This document shows positions 1 through 64,000 of a stretch of DNA of 64,000 nt, piece after piece (within the stretch, counting starts at the first letter, position 1; every line of letters begins with the position of its first letter). The translations under genes and the position numbers were made by a program. The notes under the pieces are model-generated. The model searched no databases. It saw nothing but the letters and a program-made list of their open reading frames with translations, and was not told the origin of the DNA. This stretch comes from Diospyros lotus (lineage: Eukaryota > Streptophyta > Magnoliopsida > Ericales > Ebenaceae), in contig NC_068339.1 of the NCBI RefSeq assembly GCF_014633365.1, forward strand, positions 14,345,925-14,409,924, in the 5' to 3' direction.

Positions 1-11
1 AGGCTACTCAC

Positions 12-107
12 CGACCGACCATGGGCTTCCCAAAGGAAAGGAAGATCACTCCAAGAAGATGAGATCTGACCGAAGAAGGAAAGAACCAGCTTACGGATCT
101 CAGCCAT
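12..107 (-). CDS. Putative first coding exon of an unidentified host gene (partial, runs off the left edge)
   Basis: Reading leftward, an ATG at 107-105 opens 32 codons that end exactly at a GTGAGT splice donor (intron starting at position 11). The peptide begins MAEIRKLVLSFFGQ and ends WEAHGRS. The exon follows a CT-rich leader (about 130-170) and a TATA box (CATATAAAAG, minus strand, near 193-203), and the upstream DNA is rich in TGGGCY elements. I do not recognise the product, and only one exon is in the window. The exon call rests on the start, open frame, donor and promoter order together. It could instead be part of a repeat-derived promoter. Confidence 0.35.
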
Positions 108-189
108 CGAAGGAAAGGATCGGGAGAGCAAAGAGAGGAAGAGAGAGAGAGAGAGAGGCCGTTAAATGAGGGCAAAGAAAGCAGAAAAG

Positions 190-420
190 ATGCCTTTTAT
201 ATGGTGGTGCTAGGGCACGGTTGCAAAGGGCCATTTGGCTTGGGCTTGGGCTCGGCTTGGGCTTCCTTAAGCCTTGAGCAAATGGGCTCAGCCCATTTCT
301 CCTCCAAAGGCCTAATTAAGGGCTTATGGCCCGACTTTTAATGGGCTGCCAATGGGTGGTATTTTAGACGGTACTTCAATCCTGGGCCGAAGCCTATGAA
401 GATAAACCCGAATATTTCAT
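190..420 (-). promoter_or_regulatory. Promoter rich in site II (TGGGCY) elements with TATA box
   Basis: Many TGGGCT/TGGGCC cores, on both strands, lie between about 235 and 395, next to a minus-strand TATA box near 193-203. Clusters of TGGGCY (site II, TCP-bound) are typical of plant genes for ribosomal, mitochondrial and proliferation functions. The arrangement points to transcription leftward into the exon at 107-12. Confidence 0.5.
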
Positions 421-2263
421 CATAGCCTTGGGCCTCTTTGGGAAACAAAAAACAACACATTCTTCACTACTTTTTGATGAATTCAAATTGTTATTTTCAA
501 AAATTTCTTCACAATTTTTAACTAATTTTTCATTTAAACATTCATTTGGTTTTTCTAGCATTTGTTGTTTAGTATTAAAACACCATTTTGGGATTAAATT
601 AATTCTTTCACATTTTTTAAAATCATACTTTTTAGTAGACATTTTTATTCAAATAATAACTAATTTAGAGCCCTTAATATTATTTTATTAAAATAAAAAT
701 AATTATAAAAAGTACAAGGAAGTAAAAACTGTAACACTTAATTATACTCTTTTAATTACATTTTTTTGGTGAAGTTGTGATCAGAGTCGACCCAACAGTA
801 AGGTAGGCAGCCGCCTAAGCCCCCCAAATTCAAAAATTTATAATTTATATATATATTTATTTTTTAATAATAAATATTTTATTAAAAAAAATTACATACA
901 AAAGACTATAACCTTTTGTTTTCCCTTCCCCATTCTCTGCCTAATTTTTTACCGTTGCTATTCACAGTTCCCATAATCTTATTGACCCACTTTTCCCACT
1001 TCCCCCCTTTTCTCTTTCTTTCGCGCGCGTGTGCACGCACCTAAGCAACATATGTGTTTTGTTTTTCTCACTCTTGGCCCCGCTTTCTCTCTCTCTCTCA
1101 CTTACTATGACTGTTGGGCTGGCTTTGGTTCGGTCAACAATCACTTCAATTCGGTGTTGGGTTCTAGCCTCTCTCTCTTGCAAGTCCAGGTCGCAACCTC
1201 GCTCGTTTCAGCCTTCAGGCTTCACTGCTTTAGCAACAACAATCAACATCTGTGTTCGCCTGTTCAGTACGCGTTTTGTTTCTTTTTACTTTAACTTTGT
1301 TTCTGTGCTTGTTGTTTTTGAGGCTTTCGAGGTGTTCTTGTGTGGGTGTTTTTTTAGCTTTGATTTGTTGTGAACTTGTGATTAGCTATCTTTCATTTTT
1401 TCTATGTTCATGTTCACTGATTTTGAGTCTGTTAGTGTATGTCAATATTCTGTTTGTGAGAATTACTTTGAGAAAGAAAGGAGAAGTTTTGGGTGGATGA
1501 GTTTTGGGTGTTTAGATTAAATGCTCAAGGATAAGAACTTTGATCCAATTTTAAGTACTTTTGCTTCATACTTTTACATACTCATCATGTGTGAAGATGG
1601 AAAGTTATTAAATCAGTGCTTATTGTCAATTTGACTTTTATAAATCTTTTGTGTTTGTATTAAATTGATGTTTATTGTCAATTTTTTGGGATTAAATAAG
1701 TGGTTGGATTCATAATGTGTGTGCATTTTTTTTTATTGAAGAGTATGTTTATGAAATTTAAATAATGGGCATGCACTAATTAGACTCAATTTTTAAATAA
1801 ATTTCATTTACATAATCTATGATTTAAGTCATTGATTTAAGTTTAATTATACAAAGACTCTGTCTATTGTGGTTTAAATCTAGGATTTGATATTTGTTAA
1901 AAAGTGACTATTATATATATATATATTGTGGTTTAAATCTATGAACTTTGGAAGAGTGTAATGGTGTCATCAACCCTCGTTGTCTATTGTCAATTTTTTT
2001 TTTTTTTGAATTCCAATTTTTATTTATATTCTTCTATAAAATTGAGTGCTATGATTCAATTGATTTTCATTAAATTAACACTTAAAAATTTATTTTGGTT
2101 CATGTTAGGATTAAATTGAAGATCATCATTGAGAAAAATCACTTGAAGAGTCTAATTTGGATTTTGAAAAAATCTGGGATTGCTATATACTTGGAGCTTA
2201 TAAGACTTTCTAGGTGATACATTTTTTTTTACTCAATTGCTTAATTTTTATCACCAAGTTAAT

Positions 2264-4540
2264 ATGTCCAATAGAAAATATGTATTAGGGTATGAGAAAC
2301 TTGAGAAAAAAAATAGAATAAATAGTTTGATTCAATCTCAAAAAGACGCTCTTGAAAAATTTATTACGAGTAATAAGAGAGACCTAAATAGTCAAAGTAA
2401 TGAAACAATTGAACACATAGCTTTAAATGAAATAGAAGATAAAGAGATGATGGTAGATCAAACCATTGAGAATTATAATGACGAAAACTGTGATAATAAT
2501 ATGGTTGGTGGAGAATGTCAAGAAAATATAGAAGAAGAGAAAATTAATATTGAAACTAAGATATTAACAATAACCCGAGTAATGTTTCTATTAATATTTA
2601 TGGTTCGGGAAGATGAAAAAATATTGATATTAAATTAAGAGACTTATTAGTCGAAAAATGTCCAATTAGAGAAGTGATTTAGATTTTCTAAAGGATAAAA
2701 CTTCCAGTCATTTCTCCACTTTTTATTATACGAGGAGGCTATCAAATGGGGAAACTTATGATAGAAGATGGTTGGTATAGTCAAAGGATCTTGACAAAGT
2801 TTATTACTTTTGTTGCAAACTATTTGGTACAAAACCTAGGTGGGAACCAATTTGGCAATGAAGGAACTAAAGATTGAAAAAATCTTAGTACTAAGATGAA
2901 AAGCCATGAAACATTTAAGGAGTACTTACTTAACATGAATGCTTGGCTTGATTTAGAATTGAGATTTTCTAAGAATAGATAAATTAACAGGGATGTGCAA
3001 GTCAGAATTAGTAAAGAAATAAAACATTGGTGAAATGTTTTTAAAAGAATCATTGTTGTTGTAAAAGCTTTAACTAAAAATAATTTGATATTTCATGGAA
3101 TTAATGAAAAGATTTGTCATGTGAATAATAATTTTTTTTTAAGTCTTATTGAGATAATAGCTAAATTTGATCCAATATTATAAGAACATGTTCGGTGTAT
3201 TCAAAATGGTGAAATTCATCATCCTTACTTGGGACATAATATTCAAAATGAATTGATACAGATGTTAGCACATGAAATCAAGAGTATGATTTTGAAGAAA
3301 ATTAAAGAGGCAAAATATTTTTCTATTATATTTGATTGTACTCCAAATTTAAGTTACCAAGAACAAATGTCTCTCATATTAAGGTGTGTGGATATTTCAA
3401 CTAGTCCAATAATAATTGAAGAATATTTTATAGAATTTTTAAAAGTGGATGACACTTCTGGAAAAGGCCTCTTTAGTGAACTTATAAGAGAAATTGAAAA
3501 TTTGAATATCGATATCAATGATATAAGAGGGCAAGGATATGATAACGGGTCTAACTTGAAGGGAAAGCAATAAAGTGTGTAGAAAAAAACTATTGGAGAT
3601 AAATTTTAGAGCATTATATACCCCATGTGGTTGTCATAGTCTTAATTTAGTAATTTATGATGTTACAGCCTCCTCTTGTATTAGAGCTATATCATTTTTC
3701 GAAGTTCTACAACACATATATTCATTATTCTCTTCTTCATCCAAAAGATGAAAAATATTAAAGGATAACATATCTAATTTAACTGTCAAATCATTGTCAC
3801 AAACTCACTAAGAAAGTCGTATTAAAAGTGTCAAGGCAATTAGATTTCAAGGTCCAAAAATACGAGATGAGTTGTTTAAATTAGCAAAAAGTAGTGATTA
3901 TCCTAAAATAAAGAGTGAAGCTAAATGTCTTGCGATATATGAATTAGAGAATTTTGAATTTTTTTGGGCATGACTATTTGGTATTATATTTTGTATGCAG
4001 TTAATTCAGTTAGTAAAAGCTTTCAAAGTGAAGATATGCATATTGATGTTGCTATAGATTAATTAAAATAATTTTTTTTCTTTTTTTGAAACTTACAGGG
4101 AAAATGGATTTCAATGCTATGGTCTCTGCCAAAAAACTTGCAAATGAAATGGAAGTAAAACCCATATTTCGTGAAAAACATGTGATTTATAGGAAAAAAA
4201 ATAATTTAATGAAAATGTCGATGATGATAAAACACAATTTGCTGAAAAATCTTTTAGAGTTGATTATTTTATATACATGATTGATCAAGTCATTTATTCA
4301 CTTCGAAATAGGTTTGAACAATTTTGAATATATGAAAAAAATTGGATTTCTATGCAATTTTAAGAAATTAAAATCAATGGATGAAGATGTTTTAAAATAG
4401 TATTATTTGAATCTTGAAAATGTTCTTAAATTTGATGAACTTTTTCATATAGATGATTTAGATTTAGTTTTACAATTAAGAGTGTTAAGAGAAACTTTTC
4501 AAGAGGAAAAAAATAGTCCAATGGAAATTCTTCATTACAT
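2264..4540 (+). pseudogene. hAT transposase relic, N-terminal and central part (TTF/DUF4371 type)
   Basis: The start reads MSNRKYVLGYEKLEKKNRI, which opens plant TTF-type zinc-finger/hAT-dimerisation proteins. An open block at 3229-3573 carries the DUF4371-like core, with signatures IIFDCTPNLSYQEQMSLI, EYFIEFLKVDDTSGKGLF and IRGQGYDNGSN. Downstream, degraded frames still show the family order (NPRAFYTPCGCH-like around 3600-3640, then the region before the C-terminal dimerisation domain). Several stops and frameshifts occur, for example at 2636-2638 and 3571-3573. The reading stops near 4540, at the MEILHY.. segment, where an insertion begins. Confidence 0.8.
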
Positions 4541-6685
4541 TTGTTGTTGTTCGATTACAACAATGATTTTATAGGTAAAAAATCGCCGATGGATGACTCA
4601 TGTGTAGCTTATCCGAGCGATGGGTGAGGGTTGAGCGACAACGATGGATGAGTCTCTAGGGGTGAAGCAACAACGATGGATGACCCATTCGGCGATGGGT
4701 GACCTGTTTGGAAAGAAAATCATTTAGGGGCGCGAGTAAGAATCCCCGCACGAACTCTCCAATGCTTAAAATCAGCCTCTTGTAGAAGTGAAGTACTTGA
4801 AGGCAAGAAGTGAGTACGAGTGTGAGAGTTTGCGTATTGAATGGGGGCGAAGATCCATTTATTTATATCGATGGAAGAGGCTACTAGGTGTCGGGTGACC
4901 CGATTTTCTCGACGAGTAACTTGGAGGTAGTTTTGACTGGATCTCATGGGAGTGATGGCTCGTAAATTGTAAGCGTGGGCACTAGGGTGCACCTATGGCA
5001 CCCTAGTGTAAGGGTAACTTAGGGGTGCGAGAAAGGGCACGAGCATGGGCATAGTCGCCCGGGGCTACGCTGGGCCGCATGGGATCATGAAGAGTAGTAA
5101 GGGGCACCCCCTAGTGAGGTTCACTGTAACACCCCGCCTCACTAGACGTGTCACTATAAGGCAATTTCCGGGATTTTTTTTTTTTCCAAGATAAACACGC
5201 ACGGTGTTCTAAGAACAATCTTCACATGCAGATACAAATCCCGAGAACCCCAGTCTTGCCCATTTAACTATCAAAAGCAATAATCTTAAACTAAACGAGA
5301 CATAGAATAACGCAACGGATATATTAACATCAAAATACTGTGGTTCTTACATAGTATTTCCATAACAAAATACGTAATACAGATAACCAAATGATAACAA
5401 CGTTATCGTACAACTATCCATACACTAGCTGAAATACATACTAAAACCCCAAAAAGTTACAACGAATATCAATCTATGCACCATTGACCTTCAACCGGCC
5501 ATTTCCTTGCCCTCGTAGCAGTCCCTGGCTGGAACATTGAACGTTCCAGGGGCATAACCCAGGTTAGATGATAAAACATCTAAGTGATAGCATGAAACAG
5601 TTTACATAATGCATGGAAGACATATGAGCATGGCATATAAAGACAAAACGACATGCAACACGTCTAACTTGAGAAATCTCCCTGACATACTCAACTTCCC
5701 GTGGAAAATTCATTCCACACACCGTTGGGGTTGACCTTGCCACGACATACTTAATCTCTCGAGTGCCCTACCGTGTCACTCGTTCACATGGATTAACCTT
5801 GTCCCATTCTCAAGTAGACCCCATCCCGTCCCACAAGGACCCAACATTGACACGAAAATCAATACCCCGATGATATGAAAAATCACATGCCATGCACCGA
5901 TTATTTTGCAAGTAAAATAGTTGATGCAATATACCACATGATCAATATGCAAATGATGCCATAAATAGATGAATAAATCGCATAAGCATAGCACCCCGAG
6001 TTCTGGTCTCGAGTGCCCTACCGTGTCACTCGTTCACCTGAACTCACTACACCCACACCAAGACATATCCAAAACAAGTGTAAAACTAGAGACAAACCAC
6101 TCACCTTATTCAAAAAGTCGATTTTTGCCTCGAAAAACGTGTTAAGCCTCAAAATGTGCGTCTGAATAATTTTCTGGCTTTGATATGCTCCTCCAGCCTC
6201 AAATTAATCCTCACAATTTTCTAGGATTTTTCGGAAGATTTTCCCTATTTTTCCTCATTTTCCCTATATTTCTTCCATTTTCTTCTTTTTCTTTTCTTTT
6301 TTTCTTTCATCTTCTTCCTCCAGCTTTCTTCTTCCTTGCGCCCGCCATGCGCGCACGACCAACTCCGCCCAACTGCGACACCGGGGACCCCGAGGTGAGG
6401 TTCACACAGGGGTGCAAGCACGGGTGAAGGCGTGCGCGTGGCCGCCTAAGGTTGTGTTGGGCCGCTCGGGGGCACCCTCGATGAGGGTCACCCTGGGCTG
6501 CGCGGCTGTGTGGGCTTGGGCGCTCACTGAGGAGGGCGAATGCGAGTCGGGGTGTCGTAGTGGCTGTGTTGCAGGTCGTAACCATGCATGCGGGGCTTCT
6601 GTTTGGCCATGCATGTGGTGCTCTCATTTTTTTGATTCTTTTATTTATTTTCGATAAGCCACTTCATCCATTTATTTTTGTAGGA
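4541..6685. mobile_element. 2.1-kb insertion inside the hAT transposase
   Basis: Transposase homology stops at 4540 and resumes at about 6688. The flanks are TACAT (4536-4540) and CACAT (6686-6690), compatible with a 4-5 bp target duplication. The left 580 bp holds recurring CGATGGATGA-type motifs and no gene that I recognise. The right part (from 5125) is a minus-strand LTR fragment. The ends do not show TG...CA, so the element type is uncertain. Confidence 0.5.
5125..6650 (-). repeat. Truncated long LTR fragment, family shared with 14.8-25.7 kb
   Basis: On the plus strand it begins TGTAACACCCCGCC, the inverted end of the LTR family seen at 14.8-25.7 kb. It shares the GGAACATTGAACGTTCC-like palindromic motif (about 5530; compare 22027) and the pyrimidine-rich stretch (about 6230-6340; compare 24050-24240). 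The phrase GAGTGCCCTACCGTGTCACT occurs twice, at about 5760 and 6011. The other LTR end (GGGGTATTACA) is missing, so this copy is incomplete. Confidence 0.55.
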
Positions 6686-6687
6686 CA

Positions 6688-6954
6688 CATCAAATCAAAA
6701 GAGTAGATTATTTTTCGAATGCATATATTGCTTATAGAATATTGTTCACAATTCTAATTTCAGTAGCTTTTGCAAAAAGAAGTTTTTCAAAATTGAAATT
6801 GATAAAATCATATTTGATGTCAACTACATCGCAAGAAAGATTGAATGGATTAACTATATTATTCATTGAACATGATTTATTAAATAAACTTGATTATGAA
6901 GATTTAATCAACAATTTTGCATCTCAAAAGATAAGAAAAATTGATTTTGCATAA
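6688..6954 (+). pseudogene. hAT transposase relic, C-terminal dimerisation domain
   Basis: The translation reads [16 protein letters not shown], then [19 protein letters not shown] and [17 protein letters not shown], ending [13 protein letters not shown] and a stop. This is the hAT C-terminal dimerisation signature (canonical [20 protein letters not shown]); here the hallmark AERSFS has become AKRSFS. It continues the protein broken at 4540. Removing the insertion joins the two parts, apart from a 5-nt duplication of TCAAA. Confidence 0.85.
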
Positions 6955-7499
6955 AGTTGAATATAGTTCGACACATATATGTTTGTGGAATGAAAATTTG
7001 TTTATTATTGGTGAACTTTATTTTTTTAATGCTATTAGTTTAATATTTTATTTTGTTTCCTTCTGTAGAAGAATCAAGAATGCATATATTTTTTTTTATT
7101 TACCTTCTTTGCTGAAATCGAAGTCACGAGTGGCGGGGAACTGCGCAAGGGTGGTAATCCCAAGAATGCATAGGTTTTTGCTCGGCTTGCACCGACCTTG
7201 TTAGAGTTTCAAGAAAAATTAGTTTTATTTTTCTTTATTTATTGTAGTAGATTGTTTGGCTTTTTTTGATCTCTAAGATACTATATATATTTTAGTTGAA
7301 AATTACTATCGTTAAGAGATTATCGTATTTTGTAATTGATTGAATTTTAATATTTTTTTAATTTAATGAAATGATGGAATTTTCTTGTAAAAATGTGTAT
7401 TATATATTTTGTTACAAAAAAGTTAATGCTCTTGAGAAGGCCTTAAGAAATTTTTTCGCCTAAGGCCTTCAAATTTGTTGAGCCAGCTCTGATTGTGAT

Positions 7500-8726
7500 A
7501 AAACTTGATATTATTACTTGTATAAAAATAATCAAAATATCATCTCAGTCACCAATTATATTTTGATTTATGCATGATCATCCAAATTTTGCATTTGCAA
7601 TTTAACATAAAAGTTCAAAAACCAAATCAACATAGTCATAGAGAGAGAGAGAGATAGAGACCTTTAGGCTCCGACAACATCTTTGCTGCTGGAAAAGGAG
7701 CCATTGTTGTCAAAGTGTCAATCAAATCGACAGTGTTGCTGCGACAACAAGGCTAGATGAGAGTGCTACTACGGTGATGAAGCCAGATGGGAGTGTTGCA
7801 TGAGACTCCTCAACTCCATTTCTCTTCCTCGCATGACCACGTCTCTTGGTCTCCTTTCGTCCTCTGGTGTCTTCTAGTTTCATTTTGTCCTCCGACGTCT
7901 CCTTTCTCTCTTTGGTGTCTCTTGGTCCCCTTCGACTTTTCTCTTTCTTTCTTTGGATGACGTCTCCCTTCTTGAATCTTCTGGTCTTCTCATTTTTTGG
8001 GGGTCTTTTTTTTTTTTAGGGATCTTAGGCATAGGTCTTAGAGGTATAGGCATAAGCCTCTAAGGCCTATACCTTGAGCTGAGAGTGACTCCCGTGGAAT
8101 GCTATAACCTTTTGTTTAGAGGGTTAAGTGCGTTTAATTAATGTACTTAATTTTAGCATCTGAATATTTTTATTAATTCTGTTAAAGAGTGTCTGCAAAA
8201 CCCTTGTTTAAATGAATATATATATATATATAATGGGATGATACAAATTGTTAGATTATTCTTTAATCTTTGAAACAATTTCTATTCATTAGGAAAAAAA
8301 AAAAATCATCAATGAGCTTACAACACAGTCGTACACTAAAACAAAAAGGTGTATAGGAACATGTTTCTTATATTTCTCAGTTTTTATGTCATTTTTTTAT
8401 TAGGATTAGATTACATGCATCACGCTCTGAAATTAAAAAATAGTTACCAGAACCTTCAAAACGTAATTTATAAACATATTTGGACGAGGTGTTGGTGTTT
8501 GAACACAAACAGTAAACCCCAAAGACGCTAAAAAATGTTGTTCGAAGAAATAAATATTTCGATACAGCTCAAAATATTTTGACTGCAGACATTAATTAAA
8601 GCCACTGCATTTAATTACTGAAGCCATTCAGATTTTAGTCTGATGAATGATGGCAAACACTAACTACTGCACGAGGCAGGCAAAAAAATTGAGAACTCTT
8701 ATCTTTTAAAATTTTATTTTAGGATA
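7500..8726. other. Intergenic DNA without recognisable gene
   Basis: AT-rich sequence with a GA microsatellite (about 7640-7660), a pyrimidine-rich stretch (7800-8000) and a short imperfect palindrome around GCCTCTAAGGCCTATACC (8050-8085). No coding signal was seen. Confidence 0.6.
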
Positions 8727-8736
8727 TTTTTTTGTT

Positions 8737-9889
8737 GGGTAAAATTAATAAATAGTCACTGAACTTTAAAGTTGTAATTATTTGCTCACTCAACTTTAAA
8801 TTGTAACCATTTACTCACTCAACTTTATTTATCGTTAACCATCCATCACTCGTTATAACTCCGTTAAATATTATAAACGAAAAATACTAACGGAATCTAA
8901 CGTGACTAACAGAATCTGACGTGGCAAAAGTAAATTTAACAAACACTCACTGAACTTTAAAAATGTAACTAATTACTCACTGAATTTTGCTCAACGTTAA
9001 CCATCTATCACCCGTTACATCACCGTTTGCTCTTGAAAAACACCCGTTACATCACCGTTTTATCTTGAAACATATTAAAATTTTTTTATATACATTTAAG
9101 ATCACTTACTTTTCAAACCAAAAGTCAAAAACTAAACTAATAATTTAAATTAAAAAAATTATTGATGCAAATCAAAAGTAAAAAAAAAATCTATTTAAAT
9201 TTTTTTACCTTCATTACGAATAAAGAAATTCACAAAAAAAAGTATTCAATAATGAGACCAAAAGTCAAAAACTAATTACAAAAATCGTACTTCTTCTATA
9301 CAAAAAAATGCATATGATATCATTTTCTTAGAAATACGATTTTTGTAATTAGTTTTTGGCTATTAGTCTCATTATTGAATATTTTTTTTTGTGAATTTCG
9401 TTGTTCGTAATGGAGATAAAAAAAATTTAAATAGATTTTTTGTTTACTTTTGATTTGCATCAGTAATTTTTTTAATTTAAATTATTAATTTAATTTTTAA
9501 CTTTTGGTTTGAAAAGTAAGTGATCTTAAAAACATATAAAAAGTTTTTAATATGTTTCAAGATAAAATGATGATGTAACGGGTGTTTTTCAATATCAAAC
9601 GGTGATGTAACGTGGTAATTGATGGTTAACGTTGAGCAAAGTTCAGTGAGTAATTAGTTACATTTTTAAAGTTCAGTGAGTGTTTGTTAAATTTATTTTT
9701 GCTACGTTAGATTCCGTTAGCCACGTCAGATTCTATTAGTATTTTTCGTTTATAATATTTAACGGAGTTATAACGAGTAATGGATGGTTAACAATGAGTA
9801 AAGTTGAGTGAGTAAATGGTTACAATTTAAAGTTGAGTGAGCAAATAATTACAACTTTAAAGTTCAGTGACTATTTATTAATTTTACCC
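8737..9889. mobile_element. Mutator-type foldback element with ~550-bp inverted repeats
   Basis: The sequence begins GGGTAAAATTAATAAATAGT and ends with its reverse complement, ACTATTTATTAATTTTACCC. The two arms stay complementary, with small differences, to a short loop near 9285-9335. Each arm carries diverged direct repeats of the phrase CTCACTGAACTTTAAA..TGTAA. The flanks are identical 10-bp direct repeats (TTTTTTTGTT at 8727-8736 and 9890-9899), the length expected for Mutator-like elements. There is no ORF, so it is non-autonomous. Transcribed, it would form a very long hairpin. Confidence 0.85.
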
Positions 9890-10129
9890 TTTTTTTGTTT
9901 GAGTTTATGTTTTATTTAAAAAAATTAAATTATTTTTAATTATATTTGATTGTGTTTTAGATGCAAATCATCGAGAATAATTTTTTTTTATATTAAGATA
10001 TATAGATATTTTAACAAGTTTGATAAAAATAAAAAAATATTTTATAATTTTTTTAAAAATAGATAATATCTCTGCTTAATGTCTTTTTAATGTACTCAAA
10101 AGTATAATAAAAAAATCTTAATTTGATGT

Positions 10130-11310
10130 AAATAATATGATAGGGTAATTATATGATAATAAATCTAATATGAAAGGTAAATAATAAAGTGTGCAAAAAT
10201 AATTATTAAATATAAATTCTAGAATATTTTATACATTATGTAATTGTTACAACTTTAATTTAATTCTTTGTGATATGGGTAATTAATGTGCTAATACTCT
10301 GACATTTTTTGGAGTGACACAATGCATATATTCATTATTTTCTTCTTCTACAAAAAAACAAAAAATTTTGCAACATGTTTCTAATTTGACACTTAAGCCA
10401 TTATCACAAATATGTTGGGAAACTCATATTAAAGTGTTAAAACAATCAGATTTCAAGATCTATGAATCAGAGATGCTCTATATCAATTAGCATAAACTAG
10501 TGAGAATTCTAAAATAAAAAATGAAGTTATTTCTCTAGCAATATATGAAATTGAAAATTTTGAATTTCTATAATTAAGCATGATTATTTGGTATGATATG
10601 TTGTTTGATACTAATACAGTTAATAAATATTTATTATGTAAAGATATGGACGTTATTGTTGCAATAAATAACTTGAAAAATCTTATTTCTTGTTTCTAAA
10701 ATTATAAATAAAATGTGTTTAAATCTTCTATGATTTTTATTAAAGAGATTATAGAGCAAATATATAAAATCAAAGTTTTGTGTAAAAAGTACAACAAGGA
10801 GAAAGAAATAATTTGATAAGAATGAAAATGAAGAAATGAAATTATCTATTGAAGAATCTTTAAAAATTAATTATTTTACATATTTAATTGATCATATCAT
10901 TTTTTCTCTTCAAAACATGTTTGAACAATTTAAAATATATGAAGATAATTTTAATTTTTTTATAATATAGAAACGTTAAAATTGTTTGATGATGATAATT
11001 TGAAGAAAAATTATTTAAATTTTGAAAACTTTTTAAAATATGACATGCTCTTTGATACTGATGGTTTAAATTTATTTTCAGAATTAAAAGTTTTAAAAGA
11101 AATTATAACCATAGAAATAAAAATACCATTTTCCATACTAATTTTTATAAAAAAGAATTAATTCTTTTTCAAATGCATGGATAGCTTATAAAATACTAGT
11201 AATCATTCATGTTACTATAATTTCAATATTTTTTTAAAAATTAAAATTAATAAATTCTTATTTACATTCAACTATGTCATAAGAAAGATCAAGTAATTTG
11301 TGATGTTTTG
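10130..11310 (+). pseudogene. Second, more decayed relic of the TTF-type hAT transposase
   Basis: Scattered frames match the hAT transposase of 2264-6954 in the same order. A degraded YDN.SN.KGK segment lies at about 10160-10185. EEMKLSIEESLKINYFTYLI and FEQFKIYEDNF lie at about 10830-10940. IAYKILVIIHV and LKLINSYLHSTMS lie at about 11190-11280. Stops and frameshifts are frequent. I found no terminal repeats, and its right side abuts a copia LTR. Confidence 0.7.
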
Positions 11311-11325
11311 CAATTGATATGGTTT

Positions 11326-12338
11326 TGTTGAAGAATACAATCGTATTTTGATGATAAAATTATTTTGTTAATAGTTATTAACTTGTGCTCCAAATTATTT
11401 TTATATGTTCTATTAAGCACCTAAATGAAAATCAATTTCATCATGCAATCTCATACTAAGAATTTTGTAATAAATTTTTTATAGCATTTGGAATGTTATG
11501 TTTTATTTTGTAAAAATGTGCAAAAAATTATTTAAAAAGTATTTTTATCATTGCCACAATAATCTTACCATTGTTATAGTAATTCAACCGTTGCTATAGT
11601 ATATTCGACTAGTAATGACTAGTTTTTTGAAAGCTCCTGTGGACCTCTATAAATAGAGGGGTGGAGGTTCATTCAGATATTCTAAGAGAATTCATTACAA
11701 GTTTTCAAGTGTTCAATCTTTTATATTCTCATTTGTTTTTTATTTTTCTCTCAAAAGGGTTTGATTATCATTTGTATCATTTTATTCAAGTTTTATGTTT
11801 ATTTTGAGAGATATTGTAACTAAAAGTGTCTCCTCTTAGATCATCTCCTTTGTATTATTCTCAATTTTCCTAGCTCGAATAGCTAGAGGGCCTATATTGT
11901 TTGTAGGAGGTTTGTATTTTCTAACTTGTGAGTTAGATGACCTATTTGTGAAATATGAGGTTGTAATTCCTAGTAATATTGCTAGAGGGCCTATTAGGTG
12001 TGGTAGGAGATTTTAGTGAATTGCTTCAAATGCTTAGTGAGGAGTTAAGGTAGTGGATTATGTTTGGTTTGACTGAATTACTATAAATCTTTGTGTTCCT
12101 TTTGCATTTATTTTGGTCATGTTTCATTGTTTTTGAACCTCTTTTCATACTTCTTCCCTTCAAACTTATCATTCTTCTTCTTTAGGCTTTTTTTTTTTTC
12201 AAATTCTTTCAACACTTTTCTTTTAATGTATTTTTTGAGTTTCCTAGAAAGTATTTCAAAATCTTTGTATTTAAATTTCTCAAACACCCAATTCACTCTC
12301 CTTTTGGATTGTGGTGCCATTGCTATATGATTATAACA
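11326..12338 (+). repeat. Copia-type LTR (5' LTR of a truncated element)
   Basis: It begins TGTTGAAGAATAC and ends TATAACA. Three nucleotides later comes a decayed tRNA-iMet primer site, TAGTATAAGAGC (12341-12352; canonical TGGTATCAGAGC). A TATA box (CTATAAATAG) lies at about 11647-11656. Recurring AGCTAGAGGGCCTAT / GTAGGAGGTTTGTA phrases mark the R/U5 region. A gag fragment follows, so this is the upstream LTR. The downstream LTR is not present. Confidence 0.65.
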
Positions 12339-12459
12339 ATTAGTATAAGAGCCAAGTTCTCAAAATTTTCAAAAGTTTTAACAACCTAGGGATAAAGATC
12401 CATAAATGGCATACATTTTTAGTTCATCCCAATTCGAGGGTTAAAACACCACTCGTCCA

Positions 12460-13045
12460 CTTTTTTTTTTAATGGTTCTAACTATGGTTATAGGAAGAAA
12501 CGTATGTCTTGTTTTCTTATGCAAAACACAATCATATTGTAGTTCATTAAAAAGGAAGTTAAGCTTCCGAACATGGAGAAAATGGAGACTTGGACGGATG
12601 GGGACAAGCAAAATGTGGAGATAAATGCAATAGCCATGAATATTTTATTTTGTGCTCCATGCCCCGAGGAGTTTAATCGGGTATCTATATGCTCAACGGT
12701 CAAAGAGATTTGGGACAAATTAGAAGTCACTCATGAAAGTACTAGTTAAGTCAAGCAAATAAAGACAAATTTACTAATTCATGAGTATGAACTTTTTTCT
12801 ACGAAATCTTGGGAGCCGATTAAGGATATATTTACTAGGTTTAACTCGTTTAGAGGCTCTAGGAAAAACTTTTTCAAATAGGGAGAAAGTTAGAAAAATT
12901 CTTAGAAGTCTTCCCAAAAAATGTGATCCAAAAGTAACAGTCATTCAAGAGACTAAAGATCTAGATAACTTATCCACTGATGATTTGATTGAATCTCTCA
13001 TGACTCGTGAGATGATGATGAATAGAGAAGATAATGAGAAGAAAA
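12460..13045 (+). pseudogene. Copia gag fragment (UBN2-like), truncated
   Basis: Downstream of the primer site, frames read SNYGYRKKRMSCFL, then WTDGDKQNVEINAMAMNILF and FNRVSICSTVKEIWDKLEVT. The open stretch from 12781 includes VRKILRSLPKKCDPKVTVIQ and LSTDDLIESLMTREM. This is the N-terminal gag of SIRE-like copia elements. Stops (for example the TAA before VKQIKTN at about 12748) and a frameshift near 12830 disable it. It is cut off at 13045 by the GCGAC repeat element. Confidence 0.75.
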
Positions 13046-13046
13046 T

Positions 13047-13870
13047 ACTACAAAAAATATACTATTTAGCGATGAAATTAGCGACAGGACAAAATTCGTT
13101 GCAAAATTTTTACGACGGATTTGCGACGCATTTTTTGGTTGCTATTTTTTTTTTAATTTAGCGACGGAATTTGCGACGAGATACCTGTCATAAAAAAGGA
13201 AAAAAAGTAATTTTTAAAAAATAAAGAATTAAGCGACGAAAAATGTCTGTCGCTAAAAAATTGAACAAATAAAATAAGAATTTAAATATTTAGCAATGGA
13301 AAATGTTCGTTGTTAAAAAAAAAATAAAAAAATAAAAACATTAGCGATGGAAAACATCTGTTGCTAAAAAATGGGAAAAAATAAAATTAAACTAAAAACA
13401 TTACCAACAAAAAAGCCAGTCGCTAAAAAAAAGAAAAGAAAATTAAAAATAAAAACTTTAGTGATGGAAAATGTCCGTCGCTAAGAAATAAAAAACTAAA
13501 ATTAAAACTAAAAGCTTTATCGACGAAAAATGTCCGTCGCTAAAAAAGTAAAAAAAAATAAAATAAAAACTTAAAACATTAGCGACGAAAAAAGTCCATC
13601 GCTAAAAAATAAAAAATAAAATAAAATAAAGATTAAAAACATTAGCGACGAAAAATGTTAGTACCTAAAAAATGGAAAAAAAGAAAATTAAAAATAAAAA
13701 TTTGAGCGACAGAAAATGTTTGTCTCTTAAAAAGTAAAAAAAAAAAATTAACACTTTAGCGACAGAATAAATCCGTAACTAAAAAATTAAAAAAAATAAA
13801 TTGAAAAAATAAAAACTTTAGCTATAGAATAAATTCATCTCCAAAAAAGAAAAAAATAAATTCAACAATT
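13047..13870. repeat. CACTA-like terminus followed by an array of GCGAC palindromic repeats
   Basis: The array starts TACTACAAAAAA, one base from the common plant CACTA terminus CACTACAAAAA, exactly where the gag fragment stops. About a dozen units of roughly 60 bp follow. Each has the dyad TTAGCGACGAAAAATGTCCG then TCGCTAAAAAA, separated by A-rich spacer. Units decay toward the right end. Such subterminal palindromes are typical of transposase-binding regions in CACTA elements. No transposase and no clear opposite end were found. Confidence 0.6.
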
Positions 13871-14830
13871 TAAACTTTAGAGCAATCCTTCCAAAAAATT
13901 ATATTTTAACAACTAAATTTATAAAATGTGAAATTTATACTTTAATTTCACATTTTAGTAAATAAATTTATATTTTTAGCTCAATTTAATTAAATATTTT
14001 TTTTAATTATGACAAATTAAAATTTTCGTTATTTTGATGACGAAAATAAAGTGGTTAAATAGAATTAAAAATACGGATATAATATATATTTAACTTAAAA
14101 ATATAAATAAAGAAGTGTAATTAGAAAACAAAAAAAATCAAATGACTGTACAAAAAAAAACGTAATAGTATGTAAATAAAAATCTAGATGTGCCCTATAT
14201 ACACATACATTTTTTAAAGATTTTGATTTTCATTATTGAGTAATATGTTATCCTTTCGCAAATATCCATCTTTTTAATTGAATAATATCCAAATAGAATA
14301 AAAATAATATTCATGATATTCAGGTGATAGGTTTCACTTGTTTTAAATTTCATTATTAATAATATGATGTCATGCTATATAATTCAGGAGTTTATACAGG
14401 AACTTAGTAATGTTGCTGAAATTAATCTTTAACAAAATATTTATAAAAATTTAATGTGAAATTAATAAAATATTTAAATTAAATTTAAAAATTGATTTGA
14501 AAATGAAAATTTTCATAGTTAAATATATAATATATAAAAATTTCAATTAAATTCAAAATTAGTGAGGGAATATTTTATTTTTAAGTTGTAAATTAATAAA
14601 ACATGAAATTACAAATTAAATTCAAAATGAGTTTTCAAACATATTTTGAAAATAAGTTTCAAAAATATTGGGGTGCAAATGTAATTCTGAAGATTTTAAA
14701 TAAAAATATAATAAAAATATTTTATGCGCATAATAAATAAAAGAGACATTTAGATTAGCTGATCACGCATGCGCGTGTAAGTTTTTGGAGGCTGGCAGAT
14801 CTAGGGTTCAATCATTGGAAAAGGGAAGCA
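13871..14830. other. AT-rich intergenic or element-internal DNA
   Basis: No ORF, repeat or RNA gene is visible. The last 70 bases may be internal sequence of the LTR element whose primer site lies at 14831. Confidence 0.5.
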
Positions 14831-14846
14831 CATGCTCTGATACCAA
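14831..14846 (-). other. Primer binding site (tRNA-iMet type)
   Basis: On the minus strand it reads TTGGTATCAGAGCATG, directly after the LTR at 14848-17465. The site contains the canonical TGGTATCAGAGC intact and shows that the element is oriented leftward. Confidence 0.8.
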
Positions 14847-14847
14847 C

Positions 14848-17465
14848 TTATAACCCGAGAAATTAAACACAATGCTCAATTTATTTTTTTTATTCACAAC
14901 AACAGAAGCAAATTGATGAAAGTTACACATTTCAGGGGCTCTTACATACATATCATAGTGTCTGCTAAACAAATTTAACGAAACACCTCATCTGAGCCCC
15001 TGTCCGCACTCATCCTCAGGGATCTTTTCAATCGGGAGAGCCCCATATACATGGCTATTGGCAATGATCTGATACTACTAAATTTGACCTCGAACTTTTC
15101 CTTCCTTAACCTGGATTGATGTTAAAACAACATAAACCACGAGACTCAACAAGTATATTTGAAATAAATGAGGCATCATAGGAACACACGTATTCATAAT
15201 TATGCACATAGCTATTCGAGCCAAGTTCATATTGTATACTGTGCATCGACATGCATGTTCACGTTCACACTACTTGTTTACATCATGCACATACTCAATA
15301 AAATACAAATAACCCTTCGGCTCAATATGCTCAACAATATCATATGCAATGTCATAACACTTACTACTCATTAACCATATGTTACCCTATTTGGCATGAC
15401 AACACACGCCTATCCTGCCTGGACGTCATCGGCACAACCATAGTAGTGCTCTCGCTCAGAGGCCGAGGAGACAAATACCTATCATAAACTTTACTTGATA
15501 ACATATATACAATATCATGCATGATCATATGCAACTCACACCACCATGTATATCCAAAGTCTTTACACAGTTGTTATGGGAATGTTTACTTGAGTACGTA
15601 AAAGCCCATATGTTTCACGTTATACAAATCACGTCATTGAACCCACATCTGTACGTTCCCAACCTATTTATAGCATAAGGCATTAGCCCTAATATTTGTA
15701 GGTCGACATATAGATATCTCATATGATTTCGGGGTCAACGTATGAACCCTTATACGGCGTAAATATTTGTATCACTTTACTTTCAGGATTATGGGTAACG
15801 CTATTCGTTACTCACTTTATTAGCTGGTCCAACATATTTGATAATATTAAATATTAGACAGAAGCTGGTCAGTTGACTGCCATAATCTCATTAAGTCTCC
15901 TTGACTCTCTCTAAGAACTTAGCCCACGTTGGTTCGGCATCATTCCCAAAGAAGTAGAGGCGATACAAAGCCCCGTGGCGGTTAGAAATAAATATCACCA
16001 GGGATCACATATTTGGTTTAAACCCACCGTCCACAGATTCAACAACTCACATATTATAAAATGGTTACCACGTGTATTTGCATTATTAATGCGTGGAAGT
16101 GAATTATGGTAAGGGAATGTATAAAATATGAGAAACCAAGAAAACTTGCGTAGGGACTAAAGAGCATAAAAGAGGGTAAGAAGCTTGCTTTCAAATGACC
16201 GTTTCTCGACATTCTCGCATTCCTAATGCAAAGTAATAAGATTGCGACTAAATTTAACAGCGTAAAATATATAATTCAACTAATTTCAAATATTATTTAT
16301 CAATTAAATTTAGCTAATTAATTAACTAATCAAAATAAACTAATTAATCTAAATAAATTAAAACTCTTAAATATTCTTACCTTTATGTTGAATTCTTCCT
16401 CTCACGGCGTGCTCATTCACCTTATGCTTTTTTTTATATGGGCGACTTACCTATTTATAGGCTTTGGCGCCCCTAGTCTTCTCCCTCAAACCATGGTTTA
16501 CCCCCACTAATTTGCTTTCTTGTACCAGTCTTTTCTTAGTTTAAGCCACACATTCCCTCATTTCTTTTCCCCATTTCTTTTAGCTGAAATTTTACTTAAA
16601 ATTGGAGGAGCTTGTGCATGGAGTTTCATTCTTAATTAAATTCAATTGAAAGCTGAAATCCACCCCTTTTAAATCCACGTTGCTGCTTCCCATACATGGC
16701 ATATCCTAATTTCCTTGTTATATTATTTAATACTTACTAAGTGCTATCTCAACAAATGCATGGCCACCAAACTTTATATATATATTATTATTTAATTCTT
16801 CTCCCACCTTCACCCGCAGCTTCCTGCCCATTCACGCCCACAGATACACGCACATATATATATATATATAAAATATATCTTTATATTATAATATAATTTA
16901 TATAATTTATTATAAACTTAAAATCATGAAAATTACACATAAGTTCATAAATTAGATCTTAATCTTACTTAAACCATTCTATTTTGTAATTACACCCTTA
17001 AATATAAATTTTATTTAGATTAAACTATTAAAAACCCAAAATTAATAATCTAAGGTTACTCGATAAGGTCAATTTCATCCCTGAGCCCTCACAAGACTTT
17101 TATTTCGTCCTAAAATCACTTCAGGATTAATCCTTACAAAAAATCGGAGTCTTCTCAGGGTTCCGTTGACTTCCCAACAGTCCCCTACGACAATTCAATT
17201 TTTTAACCTAAATTATACTTGTATTTTAGGTGTACCGAAAAGTGTTTATATTCTAATTTCTTTCGATGTCATAAATCATGCCTCGAAATACTTGTTAATA
17301 CCATATTATTTTTCTTAGGTATTTCGGCTCCAGGGTACTCCCTATAGTTGATTCGGTACTGATAACTGCAAGAAATTATACTTAAATCCATAATCTTTTG
17401 ATAATTTCACCCATGGCCAAAGTTAAAATTACTCTTGAACCCTTTAAAAAATCTGGGGTATTACA
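14848..17465 (-). repeat. Long LTR (5' LTR of a leftward element, probably Ty3/gypsy)
   Basis: Read on the minus strand it starts TGTAATACCCC (17465) and ends near CGGGTTATAAG, followed by an intact primer site. A minus-strand TATA box (CTATAAATAGG) lies at about 16451-16461. It shares long blocks with the LTRs at 19116-23174 and 23650-25659, including the GGGTTCCGTTGA and GATTCGGTACTGATAACTGC stretches. Only about 80 bases of internal sequence may remain to the left. A Ty3/gypsy chromovirus (Tekay-like) origin is inferred from LTR length and primer, since no protein remains. Confidence 0.65.
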
Positions 17466-17689
17466 GACTCGCTTGCTAGGAAAATAATAATTCTCGGAAG
17501 TAGGTACATATTTTTATTAATAGTGGAGTAGGAAGTGCACATTAGCGGATACATATTTTTAATCGTAATATCATACTCAAAATTATATATTTAATTAGGT
17601 AACTAAATTTTTACTATGCTATACTCCAATTAATTGTATAATTGAGATGAATAATAATTTTTGATAATATTTTTAGTATTTTTAGTGAA

Positions 17690-18230
17690 AAATATAAAAG
17701 CAAGACTACAAAGTCTTTTTTGCTACTAGATTATATCTATATTGTTTTACTCATTTGAACAATAATATAAAATTTTATTTCTTAATCAATGAAATGATAT
17801 TCAACTTTATCTGAAAAAGAGCACTTTTAAATAGATGATTATTCATTTTGTTTTCCTCTTAAGAGGCTTATCATATCCACAAGATAGGCTTTCTAGCAAG
17901 AATGCTAGATGATACAACCTCCTACAATACTTGTAGGCCTTATAGCTCTTGCTAAGTAATACAAACAAAATTACTTCAATCAAAAGAGAGAATATAAGAA
18001 CTAAATTTCTTAGTTACAATATCTCTCAATTGATACAAGGTTTAGAAAATAAATAATAATAATGAATGCAACAATAACCTTGAGAAAAATTGTGTCAATT
18101 TAAAGCATGAGAGATAAAATATAAGCATTTGTAAGTTAGAACACTTAAACACTTATAATGAATGTTTTCTAGCCCCATAAATATTGCACCATCCAAGTAT
18201 TTATAGTTGATGGTTGAACTACATTAAATG
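17690..18230 (-). repeat. Diverged copia LTR relic, inverted
   Basis: The reverse complement shows TATAAATA (plus strand 18199-18206), then phrases parallel to the 11326 LTR (GCTATAAGGCCTACAAG, GTAGGAGGTTGTATCATC). No primer site or coding sequence is attached. Confidence 0.5.
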
Positions 18231-18249
18231 CACTTATTAAAAATAATTT

Positions 18250-19110
18250 TTAGTTTAACGAATATATATAATTTAAAACTAAAAATTAATTAATTAAATA
18301 ATTTATATAATTATTATTATTTATAACATAAAACTATTGATCATTTAAAAAATAAAAGATTAATCTTGATCTCTCATTTTATAATTAAGAATAAACCTAC
18401 ATACTATTAAAAAATATTTTAATTAAAAAATAATTTGTTTCCTTCTTCAGTTATTGTTCTTCAAGTACTCTTAGTGTTTTATTTTTATTATTTTTTTTAA
18501 TTTTTTTCTTCTTTCTTTATCTCTTATACTTATTTTTTCTAATTAATGTGAAGTCGTAAAATCAAATATCTATACAAGAACTATATTAATTTTAATAGTT
18601 AAAAAAATTAAATTAATTTTAAAATATATATATATATATTAATTTTAAAAAGTTTATTATTCGGCGACGAACAATTAATCACTCGACACTAATTCTCCAT
18701 TTGCGATGGGTAATTGCCCGTCGCAGATGATTGTTAATTTTTGTTTTCTATTAAAAGACTTATCATTTTTAGTTTAAAAAATATATATAATTTAAAATTA
18801 TAAATTAATTAGTAAAATATTTTATAAAATTATTATTATTTATAAAATAAATAAATTATTAAAAAAATATTTTATTTATTTTTCAGTCATTGTTCTTTAA
18901 ATACTTTTAATGATTTATTTTTATTAATTTCTTTTATTTTTTCTTCGCACGTTGTTGTAGATTTTTTTCCAGATTAGTTTAATGTTGTAAAATTAAATAT
19001 CTATAAATCAATTATATTTTAAAGTAGTTAAAAAATATATATTTATTTTAAAAATAATATATTAATTTTAAAAAAATTATTCTGACGAATTGATTTTAGC
19101 GACGTGTAGT
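18250..19110. repeat. Two-unit tandem duplication, each unit ending in a GCGAC motif
   Basis: Units of about 450 bp start near 18250 and 18765. They share TATATATAATTTAAAA, the CAGTTATTGTTCTTCAAGTA / CAGTCATTGTTCTTTAAATA block, and ends with GGCGACGAAC (18662) or TTTTAGCGACGTG (19095). The motifs relate to the 13-kb GCGAC array. The second unit is interrupted at 19116 by a solo LTR and resumes at 23175. Confidence 0.55.
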
Positions 19111-20259
19111 GTCCGTGTAACACTCTACTTTCTCGGACATGTTATAACCTGAGAACCTTGGGAATTTATTTATTTTTAATATATAACTCAACATAATATA
19201 AGTCCCAAAATTTCCACTATTTTATCTAGCATGGAAAAACATTATATATCAAATAAGCTAAACTAGGCATTCTTAAATAGTGGAAGCAAAGATCGAACCT
19301 AACATTTTAACATTGATCATACATTAGTTCTTACACCATGGACTTTCAAAATGTACGGAGTTCAAGTAGCAAAAATTTAAATACATCACTTTCAAATCAA
19401 ATACTTTATGCACTTAACAAGTGCCATTGAATGCCTCATTTGCATCTGCATCAGCTACAACAACATTTGGAACGTTTGAATATTTCAAGGGTAAAGTTCA
19501 GGTTAGAAATCATCTAAGGGTACAAAATATATTTCGTGTATGAATGCAAAATGTCATTTTTCATTTCATTTTGATTTGAGCCGACCGTATCTTATTACTA
19601 CTCCCCATTTTTACAGCCTCCTTTCTAGGCCGAGGTGTATGGGTGCACTCTTAAAAGAGTAACGATCCTGGCCCGTACTCTCAAACTCTTATGTGAATGC
19701 ATGATCAATAATATCATCGTGTATATATGCATATTTCATCATCAATACATGTAAATGCAATGTATATGGCATACTCATATCAAGACGTGACAACATGATA
19801 AAACATATACTTAAAATCGGATTTTAGGGTCGAACCACTTACAAGCCCTTTATATAAACTAAATTTAGTTGTGTAGTACCAATTACCTCAAACGTATCTT
19901 GAAATATCTTGATTTTCGTGCCAACTTCAAAATTTGCACATGTTGTTTCACCTTAAGCCTCAAAGCACCCTAATCATTATATTACCCAAATAAACATCAT
20001 AAATCTAATTTTTTCTTAATTTTCTCACATTTTCTTTATTTTTCTCCCATTCTTCCTCACTAATATTCTAAAATAAATATCTATTCAAATCTTTTCCCAA
20101 ATATCTTTATACCAAAATTCCTAAAATATTTTTCTGAGAATATAAAAAATTTCAAAACTTACCTTAACTTAGCTTTTAAAGCCTCCTTGACATGCGTGCC
20201 AGAATAATTTCTTTCCTAATCCCAAGCTCTCGGCTATCTTCACTTATTGCCTTTATTTG

Positions 20260-22371
20260 TGTAATACCCTAAGTTTTATGAATAAATTTAATTCAATTAA
20301 GTTATGTAATTAATTCATGTGTATGCCAAAAATTAATTTATTAAGTATGTGTATAGATAATTAATTTATATAAGTATGCAAGTATATGAGTATATATGAA
20401 AATAAATATGTATATAGCTGCTGTATATAATTTGGTATGTATGTATGTGTATAGCTATGCAGGTATATATATGATATGTATATATATATATCCATATATA
20501 TGTAATAAAAAAAATCAGAAAATCTGGATTTTGCAGAGCAGCCCGCGGCCAGAGCATGGCTGCGCCTGCAAGCGGCAGTCAGGGAAAGGGAGGGCCTTTA
20601 ATGGCCGAGGTGACGCCGGAGTGGCCGGCCATGATAGGTCGAGTTGCGTTGGATTTGGGCTATAAATAGTCGTTCCTGGACTGCCCATTTCATCCAAAAA
20701 TTTTCTCCTCTAAGTAGTAGATTTGTGGCAGTATGGAGAGGTTTTGAGAGCGGGGTTTTGATCTTCAAGTCGTGGGTAACATTTCTGCCAAATTTGGCGA
20801 TCAACGGAGCAGAGGAAGAGGCGAATCAAGGCTTCGCCGAAAAACCCGTGACTCGCCGGAGCCGAGGGGTGTTCGGCCGATTTGAGGTAAGTTTAATCCC
20901 ATTTTTGTGTTAATTTTTGCTCCATCGTGTTCGGAATAGCAAAATCTATAGGATAGGAGAAGAAAAATGAAGCTTCAAGGCCGGATCGCCGGCCGGCGAC
21001 GAAGAGAGCTACCGAAGAAGACGACCCGAGGGGGGGTCGGGCGCGTGGGCACACGCGCACGCAAGAAAATAAAAAAAGAAAAGAAATAAAAAAGAGATAA
21101 ATAGATAAAATTTTGCAAAAATTTTATTAAATCTGGAATGTTGTTTATGATTTATTTTGTGAAGAAATTTCTGGAAATACTAAATTTGTTAATTATTTGA
21201 GTAGATTTTCTATTATGGAAATAAAGAGAAAATAAAATTTTAATTCAAAAAATTTCAAGGAAATTTCAGAATGCTAGAAGTATTATATATTTGGCTATTA
21301 GTGAAGAGAAATTGAATAAAATGAAAGGTTAGATAATTATTATGTAATAATTATATATTTGGCTATTAGGAAATAAGAAAAAATAAGAATTTAAGTTGGA
21401 AAATTCCATGAAAATTCCAGAATAATAGAAATATTATATAAGGGATATTGGTGAAGATAAATTAGATTTTTTGAAATACTAGATAATTTTTATGCAATTC
21501 TTGAAGAAATAAGATTTAGAAATAAAGAGAAGTTATGAAAATGATGAAAAATAGTAAATTGATATTTTAAAAAATAAGTTTAATGTCTAGGTGTCTTTGA
21601 GGGCGAGAAGTAGCCGCTCGACACGAATTTTGAGACTGGCACGTCTTTCGAAATGACTTAACTGTAAGTGTACCATTCCAAACTTGGTACGATTATAAAT
21701 GTTAACTTTTGAATGCCTACATCATATTGACATGCAATGATATGTACCCCACACGTAGACTGCATCCATGACATGATTATGAAATGCATAAATACATGTC
21801 GATGCCATTGATCACTCGCATATGAGGTCGTAGGGAGTACGAACTGGCACCGTTGCCTTACCAAGGGTGTACCATACACCCCGGTTTCGATAAAGGTGGC
21901 TGCTAAAATGGTAGGTAGCCTGAGGGTGCAATTGACACCTACGAGGTAAGACATTGCATACACACATGACATAGTATTATGTACCCTTACTTAGATGATT
22001 CATCATCTAACTTGGGTTCGCCCCTGGAACATTCAACGTTCCAGTTGAGACTTGCAGTGATGACACTGAGACTGGAGATATGTAGTGACTCGAGACGAGG
22101 GAATGTGCCATGTTATGTTCAAGAATTATGTACAATTGTTTTAATTTCAGAAGCTTATGTAATAAACTTGTAATAAATATTATGTCCAGTTATTCATGTA
22201 TGTATTGCCATGAGCAGGTTCGATTCAGTTTCCGTTTTATATTTTCTAGTGTAAACATCTCGTCTAGCACTAGATAAGGTCTTAGGGAATTTCGGAGATA
22301 ATATAAATATATATATATATATATACCAAATTTCCTAAAGCATAACACGCCCGAGAAGGCGGGCTGTTAGA
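20260..22371 (+). mobile_element. Solo LTR nested inside the LTR at 19116-23174
   Basis: It starts TGTAATACCCTAAG and ends GGCGGGCTGTTAGA (expected TTACA), with perfect 5-bp duplications ATTTG at 20255-20259 and 22372-22376. A TATA box (GGGCTATAAATAG) lies at about 20655-20667, followed by a GC-rich leader. It also has the GGAACATTCAACGTTCC palindrome (about 22026-22042). It belongs to the same family as its host LTR but is in the opposite orientation. Confidence 0.8.
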
Positions 22372-22440
22372 ATTTGGCCATTGCCATTTGCTTGTTCTCC
22401 TTCTCATTTCTTCATCTATATATAGCCATCCATTTGCATA

Positions 22441-22615
22441 GAAAACTTAGCTATTAAGTTTTCCATCCCATTACACAAAGCTTAACTATTAAGCTTTCCA
22501 TCCCACTTCACAAGGCTTAACTATTAAGATTTCCATCCCATTTCAGAAGGGTTAACCATTAAGCTTTCCATCCCACTTTACAAAGCTTAACCATTAAGCT
22601 TTCCATCCCACTTGC
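22441..22615. repeat. About five tandem copies of a 38-bp repeat within an LTR
   Basis: The repeated phrase is AAGCTTAACTATTAAGCTTT then CCATCCCACTT. Its first part is an imperfect palindrome (AAGCTTAA/TTAAGCTT). The copies differ by a few bases. The array belongs to the LTR at 19116-23174. Confidence 0.8.
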
Positions 22616-23179
22616 ACATATATATAAATATTTATAACTTATATATATTATACCAATAAAATATGGGAATTTACATATTTAAATCCCAAATTTCCTCTTA
22701 ATTCCACCTGGGCAATTGTCTATTTACATTCTCAAACATCAAATTAATTACGATACTTAAAATGCAACATTAACAACTCAAGCCTTACTCGATAAGAACG
22801 ATTTTACTCCAGTGTCCGCACTGGACTATTGTTTCATCTTGAAACCACTTCGAGGTTAATTCTTGCATAAAACCAGAGCCCCCTCATGGTTCTCCTAACT
22901 TTCCGAAAGCCTCTTACGTCAATTTGATTTTTCAGTCTGATTTAACGTTGTACAAAAAATCGTTCTTGATTTGACTTATTTCGGCACTAAAAATCTTATT
23001 TTAATATGCTTGCTTTGGGTATCTCTTTCTTTTAACACATGCACGTCCCAAGGTACTCCCTCCTATTGATTCGACTATTTAGTACCCTTAAACTGTCTCC
23101 TAGATTCCATTATCGCCATCAAATATGCTATGAAATAATTATATATTTATTCATTTTTATTTCGGGATATTAGAGCCCG

Positions 23180-23648
23180 TTGTTGATTCTGGGGGGGACT
23201 AGCCCGCCCCCCTCCCTCCCCCTCCTCGTGACACTTGGCCCCCCTCCCCTTTCCCTTTAAACGGCCTCCTCTCTCCCTCTGTTCCTCTCCATTTCTTCTC
23301 TTCTTTCAAATTTCTTTCTTCTCCACAGTTTACACACTGTTTTGCTCTTGTCTCATTCTCATTACAATCACGAAAGTGATTTTTATTTTGCTGTGATTTA
23401 GTCTTAATTCAGAAGATACGAACCTCATCAAGAATTGAAGATATTTTTTATTTTTAGTCGTTAATAATTTTAGATTTAAAATGCAATATTGAATGTTTCT
23501 TGCATAATAGATATTATTTGGTTAATTGTTAAGTAGTAAATAGTTGTTTATCACTTGATTAATATATTTGTTCAATGATTAACTATTAATATTAATATTT
23601 CTGTTATTTATATTTATTGCATGTTTATTATTATTTATTTTATATTGA
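23180..23648. other. No gene seen; continuation of the GCGAC-family unit and C/T-rich DNA
   Basis: It starts TTGTTGATTCTGG, then a run of pyrimidine-rich DNA (23200-23330) and AT-rich DNA. No open frame or element end is recognisable. Confidence 0.4.
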
Positions 23649-23649
23649 T

Positions 23650-25659
23650 TTGCGTGTCAATCTCAAAATTTGCATGAGTCTCTTCAACTTCAACCTTAAA
23701 GTATCCTAATCACCACAATTATTTAAATAAACATTAAAACCTATTTTTTCATAATTTCTTACATTTTCTTTAATTTTTTTCTCTATTTTTTCCTCAATAA
23801 ATCCAAACTAAATATTTCTAAAATATTTTCTCAAATATTTCACTACGAAAATTCATAAAATAATATTCTTGAATTTCTAGAATTTTCTAAGAAATTTTAC
23901 TTACCTTGACTTAGCCTCTTCGATTTTCTCGGTATGCGTGTCATATCCTCGAAACGCGTGCCCAAACAATTTTTCTCGCCCAAATCTCCGGGATATTACC
24001 GAAATATAATTTCCTATTTTTCATAATTTTTCTAGGATTTTTCCCATCATTTTCCTATTTTCTTTTCTTTTCTTCTTTTCTTTTTTTCTTTTCTTTTCTT
24101 TTTTCTTTTTCTTTTTCCTTCCACTATTCATCATCTTCTCTCTTCTTCACTGCACCCACGCACCACCTGCCCAGCTTCTTTCCATTTTTCTTCTTCCTTT
24201 TCTTTCTTCTCTTCTTCTTTTCTTCTTCTTTTTCTTCTTCTTCCTCCTACCAGCGCTGCCTGCAACTCGCGAACAAGGGCTGCGCACGGCTGCCGCTCGC
24301 CACCCACTTCCGTCGCCGCTGCTGCGGCCAATGCTTCCGCCGATCACCATGCTTCCGGCCGCTTCTGTCTTAGGCCGTTGCTGCTTGCTCGCGCGCTGCC
24401 CAGCCGCTGCTCGCAGCTGCCATGGCTGTTGAAGCTCGCGGCCGCCATGGCTGTTAAAGCTTCACAGCCGTGGCCGCTGCAGCTATGTGGCCAACTCCTT
24501 CGGTCACCGACGCGGCCACACCAGCCTCCTCGCACACCCATCAGTGCCGTTCACTGTTGCTGGCCGCGGCTTACTAGCAGCGGCAGCCATGGCCGCGGCC
24601 ACCTTGCTTCCATCTCTCTCTCTCTCTCGCTTCCCTCGGCTTTCCCAGCCCAAACTCGAACTCCCTCTCTCTCTCATCTCTCGGCCAGCTTCTCCCTTGC
24701 TTCCATTTCTCTTCTCCCATTTCCCTGCCATTCTCTTCTCCAAGCTCCCTATTTATAGCAAAATGTAGCTTGGGCATTACTCAACTTGTCGTGCAAAATC
24801 TTCTAAGCTTGCAGAGGTAAGCTTCAGTTGTAGACGCGTGGCCGATTTGCGCAATTCGCGGATGGCTGATTTACAGGGCATGGCACACACGCGCACTGAT
24901 ATATATATCACGCCGCGCATTTAATTCCTCAAATCTCGCTGGCTTAATCTCCCCTTCTTGCGCAAATCTTGGTCGATTTTGCAGAGGCGCAGCTGGTTGC
25001 AGAGCATGGCTAAGTTGCAGAGTTGGGAGGAGTTTGCGTGCATAATTCTATCAATTTTTGCAGAGGCGTCTGCTCTGCTGCGTACATACATATATATAAT
25101 TATTTATTACTTTAATATATATAAAAATTACATAATTCATTTACAAAATTATACATTAAACCCCAAATTTATTCCTATTACACTAGTGCAATTCCATAAT
25201 TGCAACTATGGCCTTAAACCTCAAATTAATTTACATTACAATACCGAAAATCCACAATTAATAATCCAAATCTTAGTTGAAAATGACAATTTCATTCTAG
25301 TGTCCTCATCGGCTATTGTTTCATCCCGAAACCAGTGAAGGGTTGCTCATTATGTAAAACCAGAGCCCCCCTAGGGTTCCGTTGATTTTTCGGGAGCCTC
25401 CTACAACAATTTGGTTTTTCAGCCTAAATGACAGCTATATTTTAGTTGTATCGAAAACTGTTCCCGATTCAATTTCTTTTGATACCATAAATCCTATCTC
25501 GGAATGCTCATCAAAACCATATAATTTTCCTTAGACAATTTCACTCCGAGGCATTCCCTGCAGTCGATTCGGTACTAATAACTGCTATTAAGTCAATTTT
25601 TCGATATCCTAAACTCATCGAAATTACGTGGCAACTTCATACGAATATGGGGTATTACA
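23650..25659 (-). repeat. Left-truncated long LTR of the same family
   Basis: The right end is GGGGTATTACA. The block GTAAAACCAGAGCCCCCCTA then GGGTTCCGTTGA (about 25345-25382) matches 17125-17172 and 22868-22890. A minus-strand TATA box (GCTATAAATAGGGAG) lies at about 24747-24761. The segment 24050-24770 is pyrimidine-rich and then very GC-rich (Ala/Arg/Ser-like frames) and is probably the LTR leader, not coding. The left end is missing. Confidence 0.6.
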
Positions 25660-26270
25660 CAACAGGCCGGCCCAATCACCTAAAGCCCATTAAGGCCAAG
25701 TTGAGCTCGTTAAAGCAAGTCCACACATCGCTAAAACCCGATCTTGAATCGCGGAATTAAGCAAGCTCCCAACGAGCTCCCAGTAATGCTTCCAACTTGC
25801 TAGCCTAGCCGTTCAGCTCGCCAGTCAAACTATTCAGCTCACATAACAACATTATTGCTGAATAATCGGAGACAGGGACTCATCTACTTTGTCTTATGCT
25901 AACCAGATCTCTGGTAATATGGAGCCCATTCCCAATTTTATGAAATTGATAAAGACATTTTGATCTCATAATATCATTTTTCTATTTTGAAAAATTATAC
26001 AATTGTAAACACCCCTCACTATAAATAGGGATCAAAAACACCATTGTAAGGAGGAGAACAACAACAATAACATACTGTTACTTTGTCAGAATACCTAGAG
26101 AACAGTCGTAGAGTAGGCATCGTTCTGACCGAACCATGTAAAATTTCCTTGTCTTTGCTTCTACTTAGTTCTTCTTCCTTGCTTTTGGGCTCATTTTCTC
26201 ATTGCGGACCTATGAATCACAGTCGGCTAATTCTGAACGTCGACAGGTACAAATTTAGTGTATTTGTGTG
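25660..26270 (+). repeat. Possible LTR of another element
   Basis: A TATA box (CTATAAATAGGG) at 26019-26030 is followed by a leader with CAACAACAATAACA and a T-rich polyadenylation-like stretch, as in U3-R-U5. No partner LTR, primer site or target duplication was found. Confidence 0.3.
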
Positions 26271-27054
26271 AGATATACTCAAGTAATTAATTACAAGATA
26301 AAATTTAAATTTATCTTCAATGTTGATTAAATTTTGTACAAATTTAATGTTTTGCTTTGGATAGAATCTGAGTTAGCTAGGGTTACCAAAACAAAAAAAA
26401 ACTAGTACAAAGATGTTAAGCATCATCATCATTTAGTTTTCACATTACTATGTCATTAACGTGGACGTTTTTTCTTTAAATAATAATATTTGGTCTAAAA
26501 ATGGTTGATTGCATTAGCTAGGTCGAGTAGGTGAAATGCCCCATTTATTCTTATTAATTGAATTGATATCATTTTTGGTATGTTACCGATTGAATTTATA
26601 ACTCTCACTAAGATTTGGATCTTGTTTCGAGTTGATCTGGCCTTGCTTTTTTGGTACATGCAAAACAAGAATGATTGTTCTAAGACTTGACTAGAATGAT
26701 GACACTTTGATACTTAACAAAAAATTCTGAAAATTGCTTATGAAAGGGTGAAATTAGTCTAGAATGTTATATTTTTTACTCACCTCTCAAGATTTTTACA
26801 TACTCTTTGGGTTGAGTTTTATGATGGAATTACGATAAGAATTAACTGATTCTGCCCATATTGTAGAGAATTAGTTTATTTCTTCTAGTTTCATGAGTTT
26901 GATAATAATTTGGAATGAGATTAGTGGATGAGTGTAGAATATCTTGTACCAGATTCATGGAGGTTAGGACATATGACATCGAGAAGACTCCAAATACCTA
27001 TCATGTGATTCTCTCTATTGGGATTGGATTTACCTGCTTTTGGCCTTCTAACCA
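26271..27054. other. Intergenic DNA left of the copia insertion
   Basis: AT-rich with no reading frame of note. It ends with the copia target duplication GGGTA at 27055-27059. Confidence 0.5.
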
Positions 27055-27059
27055 GGGTA

Positions 27060-27528
27060 TGTTAGATATAAATATCACAGTATATATATTAAACTCACAA
27101 ATCATATAAAACACTGATATCTATAAGAAGAAGAATACCTCTTAGCTCCATAACAGCGATCAAGAATCTTGTTTGCAATGGCCAGCACAAATGCACTGCA
27201 CCAAACCAGATCTTCTTCTTCTTCTCTACTATTATGCCTTAGACGGTGTAATAGATTGATTAGAGAGGAGAGGGGACCTAGCCATATATATATATATAGC
27301 CAATAGGGTTTTACCCATCACAAAACCCTATTGGGCCTACACTTATTTTACAAATCATATATGAATACAAATAGGCCTAAGCCCATTAAGGTGCACCAAG
27401 CCCAATGTCTAATTATGATCACATATAATCCATTTGGGCCTCCAGGCATTGTTAAGCTATAGCCCAACTAACTTTTTCTTAAAACAAGATCCAATTAATA
27501 TTGCACACATAATGGAAAAATTCTAACA
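27060..27528 (-). repeat. Copia 3' LTR
   Basis: It is 469 bp, starts TGTTAGATATAAATATCACA (plus strand) and ends TTCTAACA. It is nearly identical to 43091-43578 but lacks a roughly 19-22 bp segment near 27243 that the other LTR has. Confidence 0.92.
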
Positions 27529-28152
27529 TTCTCCCACTTGTGCAATATTAGTTGATGTCAATTTTTTTTTTTTTTTTTTTGAAATTGACTCTCCAGTTGG
27601 ACAACAAGTATTTGAAAACTTGAGTGGCCACTATTTTGAAAGTATAGCTTAACAGATAATCACCTTTAAACATGTTCCGTTCGACCTAATTACCAAAATT
27701 AGATCATAGCCGTCAAAATGTATCTATTTACATAAATTCGCACTATGGTCATAACTTTGGCAATTAAATTAACATGAACACAATATGATTTGAAAGTGTA
27801 GTACAGACAATAGCATACACCTTATATGATCTTCATGCCAAGTCTATATCAGTCCTTTAACTATCACTATCCATGAAAGCTGAATCTGAATGCCTTCAAT
27901 AGTGGTAAAAGAAACAAGCATAACAGCTCCAAAACATACAGTGATATCACCAATCTAATATCATGAAAAGATACATCAACATGCATATGACTTTAAAAAT
28001 TTAACATGGATCCATGGAACAAAAATAATCGATCTCATTACATAACAGTGATTGGGAGTAACAGTTCAATAAAATAACAACTCCCACTAATCAAGCACAT
28101 CAAAAGACTCTAAAATCCCCATATTAACAACGTGCCTTTTAAAATCAATAGG

Positions 28153-28771
28153 TCAAAGTCCTTTGGTTAACGGATCAGCAACCATAACTTGAGTATTTAT
28201 GTGTTCCACAATAATATCACCTCTCTTGACCATGTCTCTGACTGAAAGATACTTGATCTCTATGTGTTTGGAACCACTAGAACTTTTATTGTTTATAGTG
28301 AAGAAAACTGCAGCACTATTGTCACAATAAATTTTGATTGGCCTTGAGATGGAATCAACAATCAAAAGCCCAGAAATGAAGTTCTTCAACCACATAGCCT
28401 GTGATCCCCCTCCGTAACATGCTACAAACTCTGCTTGCATAGTAGATGAAGCTACAAGTGTTTGTTTTGCACTTTTCCATGAAATTGCCCCACCAGCTAA
28501 CATGAAAACATATCCAGAAGTGGATTTTCTTTCATCAGGACACCCTGCAAAATCTGCATCTGTGTACCCAACCACCTCAAGGTGATCAACTTTTCTATAC
28601 ACTAGCATAAAATCCTTTGTTCTTTGCACGTATCTCATAACTTTCTTTGCCAACACCCAATGCTCAGGCCCAGGATTAGAAGAAAATCTCCCCAACACAC
28701 TAACTGCAAAAGCAATATCGGGCCTAGTACAAACTTGAGCATACATCAAGCTTCCAACAGCACTAGCATAA
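28153..28771 (-). pseudogene. Copia RT end and RNase H, separated from the rest of pol
   Basis: The frame from 28749 reads YAQVCTRPDIAFAVSVLGR, then YTDADFAGCPDERKSTSGYV, ASSTMQAEFVA and IYCDNSAAV, ending ADPLTKGL and a stop. The acidic RNase H residues (D in TDADFAG, E in AEFVA, D in CDNSA) are present. This is the C-terminus of the polyprotein whose upstream part ends at 38118. The CATAA target duplication falls inside a codon pair, and removing the nested element restores the frame across the junction. Confidence 0.92.
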
Positions 28772-30831
28772 TGGCTGCACTCTCACCCTGCAATTAAAAC
28801 ATAATAAGAACAAATCATAATAAAACTTTTATATTTTTTTTTATTTTAGTGAGAGGATTATACTCGCCAGTGTACGAGTGCAGTTGTAGTCCAAATTTAA
28901 ATTTATATTTTTTGGATGAATCCAGGTCGTCCACTGAGAGATTTATTTATGGCAAAAGAAAAAGAATGTCACACACACGCACACGCATTTGGACAAATTG
29001 GCAACAATGTTTTTTTATGAGTTTTTTTAGACAACAGATACTAGAAAATAAAGTAAGGCAGAAATTGAAATAAACATTAAACGTAAAAATATGAATTTGG
29101 ATAGTGCTTGAGTTAAGACAATTTCAATACCAACACGTTGATTCCCAAATTTTAGCATAAAAAATTAGCAACATTAATTTAATTTCAGATATGAGGGTTT
29201 GTTATTAAATGCAATTAGAGATGATGATAGTTCTAGGTTAAGCAATCCCCATACATGATATGCGAGATTCTAATTTAAGCAACCACCATAAATCCAATTG
29301 CAATTAATACACAAAACAACTAAATTAATCATCTGGGTTTAGGTATGATAGCGTTTCCAGTTCTAGTAACTCTCATACATGGCATGAAAGCTCTAAGTTA
29401 GGCTTACGCTCCAATCCAAACCTAGTGATTTTTTAATAATTAATACACACTCATACTGAAATTTAAATTAATGTTACTTATTTAAAGCGCAGCTTTTTTT
29501 GGGAATCATTGGCATTGGACACTGTCCTTGCCTTAACCCAAGATTAGATTTAACTACTCATTTTTATTTGAAAGTTAATTGACAGAAATTTAAATGATGT
29601 AATTTAAATAACAGAATTTAAATGACAAAAAATTTAAAGGCATAAACTAACCGGCCATTTAGGCGGTGGATAATTAAATGACAAGAATTAAAATTGCAGA
29701 AATTTAAAGGCATAAACTAACCGGCCATTTAGGCGGTGAATAATTAAATGACAAGAATTAAAATTGCAGAAATTTAAAGGCACAAATTAACCGGCCATTT
29801 AGGCGGTGAATAATAAAGTAATAATAAATGACATAAGAATTTAAAAGAAGAAAGAAAAAAAATAAGATTATAAGAGAAAGTACTAAAGAAAATGAGAAAG
29901 AACAAGAACAATTCTCAAAGAGAGAATTATAAGGAAACAACTAAACTTTTATTCAAGAATAATAATCACACTTACAAATGCAATCAAGTGATCTATTTAT
30001 AGGCCACAAGATGCAATACAAACCACACAATTTCAATTATTCAACTAGACATAATTATATCTAATGGGCACTCACACACATAAAGTTAAATGGATTTTAG
30101 CTATAATACACACCTAATATTAAATGGATTTTAGCTAAAATACATACCTAATAAAGCACTCATAAAGTTAAATGGATTTTAGCTATAATATCCACCTAAT
30201 AGTTAAATAGATTTTAGCTAAAAAACACACCTAATAAAGCTCTCAAATAAAAATAGATTTCTATAAATTGGTTTTTAATCTTTATTAGGATTAAAAATAA
30301 TTCTTGGGCCTTCTCCAAATAATATCTTCCATGGATTGCTCAAATTGGGCCTTAATTCTTCATGGGCTTGAATTCTTCATGGACTTTAATTTTTCATGGA
30401 CTTGATTTCTTCATAGGTTTGATTTCTTCATGGATTTGAATTCTTCATGGACTTGATTTCTTCATGGATTTGAATTCTTCATGGACTTTAAGTCTTCATG
30501 GGCTTGAATTCTTCATGCCTAAAAAAAATAAAAATAATTTAATGTTATTAATAAATTATATATTATATATATGTATTACACATGGCACATATATATATTA
30601 GATTAGATTATATATATATATATATTACATGCATGCATATAATGATGTATATGTATTATATATAATTTTATATATTATTATTATTTACTTTAGAACTTCA
30701 TTTCATTCATCTTTCAATTTAAACTTGCATATAACCATAAAATATATATTAATATCTAATTTAAACCATTTTTAAGATCAAAAGAAGGGTATAATTATAA
30801 CAAATTTTTTATAAAATTAACCACTAATCAT
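28772..30831 (-). repeat. 3' LTR of the chimeric element
   Basis: It starts TGGCTGCACTCTCACC and ends CCACTAATCA (plus strand). A minus-strand TATA box (GGCCTATAAATAG) lies near 29992-30004. It contains one more copy than the other LTR of a roughly 49-bp unit, TTAAATGGATTTTAGCTA.. (30087-30240), which explains the 49-bp length difference. It also has runs of TTCTTCATGGACTTGAA-like repeats at 30355-30515. Confidence 0.93.
29631..29818. repeat. Three tandem 70-bp repeats inside the LTR
   Basis: Units start at 29631, 29701 and 29771 with AATTTAAAGGCATAAACTAA then CCGGCCATTTAGGCGGTG. The last unit is partial. The same triplet is present in the other LTR at about 36963-37150. Confidence 0.9.
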
Positions 30832-30846
30832 ACCCCCCAACTTAAA
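30832..30846 (-). other. Polypurine tract of the chimeric element
   Basis: On the minus strand it reads TTTAAGTTGGGGGGTA immediately before the 3' LTR (TGATTAGTGG). Confidence 0.7.
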
Positions 30847-32400
30847 CATTGCTAGTCCCTTAGCAATCAGACTATACACATGCCAAGCTTTAATAACTGT
30901 ATGAATGTAAAAATTTCAAATTCGAAACCGAAATACATAAAATTGAATAAATAATTTAGCATTCTAAATCAGATTTTTGGTTAAAGGTCATATAATCTCA
31001 GGAATGGAAATTAGGATAACCAACACACAGACTTACTCCCTCGAAGTTTTGACTTCAAATCTTACTATGGATTTTTTCTCCAATAAAAAGGATTCCTCAG
31101 GTGTACACACAAGGGGGTGCACCGTTATAAGAGTAAATGCAGAACAAGTTCAAAACTCGGTGCCATCCCAAATACAAGGAACGTATTTTCATGAAAGAAC
31201 AAGGAAATTGACATAGCTTCATGATTGGAATAATGCTCTAGATGAGTAACTTCTGAATTTAAACATGATTCCCTACTCCAAACTCGAATTCTGAGATCAC
31301 ATGATTTATAGCATCAACAGGGACCAGACTGGATTGTAATGGGGCTATAAGGTTAATACGGGTTGTCAAAGAAAATGTAGAGTGTGCAAAGGGTGTGTCG
31401 GGATTTTTTTTTTTTTTTAGCATTTATTTTGAAACAGTTATGCTGAATAGCTAAGAGAATTTGCCCTTTTTTTTTTCTTTTTCTCTTTAAATATGAAAAT
31501 AGAAAGACAGATTAATTCCCAAAATCACACCAGGTTGGATAAAATTCATATGGTTATGGGTTAACCGAGAGTAACGAAAGAAATTGTACTACAAATGGCT
31601 CAAATGGGATAGCAATGGAGGTTAATTTAAAGAAAGAAAAAGGTTTAATAGGCTCAAACTGAAAGAAATTGATCCCCCTATCATGCTTCTCAGTCATCTA
31701 AGTCGAAGTTTGAAACCAGTCAAATTCATCCGCTATCATACTAGACATTCAAAGCGAATTGATATTTTGAAGCCATTGAAAAGATAAGATAAACAAGAGA
31801 GCATATTTAGAGTAAGTGTTATTTCACTCAGAATTAATGGTTATTAGGCTCAAACACTTACTTGGGTAATAGTCTCCACTTCTGTTGAGGGATCATACAA
31901 TGTATTAATCAGCTAATTACTATTACCTTTGACTTTATGACCGATAACCAATTTTTAAATTTTGAATCCCCGATGAATGCAAATTACTTATTCTAATGCA
32001 CATACGTTTTCAAATAAGAAATCAATGCATCCATGTTTCGTATTGCAAACTTAACCGGCTATCAGTGCATAACTTCAAAACTTTAGGAATAGCATTATTT
32101 AAAACCCTTTTTTTTTTTTTTTAATAAGAGCAAATAAAGATAATCAATTCACACAAGACAACAAACTAGCAATAGCAAACTCACAGTTAAATATGAACCA
32201 AATAATTCATAACTAAACCTTACACCCCCTAACTTGAATTGCAGTAATAAATTAGGGTTGTTAAGAATACCTGTAACTCCACAAGTCCATAGATTTGCTG
32301 TGAACTGCTAAAACTTAAACAACAAATGAGCACACCATATATATATATATTTATATTTTCACACCAAAATAAAAATTTCATGCAAGTCATAAGATAAGCA
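30847..32400. other. Non-coding 3' internal region of the chimeric element
   Basis: A long stretch without a convincing ORF. It has a poly-T run near 31409-31422 and T-rich stretches at 31468 and 32107-32122. A long non-coding region before the 3' LTR is usual for Athila/Tat-type elements. Confidence 0.5.
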
Positions 32401-32402
32401 AA

Positions 32403-32589
32403 ATGCATCTCAAGAGTACAAAAAGTACTCCTTACTCAGCCACCTTATCAAAGACTTTGCTAACAGCATTCCACAGTTTTGTTTTTTTTTGTTTTTTTTT
32501 TTTAAAGAACACAACCAAGAAAAATCCTGTAAGGTGTACAATAACTAGATGCGTCTCAAGAGTACAAAAAGTACTCCTTACTCAGCCAT
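32403..32589. repeat. Two copies of a ~41-bp segment also found in the virus-like ORF
   Basis: ATGCATCTCAAGAGTACAAA (32403-32443) and ATGCGTCTCAAGAGTACAAA (32549-32589) both continue AAGTACTCCTTACTCAGCCA. A third, longer version (33585-33636) lies inside the virus-like ORF. The two copies lie just downstream of the LOG stop codon in transcript sense. Confidence 0.75.
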
Positions 32590-32607
32590 CTTAATAAAGA
32601 GCATTTC

Positions 32608-33267
32608 TCACAGTGATAAATCTAAATTAATCGGACCCCTTTGGCGCTTGTTACTAATTGTCTTAGACCAGTCTATCCGAGGCTCATGAGGATCGTACTG
32701 TGGAACATAAGCATGTAATTTCTCTAGCAGCTTATCAATGGTGGATGCAGAAATGAGAATTTTTCTTGCTGAACGAGAAATGAACTGTTGGTCCACAGCC
32801 TGATCAAAAAAAGAGAGTAACCCATCGAAAAAATGGTTAACATTTAAAAGTCAAATGGGTTTGGTATGGAGATTACTCTTGGCCCAGGAGATTATACAAA
32901 AGATTTCTTCAAGTGTTCCAAAACCTCCTGGTAAAGCAATGAAGGCATCTGACTGATAAATCTTACAAGCCATGCGCTTAGACATAGAAGTCGTTTCTAT
33001 AAGTTGACCGCGTGTAATCCCGGAAATATGTGGTTCAGCTAAAGGGATTGGCATTACACCTACCACAGATGAATTTTTAAGATGTACAGCTTGTGAAACA
33101 TAACCATTCAATCCACGACTTCCCCCTCCATATACCAAATTAATTTTTTTCTCTCCTAATTTTTTACCAAGTTCGCTCGCTGCAAGTGCGTAACAAATAT
33201 CGCTCCCAAGTTGAGAGCCACAAAGTACACATATGGTATTGATTCGACGAACTAACTGGCCTTCCAT
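32608..33267 (-). pseudogene. Intronless retrocopy of a LOG cytokinin-activating gene, one nonsense codon
   Basis: LOG enzymes hydrolyse cytokinin riboside 5'-monophosphates to free cytokinin bases in the cytosol. The frame from ATG 33267 runs 219 codons to a stop at 32608, the normal LOG length, with one internal TGA at codon 139 (32853-32851) in place of the Gly after KPI. Visible: GGGSRGLNG (48-56; family GGGSVGLMG), R98, and PGGFGTLEE (113-121) with Glu121. The residue after R98 is Met where plant LOGs usually have Lys. Known plant LOG genes contain several introns; here none interrupts the frame, which points to an mRNA-derived copy. It lies in the same direction as the element. A GTGAGC...TTTTCAG stretch at about 33390-33290 just upstream may be a retained or relic 5' UTR intron. 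Identification is firm; function as encoded is doubtful. Confidence 0.88.
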
Positions 33268-33434
33268 GTTTGTTCCTTTTGTATATCCTGAAAAGAAGTT
33301 TGGCGATCAAAAGTAGCTATACAACAATTCAACAAGAAATAAATACAAACAAAAATCATGCGTATGTATAAGTAGTTGTGATTGTGGCTCACATCTTCCT
33401 CTGGTTTTACGTCTAGAAACGGCTTAAACACTTT

Positions 33435-33980
33435 CTATGAAGCGGGGATAAGCTTCCCATCCAATTTTCTTATAGATTGGCAAACAGGGTCGTTTTTAGT
33501 CAGATTCCCAAGACTATAGCGTTGGTGATCACTTCTGAACTGGGTCCATAAAGCAAGAAGTTCTCTTTGCACTATTCCACATGGATGCGTCTCAAGAGTC
33601 AATCGGATATCATCCAAAGACTCCTTACTCAGTCCATCCTTTATGAAACTAATTTTATCTTCTCAATTTATGGACGTAAACCCCACAGATTTGCATCGTG
33701 TGTTACAGGTCCATCGAGCACATTTGTAACAACCATTCACTCTTTTCGCTCTTCTTTTCTTCGCAAAACTACTCTTGCCTAGGCCTGGAAAATGCTTAAA
33801 ACTAGGTGAAGTTTCACCAGCTAATCGAACTTTTGCTTCGATTAGCCAACGAATATCTTTAGGGATGTTATTACGCATCAACAGCCAAAGTCTTTCACAC
33901 CTAGCAGCATAATTTTTTTTCAAATCATTCTGCGGGAGAGATGGATAGTACTTGTGAATTTTTGAGAGATAAAGATCCAT
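33435..33980 (-). pseudogene. Virus-like basic cysteine-cluster ORF (carlavirus-type nucleic-acid-binding protein relic)
   Basis: The frame starts at ATG 33980 and runs 105 codons to a TGA at 33665-33663. It then stays open in the same frame to 33435 (181 sense positions plus one internal stop). Residues 65-97 hold PGLGKSSF, a basic run (K74-R80) and a cysteine cluster C84-x2-C87-x4-C92-x3-C96. A basic stretch directly before a small zinc-finger-like cluster, in a protein of about this size, is the layout of the nucleic-acid-binding (silencing-suppressor) proteins of carlaviruses in Betaflexiviridae. The cluster spacing is shorter than usual and the last 75 residues are unrecognised. It could instead be an unknown host or element protein. 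No other viral gene is nearby. Confidence 0.45.
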
Positions 33981-33984
33981 TTTT

Positions 33985-34445
33985 TTTTTTAAAAAAAAAA
34001 TTATACTAAGAAGAAAGTAAAGAACTATAAACTTTACAAAAGGGATGAGAGTACCTGATCGCAGAATAATACAAAGGAGAGAAGATTGAGCTAAAGAGGG
34101 GTGACTTGCCTCATACAGATATGGAGTCTCTTATAGAGCAATGGGCATCACTATTCTACACTCGACTCGAGGCATGCCATAATTGCACCGTCAGACTTGA
34201 CGTCGTTTAGCGTCTCATTTTTCAACATTTGGCAGTGTGCCTTTTTTTTTTTTCAACGCTCGGCGCCTCTGTTTTCAACATTTTGCAGTGTGCCTTCTTT
34301 CTTTATAGGGCAGTGTGATTGCACTGCCCAAGAAAAGATGGCTACCACCAGCGTCAATTCTGTCTCTCTCAATTCAATTTTTTTTAATTAATTTTGTTTT
34401 AATTTTTGTTTTTTTTTTGTTTTAGGTAAAATTTTGTAGACATCT
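33985..34445. other. Non-coding spacer of the chimeric element
   Basis: It holds an A/T homopolymer tract (33980-34002) and a near-duplicate phrase TTCAACATTTGGCAGTGTGC (34221) / TTCAACATTTTGCAGTGTGC (34273). No open frame is supported. Confidence 0.5.
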
Positions 34446-34461
34446 TACCCCCCAACTTAAA
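34446..34461 (-). other. Second polypurine-tract-like motif
   Basis: On the minus strand it reads TTTAAGTTGGGGGGTA, the same core as the tract next to the 3' LTR at 30832. It is preceded by GAGGACAATGTGCAA, a phrase usually seen near the coding end of Athila/Tat elements. Confidence 0.65.
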
Positions 34462-34628
34462 TTGCACATTGTCCTCAATTGGCAATAAAAGGATAGAAGA
34501 TAGGCATACCTGGCGGTCTTCAATACATAAACTCATATGGAGAAATTTTATTTAGACTGCACATAGAGAAACACTAGTTAAGTAATGCAGAAAAGGAACA
34601 ACTTATATGTATATATAAAATTATTTTA

Positions 34629-35363
34629 TTATATTTTTATTTTTATTTTTTTTAAATTTTTTTTTCTTTTCTTCCAATTAAGGATCAAATGAGTTATTGC
34701 CCACCTAATCGTATAATATCTCCCATTCACTACACCACTTTTAAAGTTATTTTCAAAATTATATAAATTGATTTTTCTCATGAATGCACATATATATTTT
34801 GAAAATATATCGTCCGGAGGTGTTGGTTTTATTATATTCGCGTATGGCATATTAATTTGCACAAACATCTCACACGTGTTTGGTTTAATTTGATCCTCAA
34901 TAATATCGACTAACCTAAAAGATAGAAATTGAGGGGTAAATGTGGATAAACTTATGATTTTTTCATATTTTGGCTCTCGAATTTTATCCTCTTCTTCCTC
35001 CCAGGTTTCTTCTTTTCTTACATCATTTTGGTCTTTTTCTTCCTCCAAGGCTTCATTGACATCTACCTCACTGTGATCAACCACTCTCTCTTCTTGCACC
35101 AAAGGGTGTACTGTCCTAGGGGCATCAAGTTTCTCAATTATTTCTCCATTCCTTAAGACAGTCACTCCTATGTCCTGCTCCTGACTTTCACTTTTGATGA
35201 TGGGTTTTATTAATGGGATTTGGAGTGAGTTGGGATGGACAGGCTCTGACATGCTCAAAGTCTGTGTTAGCTGTGTCAATTGGTTCCTAATGTCCTCTGT
35301 AACTCTAATGGTATGTTCTTGACATTTGGACATTTGTGTAAAAATTTCCATTTGGCCTTGCAT
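34629..35363 (-). pseudogene. Gag/protease-region remnant of an Athila/Tat-like element
   Basis: A 244-codon frame. It shows an amphipathic N-terminus (TEDIRNQLTQLTQTL), VTVLRNGEIIEK (compare the LRSGK phrase of Athila/Tat gag-pol), a long acidic stretch rich in E and D (residues about 90-135), then CEMFVQINMPYANI (compare the INIPF phrase). The last 30 residues run into poly-K, a sign that the original frame is lost. No protease catalytic triad is seen. It may still give a Gag-like protein, but not an enzyme. Confidence 0.55.
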
Positions 35364-35482
35364 AAATAGATTGAAGGTATCTTCTAATGAACTCCCATGA
35401 GGGGGTTGATATGCATCGAATGTAGACCCTTCATTCGTTTGAAATGATTGAAGCTGGGAAAGGAAGTGCTCATGTGGTTGGG

Positions 35483-35809
35483 CTACAAAATCATTTTCCT
35501 ATGAGAAATTTGGATGAAAGTGTGAATTAAGGTGATATGCATCAAAGTCCGAATGGTAGTTTTCCTCATGGTTCTGGTAATACATTCCCTCATAGTTGTG
35601 TGTGTGTGTGTGTAACTGGATTGACCATACAATACCTCCTTAAAAGCAGGTATTATAGGGCAGTCATCCGTTAAATGAGCTGAAGTCTCACACACAGCAC
35701 ACCAAACCTCAATTTCATGGTAAGTGGGTAACAAATGGGTAGTGTCTGGTTGCAAATCAAAAGTGGTTTGCCTAAGAGGGTATAGATAATCTTTAAGAGG
35801 TCTAGACAA
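35483..35809 (-). pseudogene. Zinc-knuckle gag fragment
   Basis: The frame includes WCAVCETSAHLTDDCPIIPA, a CCHC knuckle (C-x2-C-x4-H-x4-C), followed by KEVLYGQSS, as in plant gypsy gag. The rest (YTHTHTT...) is low complexity arising from a TG/CA microsatellite at 35600-35618. It is separated from the 35363 ORF by stops. Confidence 0.6.
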
Positions 35810-36083
35810 ATCAGATTCAAAATGATAATTTTCATCATGATAAGTATCTTAAGCAGACAGATTGTAGTAATTTTGAGACATGAGTGTAAAGTTGACAATT
35901 CAATTGCAGGTAAAGACTCAGAATGATATGAAAATACTGTTTCAAAATGCTACCTGATCTCAGTCTCATATACAATGCACAAACAAAAATAAAGTAAAAG
36001 AGAAATAGAGTTACCGATTTTATCAAGAGATGCTTATTCTTTTATTTATTTTTTATTTTTTTCTTTTTGTTTTTGCCTTAATC

Positions 36084-36101
36084 TCCCCGGCAACGGCGCC
36101 A
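36084..36101 (-). other. Primer binding site, tRNA-Asp type
   Basis: On the minus strand it reads TGGCGCCGTTGCCGGGGA, complementary to the 3' end of plant tRNA-Asp(GUC). It lies 5 nt inside the 5' LTR (36107). Confidence 0.92.
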
Positions 36102-36106
36102 AAATT

Positions 36107-38117
36107 TGGCTGCACTCTCACCCTGCAATTAAAACATAATAAGAACAAATCATAATAAAACTTTTATATTTTTTTTTATTTTAGTGAGAGGTTTATACTC
36201 GCCAGTATACAAGTGCAGTTGTAGTCCAAATTTAAATTTATATTTTCTGGATGAATCCAGGTCGTCCACTGAGAGATTTATTTATGGCAAAAGAAAAAGA
36301 ATGTCACACACACGCACACGCATTTGGACAAATTGGCAACAAGGTTTTTTTATGAGTTTTTTTAGACAACAGATACTAGAAAATAAAGTAAGGCAGAAAT
36401 TGAAATAAACATTAAACATAAAAATATGAATTTGGATAGTGCTTGAGTTAAGACAATTTCAGTACCAACCCGTTGATTCCCAAATTTTAGCATAAAAAAT
36501 TAGCAACATTAATTTAATTTCAGATATGAGGGTTTGTTATTAAATGCAATTAGAGATGATGATAGTTCTAGGTTAAGCAATCCTCATACATGATATGCGA
36601 GATTCTAATTTAAGCAACCACCATAAATCCAATTGCAATTAATACACAAAACAACTAAATTAATCATCTGGGTTTAGGTATGATAGCGTTTCCAGTTCTA
36701 GTAACTCTCATACATGGCATGAAAGCTCTAAGTTAGGCTTACGCTCCAATCCAAATCTAGTGATTTTTTAATAATTAATACACACTCATACTGAAATTTA
36801 AATTAATATTACTTATTTAAAGCGCAGCTTTCTTTGGGAATCATTGGCATTGGACACTGTCCTTGCCTTAACCCAAGATTAGATTTAACTACTCATTTTT
36901 ATTTGAAAGTTAATTGACAGAAATTTAAATGACGTAATTTAAATAACAGAATTTAAATGACAAGAAATTTAAAGGCATAAACTAACCGGCCATTTAGGCG
37001 GTGGATAATTAAATGACAAGAATTAAAATTGCAGAAATTTAAAGGCATAAACTAACCGGCCATTTAGGCGGTGAATAATTAAATGACAAGAATTAAAATT
37101 ACAAAAATTTAAAGGCACAAATTAACCGGCCATTTAGGCGGTGAATAATAAAGTAATAATAAATGACATAAGAATTTAAAAGAAGAAAGAAAAAAAATAA
37201 GATTATAAGAGAAAGTACTAAAGAAAATGAGAAAGAACAAGAACAATTCTCAAAGAGAGAATTATAAGGAAACAACTAAACTTTTATTCAAGAATAATAA
37301 TCACACTTACAAATGCAATCAAGTGATCTATTTATAGGCCACAAGATGCAATACAAACCACACAATTTCAATTATTCAACTAGACATAATTATATCTAAT
37401 GGGCACTCACACACTTAAAGTTAAATGGATTTTAGTTATAATACATACCTAATAAAGCACTCATAAAGTTAAATGGATTTTAGCTATAATATCCACCTAA
37501 TAGTTAAATGGATTTTAGCTAAAAAACACACCTAATAAAGCTCTCAAATAAAAATAGATTTCTATAAATTGGTTTTTAATCTTTATTAGGATTAAAAATA
37601 ATCCTTGGGCCTTCTCCAAATAATATCTTCCATGGGTTGCTCAAATTGGGCCTTAATTCTTCATGGGCTTGAATTCTTCATGGACTTTAATTTTTCATGG
37701 GCTTGATTTCTTCATAAGTTTGATTTCTTCATGGATTTGAATTCTTCATGGACTTGATTTCTTCATGGATTTGAATTCTTCATGGACTTTAAGTCTTCAT
37801 GGGCTTGAATTCTTCATGCCTAAAAAAAATAAAAATAATTTAATGTTATTAATAAATTATATATTATATATATGTATTACACATGGCACATATATATATT
37901 AGATTATATTATATATATATATATTACATGCATGCATATAATGATGTATATGTATTATATATTATTATTATTTACTTTAGAACTTCATTTCATTCATCTT
38001 TCAATTTAAACTTGCATATAACCATAAAATATATATTAATATCTAATTTAAACCATTTTTAAGATCAAAAGAAGGGTATAATTATAACAAATTTTTTATA
38101 AAATTAACCACTAATCA
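36107..38117 (-). repeat. 5' LTR of the chimeric element
   Basis: It has the same TGGCTGCACT...CACTAATCA ends as the 3' LTR, with scattered single-base differences and one missing 49-bp unit. A minus-strand TATA box (GGCCTATAAATAG) lies near 37327-37340. It drives transcription leftward through gag, the virus-like ORF and LOG. Confidence 0.93.
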
Positions 38118-40575
38118 CATAAGGCACATTTTCCATCTGTTGTTGCTCTATTATATTTTTTGGATAATTTTTCTTACTAGGCAATTCTTCCTTAGCTATA
38201 GGCACTTCCCCAGCTCTACAATTTTGCATATTAAAGCGATTGAGAACACGATCTATATATGATCTCTGAGAGAGTCCCAACAAGCCTCGAGTCCTGTCCC
38301 TATTAATTTCAATACCAAGAACAAATGATGCTTCACCAAAATCTTTCATGTCAAAAGTCTTGGAAAGCATTTGCTTAGTATCATGAAGCAGGCTTAAATC
38401 ATTACTCGCAAGGAGAATATCATCAACATATAGCACAAGAAGAACAAATCTGCTCCCACTGATCTTGAGATATATACATTGGTCTATCTTATTTTCAGTA
38501 AATCCAAATGAAGTAATTACCTCATCAAACTTCAAATACCATTGTCGAAAGGCTTGTTTTAAACCATAAATGGATTTCTTTAACCTGCATACCAAATGTT
38601 CTTTGCCATTTTCTTTGAAGCCTTCATGTTGTTGCATATATACTTCTTCATGCAAGTGTCCATTTAGAAATGTTGTTTTAACATCCATCTGATGAAGTTC
38701 AAGATCAAAGTGTGCCACTAGTGCCATAATGATTCTGAAAGAATCTTTTGAGGAAACAGGAGAAAACGTTTCATTATAATCAACTCCTTCTTTCTGAGTA
38801 AAGCCTTTAGCCACTAATCTCGCCTTGTACCTTTCAATATTGCCTTTTGAGTCTTTCTTAGTTTTGAACACCCATTTGCAACTTATAGGCTTAACTCGTT
38901 TAGGCTGTTCAACTAGTTCCCACACATCGTTGTGTGCCATAGATTTCATTTCATCCTCCATTGCTTCCAACCATTTATCAGAACAAGTACTTGAAACAGC
39001 TTGGTTATATGAGATCGGATCTATAACATGACTAACATCGTAGTCATTTTCACCAAGGTATACCACATAATCATCTGATATAGCAGATCTTCTTTCTCTC
39101 TGAAGGCGCCTATCAGGAATTTCAGGATGTGAAATGTGTATTGGAACATCTTCATGTTGGGATACTTCTTCTGTTTGATCTAGTTCAAACACCATCCTTT
39201 CATGTACAACTGGTACTGGCATTATCATAATTTCCTCTTCCACATTAACATCCCTTACATGAGAACAAGAGCATTCACTTGAATCATTCTCCAAAAATTT
39301 TGCAGTGATAGAATCCACAATCATTGTGCCTCGACTAGGGCAATAAAATCTGTATCCCTTAGAATTGTCAGGATAACCAACAAAGAAACAACGTGTAGTC
39401 TTAGGATCCAATTTACTCTCAGAAGGATTGTAGATTCTTACCTCAGTAGGACAACCCCAAACTCGAAAATGATTTAGGCTCTGCTTACGACCAACCCAAA
39501 GTTCAAAAGGAGTCAGAGGCACAGATTTACTGGGAACTCTATTCAAGATGTACATTGCAGTCTTTATGGCTTCACCCCAAAGAGACATGGATAGATTACA
39601 CCTACTCATTATCGTCCTCATCATATCTTTTAGTGTGCGATTTCTCCTTTCACCTACTCCATTTTGATATGGTGTGCCAGGCATGGTATATTGAGCAACT
39701 ATCCCACAATCTTGTAGATACATGGCAAACGGACCCATACATTGTCCACTAGGTCCATGCCTACCATAGTACTCTCCACCTCTATCAGATCTCACAACCT
39801 TTATACTTTTCTCTCGCTGCTTCTCCACCTCAGTTTTGAAAATCTTAAACTTTTCGAGTGCTTGAGATTTATCCGCAATAAGATATACATATCCATAACG
39901 AGAAAAGTCATCAATAAAGGTGAGAAAATATTTGTTCCCACACAATGTAGAGACATAAGGTCCACTTATATCAGTGTGGATAATTTCCAGAAGCTCATTA
40001 CTACGAGTTGCACCTCTTTTCTTGGTTTTGGTGAGCTTTCCCTTTATGCAATCAACGCAAGTACCAAAATCATTGAAGTCAACAGTAGGCAAAATACCAT
40101 TTTTAACAAGTCTCTCCATCCTTTCTTTGGAAATATGACCCAACCGTTTATGCCATAAGTTTGAAGAGTTTTCTTTAATCAAGGTTCTTTTAACACCAAC
40201 ATTCTCAACATTCAAGGAAGTAGCCATGGAAGAAAAATTTAACTTATATAACCCATCACACAAGAGTGCAGTGCCAACAATAACTGAATTAAAAATCAAA
40301 TTTAAACTTCCATTGCCAATACCAAAATGATATCCCGCACAATCCATCTTAGAAATGGAGATCAAATTCTGCCTAAAGGACGGTACAAAAGCGACATCAT
40401 TCAAAACAAGGGTATATCCAGTTTCTAATCTAAACTCTACTGCTCCTATATCTTTAACTTGTACTCGAATGCCATTTCCAACCACCAGCGTTCTCTCATG
40501 ATCATTTGGCTTTCGCTTGCTCTTGAACCCCTGCAAGGTATTGGCCACATGAATAGTTGCCCCGGAATCAAACCA
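38118..40575 (-). pseudogene. Copia polyprotein: protease, integrase, reverse transcriptase (truncated by the nested element)
   Basis: The frame is open from the gag stop at 40576 to the insertion point. The protease motif WFDSGAT comes directly after the stop. Numbering from the first Met (40548): integrase zinc-binding H133/H138/C164/C167, catalytic D193, D255 and E300 (SDRGGEY; QNGVGE), then RT with MDVKTTFLNG (D622) and YVDD (707-710). Beyond residue about 806 the frame reads into the nested LTR. The RNase H part is at 28771-28153. The upstream frame is continuous with gag except for one TAG. Confidence 0.93.
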
Positions 40576-41465
40576 CTAAGAATTCAATAGAACATCTATT
40601 AAATTGGATTCAAAACAAACAAAAGCAAGTGGTTTACCTCCACTTTTGTTCTTTGCCAACCAGTTCTTATATTTGTGACAATCAAATTTCTTGTGACCCT
40701 TTTTCTTACAGGACCAGCAATTGATCTCTTTCTTGATAGCAGGTTTGGGGCCATTGCTCTTCTGATTTTTGATCTTGTTGCCACCTTTGTTATTTCTGCG
40801 ATAATTGTGGCTTGAGGAATGCCCTTTCATGTTTGGTTGACTCACAAAATTCACACTACCACCAAAACCCCTAAGGATCCTCTTTTCTTCTTGGTCACAG
40901 ATAGAGATTAGTTCATTGGTATTCCACTTATCCTTCTGAGTATTATAAGAAGTCTTTAATTGGTCAAATTGTGAAGGCAAGGAGTTAAGAGCATGATGAA
41001 CAAGAAATGATTCAGTAATGGGGATCTCAAGCTCGGTCAGTCTAGCAGTTATATCAACCATCTTCATAATATATTCTCTCACACCACCCACCCCATCATA
41101 CTTTATTCCTGTCAACCTATCCATAAGTTCTCCAGCATCTGCTTTTTCAGACGATTTGTATTTTTCTACTATATCATCAAAGAATCTCTTAGCATTTTCT
41201 GTCTTAGATATGGCACCAATGAGAGTATGGGAGATAGACCTTTTCATTATCATCAAACTTAAACGATTCGCCCCTCCCTATTTTTCATACCTAGCTTTCT
41301 CTTCAATGGAACTCCTCACAGTTGGCTTAGGAGGCTCATTCTCATGTAAGGCCATGTCAAGATCCATCAAACCCAGTTGAATTTCAATATCTTCTTTCCA
41401 TCTCTTAAAATTGGTTCCAGTCAGAGTCTCAATGGTCGAAGTCTGATTACCGACATTGAAAGCGC
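40576..41465 (-). pseudogene. Copia gag (UBN2 type) with zinc knuckle, two in-frame stops
   Basis: The frame shows TLTGTNFKRWKEDIEIQL near 41420, then an in-frame TAG at 41280-41278, then the open block from 41256 (AKRFFDDIVEKY, HHALNSLPSQFDQLKTSYN) and a CCHC knuckle CWSCKKKGHKKFDC. It ends with TAG at 40578-40576, after which the same frame continues as protease. A pyrimidine tract with TATATACAG at about 41484-41466 may be a splice acceptor for an upstream leader exon; no in-frame ATG precedes the visible gag start. Confidence 0.88.
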
Positions 41466-43076
41466 AAGGGGCTGTATATAAAAAAAAAAAATATATCGCA
41501 GTTTAAATGTAAGCAAAAGATAAACAAGAATAAGCCCACACATCTTTATGGCATTATTCTTACAAAAACTTAAGATTCACATTATAAAATCACCTTTGGG
41601 TAGAAAATATAATATACAACTTAAATTTTCAAGTAAGTAAATCAGGGACAAAAGATAAACAAGAATAAGCCTTAAACCTTTATGGCATTATTCTTACAGG
41701 AATTTAAAATGCACATTATAAAATCACCTTTGGGTAGAAAATATAATATTCAAGTTAAATTCTCAAATATGAAAAATAAGTAACTCAAAAACAATCTTCT
41801 TTGGGATAAAAGTTTCAAGTCACAATGTATTTTCACATTTACATCATGTCATCTAAATTAAAATACACAATTAACACCTTTGGGCAGAAAATTATACACC
41901 TCAATTCAAATAACAAATGTCCCAAAATAATTAAGTGAAATCAATTAACTTAAATTTCCCTTTTTTTTTTTTTTTTGAGTAATGGATTTATCATTTAATT
42001 ATTAATTTTTTAGGCTCAAAATAAAATTTTAATTTCAGACCCAAAAATATAATTTAAATAATTAAATGAGTAAAGCCCATAACAAAACATATATATCCCA
42101 ATAAACATATGGGCTAACTTAATAAAAACAGGCCCAAATAATCAAATTAAAACCCCATAACAAAATAGGCCCATGAATTGAAATTAGCCCACTTGATAAA
42201 AGGATAGCCCAAGCCCAATAAAAACAAACTTTGGATCTGCTGGAACAGATCTACTTATGGATCTCCACAGATCGGGTCAGACGGCCTAGATCCGACCCGA
42301 ATAATAACCCAGCCCCATTTAAAATCCCATCTTCTTCCTTCTAGGGTTTCTTCTCAAACCACCGCCGCCTCTACAGTCTCTCTCTTCCTCTCTGTGCGCC
42401 GCTGCCGCCATCTCTGCTTTCTTTTTGCTTCACTGTCGCCTCGCTTTTTTCTTCTCCATTCAAGGCCGCGACCGGAGACGCGGGCCATCGGCGACAACGA
42501 ACGACGCCATGGCCGACGCTGCTGCTGCCCCTTTTCTTCTTCTTTCAGCAGCGACTTCATCGCTGCTCACCGCCAGCCGCGCTTCATCTTTAATCGGCTA
42601 ACAGGAAAAAAAAAACAACGCCATAGCCGAGAAAAGCAGCTCAACTGATTGGCCATGACATGAATCGACCGACGGCGAGAGGGCGAGCAAGGCGGGCAAA
42701 AACAGTGGGTGCTTCCATGGCCACCCTCAACATGCGCCAATGATCCGACGGCGGCATCTCTCTCTCTCAGATCGGTAAATCAGTTTGGGAAAATATATAT
42801 GTATGTATATGTTTTGTTCAATCGCAGAGAGCTTAGAGAAGAAAGGGAATGGCAGATATATAATATATATCTTGTATGTATATATGTATTTAGTTGCAGA
42901 GAGATTGGAGAAATAGGGCAATTGAAGATATATATATGCGTATATATATATATAAGTAAATGTTCACGGCAGAGGTGGAGCAGTTTGCAATACATGGAAA
43001 TTGCGCAGTAAAGATTCACAATATGTGTATTGAAACTCACAGTACGTATAACCAGGTCCTATATGAATATGTGTTT
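41466..43076 (-). other. Long copia leader with gene-like and duplicated segments
   Basis: 1.6 kb between the primer site and gag. It has a 136-bp tandem duplication (41515-41768). At 42330-42600, reading on the plus strand, it resembles the 5' end of a plant gene (TAGGGTTT, CT-rich, then GC-rich). At 42780-42960 it is TA-rich. No ORF is convincing. It may be host sequence taken up by the element. Confidence 0.45.
41515..41768. repeat. Two-copy 136-bp tandem duplication in the copia leader
   Basis: AAAAGATAAACAAGAATAAG recurs at 41515 and 41651. Both copies continue with TATGGCATTATTCTTACA and AAATCACCTTTGGGTAGAAA. The copies differ at several positions. Confidence 0.85.
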
Positions 43077-43088
43077 GCTCTGATACCA
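43077..43088 (-). other. Copia primer binding site (tRNA-iMet)
   Basis: On the minus strand it reads TGGTATCAGAGC, 2 nt inside the 5' LTR. Confidence 0.93.
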
Positions 43089-43090
43089 CA

Positions 43091-43578
43091 TGTTAGATAT
43101 AAATATCACAGTATATATATTAAACTCACAAATCATATAAAACACTGATATCTATAAGAAGAAGAATACCTCTTAGCTCCATAACAGCGATCAAGAATCT
43201 TGTTTGCAACGGCCAGCACAAATGCACTGCACCAAACTAGATCTTCCTCTTCTTCTCTACTATTATGCCTTAACCTTTTCTCAATGGGAAGAAAACGGTG
43301 TAATAGATTGATTAGAGAGGAGAGGGGACCTAGCCATATATATATATAGCCAATAGGGTTTTACCCATCACAAAACCCTATTGGGCCTACACTTATTTTA
43401 CAAATCACATATGAATACAAATAGACCTAAGCCCATTAAGGTGCACCAAGCCCAATGTCTAATTATGATCACATATAATCCATTTGGACCTCTAGGCATT
43501 GTTAAGCTATAGCTCAACTGACTTTTTCTTAAAACAAGATCCAATTAATATTGCATACATAATGGAAAAATTCTAACC
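43091..43578 (-). repeat. Copia 5' LTR
   Basis: 488 bp; matches 27060-27528 throughout, with an extra segment CTTTTCTCAATGGGAAGAAA at about 43277. Its terminal base is C instead of A. Confidence 0.92.
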
Positions 43579-43583
43579 GGGTA

Positions 43584-46559
43584 ATCATATGGTAATCACT
43601 TTTGGAAGAGAGCTTATTAGATAGGTGCTACAGGACCTTTTCTTTTTTTTAACTTAAACTACGTTTTGAAATTTAGCTTTGGAGATTGCTTTGATGGTCA
43701 TCTTCTATCCAGATTGGTTTTTCATGGGTTGCTTATCTTCAGATGTTTCAGAAATTGTTATCTGCTTGCAATCCAAACTCTTCAGTATAGCTGGATGTTG
43801 TTTGGAGTCAATTCGTGCATTAATCGATATTTAACTTCTAATGTAACTAGTGGCATGACAACTTATTCTATATGTGAATTTTTCAATTTTTTTTTTTTTT
43901 TTTAGATATTATCAGTATGGTTTGAAGTCGATATTGTTCTTTAGATATATCACATGGCATTGTTGTAACATATATATCAAGATACAATTTGATCTTCTAA
44001 CGAGTTTTAGGTAATGTAAGAAGCACATGCCAAGTTTGAAAGACAGCAGTAGCAAAGATGGCCCCTATGACATTAATAGAGAGGCAACACTAGTTAAGCT
44101 ATAATGGTTAGTTGTAAGTAATTAATGAGATAAAGTATCATCAACAATTAATATAATTGACCTTTTAGTCCTCTTGAATAGCGAATGCGTATAGATTCCA
44201 TGATCTTTTTAGTTATTTCATAATTTTTTTTTACTGAAATATAAATTAAGAACAAATTAAAAAGTTTTTGTACCCATTATAATTAGCAGGCAAGTTATAG
44301 AAGCAGCCAACTGTCACAGGCACGTTAGAGAAGTAAGCCAACTGTCGTTTCCGACGTCTCATAATTAATTATTTTGACTCTCTATTGCTTTCAACAGCAA
44401 AGAAGCAAGTTGTTGACGGAGATTTGAAAAACATGTCAAGTGCGGGTGTGGAGGACGGGCTTAAAAGTCAAACAAAGTGAGGTGATAGGCAAGGAGGGCG
44501 GGCTTAAAAGTGAGGTGATAGGCAAGCGAGCAAGCAAGATATATTGGAATGCATATAGCAAGAAATTAGGATAATAATAAATTAGAATCATGATAGACGT
44601 ACATTATTTTTATATATTTTGAGTTATACAAAGAGATAATATGACTAAAATATCCCTCGTCTCTATGCGCCTCACGCGTCTCTATGCACCTCATGAGAGA
44701 TATTTTTATCATTGGTACACCTATGTATAGTTCAAGATGTACACAAAGATGTATCAATGGTATTATTCAATCAATTATACTAAAAAAGCGTTTGTTAATC
44801 AAGATATGAGATGAAAAAGTCAAGATATGAAATGTATTCTGAACTTCTATTCTTTTTAATATATTTGTTAAGTTTATTTGACAATTTTTGAAAAAATCAT
44901 TAATGACCTCTTATCTTAATCTTTCAATATATGCTTATCTCTCTCCCCTCAAGATAAACTTACTTTGGTCTTTATAGATAAGAAAAAAATGACATTTGTG
45001 TTCTCCAGTACATTTTAAAAAATTTAACAAACAACTTGATAAAAATATTAGAATACTTCACAACTTTATCTTAACTATTTTATATCTTGATCCGAAAATT
45101 ATTTTAGACTTATTTTGATATTCTTTTATCTTGTTCATTTTATGAAACGTTACTTAAATCAATTAAAATTGGATTTATTTATTTATTTATTTATTTAATG
45201 ATAAAAGTGATTTGTTTGACCTATGGAGCTATTCAGACATAAAGGATTTCAAATACCTCTGGTTTTGGCATGTGTACGCATACATGTATATACAGTACAT
45301 GTAATGCAATCAAGATTGGAAACGGATACTACTTGGAAACTGATTCCCAAGTGCACTTAATGATGGGATCAAACAGTTGATTGGTTAGTGTCATTGTTAG
45401 GCATTTAACACTTATTAAAAGTACACCAAGATTGGACAATTGCCCATGACTTGGCTGCACCATGGCCAGATAAATATTATCATTTGGGCTTCATAAATCA
45501 CTTTTATTTTTTATTTTTTTTAATTGCAACCATGAGCCTAAGGCAAGAAGACAGGCAGTTCATTGTTTTACTTTTAAATAAGAAGATTCAAAGTTGATGA
45601 TGAGAGTGGAGTGGTTGGTAAAAATGCCTCTAACTATAATGGAAAAAAATAAAAGAGGGAGATGGTAAATAGGAGGAGTAACTCTTCATTTTTATTCATT
45701 CATTATTTCAAAACGAAAATGTACAACTAAACATATAGATATTTTTATCAAATTATTTGTTAATTTTTTTAAAATATATTGGAAGACATACTGCATTTTT
45801 TCTTAACTGTAAGATTTAAGATAAATTTATTTGAAGAAAAGAAAGATAAATTTATTTAAATAATTTTAGATAAGAAGTCACGTGATTTATTTTTTAATAA
45901 TTATCAGATAAATTTAATAAAAATAATAAAAATCACTTTTATCTGAAATACTTTTCATATGATCTTACTTTTTTTTAACTTATATCTTGATTAAAAAATA
46001 TTAACTTAATTAATAGTTTTTCTTTTATCTATTTAAATAATCCTAAAGTTAGGTCAATTAAAGTAACGTCTAACTCGAAAGGAATGGACATCCATTGGTC
46101 AACAAACTCTGAGCAAACTCAATTAATCATCAGCGGCCTTGTGAAAATTGTTGGGTGCTTATTTAATGCCTAGAAATACAATATGTTAAAGCATAACACA
46201 ATTAATTTTAGGCTGTCATAAGAAAAAACACAAAAGTTTAGTAACATAAATATGCTTTTGATCTCAATTCAGGAAAACATTTAGAATCACAAAAAATTTA
46301 GAGTTTTACAAAATGTTTAGGAATATAAATATATTTTTGGCCGATTAATTATTAACTAACTAATATAGTAATTCATGATCCAGGGTTTTTAATTTTTTCT
46401 ATTTTCTCCCCAATACATTTATGAGTACAGTACAAGTACATTTATGAAACCAGACATATGAATTTTTGACTATGAAATTTTCTTGAATTTTCATAAATGA
46501 CAACACCAATTTACTGAGTCACAGCCAAGAATGCCACGCTGTTTGCTTACTGTTTTAAG
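43584..46559. other. Intergenic DNA right of the copia insertion
   Basis: AT-rich. A short tandem duplication GGCGGGCTTAAAAGT...GAGGTGATAGGCAAG occurs around 44455-44535. Degenerate AT-rich repeats with TATCTTGAT-like phrases (44800-45130) may be old MITEs. No gene was seen. Confidence 0.5.
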
Positions 46560-46568
46560 AATTATTTT

Positions 46569-46786
46569 GGGTAAATTACAACTAGACTCCTTGAAAAAAA
46601 ATGTCTTATAATGGCCCTGTAGTTTATATTTTTTAGTCGAATACTTCATCTAAAAATATTTTTAAACTAATAGAGGGCCTTTATATATGCAAAAAATGTA
46701 AATCAGAGAGATTTTTAGAAATATTTTTGAACAATAGGGTGTCCCATACTATACCCAAACTACAAGGAGTTTTGTGCAATTTATCT
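46569..46786. mobile_element. 218-bp MITE with 9-bp target duplication (Mutator-type)
   Basis: The ends are GGGTAAATTACAACTAGACT and the inverted counterpart AGATAAATTGCACAAAACTC. The flanks are identical 9-mers AATTATTTT (46560-46568 and 46787-46795). The size, inverted ends and TSD length fit a Mutator-derived MITE. It lies about 1 kb upstream of the CER3 TATA box. Confidence 0.8.
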
Positions 46787-46881
46787 AATTATTTTTATAT
46801 TTTTAACCCAAATAAAATTGAAAAAAAAAATCCAAAAGCTTATTCCTAAAAATTGGAAAGGGGGGTCAATTTAAAAAAAAA

Positions 46882-47332
46882 AATCTAACACAGAGAGAAA
46901 GAATAAATAAAAACAATAGAATCTTTTAAAAATTAGTTAATTTATTTTTATTGTGAAAGAAAATGAAAGAAAGACGCACAATCTATATAGAATAAAATGG
47001 ATAATAATAGCTTCCACAAGTATGATACACTGGTAAAATACTTAGAGTTTCACATGGAGTATTGGAGTTTGAATAAGTGCGGCGACTTGTCAATTTAAAA
47101 AAAAGATTCAATTTAAAAAAAAAATCTAACACTCAAAGAAAGAATAAATAAAAATAATAGAATCTTTAAAAAATAGTAGTTAATTTATTTTTATTGTGAA
47201 AGAAAATAAAAGAAAGACACACAATGTATATAGAATAAAATAGATAATAATATCTCCCACAAGTATGGTACAATGATAAAATACTTAAAGTTTTACATGG
47301 AATATAAGAGTTCAAATCAGTGCGGCAACTTA
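46882..47332. repeat. Two-copy ~225-bp tandem duplication with tRNA-like B-box
   Basis: Both copies share AATCTAACAC, AGAATAAATAAAAA, TTTATTTTTATTGTGAAAGA and CACAAGTATG. They end in a segment (GGTAAAATACTTAGAGTTT..; second copy GAGTTCAAATCAGTGCGGC) that resembles an A-box plus B-box (GTTCAAATC) of tRNA-derived SINEs. SINE ancestry is a suggestion only. Confidence 0.6.
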
Positions 47333-47831
47333 AAAAATAGAATTATTATTAGAAGACAGCACTAAGATTGGAAGACAAGTTTCACATAAATTACATCGAA
47401 TGATCAATTTTAAATGTGTATAGATTGTATTCGTATTCAAAGATAAGTTGCCCTAAAGAGATTAATTCCGCAAAACTCACACCCCAGGTGAAGAAATAAA
47501 AAAATAATAATAATATTGGTGATGCATCATACTTGTGAAAGGACACACGAGGGGCTAATGAATGGAGGCGGCAGAACTTACCCACCCTCATTAAATTTCA
47601 GAGAGAAATAGTCCATCCCTACAGCTGTGCCATGGTGGCCACTGGCCAAGAAAGCCCAACGCGTTACAGTTTTTCAGTTCCCTTTCCAGTATCCGTCGCC
47701 CATTATCAATTAATTAATTGAGCTTGCACGCTTCCCTCCCTCCCTCCAGACAAAAGGTTACCCTTCAATTCATCAAGAAACTTTTTATTATTTTTCTTTT
47801 TTTTTTATGGGTTGGTGTTGTTCATTTTCAA

Positions 47832-47840
47832 CTATATAAG
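47832..47840 (+). promoter_or_regulatory. CER3: TATA box of CER3
   Basis: CTATATAAG lies about 220 bp before the start codon. A CT-rich leader (47940-47970) follows and has no upstream ATG. Transcription start is inferred near 47865. Confidence 0.65.
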
Positions 47841-48055
47841 CAGGCCATCGGAGCACCGAGAATAACAGGTTCATTCAGAGTGAAGAGAGATACATCCTTT
47901 TTAACAAAGGGAAGACAAAAGCTAGTTAGCTAGCTTCAAAACCCTCTCTCTTTCTCTCTGTCTCTCTGATCCAACAGAACTGAGCTGTTATTGCTGCAAA
48001 GAGCTGGCTACAGAAGAAATTAAGTAGAACCAAAGGAGAGAGATTTGATTAGTAA

Positions 48056-51000
48056 ATGGTAAACATGGCTGCAACCTTGTCTTCTTGGCCCTGGGAAAAC
48101 CTGGGGATCTTCAAGGTATGGAAGCAATAACCTAACTTACTTTCTATGCCCTTCGTGCCTTTTCTATCACCTGTGAATTATGTTGTGTTTTGTTTTGGTC
48201 TTCCTTTTTGATGGTGCAGTATCTGTTATTTGGACCTTTTGTTGCACAAGTATTGTACTCAGGAATCCAAGAGGGTATGATCACGAAGGACAGTGGCTGC
48301 CTTCACATTCTAATTATATGTGCTCTTAGAGCTGTTATGTATCAGCAATGGACTTCTTGGAGCAACATGCTTTTCATCACCCGCTGTCGCCGGATCTTAA
48401 ACCAAGGTGTCGACTTCAAGCAGATCGACAAAGAGTGGGAGTGGTAACTCCTCCTCCTCTCTATCGCATACGTTAAAGGGCTGTTATTGCGAGTTCTCAT
48501 TATTATCAATAAAAAAAAAAGAAACAAAAAATCCTGCTCTTTCTCCTAAAAATGACTGAATTCATTTCTTCTCCCCCACTATTTTTCAGGGACAATTTCA
48601 TTATTCTTCAAGCCCTAGTGGCTGCCATGGCTAGCTGCATCTTCCCAGGTCTTTCCAATCTTCCCTTGTGGGACACAAGAGGCTTTCTTGCAGCCATTCT
48701 TCTCCACATTGGGCTCTCAGAGCCCTTATACTATTGGGTTCACAAGCTCTTCCATGGAGAATTTCTCTTCACCCATTACCATTCTCTCCACCACTCATCA
48801 CCTGTTCCTCAGCCCTTAACTGGTAAGTCAAAATACAATAAATTATTTTGTAATTCGGAGACTTAGTGCCCAAACTCATTTGATGCTTTCATCATGTGTT
48901 AATTTGTAATAACAAGATTAATCGCCTAAATAATTAGGCAAACTCTTTTTCCTATTTAGTACTGCGAGCACTAATTTTTTTGATCATACAGTGTTCCCGA
49001 AACCCAAAATGATTTCTTCCAAAATACCCAGTAACTAACCCATTTAATTCTGATAAAGTTTGCTTACTTTTTCATTCATTTATTTCATCTTGATGACTAT
49101 GGGTGCAGCTGGAAATGCCACTTTTTTGGAGCATCTTGTGCTAACAGCTGTGATTGGGATACCAGTGATCGGGACATGTGTGATGGGGTTTGGATCAATG
49201 AGCATGATCTATGGCTATGTCTTGATCTTCGATTTTCTCAGATGTTTGGGGCATTGCAACGTTGAGATTGTTCCCCATCAGTTGTTTGAGCTCTTCCCCT
49301 TCCTCAGATATCTTCTCTATACTCCAACGTAAGTTAGTTTCTCACTCACAATTAAGAGATGTTCTCCTCCACACAATCTTCATGTACCAATCATGCACAC
49401 AACATGATTAAAAAGATTAAAAAGGAAACCAACTAAAACTAAGTACTTTTATATGTAAAAATATATATGTATGTAAGTTCTATACGCCATTTTCTTTTTC
49501 TTTTCATCTACCCTTCTGTTGCAAGATGCTAACCTAAACAGCGGTTCGGGGTGGTGTAAATAGGCATTGGCTGAGGCAACTGTTTTATGATATTATTAAT
49601 ATGAAATTTTGTTTAGAGATAATTTAGGAATATAAAAACCTGGCAGGCCTTCTGTTTATTCTTGTTGTTTTTCATAATAGCATAGACTGAAAATTTTCCA
49701 AGTACCATTTTATATGAAGGTAATTTAAGAATATAAAATCTGACAGAATTTCATTATTACTGGACGAGTATTCTAATTTTAAGATATAGGGAAATGATAT
49801 TTAACGTTTTTTATTCTTTTTTTTTTTTTTTTGCTCATAGGAAATGATATTTATCTTACCTCTTGTAAGCTAGGTGGAAAATTTATGTTAAATTTAATAA
49901 CGTACCGTTTTGTGCAAACATTTTTAGGCCATAATAATATTTAAATCAAAGGGGTAAGGTAATGCGTGTCTGGCAAAATGGCAAAATCTACACACACACA
50001 AAAAAAAAATCACAAGTGTTAATTTCTTTCTGTTTTTTCAAAAAATTAGTGAAAGACATATTTATCATTAGTTTAATTTTATATTTTAACACAAGATATA
50101 AAACAGCATTTAACTTTTCAAATATATAATTTTTCAATATATATATAAATTTATCATATATTTTGATTAAAAAGATCACAAGCTTCACTGTGTTGAGTTG
50201 TCACATTTATGAGGTGCTTTTACAGAATCCATGTAACTCTCCCTTGATGTGACAGTTTTATAATATGATCATTGTTCAACTTCAACCATACCTTGACCGG
50301 CCAAAATAAACTTCAAATCAAATCTTTTATGGTTCATTTTTATCAGAAAAAAAAAAATTCAAAACCAACTCTTGAGGTCAAAGCATCCTTTAATTTACCA
50401 TTGCCCCAAAGCCTTTGTAATATTCAAAAAATAACCTAATATTCTGTCAAAAAAAAATTCATTGCTTTGGTGGGCTTGATTCACAGATACCACAGCCTTC
50501 ACCACACAGAGAAGGGCTCCAACTTCTGCCTTTTCATGCCTCTTTATGATGCAGTGGGAAACACCCTCAACAGCAAATCATGGGAGTTGCAAAAGAAGAT
50601 AAGCTTAGATTCAGGTACATCGTCAGACTTTTCGGTTGTACGAGTGTTGGTTGCCTTTTCTTGGGTCATTTTTATGGTTTTTATAACTCAAATACGTAAC
50701 ATGAATGCAGCAAAAAAGAAGTGGAGGGTGCCAGATTTTGTGTTCTTGGCGCATGTGGTGGATATATCGCATTCATTGCACAGTCCCTTCGTGTTGAGAT
50801 CAGTGTCATCGACGCCGTTCACAACGAGGATCCTCTTTCTCCCAATGTGGCCCTTTGCTTTTGTGGTGATGCTGGTGATGTGGGCTAAGTCGAAGACCTT
50901 CCTCTTCTCCTTCTACAATCTCAGAGGCCGCCTCCACCAGACCTGGGCTGTTCCTCGCTATGGTTTTCAGGTCTCTTCATCTACTTGATTTATTTTGACT

Positions 51001-54000
51001 ATAGAAGAAAATCCGTAATTATTATATTTTGCGATTAGCCAAACATGATAGCCCTTGATACACTTTTTATTGTTTATGTAAAGGTTCCCTAAAGTGTATA
51101 TCTTGTTTTTCTATTTCTCTGACGATTTTGTCAGCCGACTTTGTCAGATTTCTAACACAGTTGATACACGTTTCATTACTCTCTTTTTATTGGGGTAATA
51201 CTGTACAGATTAAAATTGACACAAACGAATGTGACTGTTTAAAAATGATATAAAAAATATGGATTGTTGTACAAGAATATCAAAGACTATACTACTTTAT
51301 ATGAAAAGCTACACTTTAAATTAGACATATATGTATATATAATTAAAATATTTCTTACACCTTATTATCTTGCCCTTTTTTATTGTCTTGAAGAAGAGGT
51401 ATTTTAGTCACATATTTCACCGTCTTAAGAGACATTTTTTTCATTTTAACTATATTATGTAGTTTAAGGTGTAGTCTAAGAAAAACAAATAATATTTTTC
51501 CTCTAAATATCATTTGGCAATAACAATGTATAGCATTAAATGGTTTAGACAGTTTATTTTAGGAACCCTAGACCCTAGATGTTATAGGAGCAAATGAAGT
51601 TAATTTGGGCAATATAACATTGTTAGTAAATTATTCGGTAGATTCTTCTCGAAAACATCCCGTCATTTATCTTTGCTGTTTGATGGTAACCAATTGCCCT
51701 TTTGTTTTCCACATGCAGTATTTCTTGCCATTTGCTAGGAAGGGGATCAACAACCAGATTGAGGAAGCTATTCTAAGGGCAGACAGATTGGGAGTTAAAG
51801 TCCTTAGCCTTGCTGCACTGAATAAGGTTGGTTGGTTGCTTTCTTTCTCCATTTCCCTCGCCCACACCTATTATTTATTGTTGAAAAACTTTTAAGGACA
51901 TCAAGACATTACAGGGAAGGGGTCCCTCACATGGGGATACCTTCTTCTCGCATCGGTTTCTTTTCTGTAGTTTATTTTTAATATTTCAAGTCTCTGTATT
52001 TTGATCTATTTTCTCAAATTAAGCCTTCTTGTTAGGTTAAAAAATGGATTTATCTTGTAAAAATATGTTTAAGAAAACCAATCACACCCATATCTTAATC
52101 TCAAAGTTAAACAATCGCAAAGTTCTTCATGTTTGATGTTCCATTGTACTAATTAATAATATTTAGGTAAGTACTTGTTTTCTTAAATAAACTCAAAAAA
52201 GTTAAGATGAAGATAGTTTGGTGCCTATAAGTTGAATAAAAAATATCAACGCAACATATAATTTTGTTTATTTTCTATTAGATTACAAAAAAAAAAAACT
52301 AAGTTAAAACTTTAGAAATTTAGAACTGATGAGAAAGGACCTGTCTCTCTAATTTCTAATTTTGATGAGTAACGACTGTCATACAAACATAACTACAGAA
52401 TTTTCGAACGAAGTGACATAACTCAATTATATCCATGTGGGAAAATACTTTTATAAAATAAATTATAATTATGAAATTACCACGATCACATTATTTTAGT
52501 GGTATCTTATATACAAAGATTGTGTGTAAATGTCATATTCCACATCCATAATAGGAAGATGCATGGTAAGGTCAGGTCTGCAAGTGACGTGGTTGGGAGC
52601 TTGGATTAGAAGAGTAGATAGATATGGGCTCTCTCTCTCTCTCTCCATATATATATATATATATATATGCATATATGTGGGGTGTAGTTTGGTGGATAGC
52701 CAGTTGTATATGTACTGAATTTGCCATTACAGCCCCATGTTCCTTAATTGCAAGCAAGCATCAACGTCTCTGAAGCATTAAAGTCATCAATGGTGCCGGG
52801 ACCCTTCTTTTCAACTTATTCATGTCATAATCAACCATTAACTGTTATTTCTATATTTTTATCTTGTTTTATTCGTATTTTCTGTGTTTGTAATGTAGAA
52901 TGAAGCTTCCAAATTAGATTTCATATAGCTGACCTTGCATGGGAGAATAAACGCCTAATTGTTTTAACATGTTGTAGAATGAAGCTCTTAATGGTGGTGG
53001 AATGCTGTTTGTGAACAAGCATCCAAACCTTAAGGTTCGAGTCGTCCATGGGAACACCTTAACGGCTGCTGTGATCCTCAACGAAATCCCCGACGATGCC
53101 AAGGAGGTGTTCTTGACCGGAGCAACCTCGAAGCTTGGCCGAGCCATCGCTCTATACCTTTGCCGGAAGAGAGTTCGAGTCCTTGTGAGTGTCATCTTCT
53201 TAATTATGTCATCATCTTATTCAATGTTTTTCTACTCATCCAAAAGTGAAAGTGCTATCTAAAAAGTTGATTTGTGATTTTAAATCGGATCGGGATCAAT
53301 GAATACGTACGAAGGTAATGGAATGGTTCTAATTAAATGGGTTGAGCATGGTGCAGATGTTGACTCCGTCAAGCGAGAGATATCAGAAAATACAGAAGGA
53401 AGCCCCAGCCGAGTTTCAGAAGTATCTGGTCCAAGTGACCAAGTACCAAGCAGCCCAAAACTGTAAGGTACTAATTACTGCGACTGTTCACAAGATTAAT
53501 TTATTTCTCAAACAAGTTTCAACTACTCAAATGCTTGCAAATTAGGAATAACAATGAGTACTCATCTCACCCAGATAAGTTGAAGTTTCTCTAACGGTAC
53601 AAAGATCGACAAGAGAAACAATTTCCTGCCTTGGGGGTGGGTATGGTGTAAATGCAAATTTGTTGTTGTCGTTGTTGATGAACAGACTTGGATCGTGGGC
53701 AAGTGGATAACACCAAGAGAGCAAAGCTGGGCGCCGGCCGGAACACACTTCCATCAATTTGTGGTGCCCCCAATTCTATCCTTCAGAAGAAACTGCACTT
53801 ACGGTGATCTTGCGGCCATGAGGTTGCCTGATGATGTCGAAGGACTTGGCTCTTGTGAGGTACGCAACGCATAAATAAATCATGTCACGCTCGCACAGGA
53901 TTAGGATTAAAAATTCGGAACACGGGTTTTCATTAACAATATTAATTAATTAGTATCGATGACTGTTTTGGAACAGTACACAATGGAGCGAGGGGTGGTG

Positions 54001-54159
54001 CATGCTTGCCATGCCGGCGGCGTGGTTCATCTTCTTGAGAGCTGGACGCACCACGAAGTTGGCGCCATCGACGTGGACAGGATCGACTTGGTGTGGGGAG
54101 CTGCCCTGAAACATGGCTTGAAGCCAGTCTCAAGCTTCACAAAACACAAACAAATATAG
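48056..54159 (+). CDS. CER3: CER3/WAX2 (YRE) wax biosynthesis protein, 11 exons
   Basis: CER3 works with CER1 at the endoplasmic reticulum to turn very-long-chain acyl-CoA into alkanes of the cuticle. Exons: 48056-48115, 48220-48443, 48590-48822, 49109-49328, 50487-50614, 50711-50970, 51719-51826, 52978-53184, 53357-53467, 53686-53859, 53977-54159. All introns are GT-AG and phases agree, giving 1908 nt and 635 residues, close to the family length (about 630). An in-frame TAA directly precedes the ATG; a second Met is at residue 4. The N-terminal fatty-acid-hydroxylase-like half has hydrophobic segments and the histidine sets H146-x3-H150, H159-x2-H162-H163 and H248-x2-H251-H252. The C-terminal WAX2 domain includes [14 protein letters not shown] (exon 8) and [16 protein letters not shown] (exon 11). 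[18 protein letters not shown] sequence and the C-terminal half place it with CER3 rather than CER1. No break was seen; likely functional. Confidence 0.97.
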
Positions 54160-54830
54160 AATCTTTCACCCCACCAGTACTGACAAAAAAAGAACAATCG
54201 ACTCCCTCTTCTCATTTTTTTAGCTAATTTGCTCCGCTTCTTAACGCACGGAGTTCTTGCAGGGCTTACTTGAATAAGTAGTGCATGTAAGACCCATCGT
54301 TTGTGTTTAAGAGGGAGAGATACGGTTAGAAATGGGATTAAATTTTAGTTTCTTTCTTTTTAGAATATATAACATTCTTGGGTTTTCTTTATATAGTCAA
54401 CTCAACTGTATGGAAATTATTACTCACTTATCATGCTCCATGTAATATATAAATATACAATATCTCATTGATTTATACATCCATTGACGGACGCACCCAT
54501 AGAATAAAACAAAATTTCTATTAAATACAGTTTCCATATTCGAAGCAAGAATATAGAGGTTTGAAGTCTGAACAAAAACGTCTGTTTGATCGCCAGTATT
54601 TGGGCATTAAAAATGTCCTTTTCGAGCGTCCCTTCAAGCTAACTTTTACAACATTGGATAATTTCTAATCAAAATTTTGGTAGAGGGTTCGAATGCTGTG
54701 TGAGCTTTAAATCAACAAGGACATATTGTTTCCCAGGTGGGTAGTTAGGCATTCAATTATGCTGTTTCTTTGGCGAGAAAATTCTGAGAGTAGACATCAA
54801 TTCTAAAAGGACACTCGTTTGAAAAGCTTG
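54160..54830. other. CER3 3' UTR and downstream spacer
   Basis: Candidate polyadenylation signals include TTGAATAAGTAG (about 54270) and AATATATAAATA (about 54443). No other gene was seen before the LTR at 54836. Confidence 0.5.
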
Positions 54831-54835
54831 TACAG

Positions 54836-55178
54836 TGTTATAGTGTTCTAACTGTCATTCAAACAAAATTTAAATTTGATTGCAATAAGATTTGTATATA
54901 TATATATATATTTTTTTTTTACTCATCAAATTTATTTTTGTAGCTCACTTTGAGAAGATAGATTTATGCAAGTTAATTATTTTTATATATATTTATAAAT
55001 ATGTACATAATATTCTGAATTTATTATAACAATATCACTATTATAATAGTAATATATTATCATAATGATATTTTATTTTTTTTGTCCATAATTTTTTCAA
55101 ATTTTAGTTTTTCATGTAAAACATTTGTCTGCTTTTGATTGTTTGATAGTAATTTATTTTCAATCAAAAATTCTTATA
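54836..55178 (+). repeat. First LTR of the three-LTR element
   Basis: It starts TGTTATAG and ends AAAAATTCTTATA. It shares TATCACTATTATA, GATATTTTATTTTTTTTGTC and the AAAACATTTGT stretch with the other two LTRs. Confidence 0.6.
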
Positions 55179-55959
55179 AAATAGTATTAGAGCCATTGGA
55201 TCAAATGGCAAATCTTAGGCGTTGCATATGCAGTCCATCATTTCTTTCAGCTAGGGTTTTGTTGCCTAGTCGCCGCTTCCATTAGCCGCCACTTCCTTGC
55301 CTATCACTGTCAACCACCATCAGCCTCTTCCTCCTCATCGATTGCCATGAGCTCCCTCGCAATCGCCGTTAACTGCCCTTATCGTAGCCATCAAGCAGTG
55401 TTTGCCTTTGATTGTTCATATTCATCGTGGTCGCCTATTCATCTCATTCGGCTTCTTACTGTTCGCCTTCTCTAATTGTCTCTTTCATAATCACCTCGTC
55501 GTCGGTTGCCTAGCCATCGTCATTACGTCGGTTCAAATCTGCAGATTAACCGTAAGCCTCATCTTCTGCCATTGTTGCGGCAACAAACTCGTCTTCCATC
55601 GACCCTCGACCTCCTCTTCCGCTGTTGCCAACATCATACCCATTGACGATAACTTCTTTTGTGCCTTCAATAGTCGTCATCAACGACCTTGCAACTTTTG
55701 CCATCACTACCATCGATTGATTCCTTTATAACAACCAATCTTCAAGCTGTACCCAAATCTACTCAGATCAAGTAGATCACGTCTAGATCTACTAGATCCG
55801 ACAGACTTGTCAAAATCCATATTTGAATCAGATCCACCCAGATCCAATCCATTAAGACCAAATTCGACCTGTTAGTTTGTTCAGCCCAGATCTAACAAAT
55901 ACATATCTATCTCGTCCAAATTTATGGTCTAGATCCCGTTGTACTAGTCTGTTTTCTAT

Positions 55960-56307
55960 TGGGCCTTTTCTTTATAAATCTTTTGATACTATTTGAAATT
56001 ATTGGATCTTATCAATGGGAACTTTGAAATATGATATTTGGTGGCTCATTTTCTAATTAGCATATAAATTTATATAAATTAATTATTTTTGCATATATCT
56101 ATAGATGAGTGATAAATCTATAAATAAGTATCTAATATTATGAAATTATTGCAATAATATCACTATTATAGTAACAATATAATCATAGTGATATTTTGTT
56201 TTTTTGTTCGTGATTTTTTCGATTTAGATTTTCTACATAAAACATTTGTGTTCTAACGTATGCTTGATAATTTAATCGTGGTTTGTTTTCGATATAAAAT
56301 TCTTACA
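55960..56307 (+). repeat. Middle LTR of the three-LTR element
   Basis: It ends ATAAAATTCTTACA, just before the primer site remnant at 56311-56322. Its left border is uncertain. Confidence 0.55.
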
Positions 56308-56748
56308 AACTAATATCAAAGCCGTTGAATCAAACTCCATCATCATTTTGGCAAATCTCAATCGTTGAATCTACAATCCTTCATCATCTTCTTTAGCTAG
56401 GGTTTTATTGCCTAGGCACTGCCGCTATCGTAATCGTCATCGTTGGCCACCTTCTTGCCTGTCGGTGTCGACCACCATCAACCTTCTCACCATCATCGAC
56501 TTCCATGAGCCCCTTGCAATTGCCATCGATTGCCCTTATCGTAGCAGTTGAGCGTTTGCTTTCAACTGTTCATCTTCATTGCGATCGCCAGTTCATCTCA
56601 TCTGACCTCTTACCATCCACACACCATCGCCTTCTCCAGTCATTTCATTTGTCATCACCTTGCCGTCGATCTCTTAGCCATCGTTATCGCATTGGTTCAA
56701 ATCTGCAAACCGATTGTCAGCATCTTCTTTTGCCATTGTTGCTGCAAC

Positions 56749-59700
56749 CCTTGGTAGCAATTCGTCAAATTATTCGCGTATTATACGCGAATTATTTCGT
56801 ATTTTTATTAAAAGTATTATACTTGCGTATTTTTAAAACATTCAGAATAATTCACGTATTTTAAATCTAAAAAATATAAAACGTGTATTAGTCGAATTTT
56901 TAAAAAAATCAACTAAAAAATTTGTTGCGTGCTCCCAGACCATGTGTAGAGCAAATTATGATGTCTGATTAGAAATGTTTTTTAATTATTACTATAGCTA
57001 ATGATGGCTCATGATGACCCATTATTTAATTATTTCCAACTTCCCACTTTCCACTCAACTCTCATTTTGTTTTTATTAAATATTAATATTCAATTCCATC
57101 CCCATACATATCTCTCATCTCTCTATCATCTATCTAATAAACTACTCATTTACCACATTTCTCTTCGGAATGTTTGTTTTTTAGTTCTCAACTTCTCATC
57201 AAGTTCAATAACTTCAACTCATTTTTATCTCTTTGTTAGTTGCTTCGTTTTATTCCTTGTTTTGTAGTCTTCTCAACATTTTTTGAAGTATTTTTTATAT
57301 GCATGGAAGATTATTTAGGGCATATTTTGTTACATTTTTTAAATTAATTTTTAGTTTTAAAATCAAACAATGTAAAATTATAGATTTGAAGAACTGATTT
57401 TTGAAATTATTTCTAAAATTAAAATTTAAAAATACTGAGTTTTAACAAACAACAAAAAATTTACAGAAAAAAAAGTAATAGAAAAGAATGTATATACACA
57501 CACATGAGCAGTTATAAAAATTACAAATTTGTTTTTAAAAAATAATAAAAAAAAAATAAACTGAAAACACACAAATTATAATCAGCAACCAATAACCATT
57601 ATGATTTTTGTTTTCCTTACTTTCCATTTCACACAGTTTCTAAATATAGCCTCAACTAACATCAATTATTTGTCTAAATTAAGATTTCAATTCTCAACCA
57701 CCATACATGCACTATGTTCGTTAACTTCAACATAGCTTTATTAATTTATTTTGGAACTTGAATATATTGTTTGTTTGTGGCATTTGAATTTTTTCATGTT
57801 ATCTTGCGTTAATGTAGGTTAGTTGAATCTATTAATTTTTTAATTATATAAGTTTTAATAAATTTATTTCTACTTATACATGTTAATCTTTTGTTAATTA
57901 ATTGTTATGCATATTAGTAAATAAAATTAAACTATATGTAAGAAATGAGACAAAGAAACAAATTTTGAGAATATGCTGATAATTTAGATTGATGATTCAA
58001 ATGTAAATTTTGTCAAAAAGAGTGTCATGGTGATATGTCTAGAGTAAAATCGCATTTATCTGGGTAAACAGGATGTGATGTTATGGTTTGTCCAAGTGTG
58101 CCAGATGAGGTACAAGCTCTAATTGTTATTGCTATCGGATGTAATAGTAAAAAGATAAAATTATCTATTGAAAATGTCGGAACTAGTCAAAAAACTTTGT
58201 CAAGTTTACAACAAACTTCAATACCTACCATATACAAAAAAAACGATAAGAATATGGTAGACATGAAAATAGCTCAACATTTTTTTTTGAATAATATTCC
58301 TTTCAATGTTATTCAAACACCTGATTTTATTAAGATGATTAAGGTTGTTTCTGACTTTGGTATTGGATATACGTTACCAAGTTATTCTACTCTAAGAACT
58401 AAATTAGTGATGAATAACAAAACAATGGTTGAACATTATGTAGCTAAAGTGAAGGAATCGTGGAGTTTATCAGGATACACATTAATGTCTGATATTTGGA
58501 CAGACATGAAAGGTCACTCATTTATCAATGTGGTTATTTATTCTCTGAAATGACCTGTCTTTTAAAGTCTTTTGAAAGGTCGAGTCATAGAAAGAGTGAT
58601 TTTTTTCTTAGAGATCTACTTGTATCTATCATTGAGGATATTGAACCTAAGAATGTAGTTCAAATTATCACAGACAATACTTCAAATTATGGACTTGTTG
58701 GTGATATGATAATAGAAAGTTATCATCACATATACAAAACAAAGTGTGCAACCCATGAAATTCAATTACTTTTCAAATCTATTTATAATCAGATTCAATG
58801 GATAAGTAAGGTATTTGATAAGGCAAAGAAGATTGTGGATTATATGTACAAACATACCATTGTCTTAAGTTTAATGAGGGAACATACACACAAGGATTTG
58901 AAAAGGCATTACAAAATTAGGTTTGCTTCTCATTTTCTAATGCTTCAATTTATTTTAGAAGCTGAAAATGACTTGAGAAACTTAATTACATCAGCTACTT
59001 GGAGAAATTTGTCATATAGCAAAAGAGCAATGACACAAAATGTGAAGGACATAATTCAAGGTACTGAATTTTGAAAAGAAGGAAAATAGGTTATATTTGC
59101 CTTAGAGTCTATTGTTAAAATATTGCGATTAGTTGATAGAGATAGATCAACTGCTGGCTACATTTATGATGCAATAGAGAGGGCAAGAACTGCCATCAAG
59201 AAACAATGTGAAACTAATCATATCAAATACATGCAACTATGGGACTTATTTGAGACAAGACGAGAGGAGAATATATTTCATGAGATACATGCAGTTGCAG
59301 CTTACCTTAATCCATCTTTAATGTATGACATGAAAATAAGGTATGACCAATCTAAAATAAGAGATGGTTTATTATTTGTGGGAGAAAAATTGGTTGACAT
59401 TACAGAGAGAAATGAGTTTGCTGACCAATTATTGGTTTATGATGGGAGACATCCAAATATGTTTAATTTTCTTTCAATGGCACAAATGAGATTTTCTCAT
59501 CCTCATAAGTAATGTTACTTTTGTTTAACTTATTTTAATATATATTTTTATTAAGTTATTTATCCTACAGAAAGCTAACTTGTTGATCATTATGTGTAGG
59601 AGTGTGGTGGGAAGCAAATGAAGGCTTAATTCCTATTCTATAAAAGGTTGCTATTCGTATATTGAGCCAACCATGTAGTGCTTCTGCATGTGAACATAAT

Positions 59701-61962
59701 TGGAGTGCCTTTGATGCTGCACAAACAAAAAGAGAAATAGATTATCACCAGATATGTTAGAGGACCTTGTCTATAAGGGTGAATTCATTAATGTTAAATA
59801 ATTCTACTAATTTTGAGAAGCATGATAGAAAAGTAATTGATCTTAAAAATCTTTTGGAGCTTGATTAAAATGTTAATGAAAGACTTGAGGAGGCTACAGA
59901 TAAAGGTCTTGAGGAGAATGCAACAGATATATTGATGTTAGTGATACTTCGTGGCTTGATAAAGACTTGGCATTGGATCATCTATATCTCGATCATTTAA
60001 TTATGATTTTTTTTAATTTAATCAAGGAACTGACTTGAGTATTTGGATTTTGGACTGTATAAAAATTCTCATTTTGTGATATTGGGTAGCTTAGAATATT
60101 AAAATGGGAAAATCTCTAGTGCAAATTTCATTTATATTCTTAAAAATAAAAAATAAAAGGCCGATCCAGATCCACGGTGTGGTTCACCGTTCCAGCAAAT
60201 CCTCTCTGTCGACCTCCCTCCTTCAAAACCCTATATGTTTTCTCTGGTATCAGCCTGTCGATTGTCGTTGTCGTTCTCTCACCCGAATACGTTTTTCTCT
60301 TACTCTTCCATTTCCTCTCTCGTTGTAGCGCATTGTCTTCGTCGATTGATGATGTCGTCATCACCTCTATTCTGCTTGTGCCGTTCCATCTTCGATCTCC
60401 CTCTTCGGGTATATTTTTTTTCGATTCGTTCCGGTGTGTGTTATCGTGTCTCCATCATTCCGTCGATCGGATCAATCCTATTCGCTAAAGTGGTTCACCA
60501 TATTTTCAACGCCTCTTTGTTCCATCAGATCCACATTTGTGGTTCATCGTTCCATCAAATCCACGGTATACCTTCTTTGCCTCGGTCTCATTCCTCACTT
60601 CAAAACCCTCTCCCTCAAATCTCCAACATCTCCCTCGTCTCCATTGTGTCACCTTTAGCCAGATCTATCCAGATCTGGCCTCCAAGTCTGTCGTCTGTTT
60701 GTCCAACCCGATCTACCCAAATCCAACTAAATCTAACCAAGGTCTACCCAGTCCAAACATCCAACCAGATCTACCAAGATCCAGTCAGATCTATCCAATA
60801 CCCAGATCTACCCAGTACCCAAATCTGGCCAGATCTACTCAGTCTTTGAAAAAAAAAACTAGAAGATCTTGTAAGGACCCGATTCTCAGTACGGTGCCTG
60901 CAAAATGTTGAGAAAAAATGTACTAAATCATGCGTCTTTTCCCCTTACTTCTGCTATGAAGAAGAACCTACTCATTTTGAAGCCATCCACAAGGTTTTTT
61001 TGTGTTAGTAATGCCTCCAATCTCCTGGTCCAGCTTCCGGTAAATGACCGCTATGGGGCTGCCATTTCACTCGTGTATGAAGCTCTAATTAGGCTTTAAG
61101 ATCCCATTTACGGTTGTATCTCTTATATTTTTGGGCCTTCAACAGTAGGTTATCAATCTGTAATTTCATCTATCTTTATTGAAGGAATTACTATTTGCAA
61201 ACTCTCTCAATGTTCAAAATTGGTTTCACCCAAAAACTAATTCAAACCCATATTGTGACAATGGATCTTTACTCGTGGATGATCCACACCCTATTTGAAA
61301 TTTTGAAAACTCAGTCATTCCAATAGAAAATGTGTCGTTTCCTTATTTTCAAGAGGTTAGATCGCAACATTATCTAGTTAAAACTAGCAGCTGCCAGTGG
61401 CCATTCCCAAGTGATGTCGATGAATTTAGATCTATCGTGTTCGGTAAATATCGTCAGCATTGAGTATCGATGATATCCAAAGCTATCAACGTGAGTGAAT
61501 TAGTATCTATGGTTTGACTTTTTGAGTAGTTGTATTATCTCATAGTTTGATCTCTTGTAAAGGTATTGAATATATGGTTTGAATGTTATGTTTTGTGTTT
61601 GATGAGTTGTTTGCTTGTTGAGCAAAAATATATTTATATGCTTATATGAATGAATCGTCTTAACAATTCTCATTTTATAATATTGGTGAAAATATAAATT
61701 ATATTTTTGTGTTTAATGAGTCGTTTGCTTGTTTATCAAGAATATGTTTGTGTGCATATATATATATATAATATGCCGATTTTTTATTGATGAATTTATT
61801 TAGTTGGAACATATTAAACACGAATTAAGTCTCTCCCGAATATTTTTTCGTATGACAGATACTTGAATCGAATTTTTGACCGTATTTAAAATATATCAAG
61901 CCGAATAATACTCGTACTTTTATCGTCTCAAATTTTTCCCGTTCATCGAATTACTAACAAGG
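56749..61962 (+). mobile_element. hAT transposon (BED/DUF659 type) inside the three-LTR element
   Basis: The left end is CCTTGGTAGCAATTCG. The right end, reverse complemented, is CCTTGTTAGTAATTCG. The flanks are GCTGCAAC (56741-56748) and GTCGCAAC (61963-61970), an 8-bp duplication with two mismatches. The outside sequence is continuous with the paralogous internal region at 55575-55600 (GCGGCAACAAACTCGTCTTC), which confirms the insertion point. It carries a transposase pseudogene at 57990-59780. The segment 60130-60860 is pyrimidine-rich with AGATCTACC repeats, similar to internal DNA of the host element. Confidence 0.7.
57990..59780 (+). pseudogene. BED/DUF659 hAT transposase, broken
   Basis: Order of remains: a BED-type finger (CKFC...H...GCDVMVCP, 58002-58094) with a TAA at 58065-58067; the DUF659 segment 58083-58553 (FNVIQTPDFIKMIKVVSDFG, YTLMSDIWTDMKGHSFINVV), which ends after a frameshift near 58550; 58496-59074 (FLRDLLVSIIEDI, VVQIITDNTSNY, CATHEIQLLFKSIYNQI) stopped by TGA at 59072; and 59123-59512 (same frame; AAYLNPSLMYDMKIRYDQSK). 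A GTAATG donor-like and GTGTAG acceptor-like pair (59508-59598) may be a relic intron. The C-terminal dimerisation part reads VAIRILSQPCSASACEHNWS (59646-59705). At least one frameshift and three stops. Confidence 0.85.
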
Positions 61963-62693
61963 GTCGCAACCAACTCGTCTTCCACAAATCGTCGACCTCA
62001 TCTTCTGTCGTTGCTAACGCCATTCCTATCAATGATGACTCTCTTCGTGCCTTTAGCCACCATCGATGACAACTTTGTAGCTTCCGCCATTGCTGCCATC
62101 AATTGCTTTCTTCATGCAGCTAATCTTCAAACTTTACTCAGATCCGATAGATCTGCCGAGATTCATATCCAGATTAGGTCCACTCATATTTGATCCATTT
62201 AGACCATATCTTGCTCGTTAGTCTATTCAACCTAGATCTTACATATACGTATTTGTCTCTCTTAGATTTGTGGTCCAAATTCACTATCTTGGTATATTTT
62301 CTATTAGGCCTTTTCTTTGTGGATCTTTTGATACTATTTAGAGTTATTTAATTTTGGTTATAACAACTTTGAATTATAACATTTCATTGTTGCATAGGAA
62401 AATTTAGATTTTGAGGTAAAAATGCGAGCAATTTTGGCACAAATAGGTTTAAATGATACAAGTACTCATGATTTGAATAGATATAAGTACATTAGTGAAC
62501 GTGGAGTCATTAAAGTCATTAAACATATGATGAGGCAAATCTTGTTGCCTATACTTCGAGTGTAGCTGAAAATATCAACTGTAGTGAATGTTACGTAGAT
62601 ATGGTATTCATCAAGGAGATGAACTCTCCATGTTTTGTTAGAAGAAAGAATTACGAATAGTTTCATATTTGAATTTAGTGTCAAAGTATAACT

Positions 62694-63042
62694 TGTTATA
62701 ATTTTGATTCAGAATTCAAATTTGACCATGATTGTGACTTCATCTACAATTGAAGATTTATATTTTTCATGACTTATCAAGATTTTTATCTTCATGACTC
62801 ATATTTTAATCAGAATATAGATTTATACAAATTAATTCTTTTTGAATTTATCTATAGACAAGTTATAGATTTATAAATAGGTACTTTATATTCTAAAATT
62901 ATTACAGCAATATCATTATAGTGATATTTTGTTCTCTCTACCTGTAGTTTTTTTCGATTTGAGATTTTCATGTACATCTTTCATGTTCGTTTGTATGTTT
63001 AATAATTTGATTGTAATTTATTTTCGATACTAAATCCTAACA
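62694..63042 (+). repeat. Third LTR of the three-LTR element
   Basis: It starts TGTTATAATTTTG and ends AAATCCTAACA. No primer site follows, which marks it as the downstream LTR. Confidence 0.6.
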
Positions 63043-63047
63043 TACAA

Positions 63048-64000
63048 TACATTTCACTAACTAGCATAATAACTCATTTTAGAAATGATCATAAACATTC
63101 TTCCTCACTATAATTATTTAAGGAGAAGGCAAGGTCATCATTTTAATTTTAATTTTAGCGTAATGTATAATATTAAGTTTTATATCTTTTTACTTTGAAT
63201 CATGAGCTTAGATCATCGTGCAAGTAGGGATCGTTGTGCAAGTAAGATAAAAACTAAAGTTTTAAGCTATTAAACTACTATCTTATTAGGTAATGTTGTT
63301 AAAATAAGTAAAATAAATTTTATTAAAATAATTTATTTATAAAATTTAAGATAAGTTATCCAAATGAGAGAAATAATAAATTTATCTTAAAAGTTTAAGA
63401 AAATAAAAATATATAATGTTTTTCAAAAAATTAATAAATATAATAAAAAAATATTTTTACTCAAAATACCTTCTCTATCTACCTTAATAAATATTCATTA
63501 TTCACTATGCCATGTCCCATCAATGTGTAAAGGTGACATGAAATACAATAAGTGGTGTTTGGTGAAGCTTAGCTTTAATATTAAAGCACAAAAGTTAGGT
63601 TGCATCCCTTATTTTTATTAAAAATATAACAATTTAAATTTTTATTGAGACCCTCAATTATTAAGAATTATATACTTTTTTAATTAATTATTCTTTACTC
63701 ATATAATTATGCCATTTTTCATAATAATTATTTAATAAATTAGTGTCTTTTCTAATCATTTTATACATGCATAGCACACTAATAAAATATTAATTAAGCA
63801 CTTAATACTTTTCGTTAACTAATAAGTACAACATCACATTCAATTACTAAACACTTTTTTATCAATGTTTTCAAAACATAACCTAATAAACCACCACAAC
63901 CATAGTATCGACATGATATAATAATATTAAATAGATAATATTTTCTCCAAATTGAGAAAGAATGGGTGGAATAAAAATGCGTGCGTGCACGACTATCTTT
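63048..64000. other. AT-rich intergenic DNA
   Basis: No gene, repeat border or RNA gene is recognisable. Phrases such as ATTTAAGATAAGTTATCCAA (63340) resemble AT-rich MITEs, but no paired ends were found. Confidence 0.5.

Follow-up and report, generated by a model that had tools for sequence, protein, structure and literature searches.

How did a LOG-like gene and a virus-like gene come to lie inside an LTR retrotransposon that has no pol, and what might they do there? The window analysed here, a stretch of 64,000 nucleotides of the Diospyros lotus genome (contig NC_068339.1, positions 14,345,925 to 14,409,924), contains such an element, and a preliminary description read it as the product of a recent capture by template switching, in which a viral gene and a copied host LOG mRNA took the place of pol.

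Structure of the element

The element, bounded by a pair of LTRs, is oriented along the minus strand. Its features are as follows (window coordinates, strand, identity and, in brackets, basis).

28767-28771 (left) and 38118-38122 (right), no strand: target-site duplication CATAA (sequence)
28772-30830, minus: 3' LTR in element sense, 2059 bp (LTR comparison)
30831-30846, minus: polypurine tract (PPT) adjoining the 3' LTR (sequence)
30847-32610, minus: 3' non-coding region (alignment with own-genome copies)
32396-32460, minus: predicted hairpin, copy 1, in the 3' region, CTGAGTAAGGAGTAC-TTTTT-GTACTCTTGAGA (folding prediction)
32542-32606, minus: predicted hairpin, copy 2, in the 3' region (folding prediction)
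32611-33267, minus: LOG-like gene (ORF and profile match)
33438-33980, minus: NABP-like zinc-finger gene (ORF and profile match)
33581-33650, minus: predicted RNA hairpin within the NABP coding sequence (folding prediction)
34130-34139, minus: TATA-box-like sequence, putative internal promoter (alignment)
34446-34461, minus: second PPT-like tract, end of the former gag-pol region (sequence)
34629-35848, minus: gag remnant, zinc-knuckle part, in two frames (ORFs and relatives)
36085-36101, minus: primer binding site (PBS), motif TGGCGCCGTTGCCGGGG read from 36101 to 36085 (sequence)
36107-38117, minus: 5' LTR in element sense, 2011 bp (LTR comparison)

By its LTRs, target-site duplication, PBS and PPT the element is an LTR retrotransposon. 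Alignment of the two LTRs over 2011 bases shows 24 substitutions, with 48 gap columns in addition (K2P 0.012), and the PBS TGGCGCCGTTGCCGGGG presumably pairs with tRNA-Asp. The element is non-autonomous: it retains a gag remnant, no ORF for RT, RNase H or integrase occurs inside it, and a pol-bearing relative (L060/L061, the second of two discussed here) has an LTR that is 90.6% identical to its own. The gag remnant has no significant match in Pfam (best E value 0.12), nor has the gag of another copy at 0.01; the stretch CxVCETxxHxTxDCPxIPAFKEVLYGQ is common to the remnant and the gag of a pol-bearing relative. These results uphold the preliminary description as far as it reported clean LTRs, a perfect CATAA duplication, a primer site, a gag remnant and the loss of RT, RNase H and integrase, in a non-autonomous element whose LOG ORF, free of introns, and ORF of virus type run in the same sense as the element.

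Matched parts of the 3' non-coding region are 87-95% identical in five other copies from the same genome, and the TATA-box-like sequence is kept in the alignment with two pol-bearing relatives. No Rfam match was found anywhere in the element at E ≤ 0.1. The element itself sits within a Ty1/copia pol, likewise on the minus strand.

A virus-type gene

The NABP ORF (33663-33980, minus strand) is open for 105 amino acids (aa), is basic and contains a cysteine cluster. It ends at a single premature stop, beyond which an in-frame remainder (33438-33662) follows. The virus-like identity proposed for this ORF stood; the ORF is truncated, comprising the first 105 codons of a family that is 181-182 aa in length. 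It matches the Pfam family Viral_NABP (PF05515; E value 1.8e-6) above the curated cut-off and scores just below the cut-off for Carla_C4 (PF01623); six other members of the family all pass at least one of these models (PF05515 in five, PF01623 in four). The match is more than chance, because there are 176 homologues at E ≤ 1e-3 and all 150 of the places scored in the D. lotus genome, out of 941 first-look candidates, match at E < 1e-64. Structural comparison was less informative: the predicted model is of low confidence (mean pLDDT 65) and has no viral match at E ≤ 0.001, and 2 of 10 non-significant matches of this model carry carlavirus-type NABP or cysteine-rich names. A sequence search of the PDB returned nothing at E ≤ 5, and scans of virus contigs with the protein, the family alignment and a conserved 30-base pattern also returned nothing.

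Like the carlavirus-type nucleic-acid-binding and cysteine-rich proteins of PF05515 and PF01623, the element protein has a basic region and, after it, a cysteine cluster; it differs from them in its length of 181-182 aa and in being encoded by a retrotransposon, outside the context of a virus genome. The Pfam matches lend support at the sequence level to the idea of a virus-type silencing suppressor. The gene may have an ancient virus origin, or it may have been transferred in the opposite direction.

A cassette downstream of integrase

In the D. lotus genome (630 Mb), NABP is followed by LOG in 25 of 26 distinct elements, including that of the window, and in all 20 further copies drawn at random from the 92 NABP places without LOG among the matches listed. 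The distance between the two gene starts is nearly constant (713 bp in 49 cases, 714 bp in 2 and 723 bp in 1) across the 52 of the 150 scored NABP places that have LOG among the matches listed. NABP-LOG is thus a standard cassette in this genome, and not a one-off association or the result of an assembly join.

The cassette also occurs together with pol. Integrase lies no more than 1.7 kb upstream in 13 of the 20 randomly drawn copies, and at least 43 of 86 scored integrase matches have a listed NABP or LOG match within 4.5 kb downstream; twenty loci found through LOG hold less than 0.9 kb upstream of NABP, which is too short for integrase, and therefore no claim about pol is drawn from them. 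In L059, a 1760-codon open gag-pol frame encoding gag, protease, RT, one RNase H and integrase is followed by NABP, LOG, PPT and LTR, with one frameshift in each cassette gene; L060 has two stops in LOG. The sequences of the relatives show a layout of gag-pol, PPT-like tract, NABP, LOG, PPT and LTR, and those of the window element and other copies show the same layout minus pol.

These arrangements decide the question of capture for the window copy. A recent template-switching event would fit a LOG ORF without introns, the missing pol and the shared sense of the two ORFs; it is refuted here by a cassette that is family-wide and stands behind integrase in pol-bearing relatives. The reading is barely credible and could hold only for an ancestral acquisition. 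As the relatives keep the cassette downstream of integrase, the window copy lost its pol by internal deletion, and the cargo did not replace it. Nor do we favour insertion of an RNA-virus fragment, as an endogenous viral element, into an LTR element. The Viral_NABP and Carla_C4 matches would suit such a fragment, which is nevertheless very unlikely: no other flexivirus gene was recognized among the interior ORFs tested, and NABP, at 181-182 aa, accompanies LOG in the D. lotus genome and in L001 follows a gypsy integrase.

The pair is not obligatory, because NABP occurs alone in both L005 and L001; the latter has integrase, NABP and a PPT-like tract in that order and lacks LOG over its length of 3330 bp. 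L001 is filed in a bacterial bin and is probably from another plant. Both gene families are present in Populus x canadensis and Xanthoceras. When the 45 contigs with NABP protein matches are compared with the 35 that have LOG matches, 3 coincide in length, compared with 0.675 expected when lengths are shifted, and pairing in other species is thus weakly indicated. Seven other length coincidences were set aside, as they include short lengths, which may agree by chance.

Lineage

A scan of the L059 pol in three pieces found one RNase H and neither a second RNase H nor a chromodomain. A second RNase H (aRH) marks Tat, according to the relevant part of PMC6317226. The single RNase H therefore excludes Tat and does not on its own prove Athila; together with the PBS, it indicates that the family probably belongs to the Athila lineage of Ty3/gypsy.

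An altered LOG with a repressor-type tail

The LOG ORF of the window (32851-33267, minus strand) is open for 138 aa and matches PF03641 (2.3e-18); one premature stop interrupts the gene, and the in-frame remainder matches the rest of the same profile (2.7e-7). Element LOGs carry the Lysine_decarbox domain and the PGGxGTxxE motif, as expected of the LOG family by sequence, and a PDB sequence search matched ordinary LOGs. They are about 50% identical to plant LOGs and form a single clade apart from these with support of 100/100 in a tree of 54 rows chosen by hand; an earlier tree was restricted to LOG matches of at least 195 aa (97 of 120), plus the window piece. A further 85 sequences were counted as element LOGs, five of which were placed in the tree. 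The window LOG falls within this clade, which speaks against a recent retrocopy of a host mRNA. The LOG alignment also recovered 24 distant relatives (23-39% identity) from viral contigs.

At the position of Lys100 (CgLOG numbering), all 59 canonical LOGs have K, compared with 1 of 123 element LOGs; the other 122 have I, M, L or T. This position was located through the MHxRK and PGG motifs, without aligning CgLOG, and the count leaves out the long Xanthoceras proteins P0241-P0243 and P0302. In CgLOG, Lys100 is an AMP-site residue, and alanine mutants of AMP-site residues other than S19A were almost inactive, as stated in the part of PMC4979012 on these mutants. Other active-site positions are mostly kept in the 123 element LOGs (Arg99 as R in 117, Glu121 in 118, Glu122 in 119 and Thr119 as T in 123). 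Among the 31 element LOGs that were recovered with a query lacking the C terminus and are 212 aa or longer, 26 carry a basic tail with an LxLxL (EAR-type) motif, which none of the 59 canonical LOGs has; in the D. lotus genome, each of the 23 LOG copies with a length of 657 bp has INLDLSL at its C terminus. The tail has the LxLxL pattern of EAR-motif repressors, and recruitment of TOPLESS is predicted.

The element LOG might still be an ordinary cytokinin-activating enzyme, and additional active cytokinin would favour dividing, meristematic host cells that transmit the element. Conservation of the Arg99, Glu121, Glu122 and Thr119 positions agrees with this; given the loss of Lys100 and a tail that canonical LOGs lack, we consider it possible, but doubtful. 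Compared with plant LONELY GUY enzymes, element LOGs share the PF03641 fold family and most of the Arg99, Glu122 and PGGxGT core, and differ in their separate clade, the loss of Lys100 and the added basic LxLxL C terminus.

Selection on the cassette

Between L059 and L060, which was not chosen by protein score, dN/dS is 0.29 for LOG and 0.28 for NABP, with NABP differences of 16, 8 and 19 at codon positions 1, 2 and 3. For LOG in 16 copies chosen by NABP only, compared with L059, it is 0.27-0.39. As point estimates, values between subfamilies fall at 0.2-0.4. Own-genome lists are limited in number and were chosen by protein score, and therefore over-represent intact copies; a dN/dS of 0.24-0.25 from copies picked in this way was set aside as biased. 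In a less biased sample of recent LOG copies, with frameshifted copies (4 of 20) left out, pairwise dN/dS is 0.54, variable sites number 36, 23 and 25 at the three codon positions, with no excess at the third, and 7 of 16 LOGs contain a stop.

The cassette could be a neutral passenger that spreads only with its elements, as the values for recent LOG copies and the stops or frameshifts in cassette genes of many copies would allow. This is unlikely in view of the dN/dS between subfamilies, the 51-91% identity of 23 NABP relatives to the window ORF, and the identity between L059 and the window, which is 89-90% in the cassette genes compared with 72-78% upstream and in the 3' region; the spacer between NABP and LOG is, however, conserved to the same degree as the genes (90.4%). 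Judged from these comparisons, recent copies look near neutral and the cassette looks constrained between subfamilies.

A candidate host-manipulation module

Our preferred reading, which we hold with some confidence, is that the window contains an element that has lost pol and belongs to a high-copy Ty3/gypsy family, probably of the Athila lineage, in which the NABP and LOG cassette between integrase and the 3' LTR is likely to be a host-manipulation module. Copies without pol would be mobilized in trans by pol-bearing relatives. The cassette would be expressed from the conserved TATA box upstream of NABP; NABP would be the first reading frame of the transcript, and splicing might give access to LOG. 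NABP, like its viral relatives, would bind nucleic acid and dampen silencing; the LOG protein would enter the nucleus, where its EAR-type tail would recruit a co-repressor of the TOPLESS type, and its chemistry would be altered from ordinary cytokinin activation. Intact copies would be likely to act on host gene silencing and gene expression; the window cassette is broken, because each of its two genes has a stop.

The two hairpin copies in the 3' region each have a z score of about -1.2, which is not significant alone, and the hairpin in the NABP gene is predicted in L001 too. More speculatively, a eudicot-wide retrotransposon lineage might run a two-protein host-control module, in which the NABP shared with viruses is a silencing suppressor, the former cytokinin enzyme is a nuclear, nucleotide-sensing TOPLESS recruiter and the three-copy hairpin is the target of NABP; viral and transposon NABPs would then be traces of genes passing between RNA viruses and retrotransposons.

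Relation to known elements

Two Athila-like elements similar to LOGL4 were reportedly described by Steinbauerova et al. in 2011. The preliminary description held that joint carriage of a cytokinin gene and a virus-type gene was undescribed; for LOG this fails, as a LOG/YgdH extra ORF in LTR elements of Citrus and Populus is noted in the excerpted text of PMC9289625 (citing Steinbauerova et al. 2011), whereas for NABP it stands, as we found no report of NABP in LTR elements, or of the LOG tail, in the open-licence PMC literature. Those elements likewise have a LOG-family ORF within a plant LTR retrotransposon; NABP, the EAR-type tail, the active-site change and the cassette go unmentioned in the same excerpt.

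Extra ORFs of Ogre-Tat-Athila elements (eORF/aORF) lie on the sense strand between pol and the 3' LTR, as the cassette does, and mostly have no known function, according to portions of PMC6317226 and PMC7264820. The survey in PMC6317226 set a lower limit of 250 codons for eORFs, a length that ORFs of 182 and 219 aa would not reach, and the most prominent domains that it names differ from ours (plant mobile domain, Transposase_28 and Athila ORF-1). An LxLxL-type motif in a protein of a parasitic agent is also reported for the TOPLESS-recruiting pathogen effectors HaRxL21 and Jsi1; the element motif is predicted, and on a transposon-encoded LOG.

The role of extra ORFs in plant LTR elements is a long-standing open question, because such ORFs rarely resemble known proteins. 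Here both ORFs do, recur together and look constrained between subfamilies; they predict nucleic-acid binding, silencing suppression, TOPLESS binding and altered nucleotide chemistry, and they connect a lineage of retrotransposons with a gene family known from plant RNA viruses. Proteins annotated as 'LOGL10' cytokinin enzymes in D. lotus (P0121), Populus trichocarpa (P0275) and Populus nigra (P0305) are probably transposon genes, and one cluster from Pterospermum has 327 members.

Structure and insertion of the element

The preliminary description of an LTR retrotransposon at 28772-38117 is confirmed: the element, which reads on the minus strand, has paired LTRs, CATAA on both sides, a primer-binding site (PBS) and a gag remnant, and no reverse transcriptase, RNase H or integrase was found within it. 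Its LTRs are 2,059 and 2,011 bp in length and differ at 24 of 2,011 aligned sites (K2P of 0.012); given this small divergence, the insertion, which interrupts a Ty1/copia pol, is fairly recent. After an internal PPT-like tract, the minus strand carries a zinc-finger ORF (NABP), a LONELY GUY-like ORF (LOG), a non-coding stretch of 1.8 kb, the PPT and the 3′ LTR.

36107-38117, minus strand, 5′ LTR
36085-36101, minus strand, PBS
34629-35848, minus strand, gag remnant
34446-34461, minus strand, PPT-like tract between the gag remnant and the NABP ORF
33438-33980, minus strand, NABP gene with one premature stop
32611-33267, minus strand, LOG gene with one premature stop
30831-30846, minus strand, PPT adjoining the 3′ LTR

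A recurrent NABP–LOG cassette

Searches of the 630-Mb Diospyros lotus assembly (43 contigs) returned matches at all 150 scored places for both NABP (best 150 of 941 candidates) and LOG (best 150 of 1,045 candidates). NABP is followed by LOG in 25 of 26 distinct elements (28 loci taken); one relative, L005, has NABP and lacks LOG. We also drew 20 places at random from the 92 NABP places that had no LOG among the best 150 LOG places: LOG was present at all 20, with an integrase no more than 1.7 kb upstream at 13, and 4 of the 20 LOG copies were 100% (rounded) identical to a D. lotus protein. A layout without pol, like that of the window element, occurs in five longer stretches from the top of the lists, although the 5′ LTR of one of these (L054) matched only partly. 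At 3829-7149 of another relative, L055, an incomplete LTR copy adjoins a complete one and is followed by another 3′ region, perhaps a tandem arrangement.

Origin of the pol-less copy

The cassette had been proposed to have replaced pol. This does not hold, as two relatives carry both. One (L059) has a gag-pol frame of 1,760 codons that encodes gag, protease, reverse transcriptase, one RNase H and integrase, followed by NABP, LOG, the 3′ region, PPT and LTR; DNA identity to the window element is 89% in NABP, 90% in LOG and 78% in the 3′ region, and each cassette gene contains one frameshift. The other (L060/L061) has an LTR 90.6% identical to that of the window element, pol spread over more than one open frame and a LOG with two stops. 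Among 86 scored integrase matches (part of 13,933 candidates), at least 43 had NABP or LOG, from the listed best 150 of each, within 4.5 kb downstream. The position of the cassette behind integrase in these relatives suggests that the window element most likely arose from a gag-pol-NABP-LOG element by deletion of pol, with the cassette retained.

A 3,330-bp relative from elsewhere (L001) has an integrase, NABP and a PPT-like tract, and no LOG was found on its 3,330 bp; it probably comes from another plant. This Ty3/gypsy DNA is filed under a Candidatus Nomurabacteria genome bin, likely as contamination.

The NABP gene and its RNA

The virus-like character suggested for the cysteine-cluster ORF was borne out by a match of the 105-amino-acid window ORF to Pfam Viral_NABP (1.8e-6, above the cut-off). 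The window copy has an early stop, and the in-frame remainder extends to 33438. A search of 5.8 billion proteins yielded 176 relatives; among the 120 listed, most long members are 181–182 amino acids in length and the named sources include Orobanche, Striga, Populus, Xanthoceras and Acer. Four cysteines (positions 84, 87, 92 and 96 of the window copy) are invariant across 24 aligned sequences.

Between L009, a copy of the window family, and L001, shared amino acids use the same codon at 35 of 70 sites in NABP codons 1–107 versus 46 of 54 thereafter (p = 5e-5). The sequence is also nearly identical between species for about 60 bases after the NABP stop (window 33370-33437, minus strand; L001 2348-2412); the region upstream of NABP has no such near-identity. 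A hairpin is predicted within the codon-conserved stretch (window 33581-33650; z of −2.1 in the window and −3.4 in L001). Both subfamilies also carry two predicted hairpins in their 3′ regions that share flanks and stem with it and differ in the loop; individually they are not significant (z of about −1.2). As a guess, this RNA-level feature may be a packaging signal or a target of NABP.

A distinct clade of LOG proteins

The closest match of the window LOG is 'LOGL10' of D. lotus (95%), and relatives that rank high are also found in Populus, Paulownia, Reevesia, Diplodiscus, Pterospermum and Xanthoceras. The window LOG falls in a clade separate from ordinary plant LOGs in a 98-row tree and a 54-row tree (support of 100/100 in the latter). 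In the 54-row tree, a Xanthoceras sequence (P0240) is the first branch of these element LOGs, and the remainder group at 99/98; P0240 retains the active-site lysine and has the basic tail, and lacks LxLxL.

The lysine beside the catalytic arginine is present in 59 of 59 canonical versus 1 of 123 element LOGs, the rest of which have I, M, L or T; most element LOGs retain the catalytic arginine, the two glutamates and the threonine. Work on CgLOG, our numbering reference, assigns the corresponding lysine to the adenine site and reports that alanine mutants of the AMP site, except S19A, almost lost activity (PMC4979012). A C-terminal basic cluster occurs in 113 of 121 element versus 1 of 59 canonical LOGs, and LxLxL lies within the final eight residues in 106 of 121 versus 0 of 59. 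For LxLxL, the fairer figure is 26 of 31 element LOGs found with a query free of the C terminus, because the larger set came from a search with a profile that included the tail. In other proteins, LxLxL is an EAR-type motif that recruits TOPLESS; by analogy, the tail of element LOGs is a putative motif of this type.

Selection on the cassette

Between L059 and L060, dN/dS is 0.29 for LOG and 0.28 for NABP; between L059 and 16 LOG copies chosen via NABP only, it is 0.27–0.39. Within this set of 16 copies the ratio is 0.54, variable sites at codon positions 1, 2 and 3 number 36, 23 and 25, and 7 of the 16 contain a stop codon, a pattern close to that expected from decay after insertion. The lower values between subfamilies, set against 0.54 and the stops among recent copies, suggest apparent constraint between subfamilies and none among recent copies. 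Values of 0.24–0.25 among copies chosen by protein score were set aside owing to that choice.

Proposed function and precedents

We observed the anatomy of the cassette directly; each functional step is our inference. A TATA-box-like sequence (34130-34139) is conserved across three elements. Most likely, the cassette would be transcribed from this box and its proteins would work on the host, NABP by acting on RNA silencing and LOG as a nuclear recruiter of repressors. LOG in plant LTR elements was reportedly described by Steinbauerova in 2011; a further source shows this to be known in outline (PMC9289625). Searches of the open-licence literature turned up no description of NABP-type genes in retrotransposons or of an EAR-type LOG clade.

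Other features of the window

The Ty1/copia gag and pol split by the element (Retrotran_gag_2, integrase and RVT_2) lie at 28153-28782 and 38104-41277 (minus strand), and a further copia-type gag fragment (Retrotran_gag_2) lies at 12778-13161 (plus strand). DUF659, which we take to be a domain of hAT-type transposons, occurs in two overlapping frames at 58068-59074 (plus strand), and a fragment of DUF4371, presumably transposase-related, occurs at 3184-3573 (plus strand).
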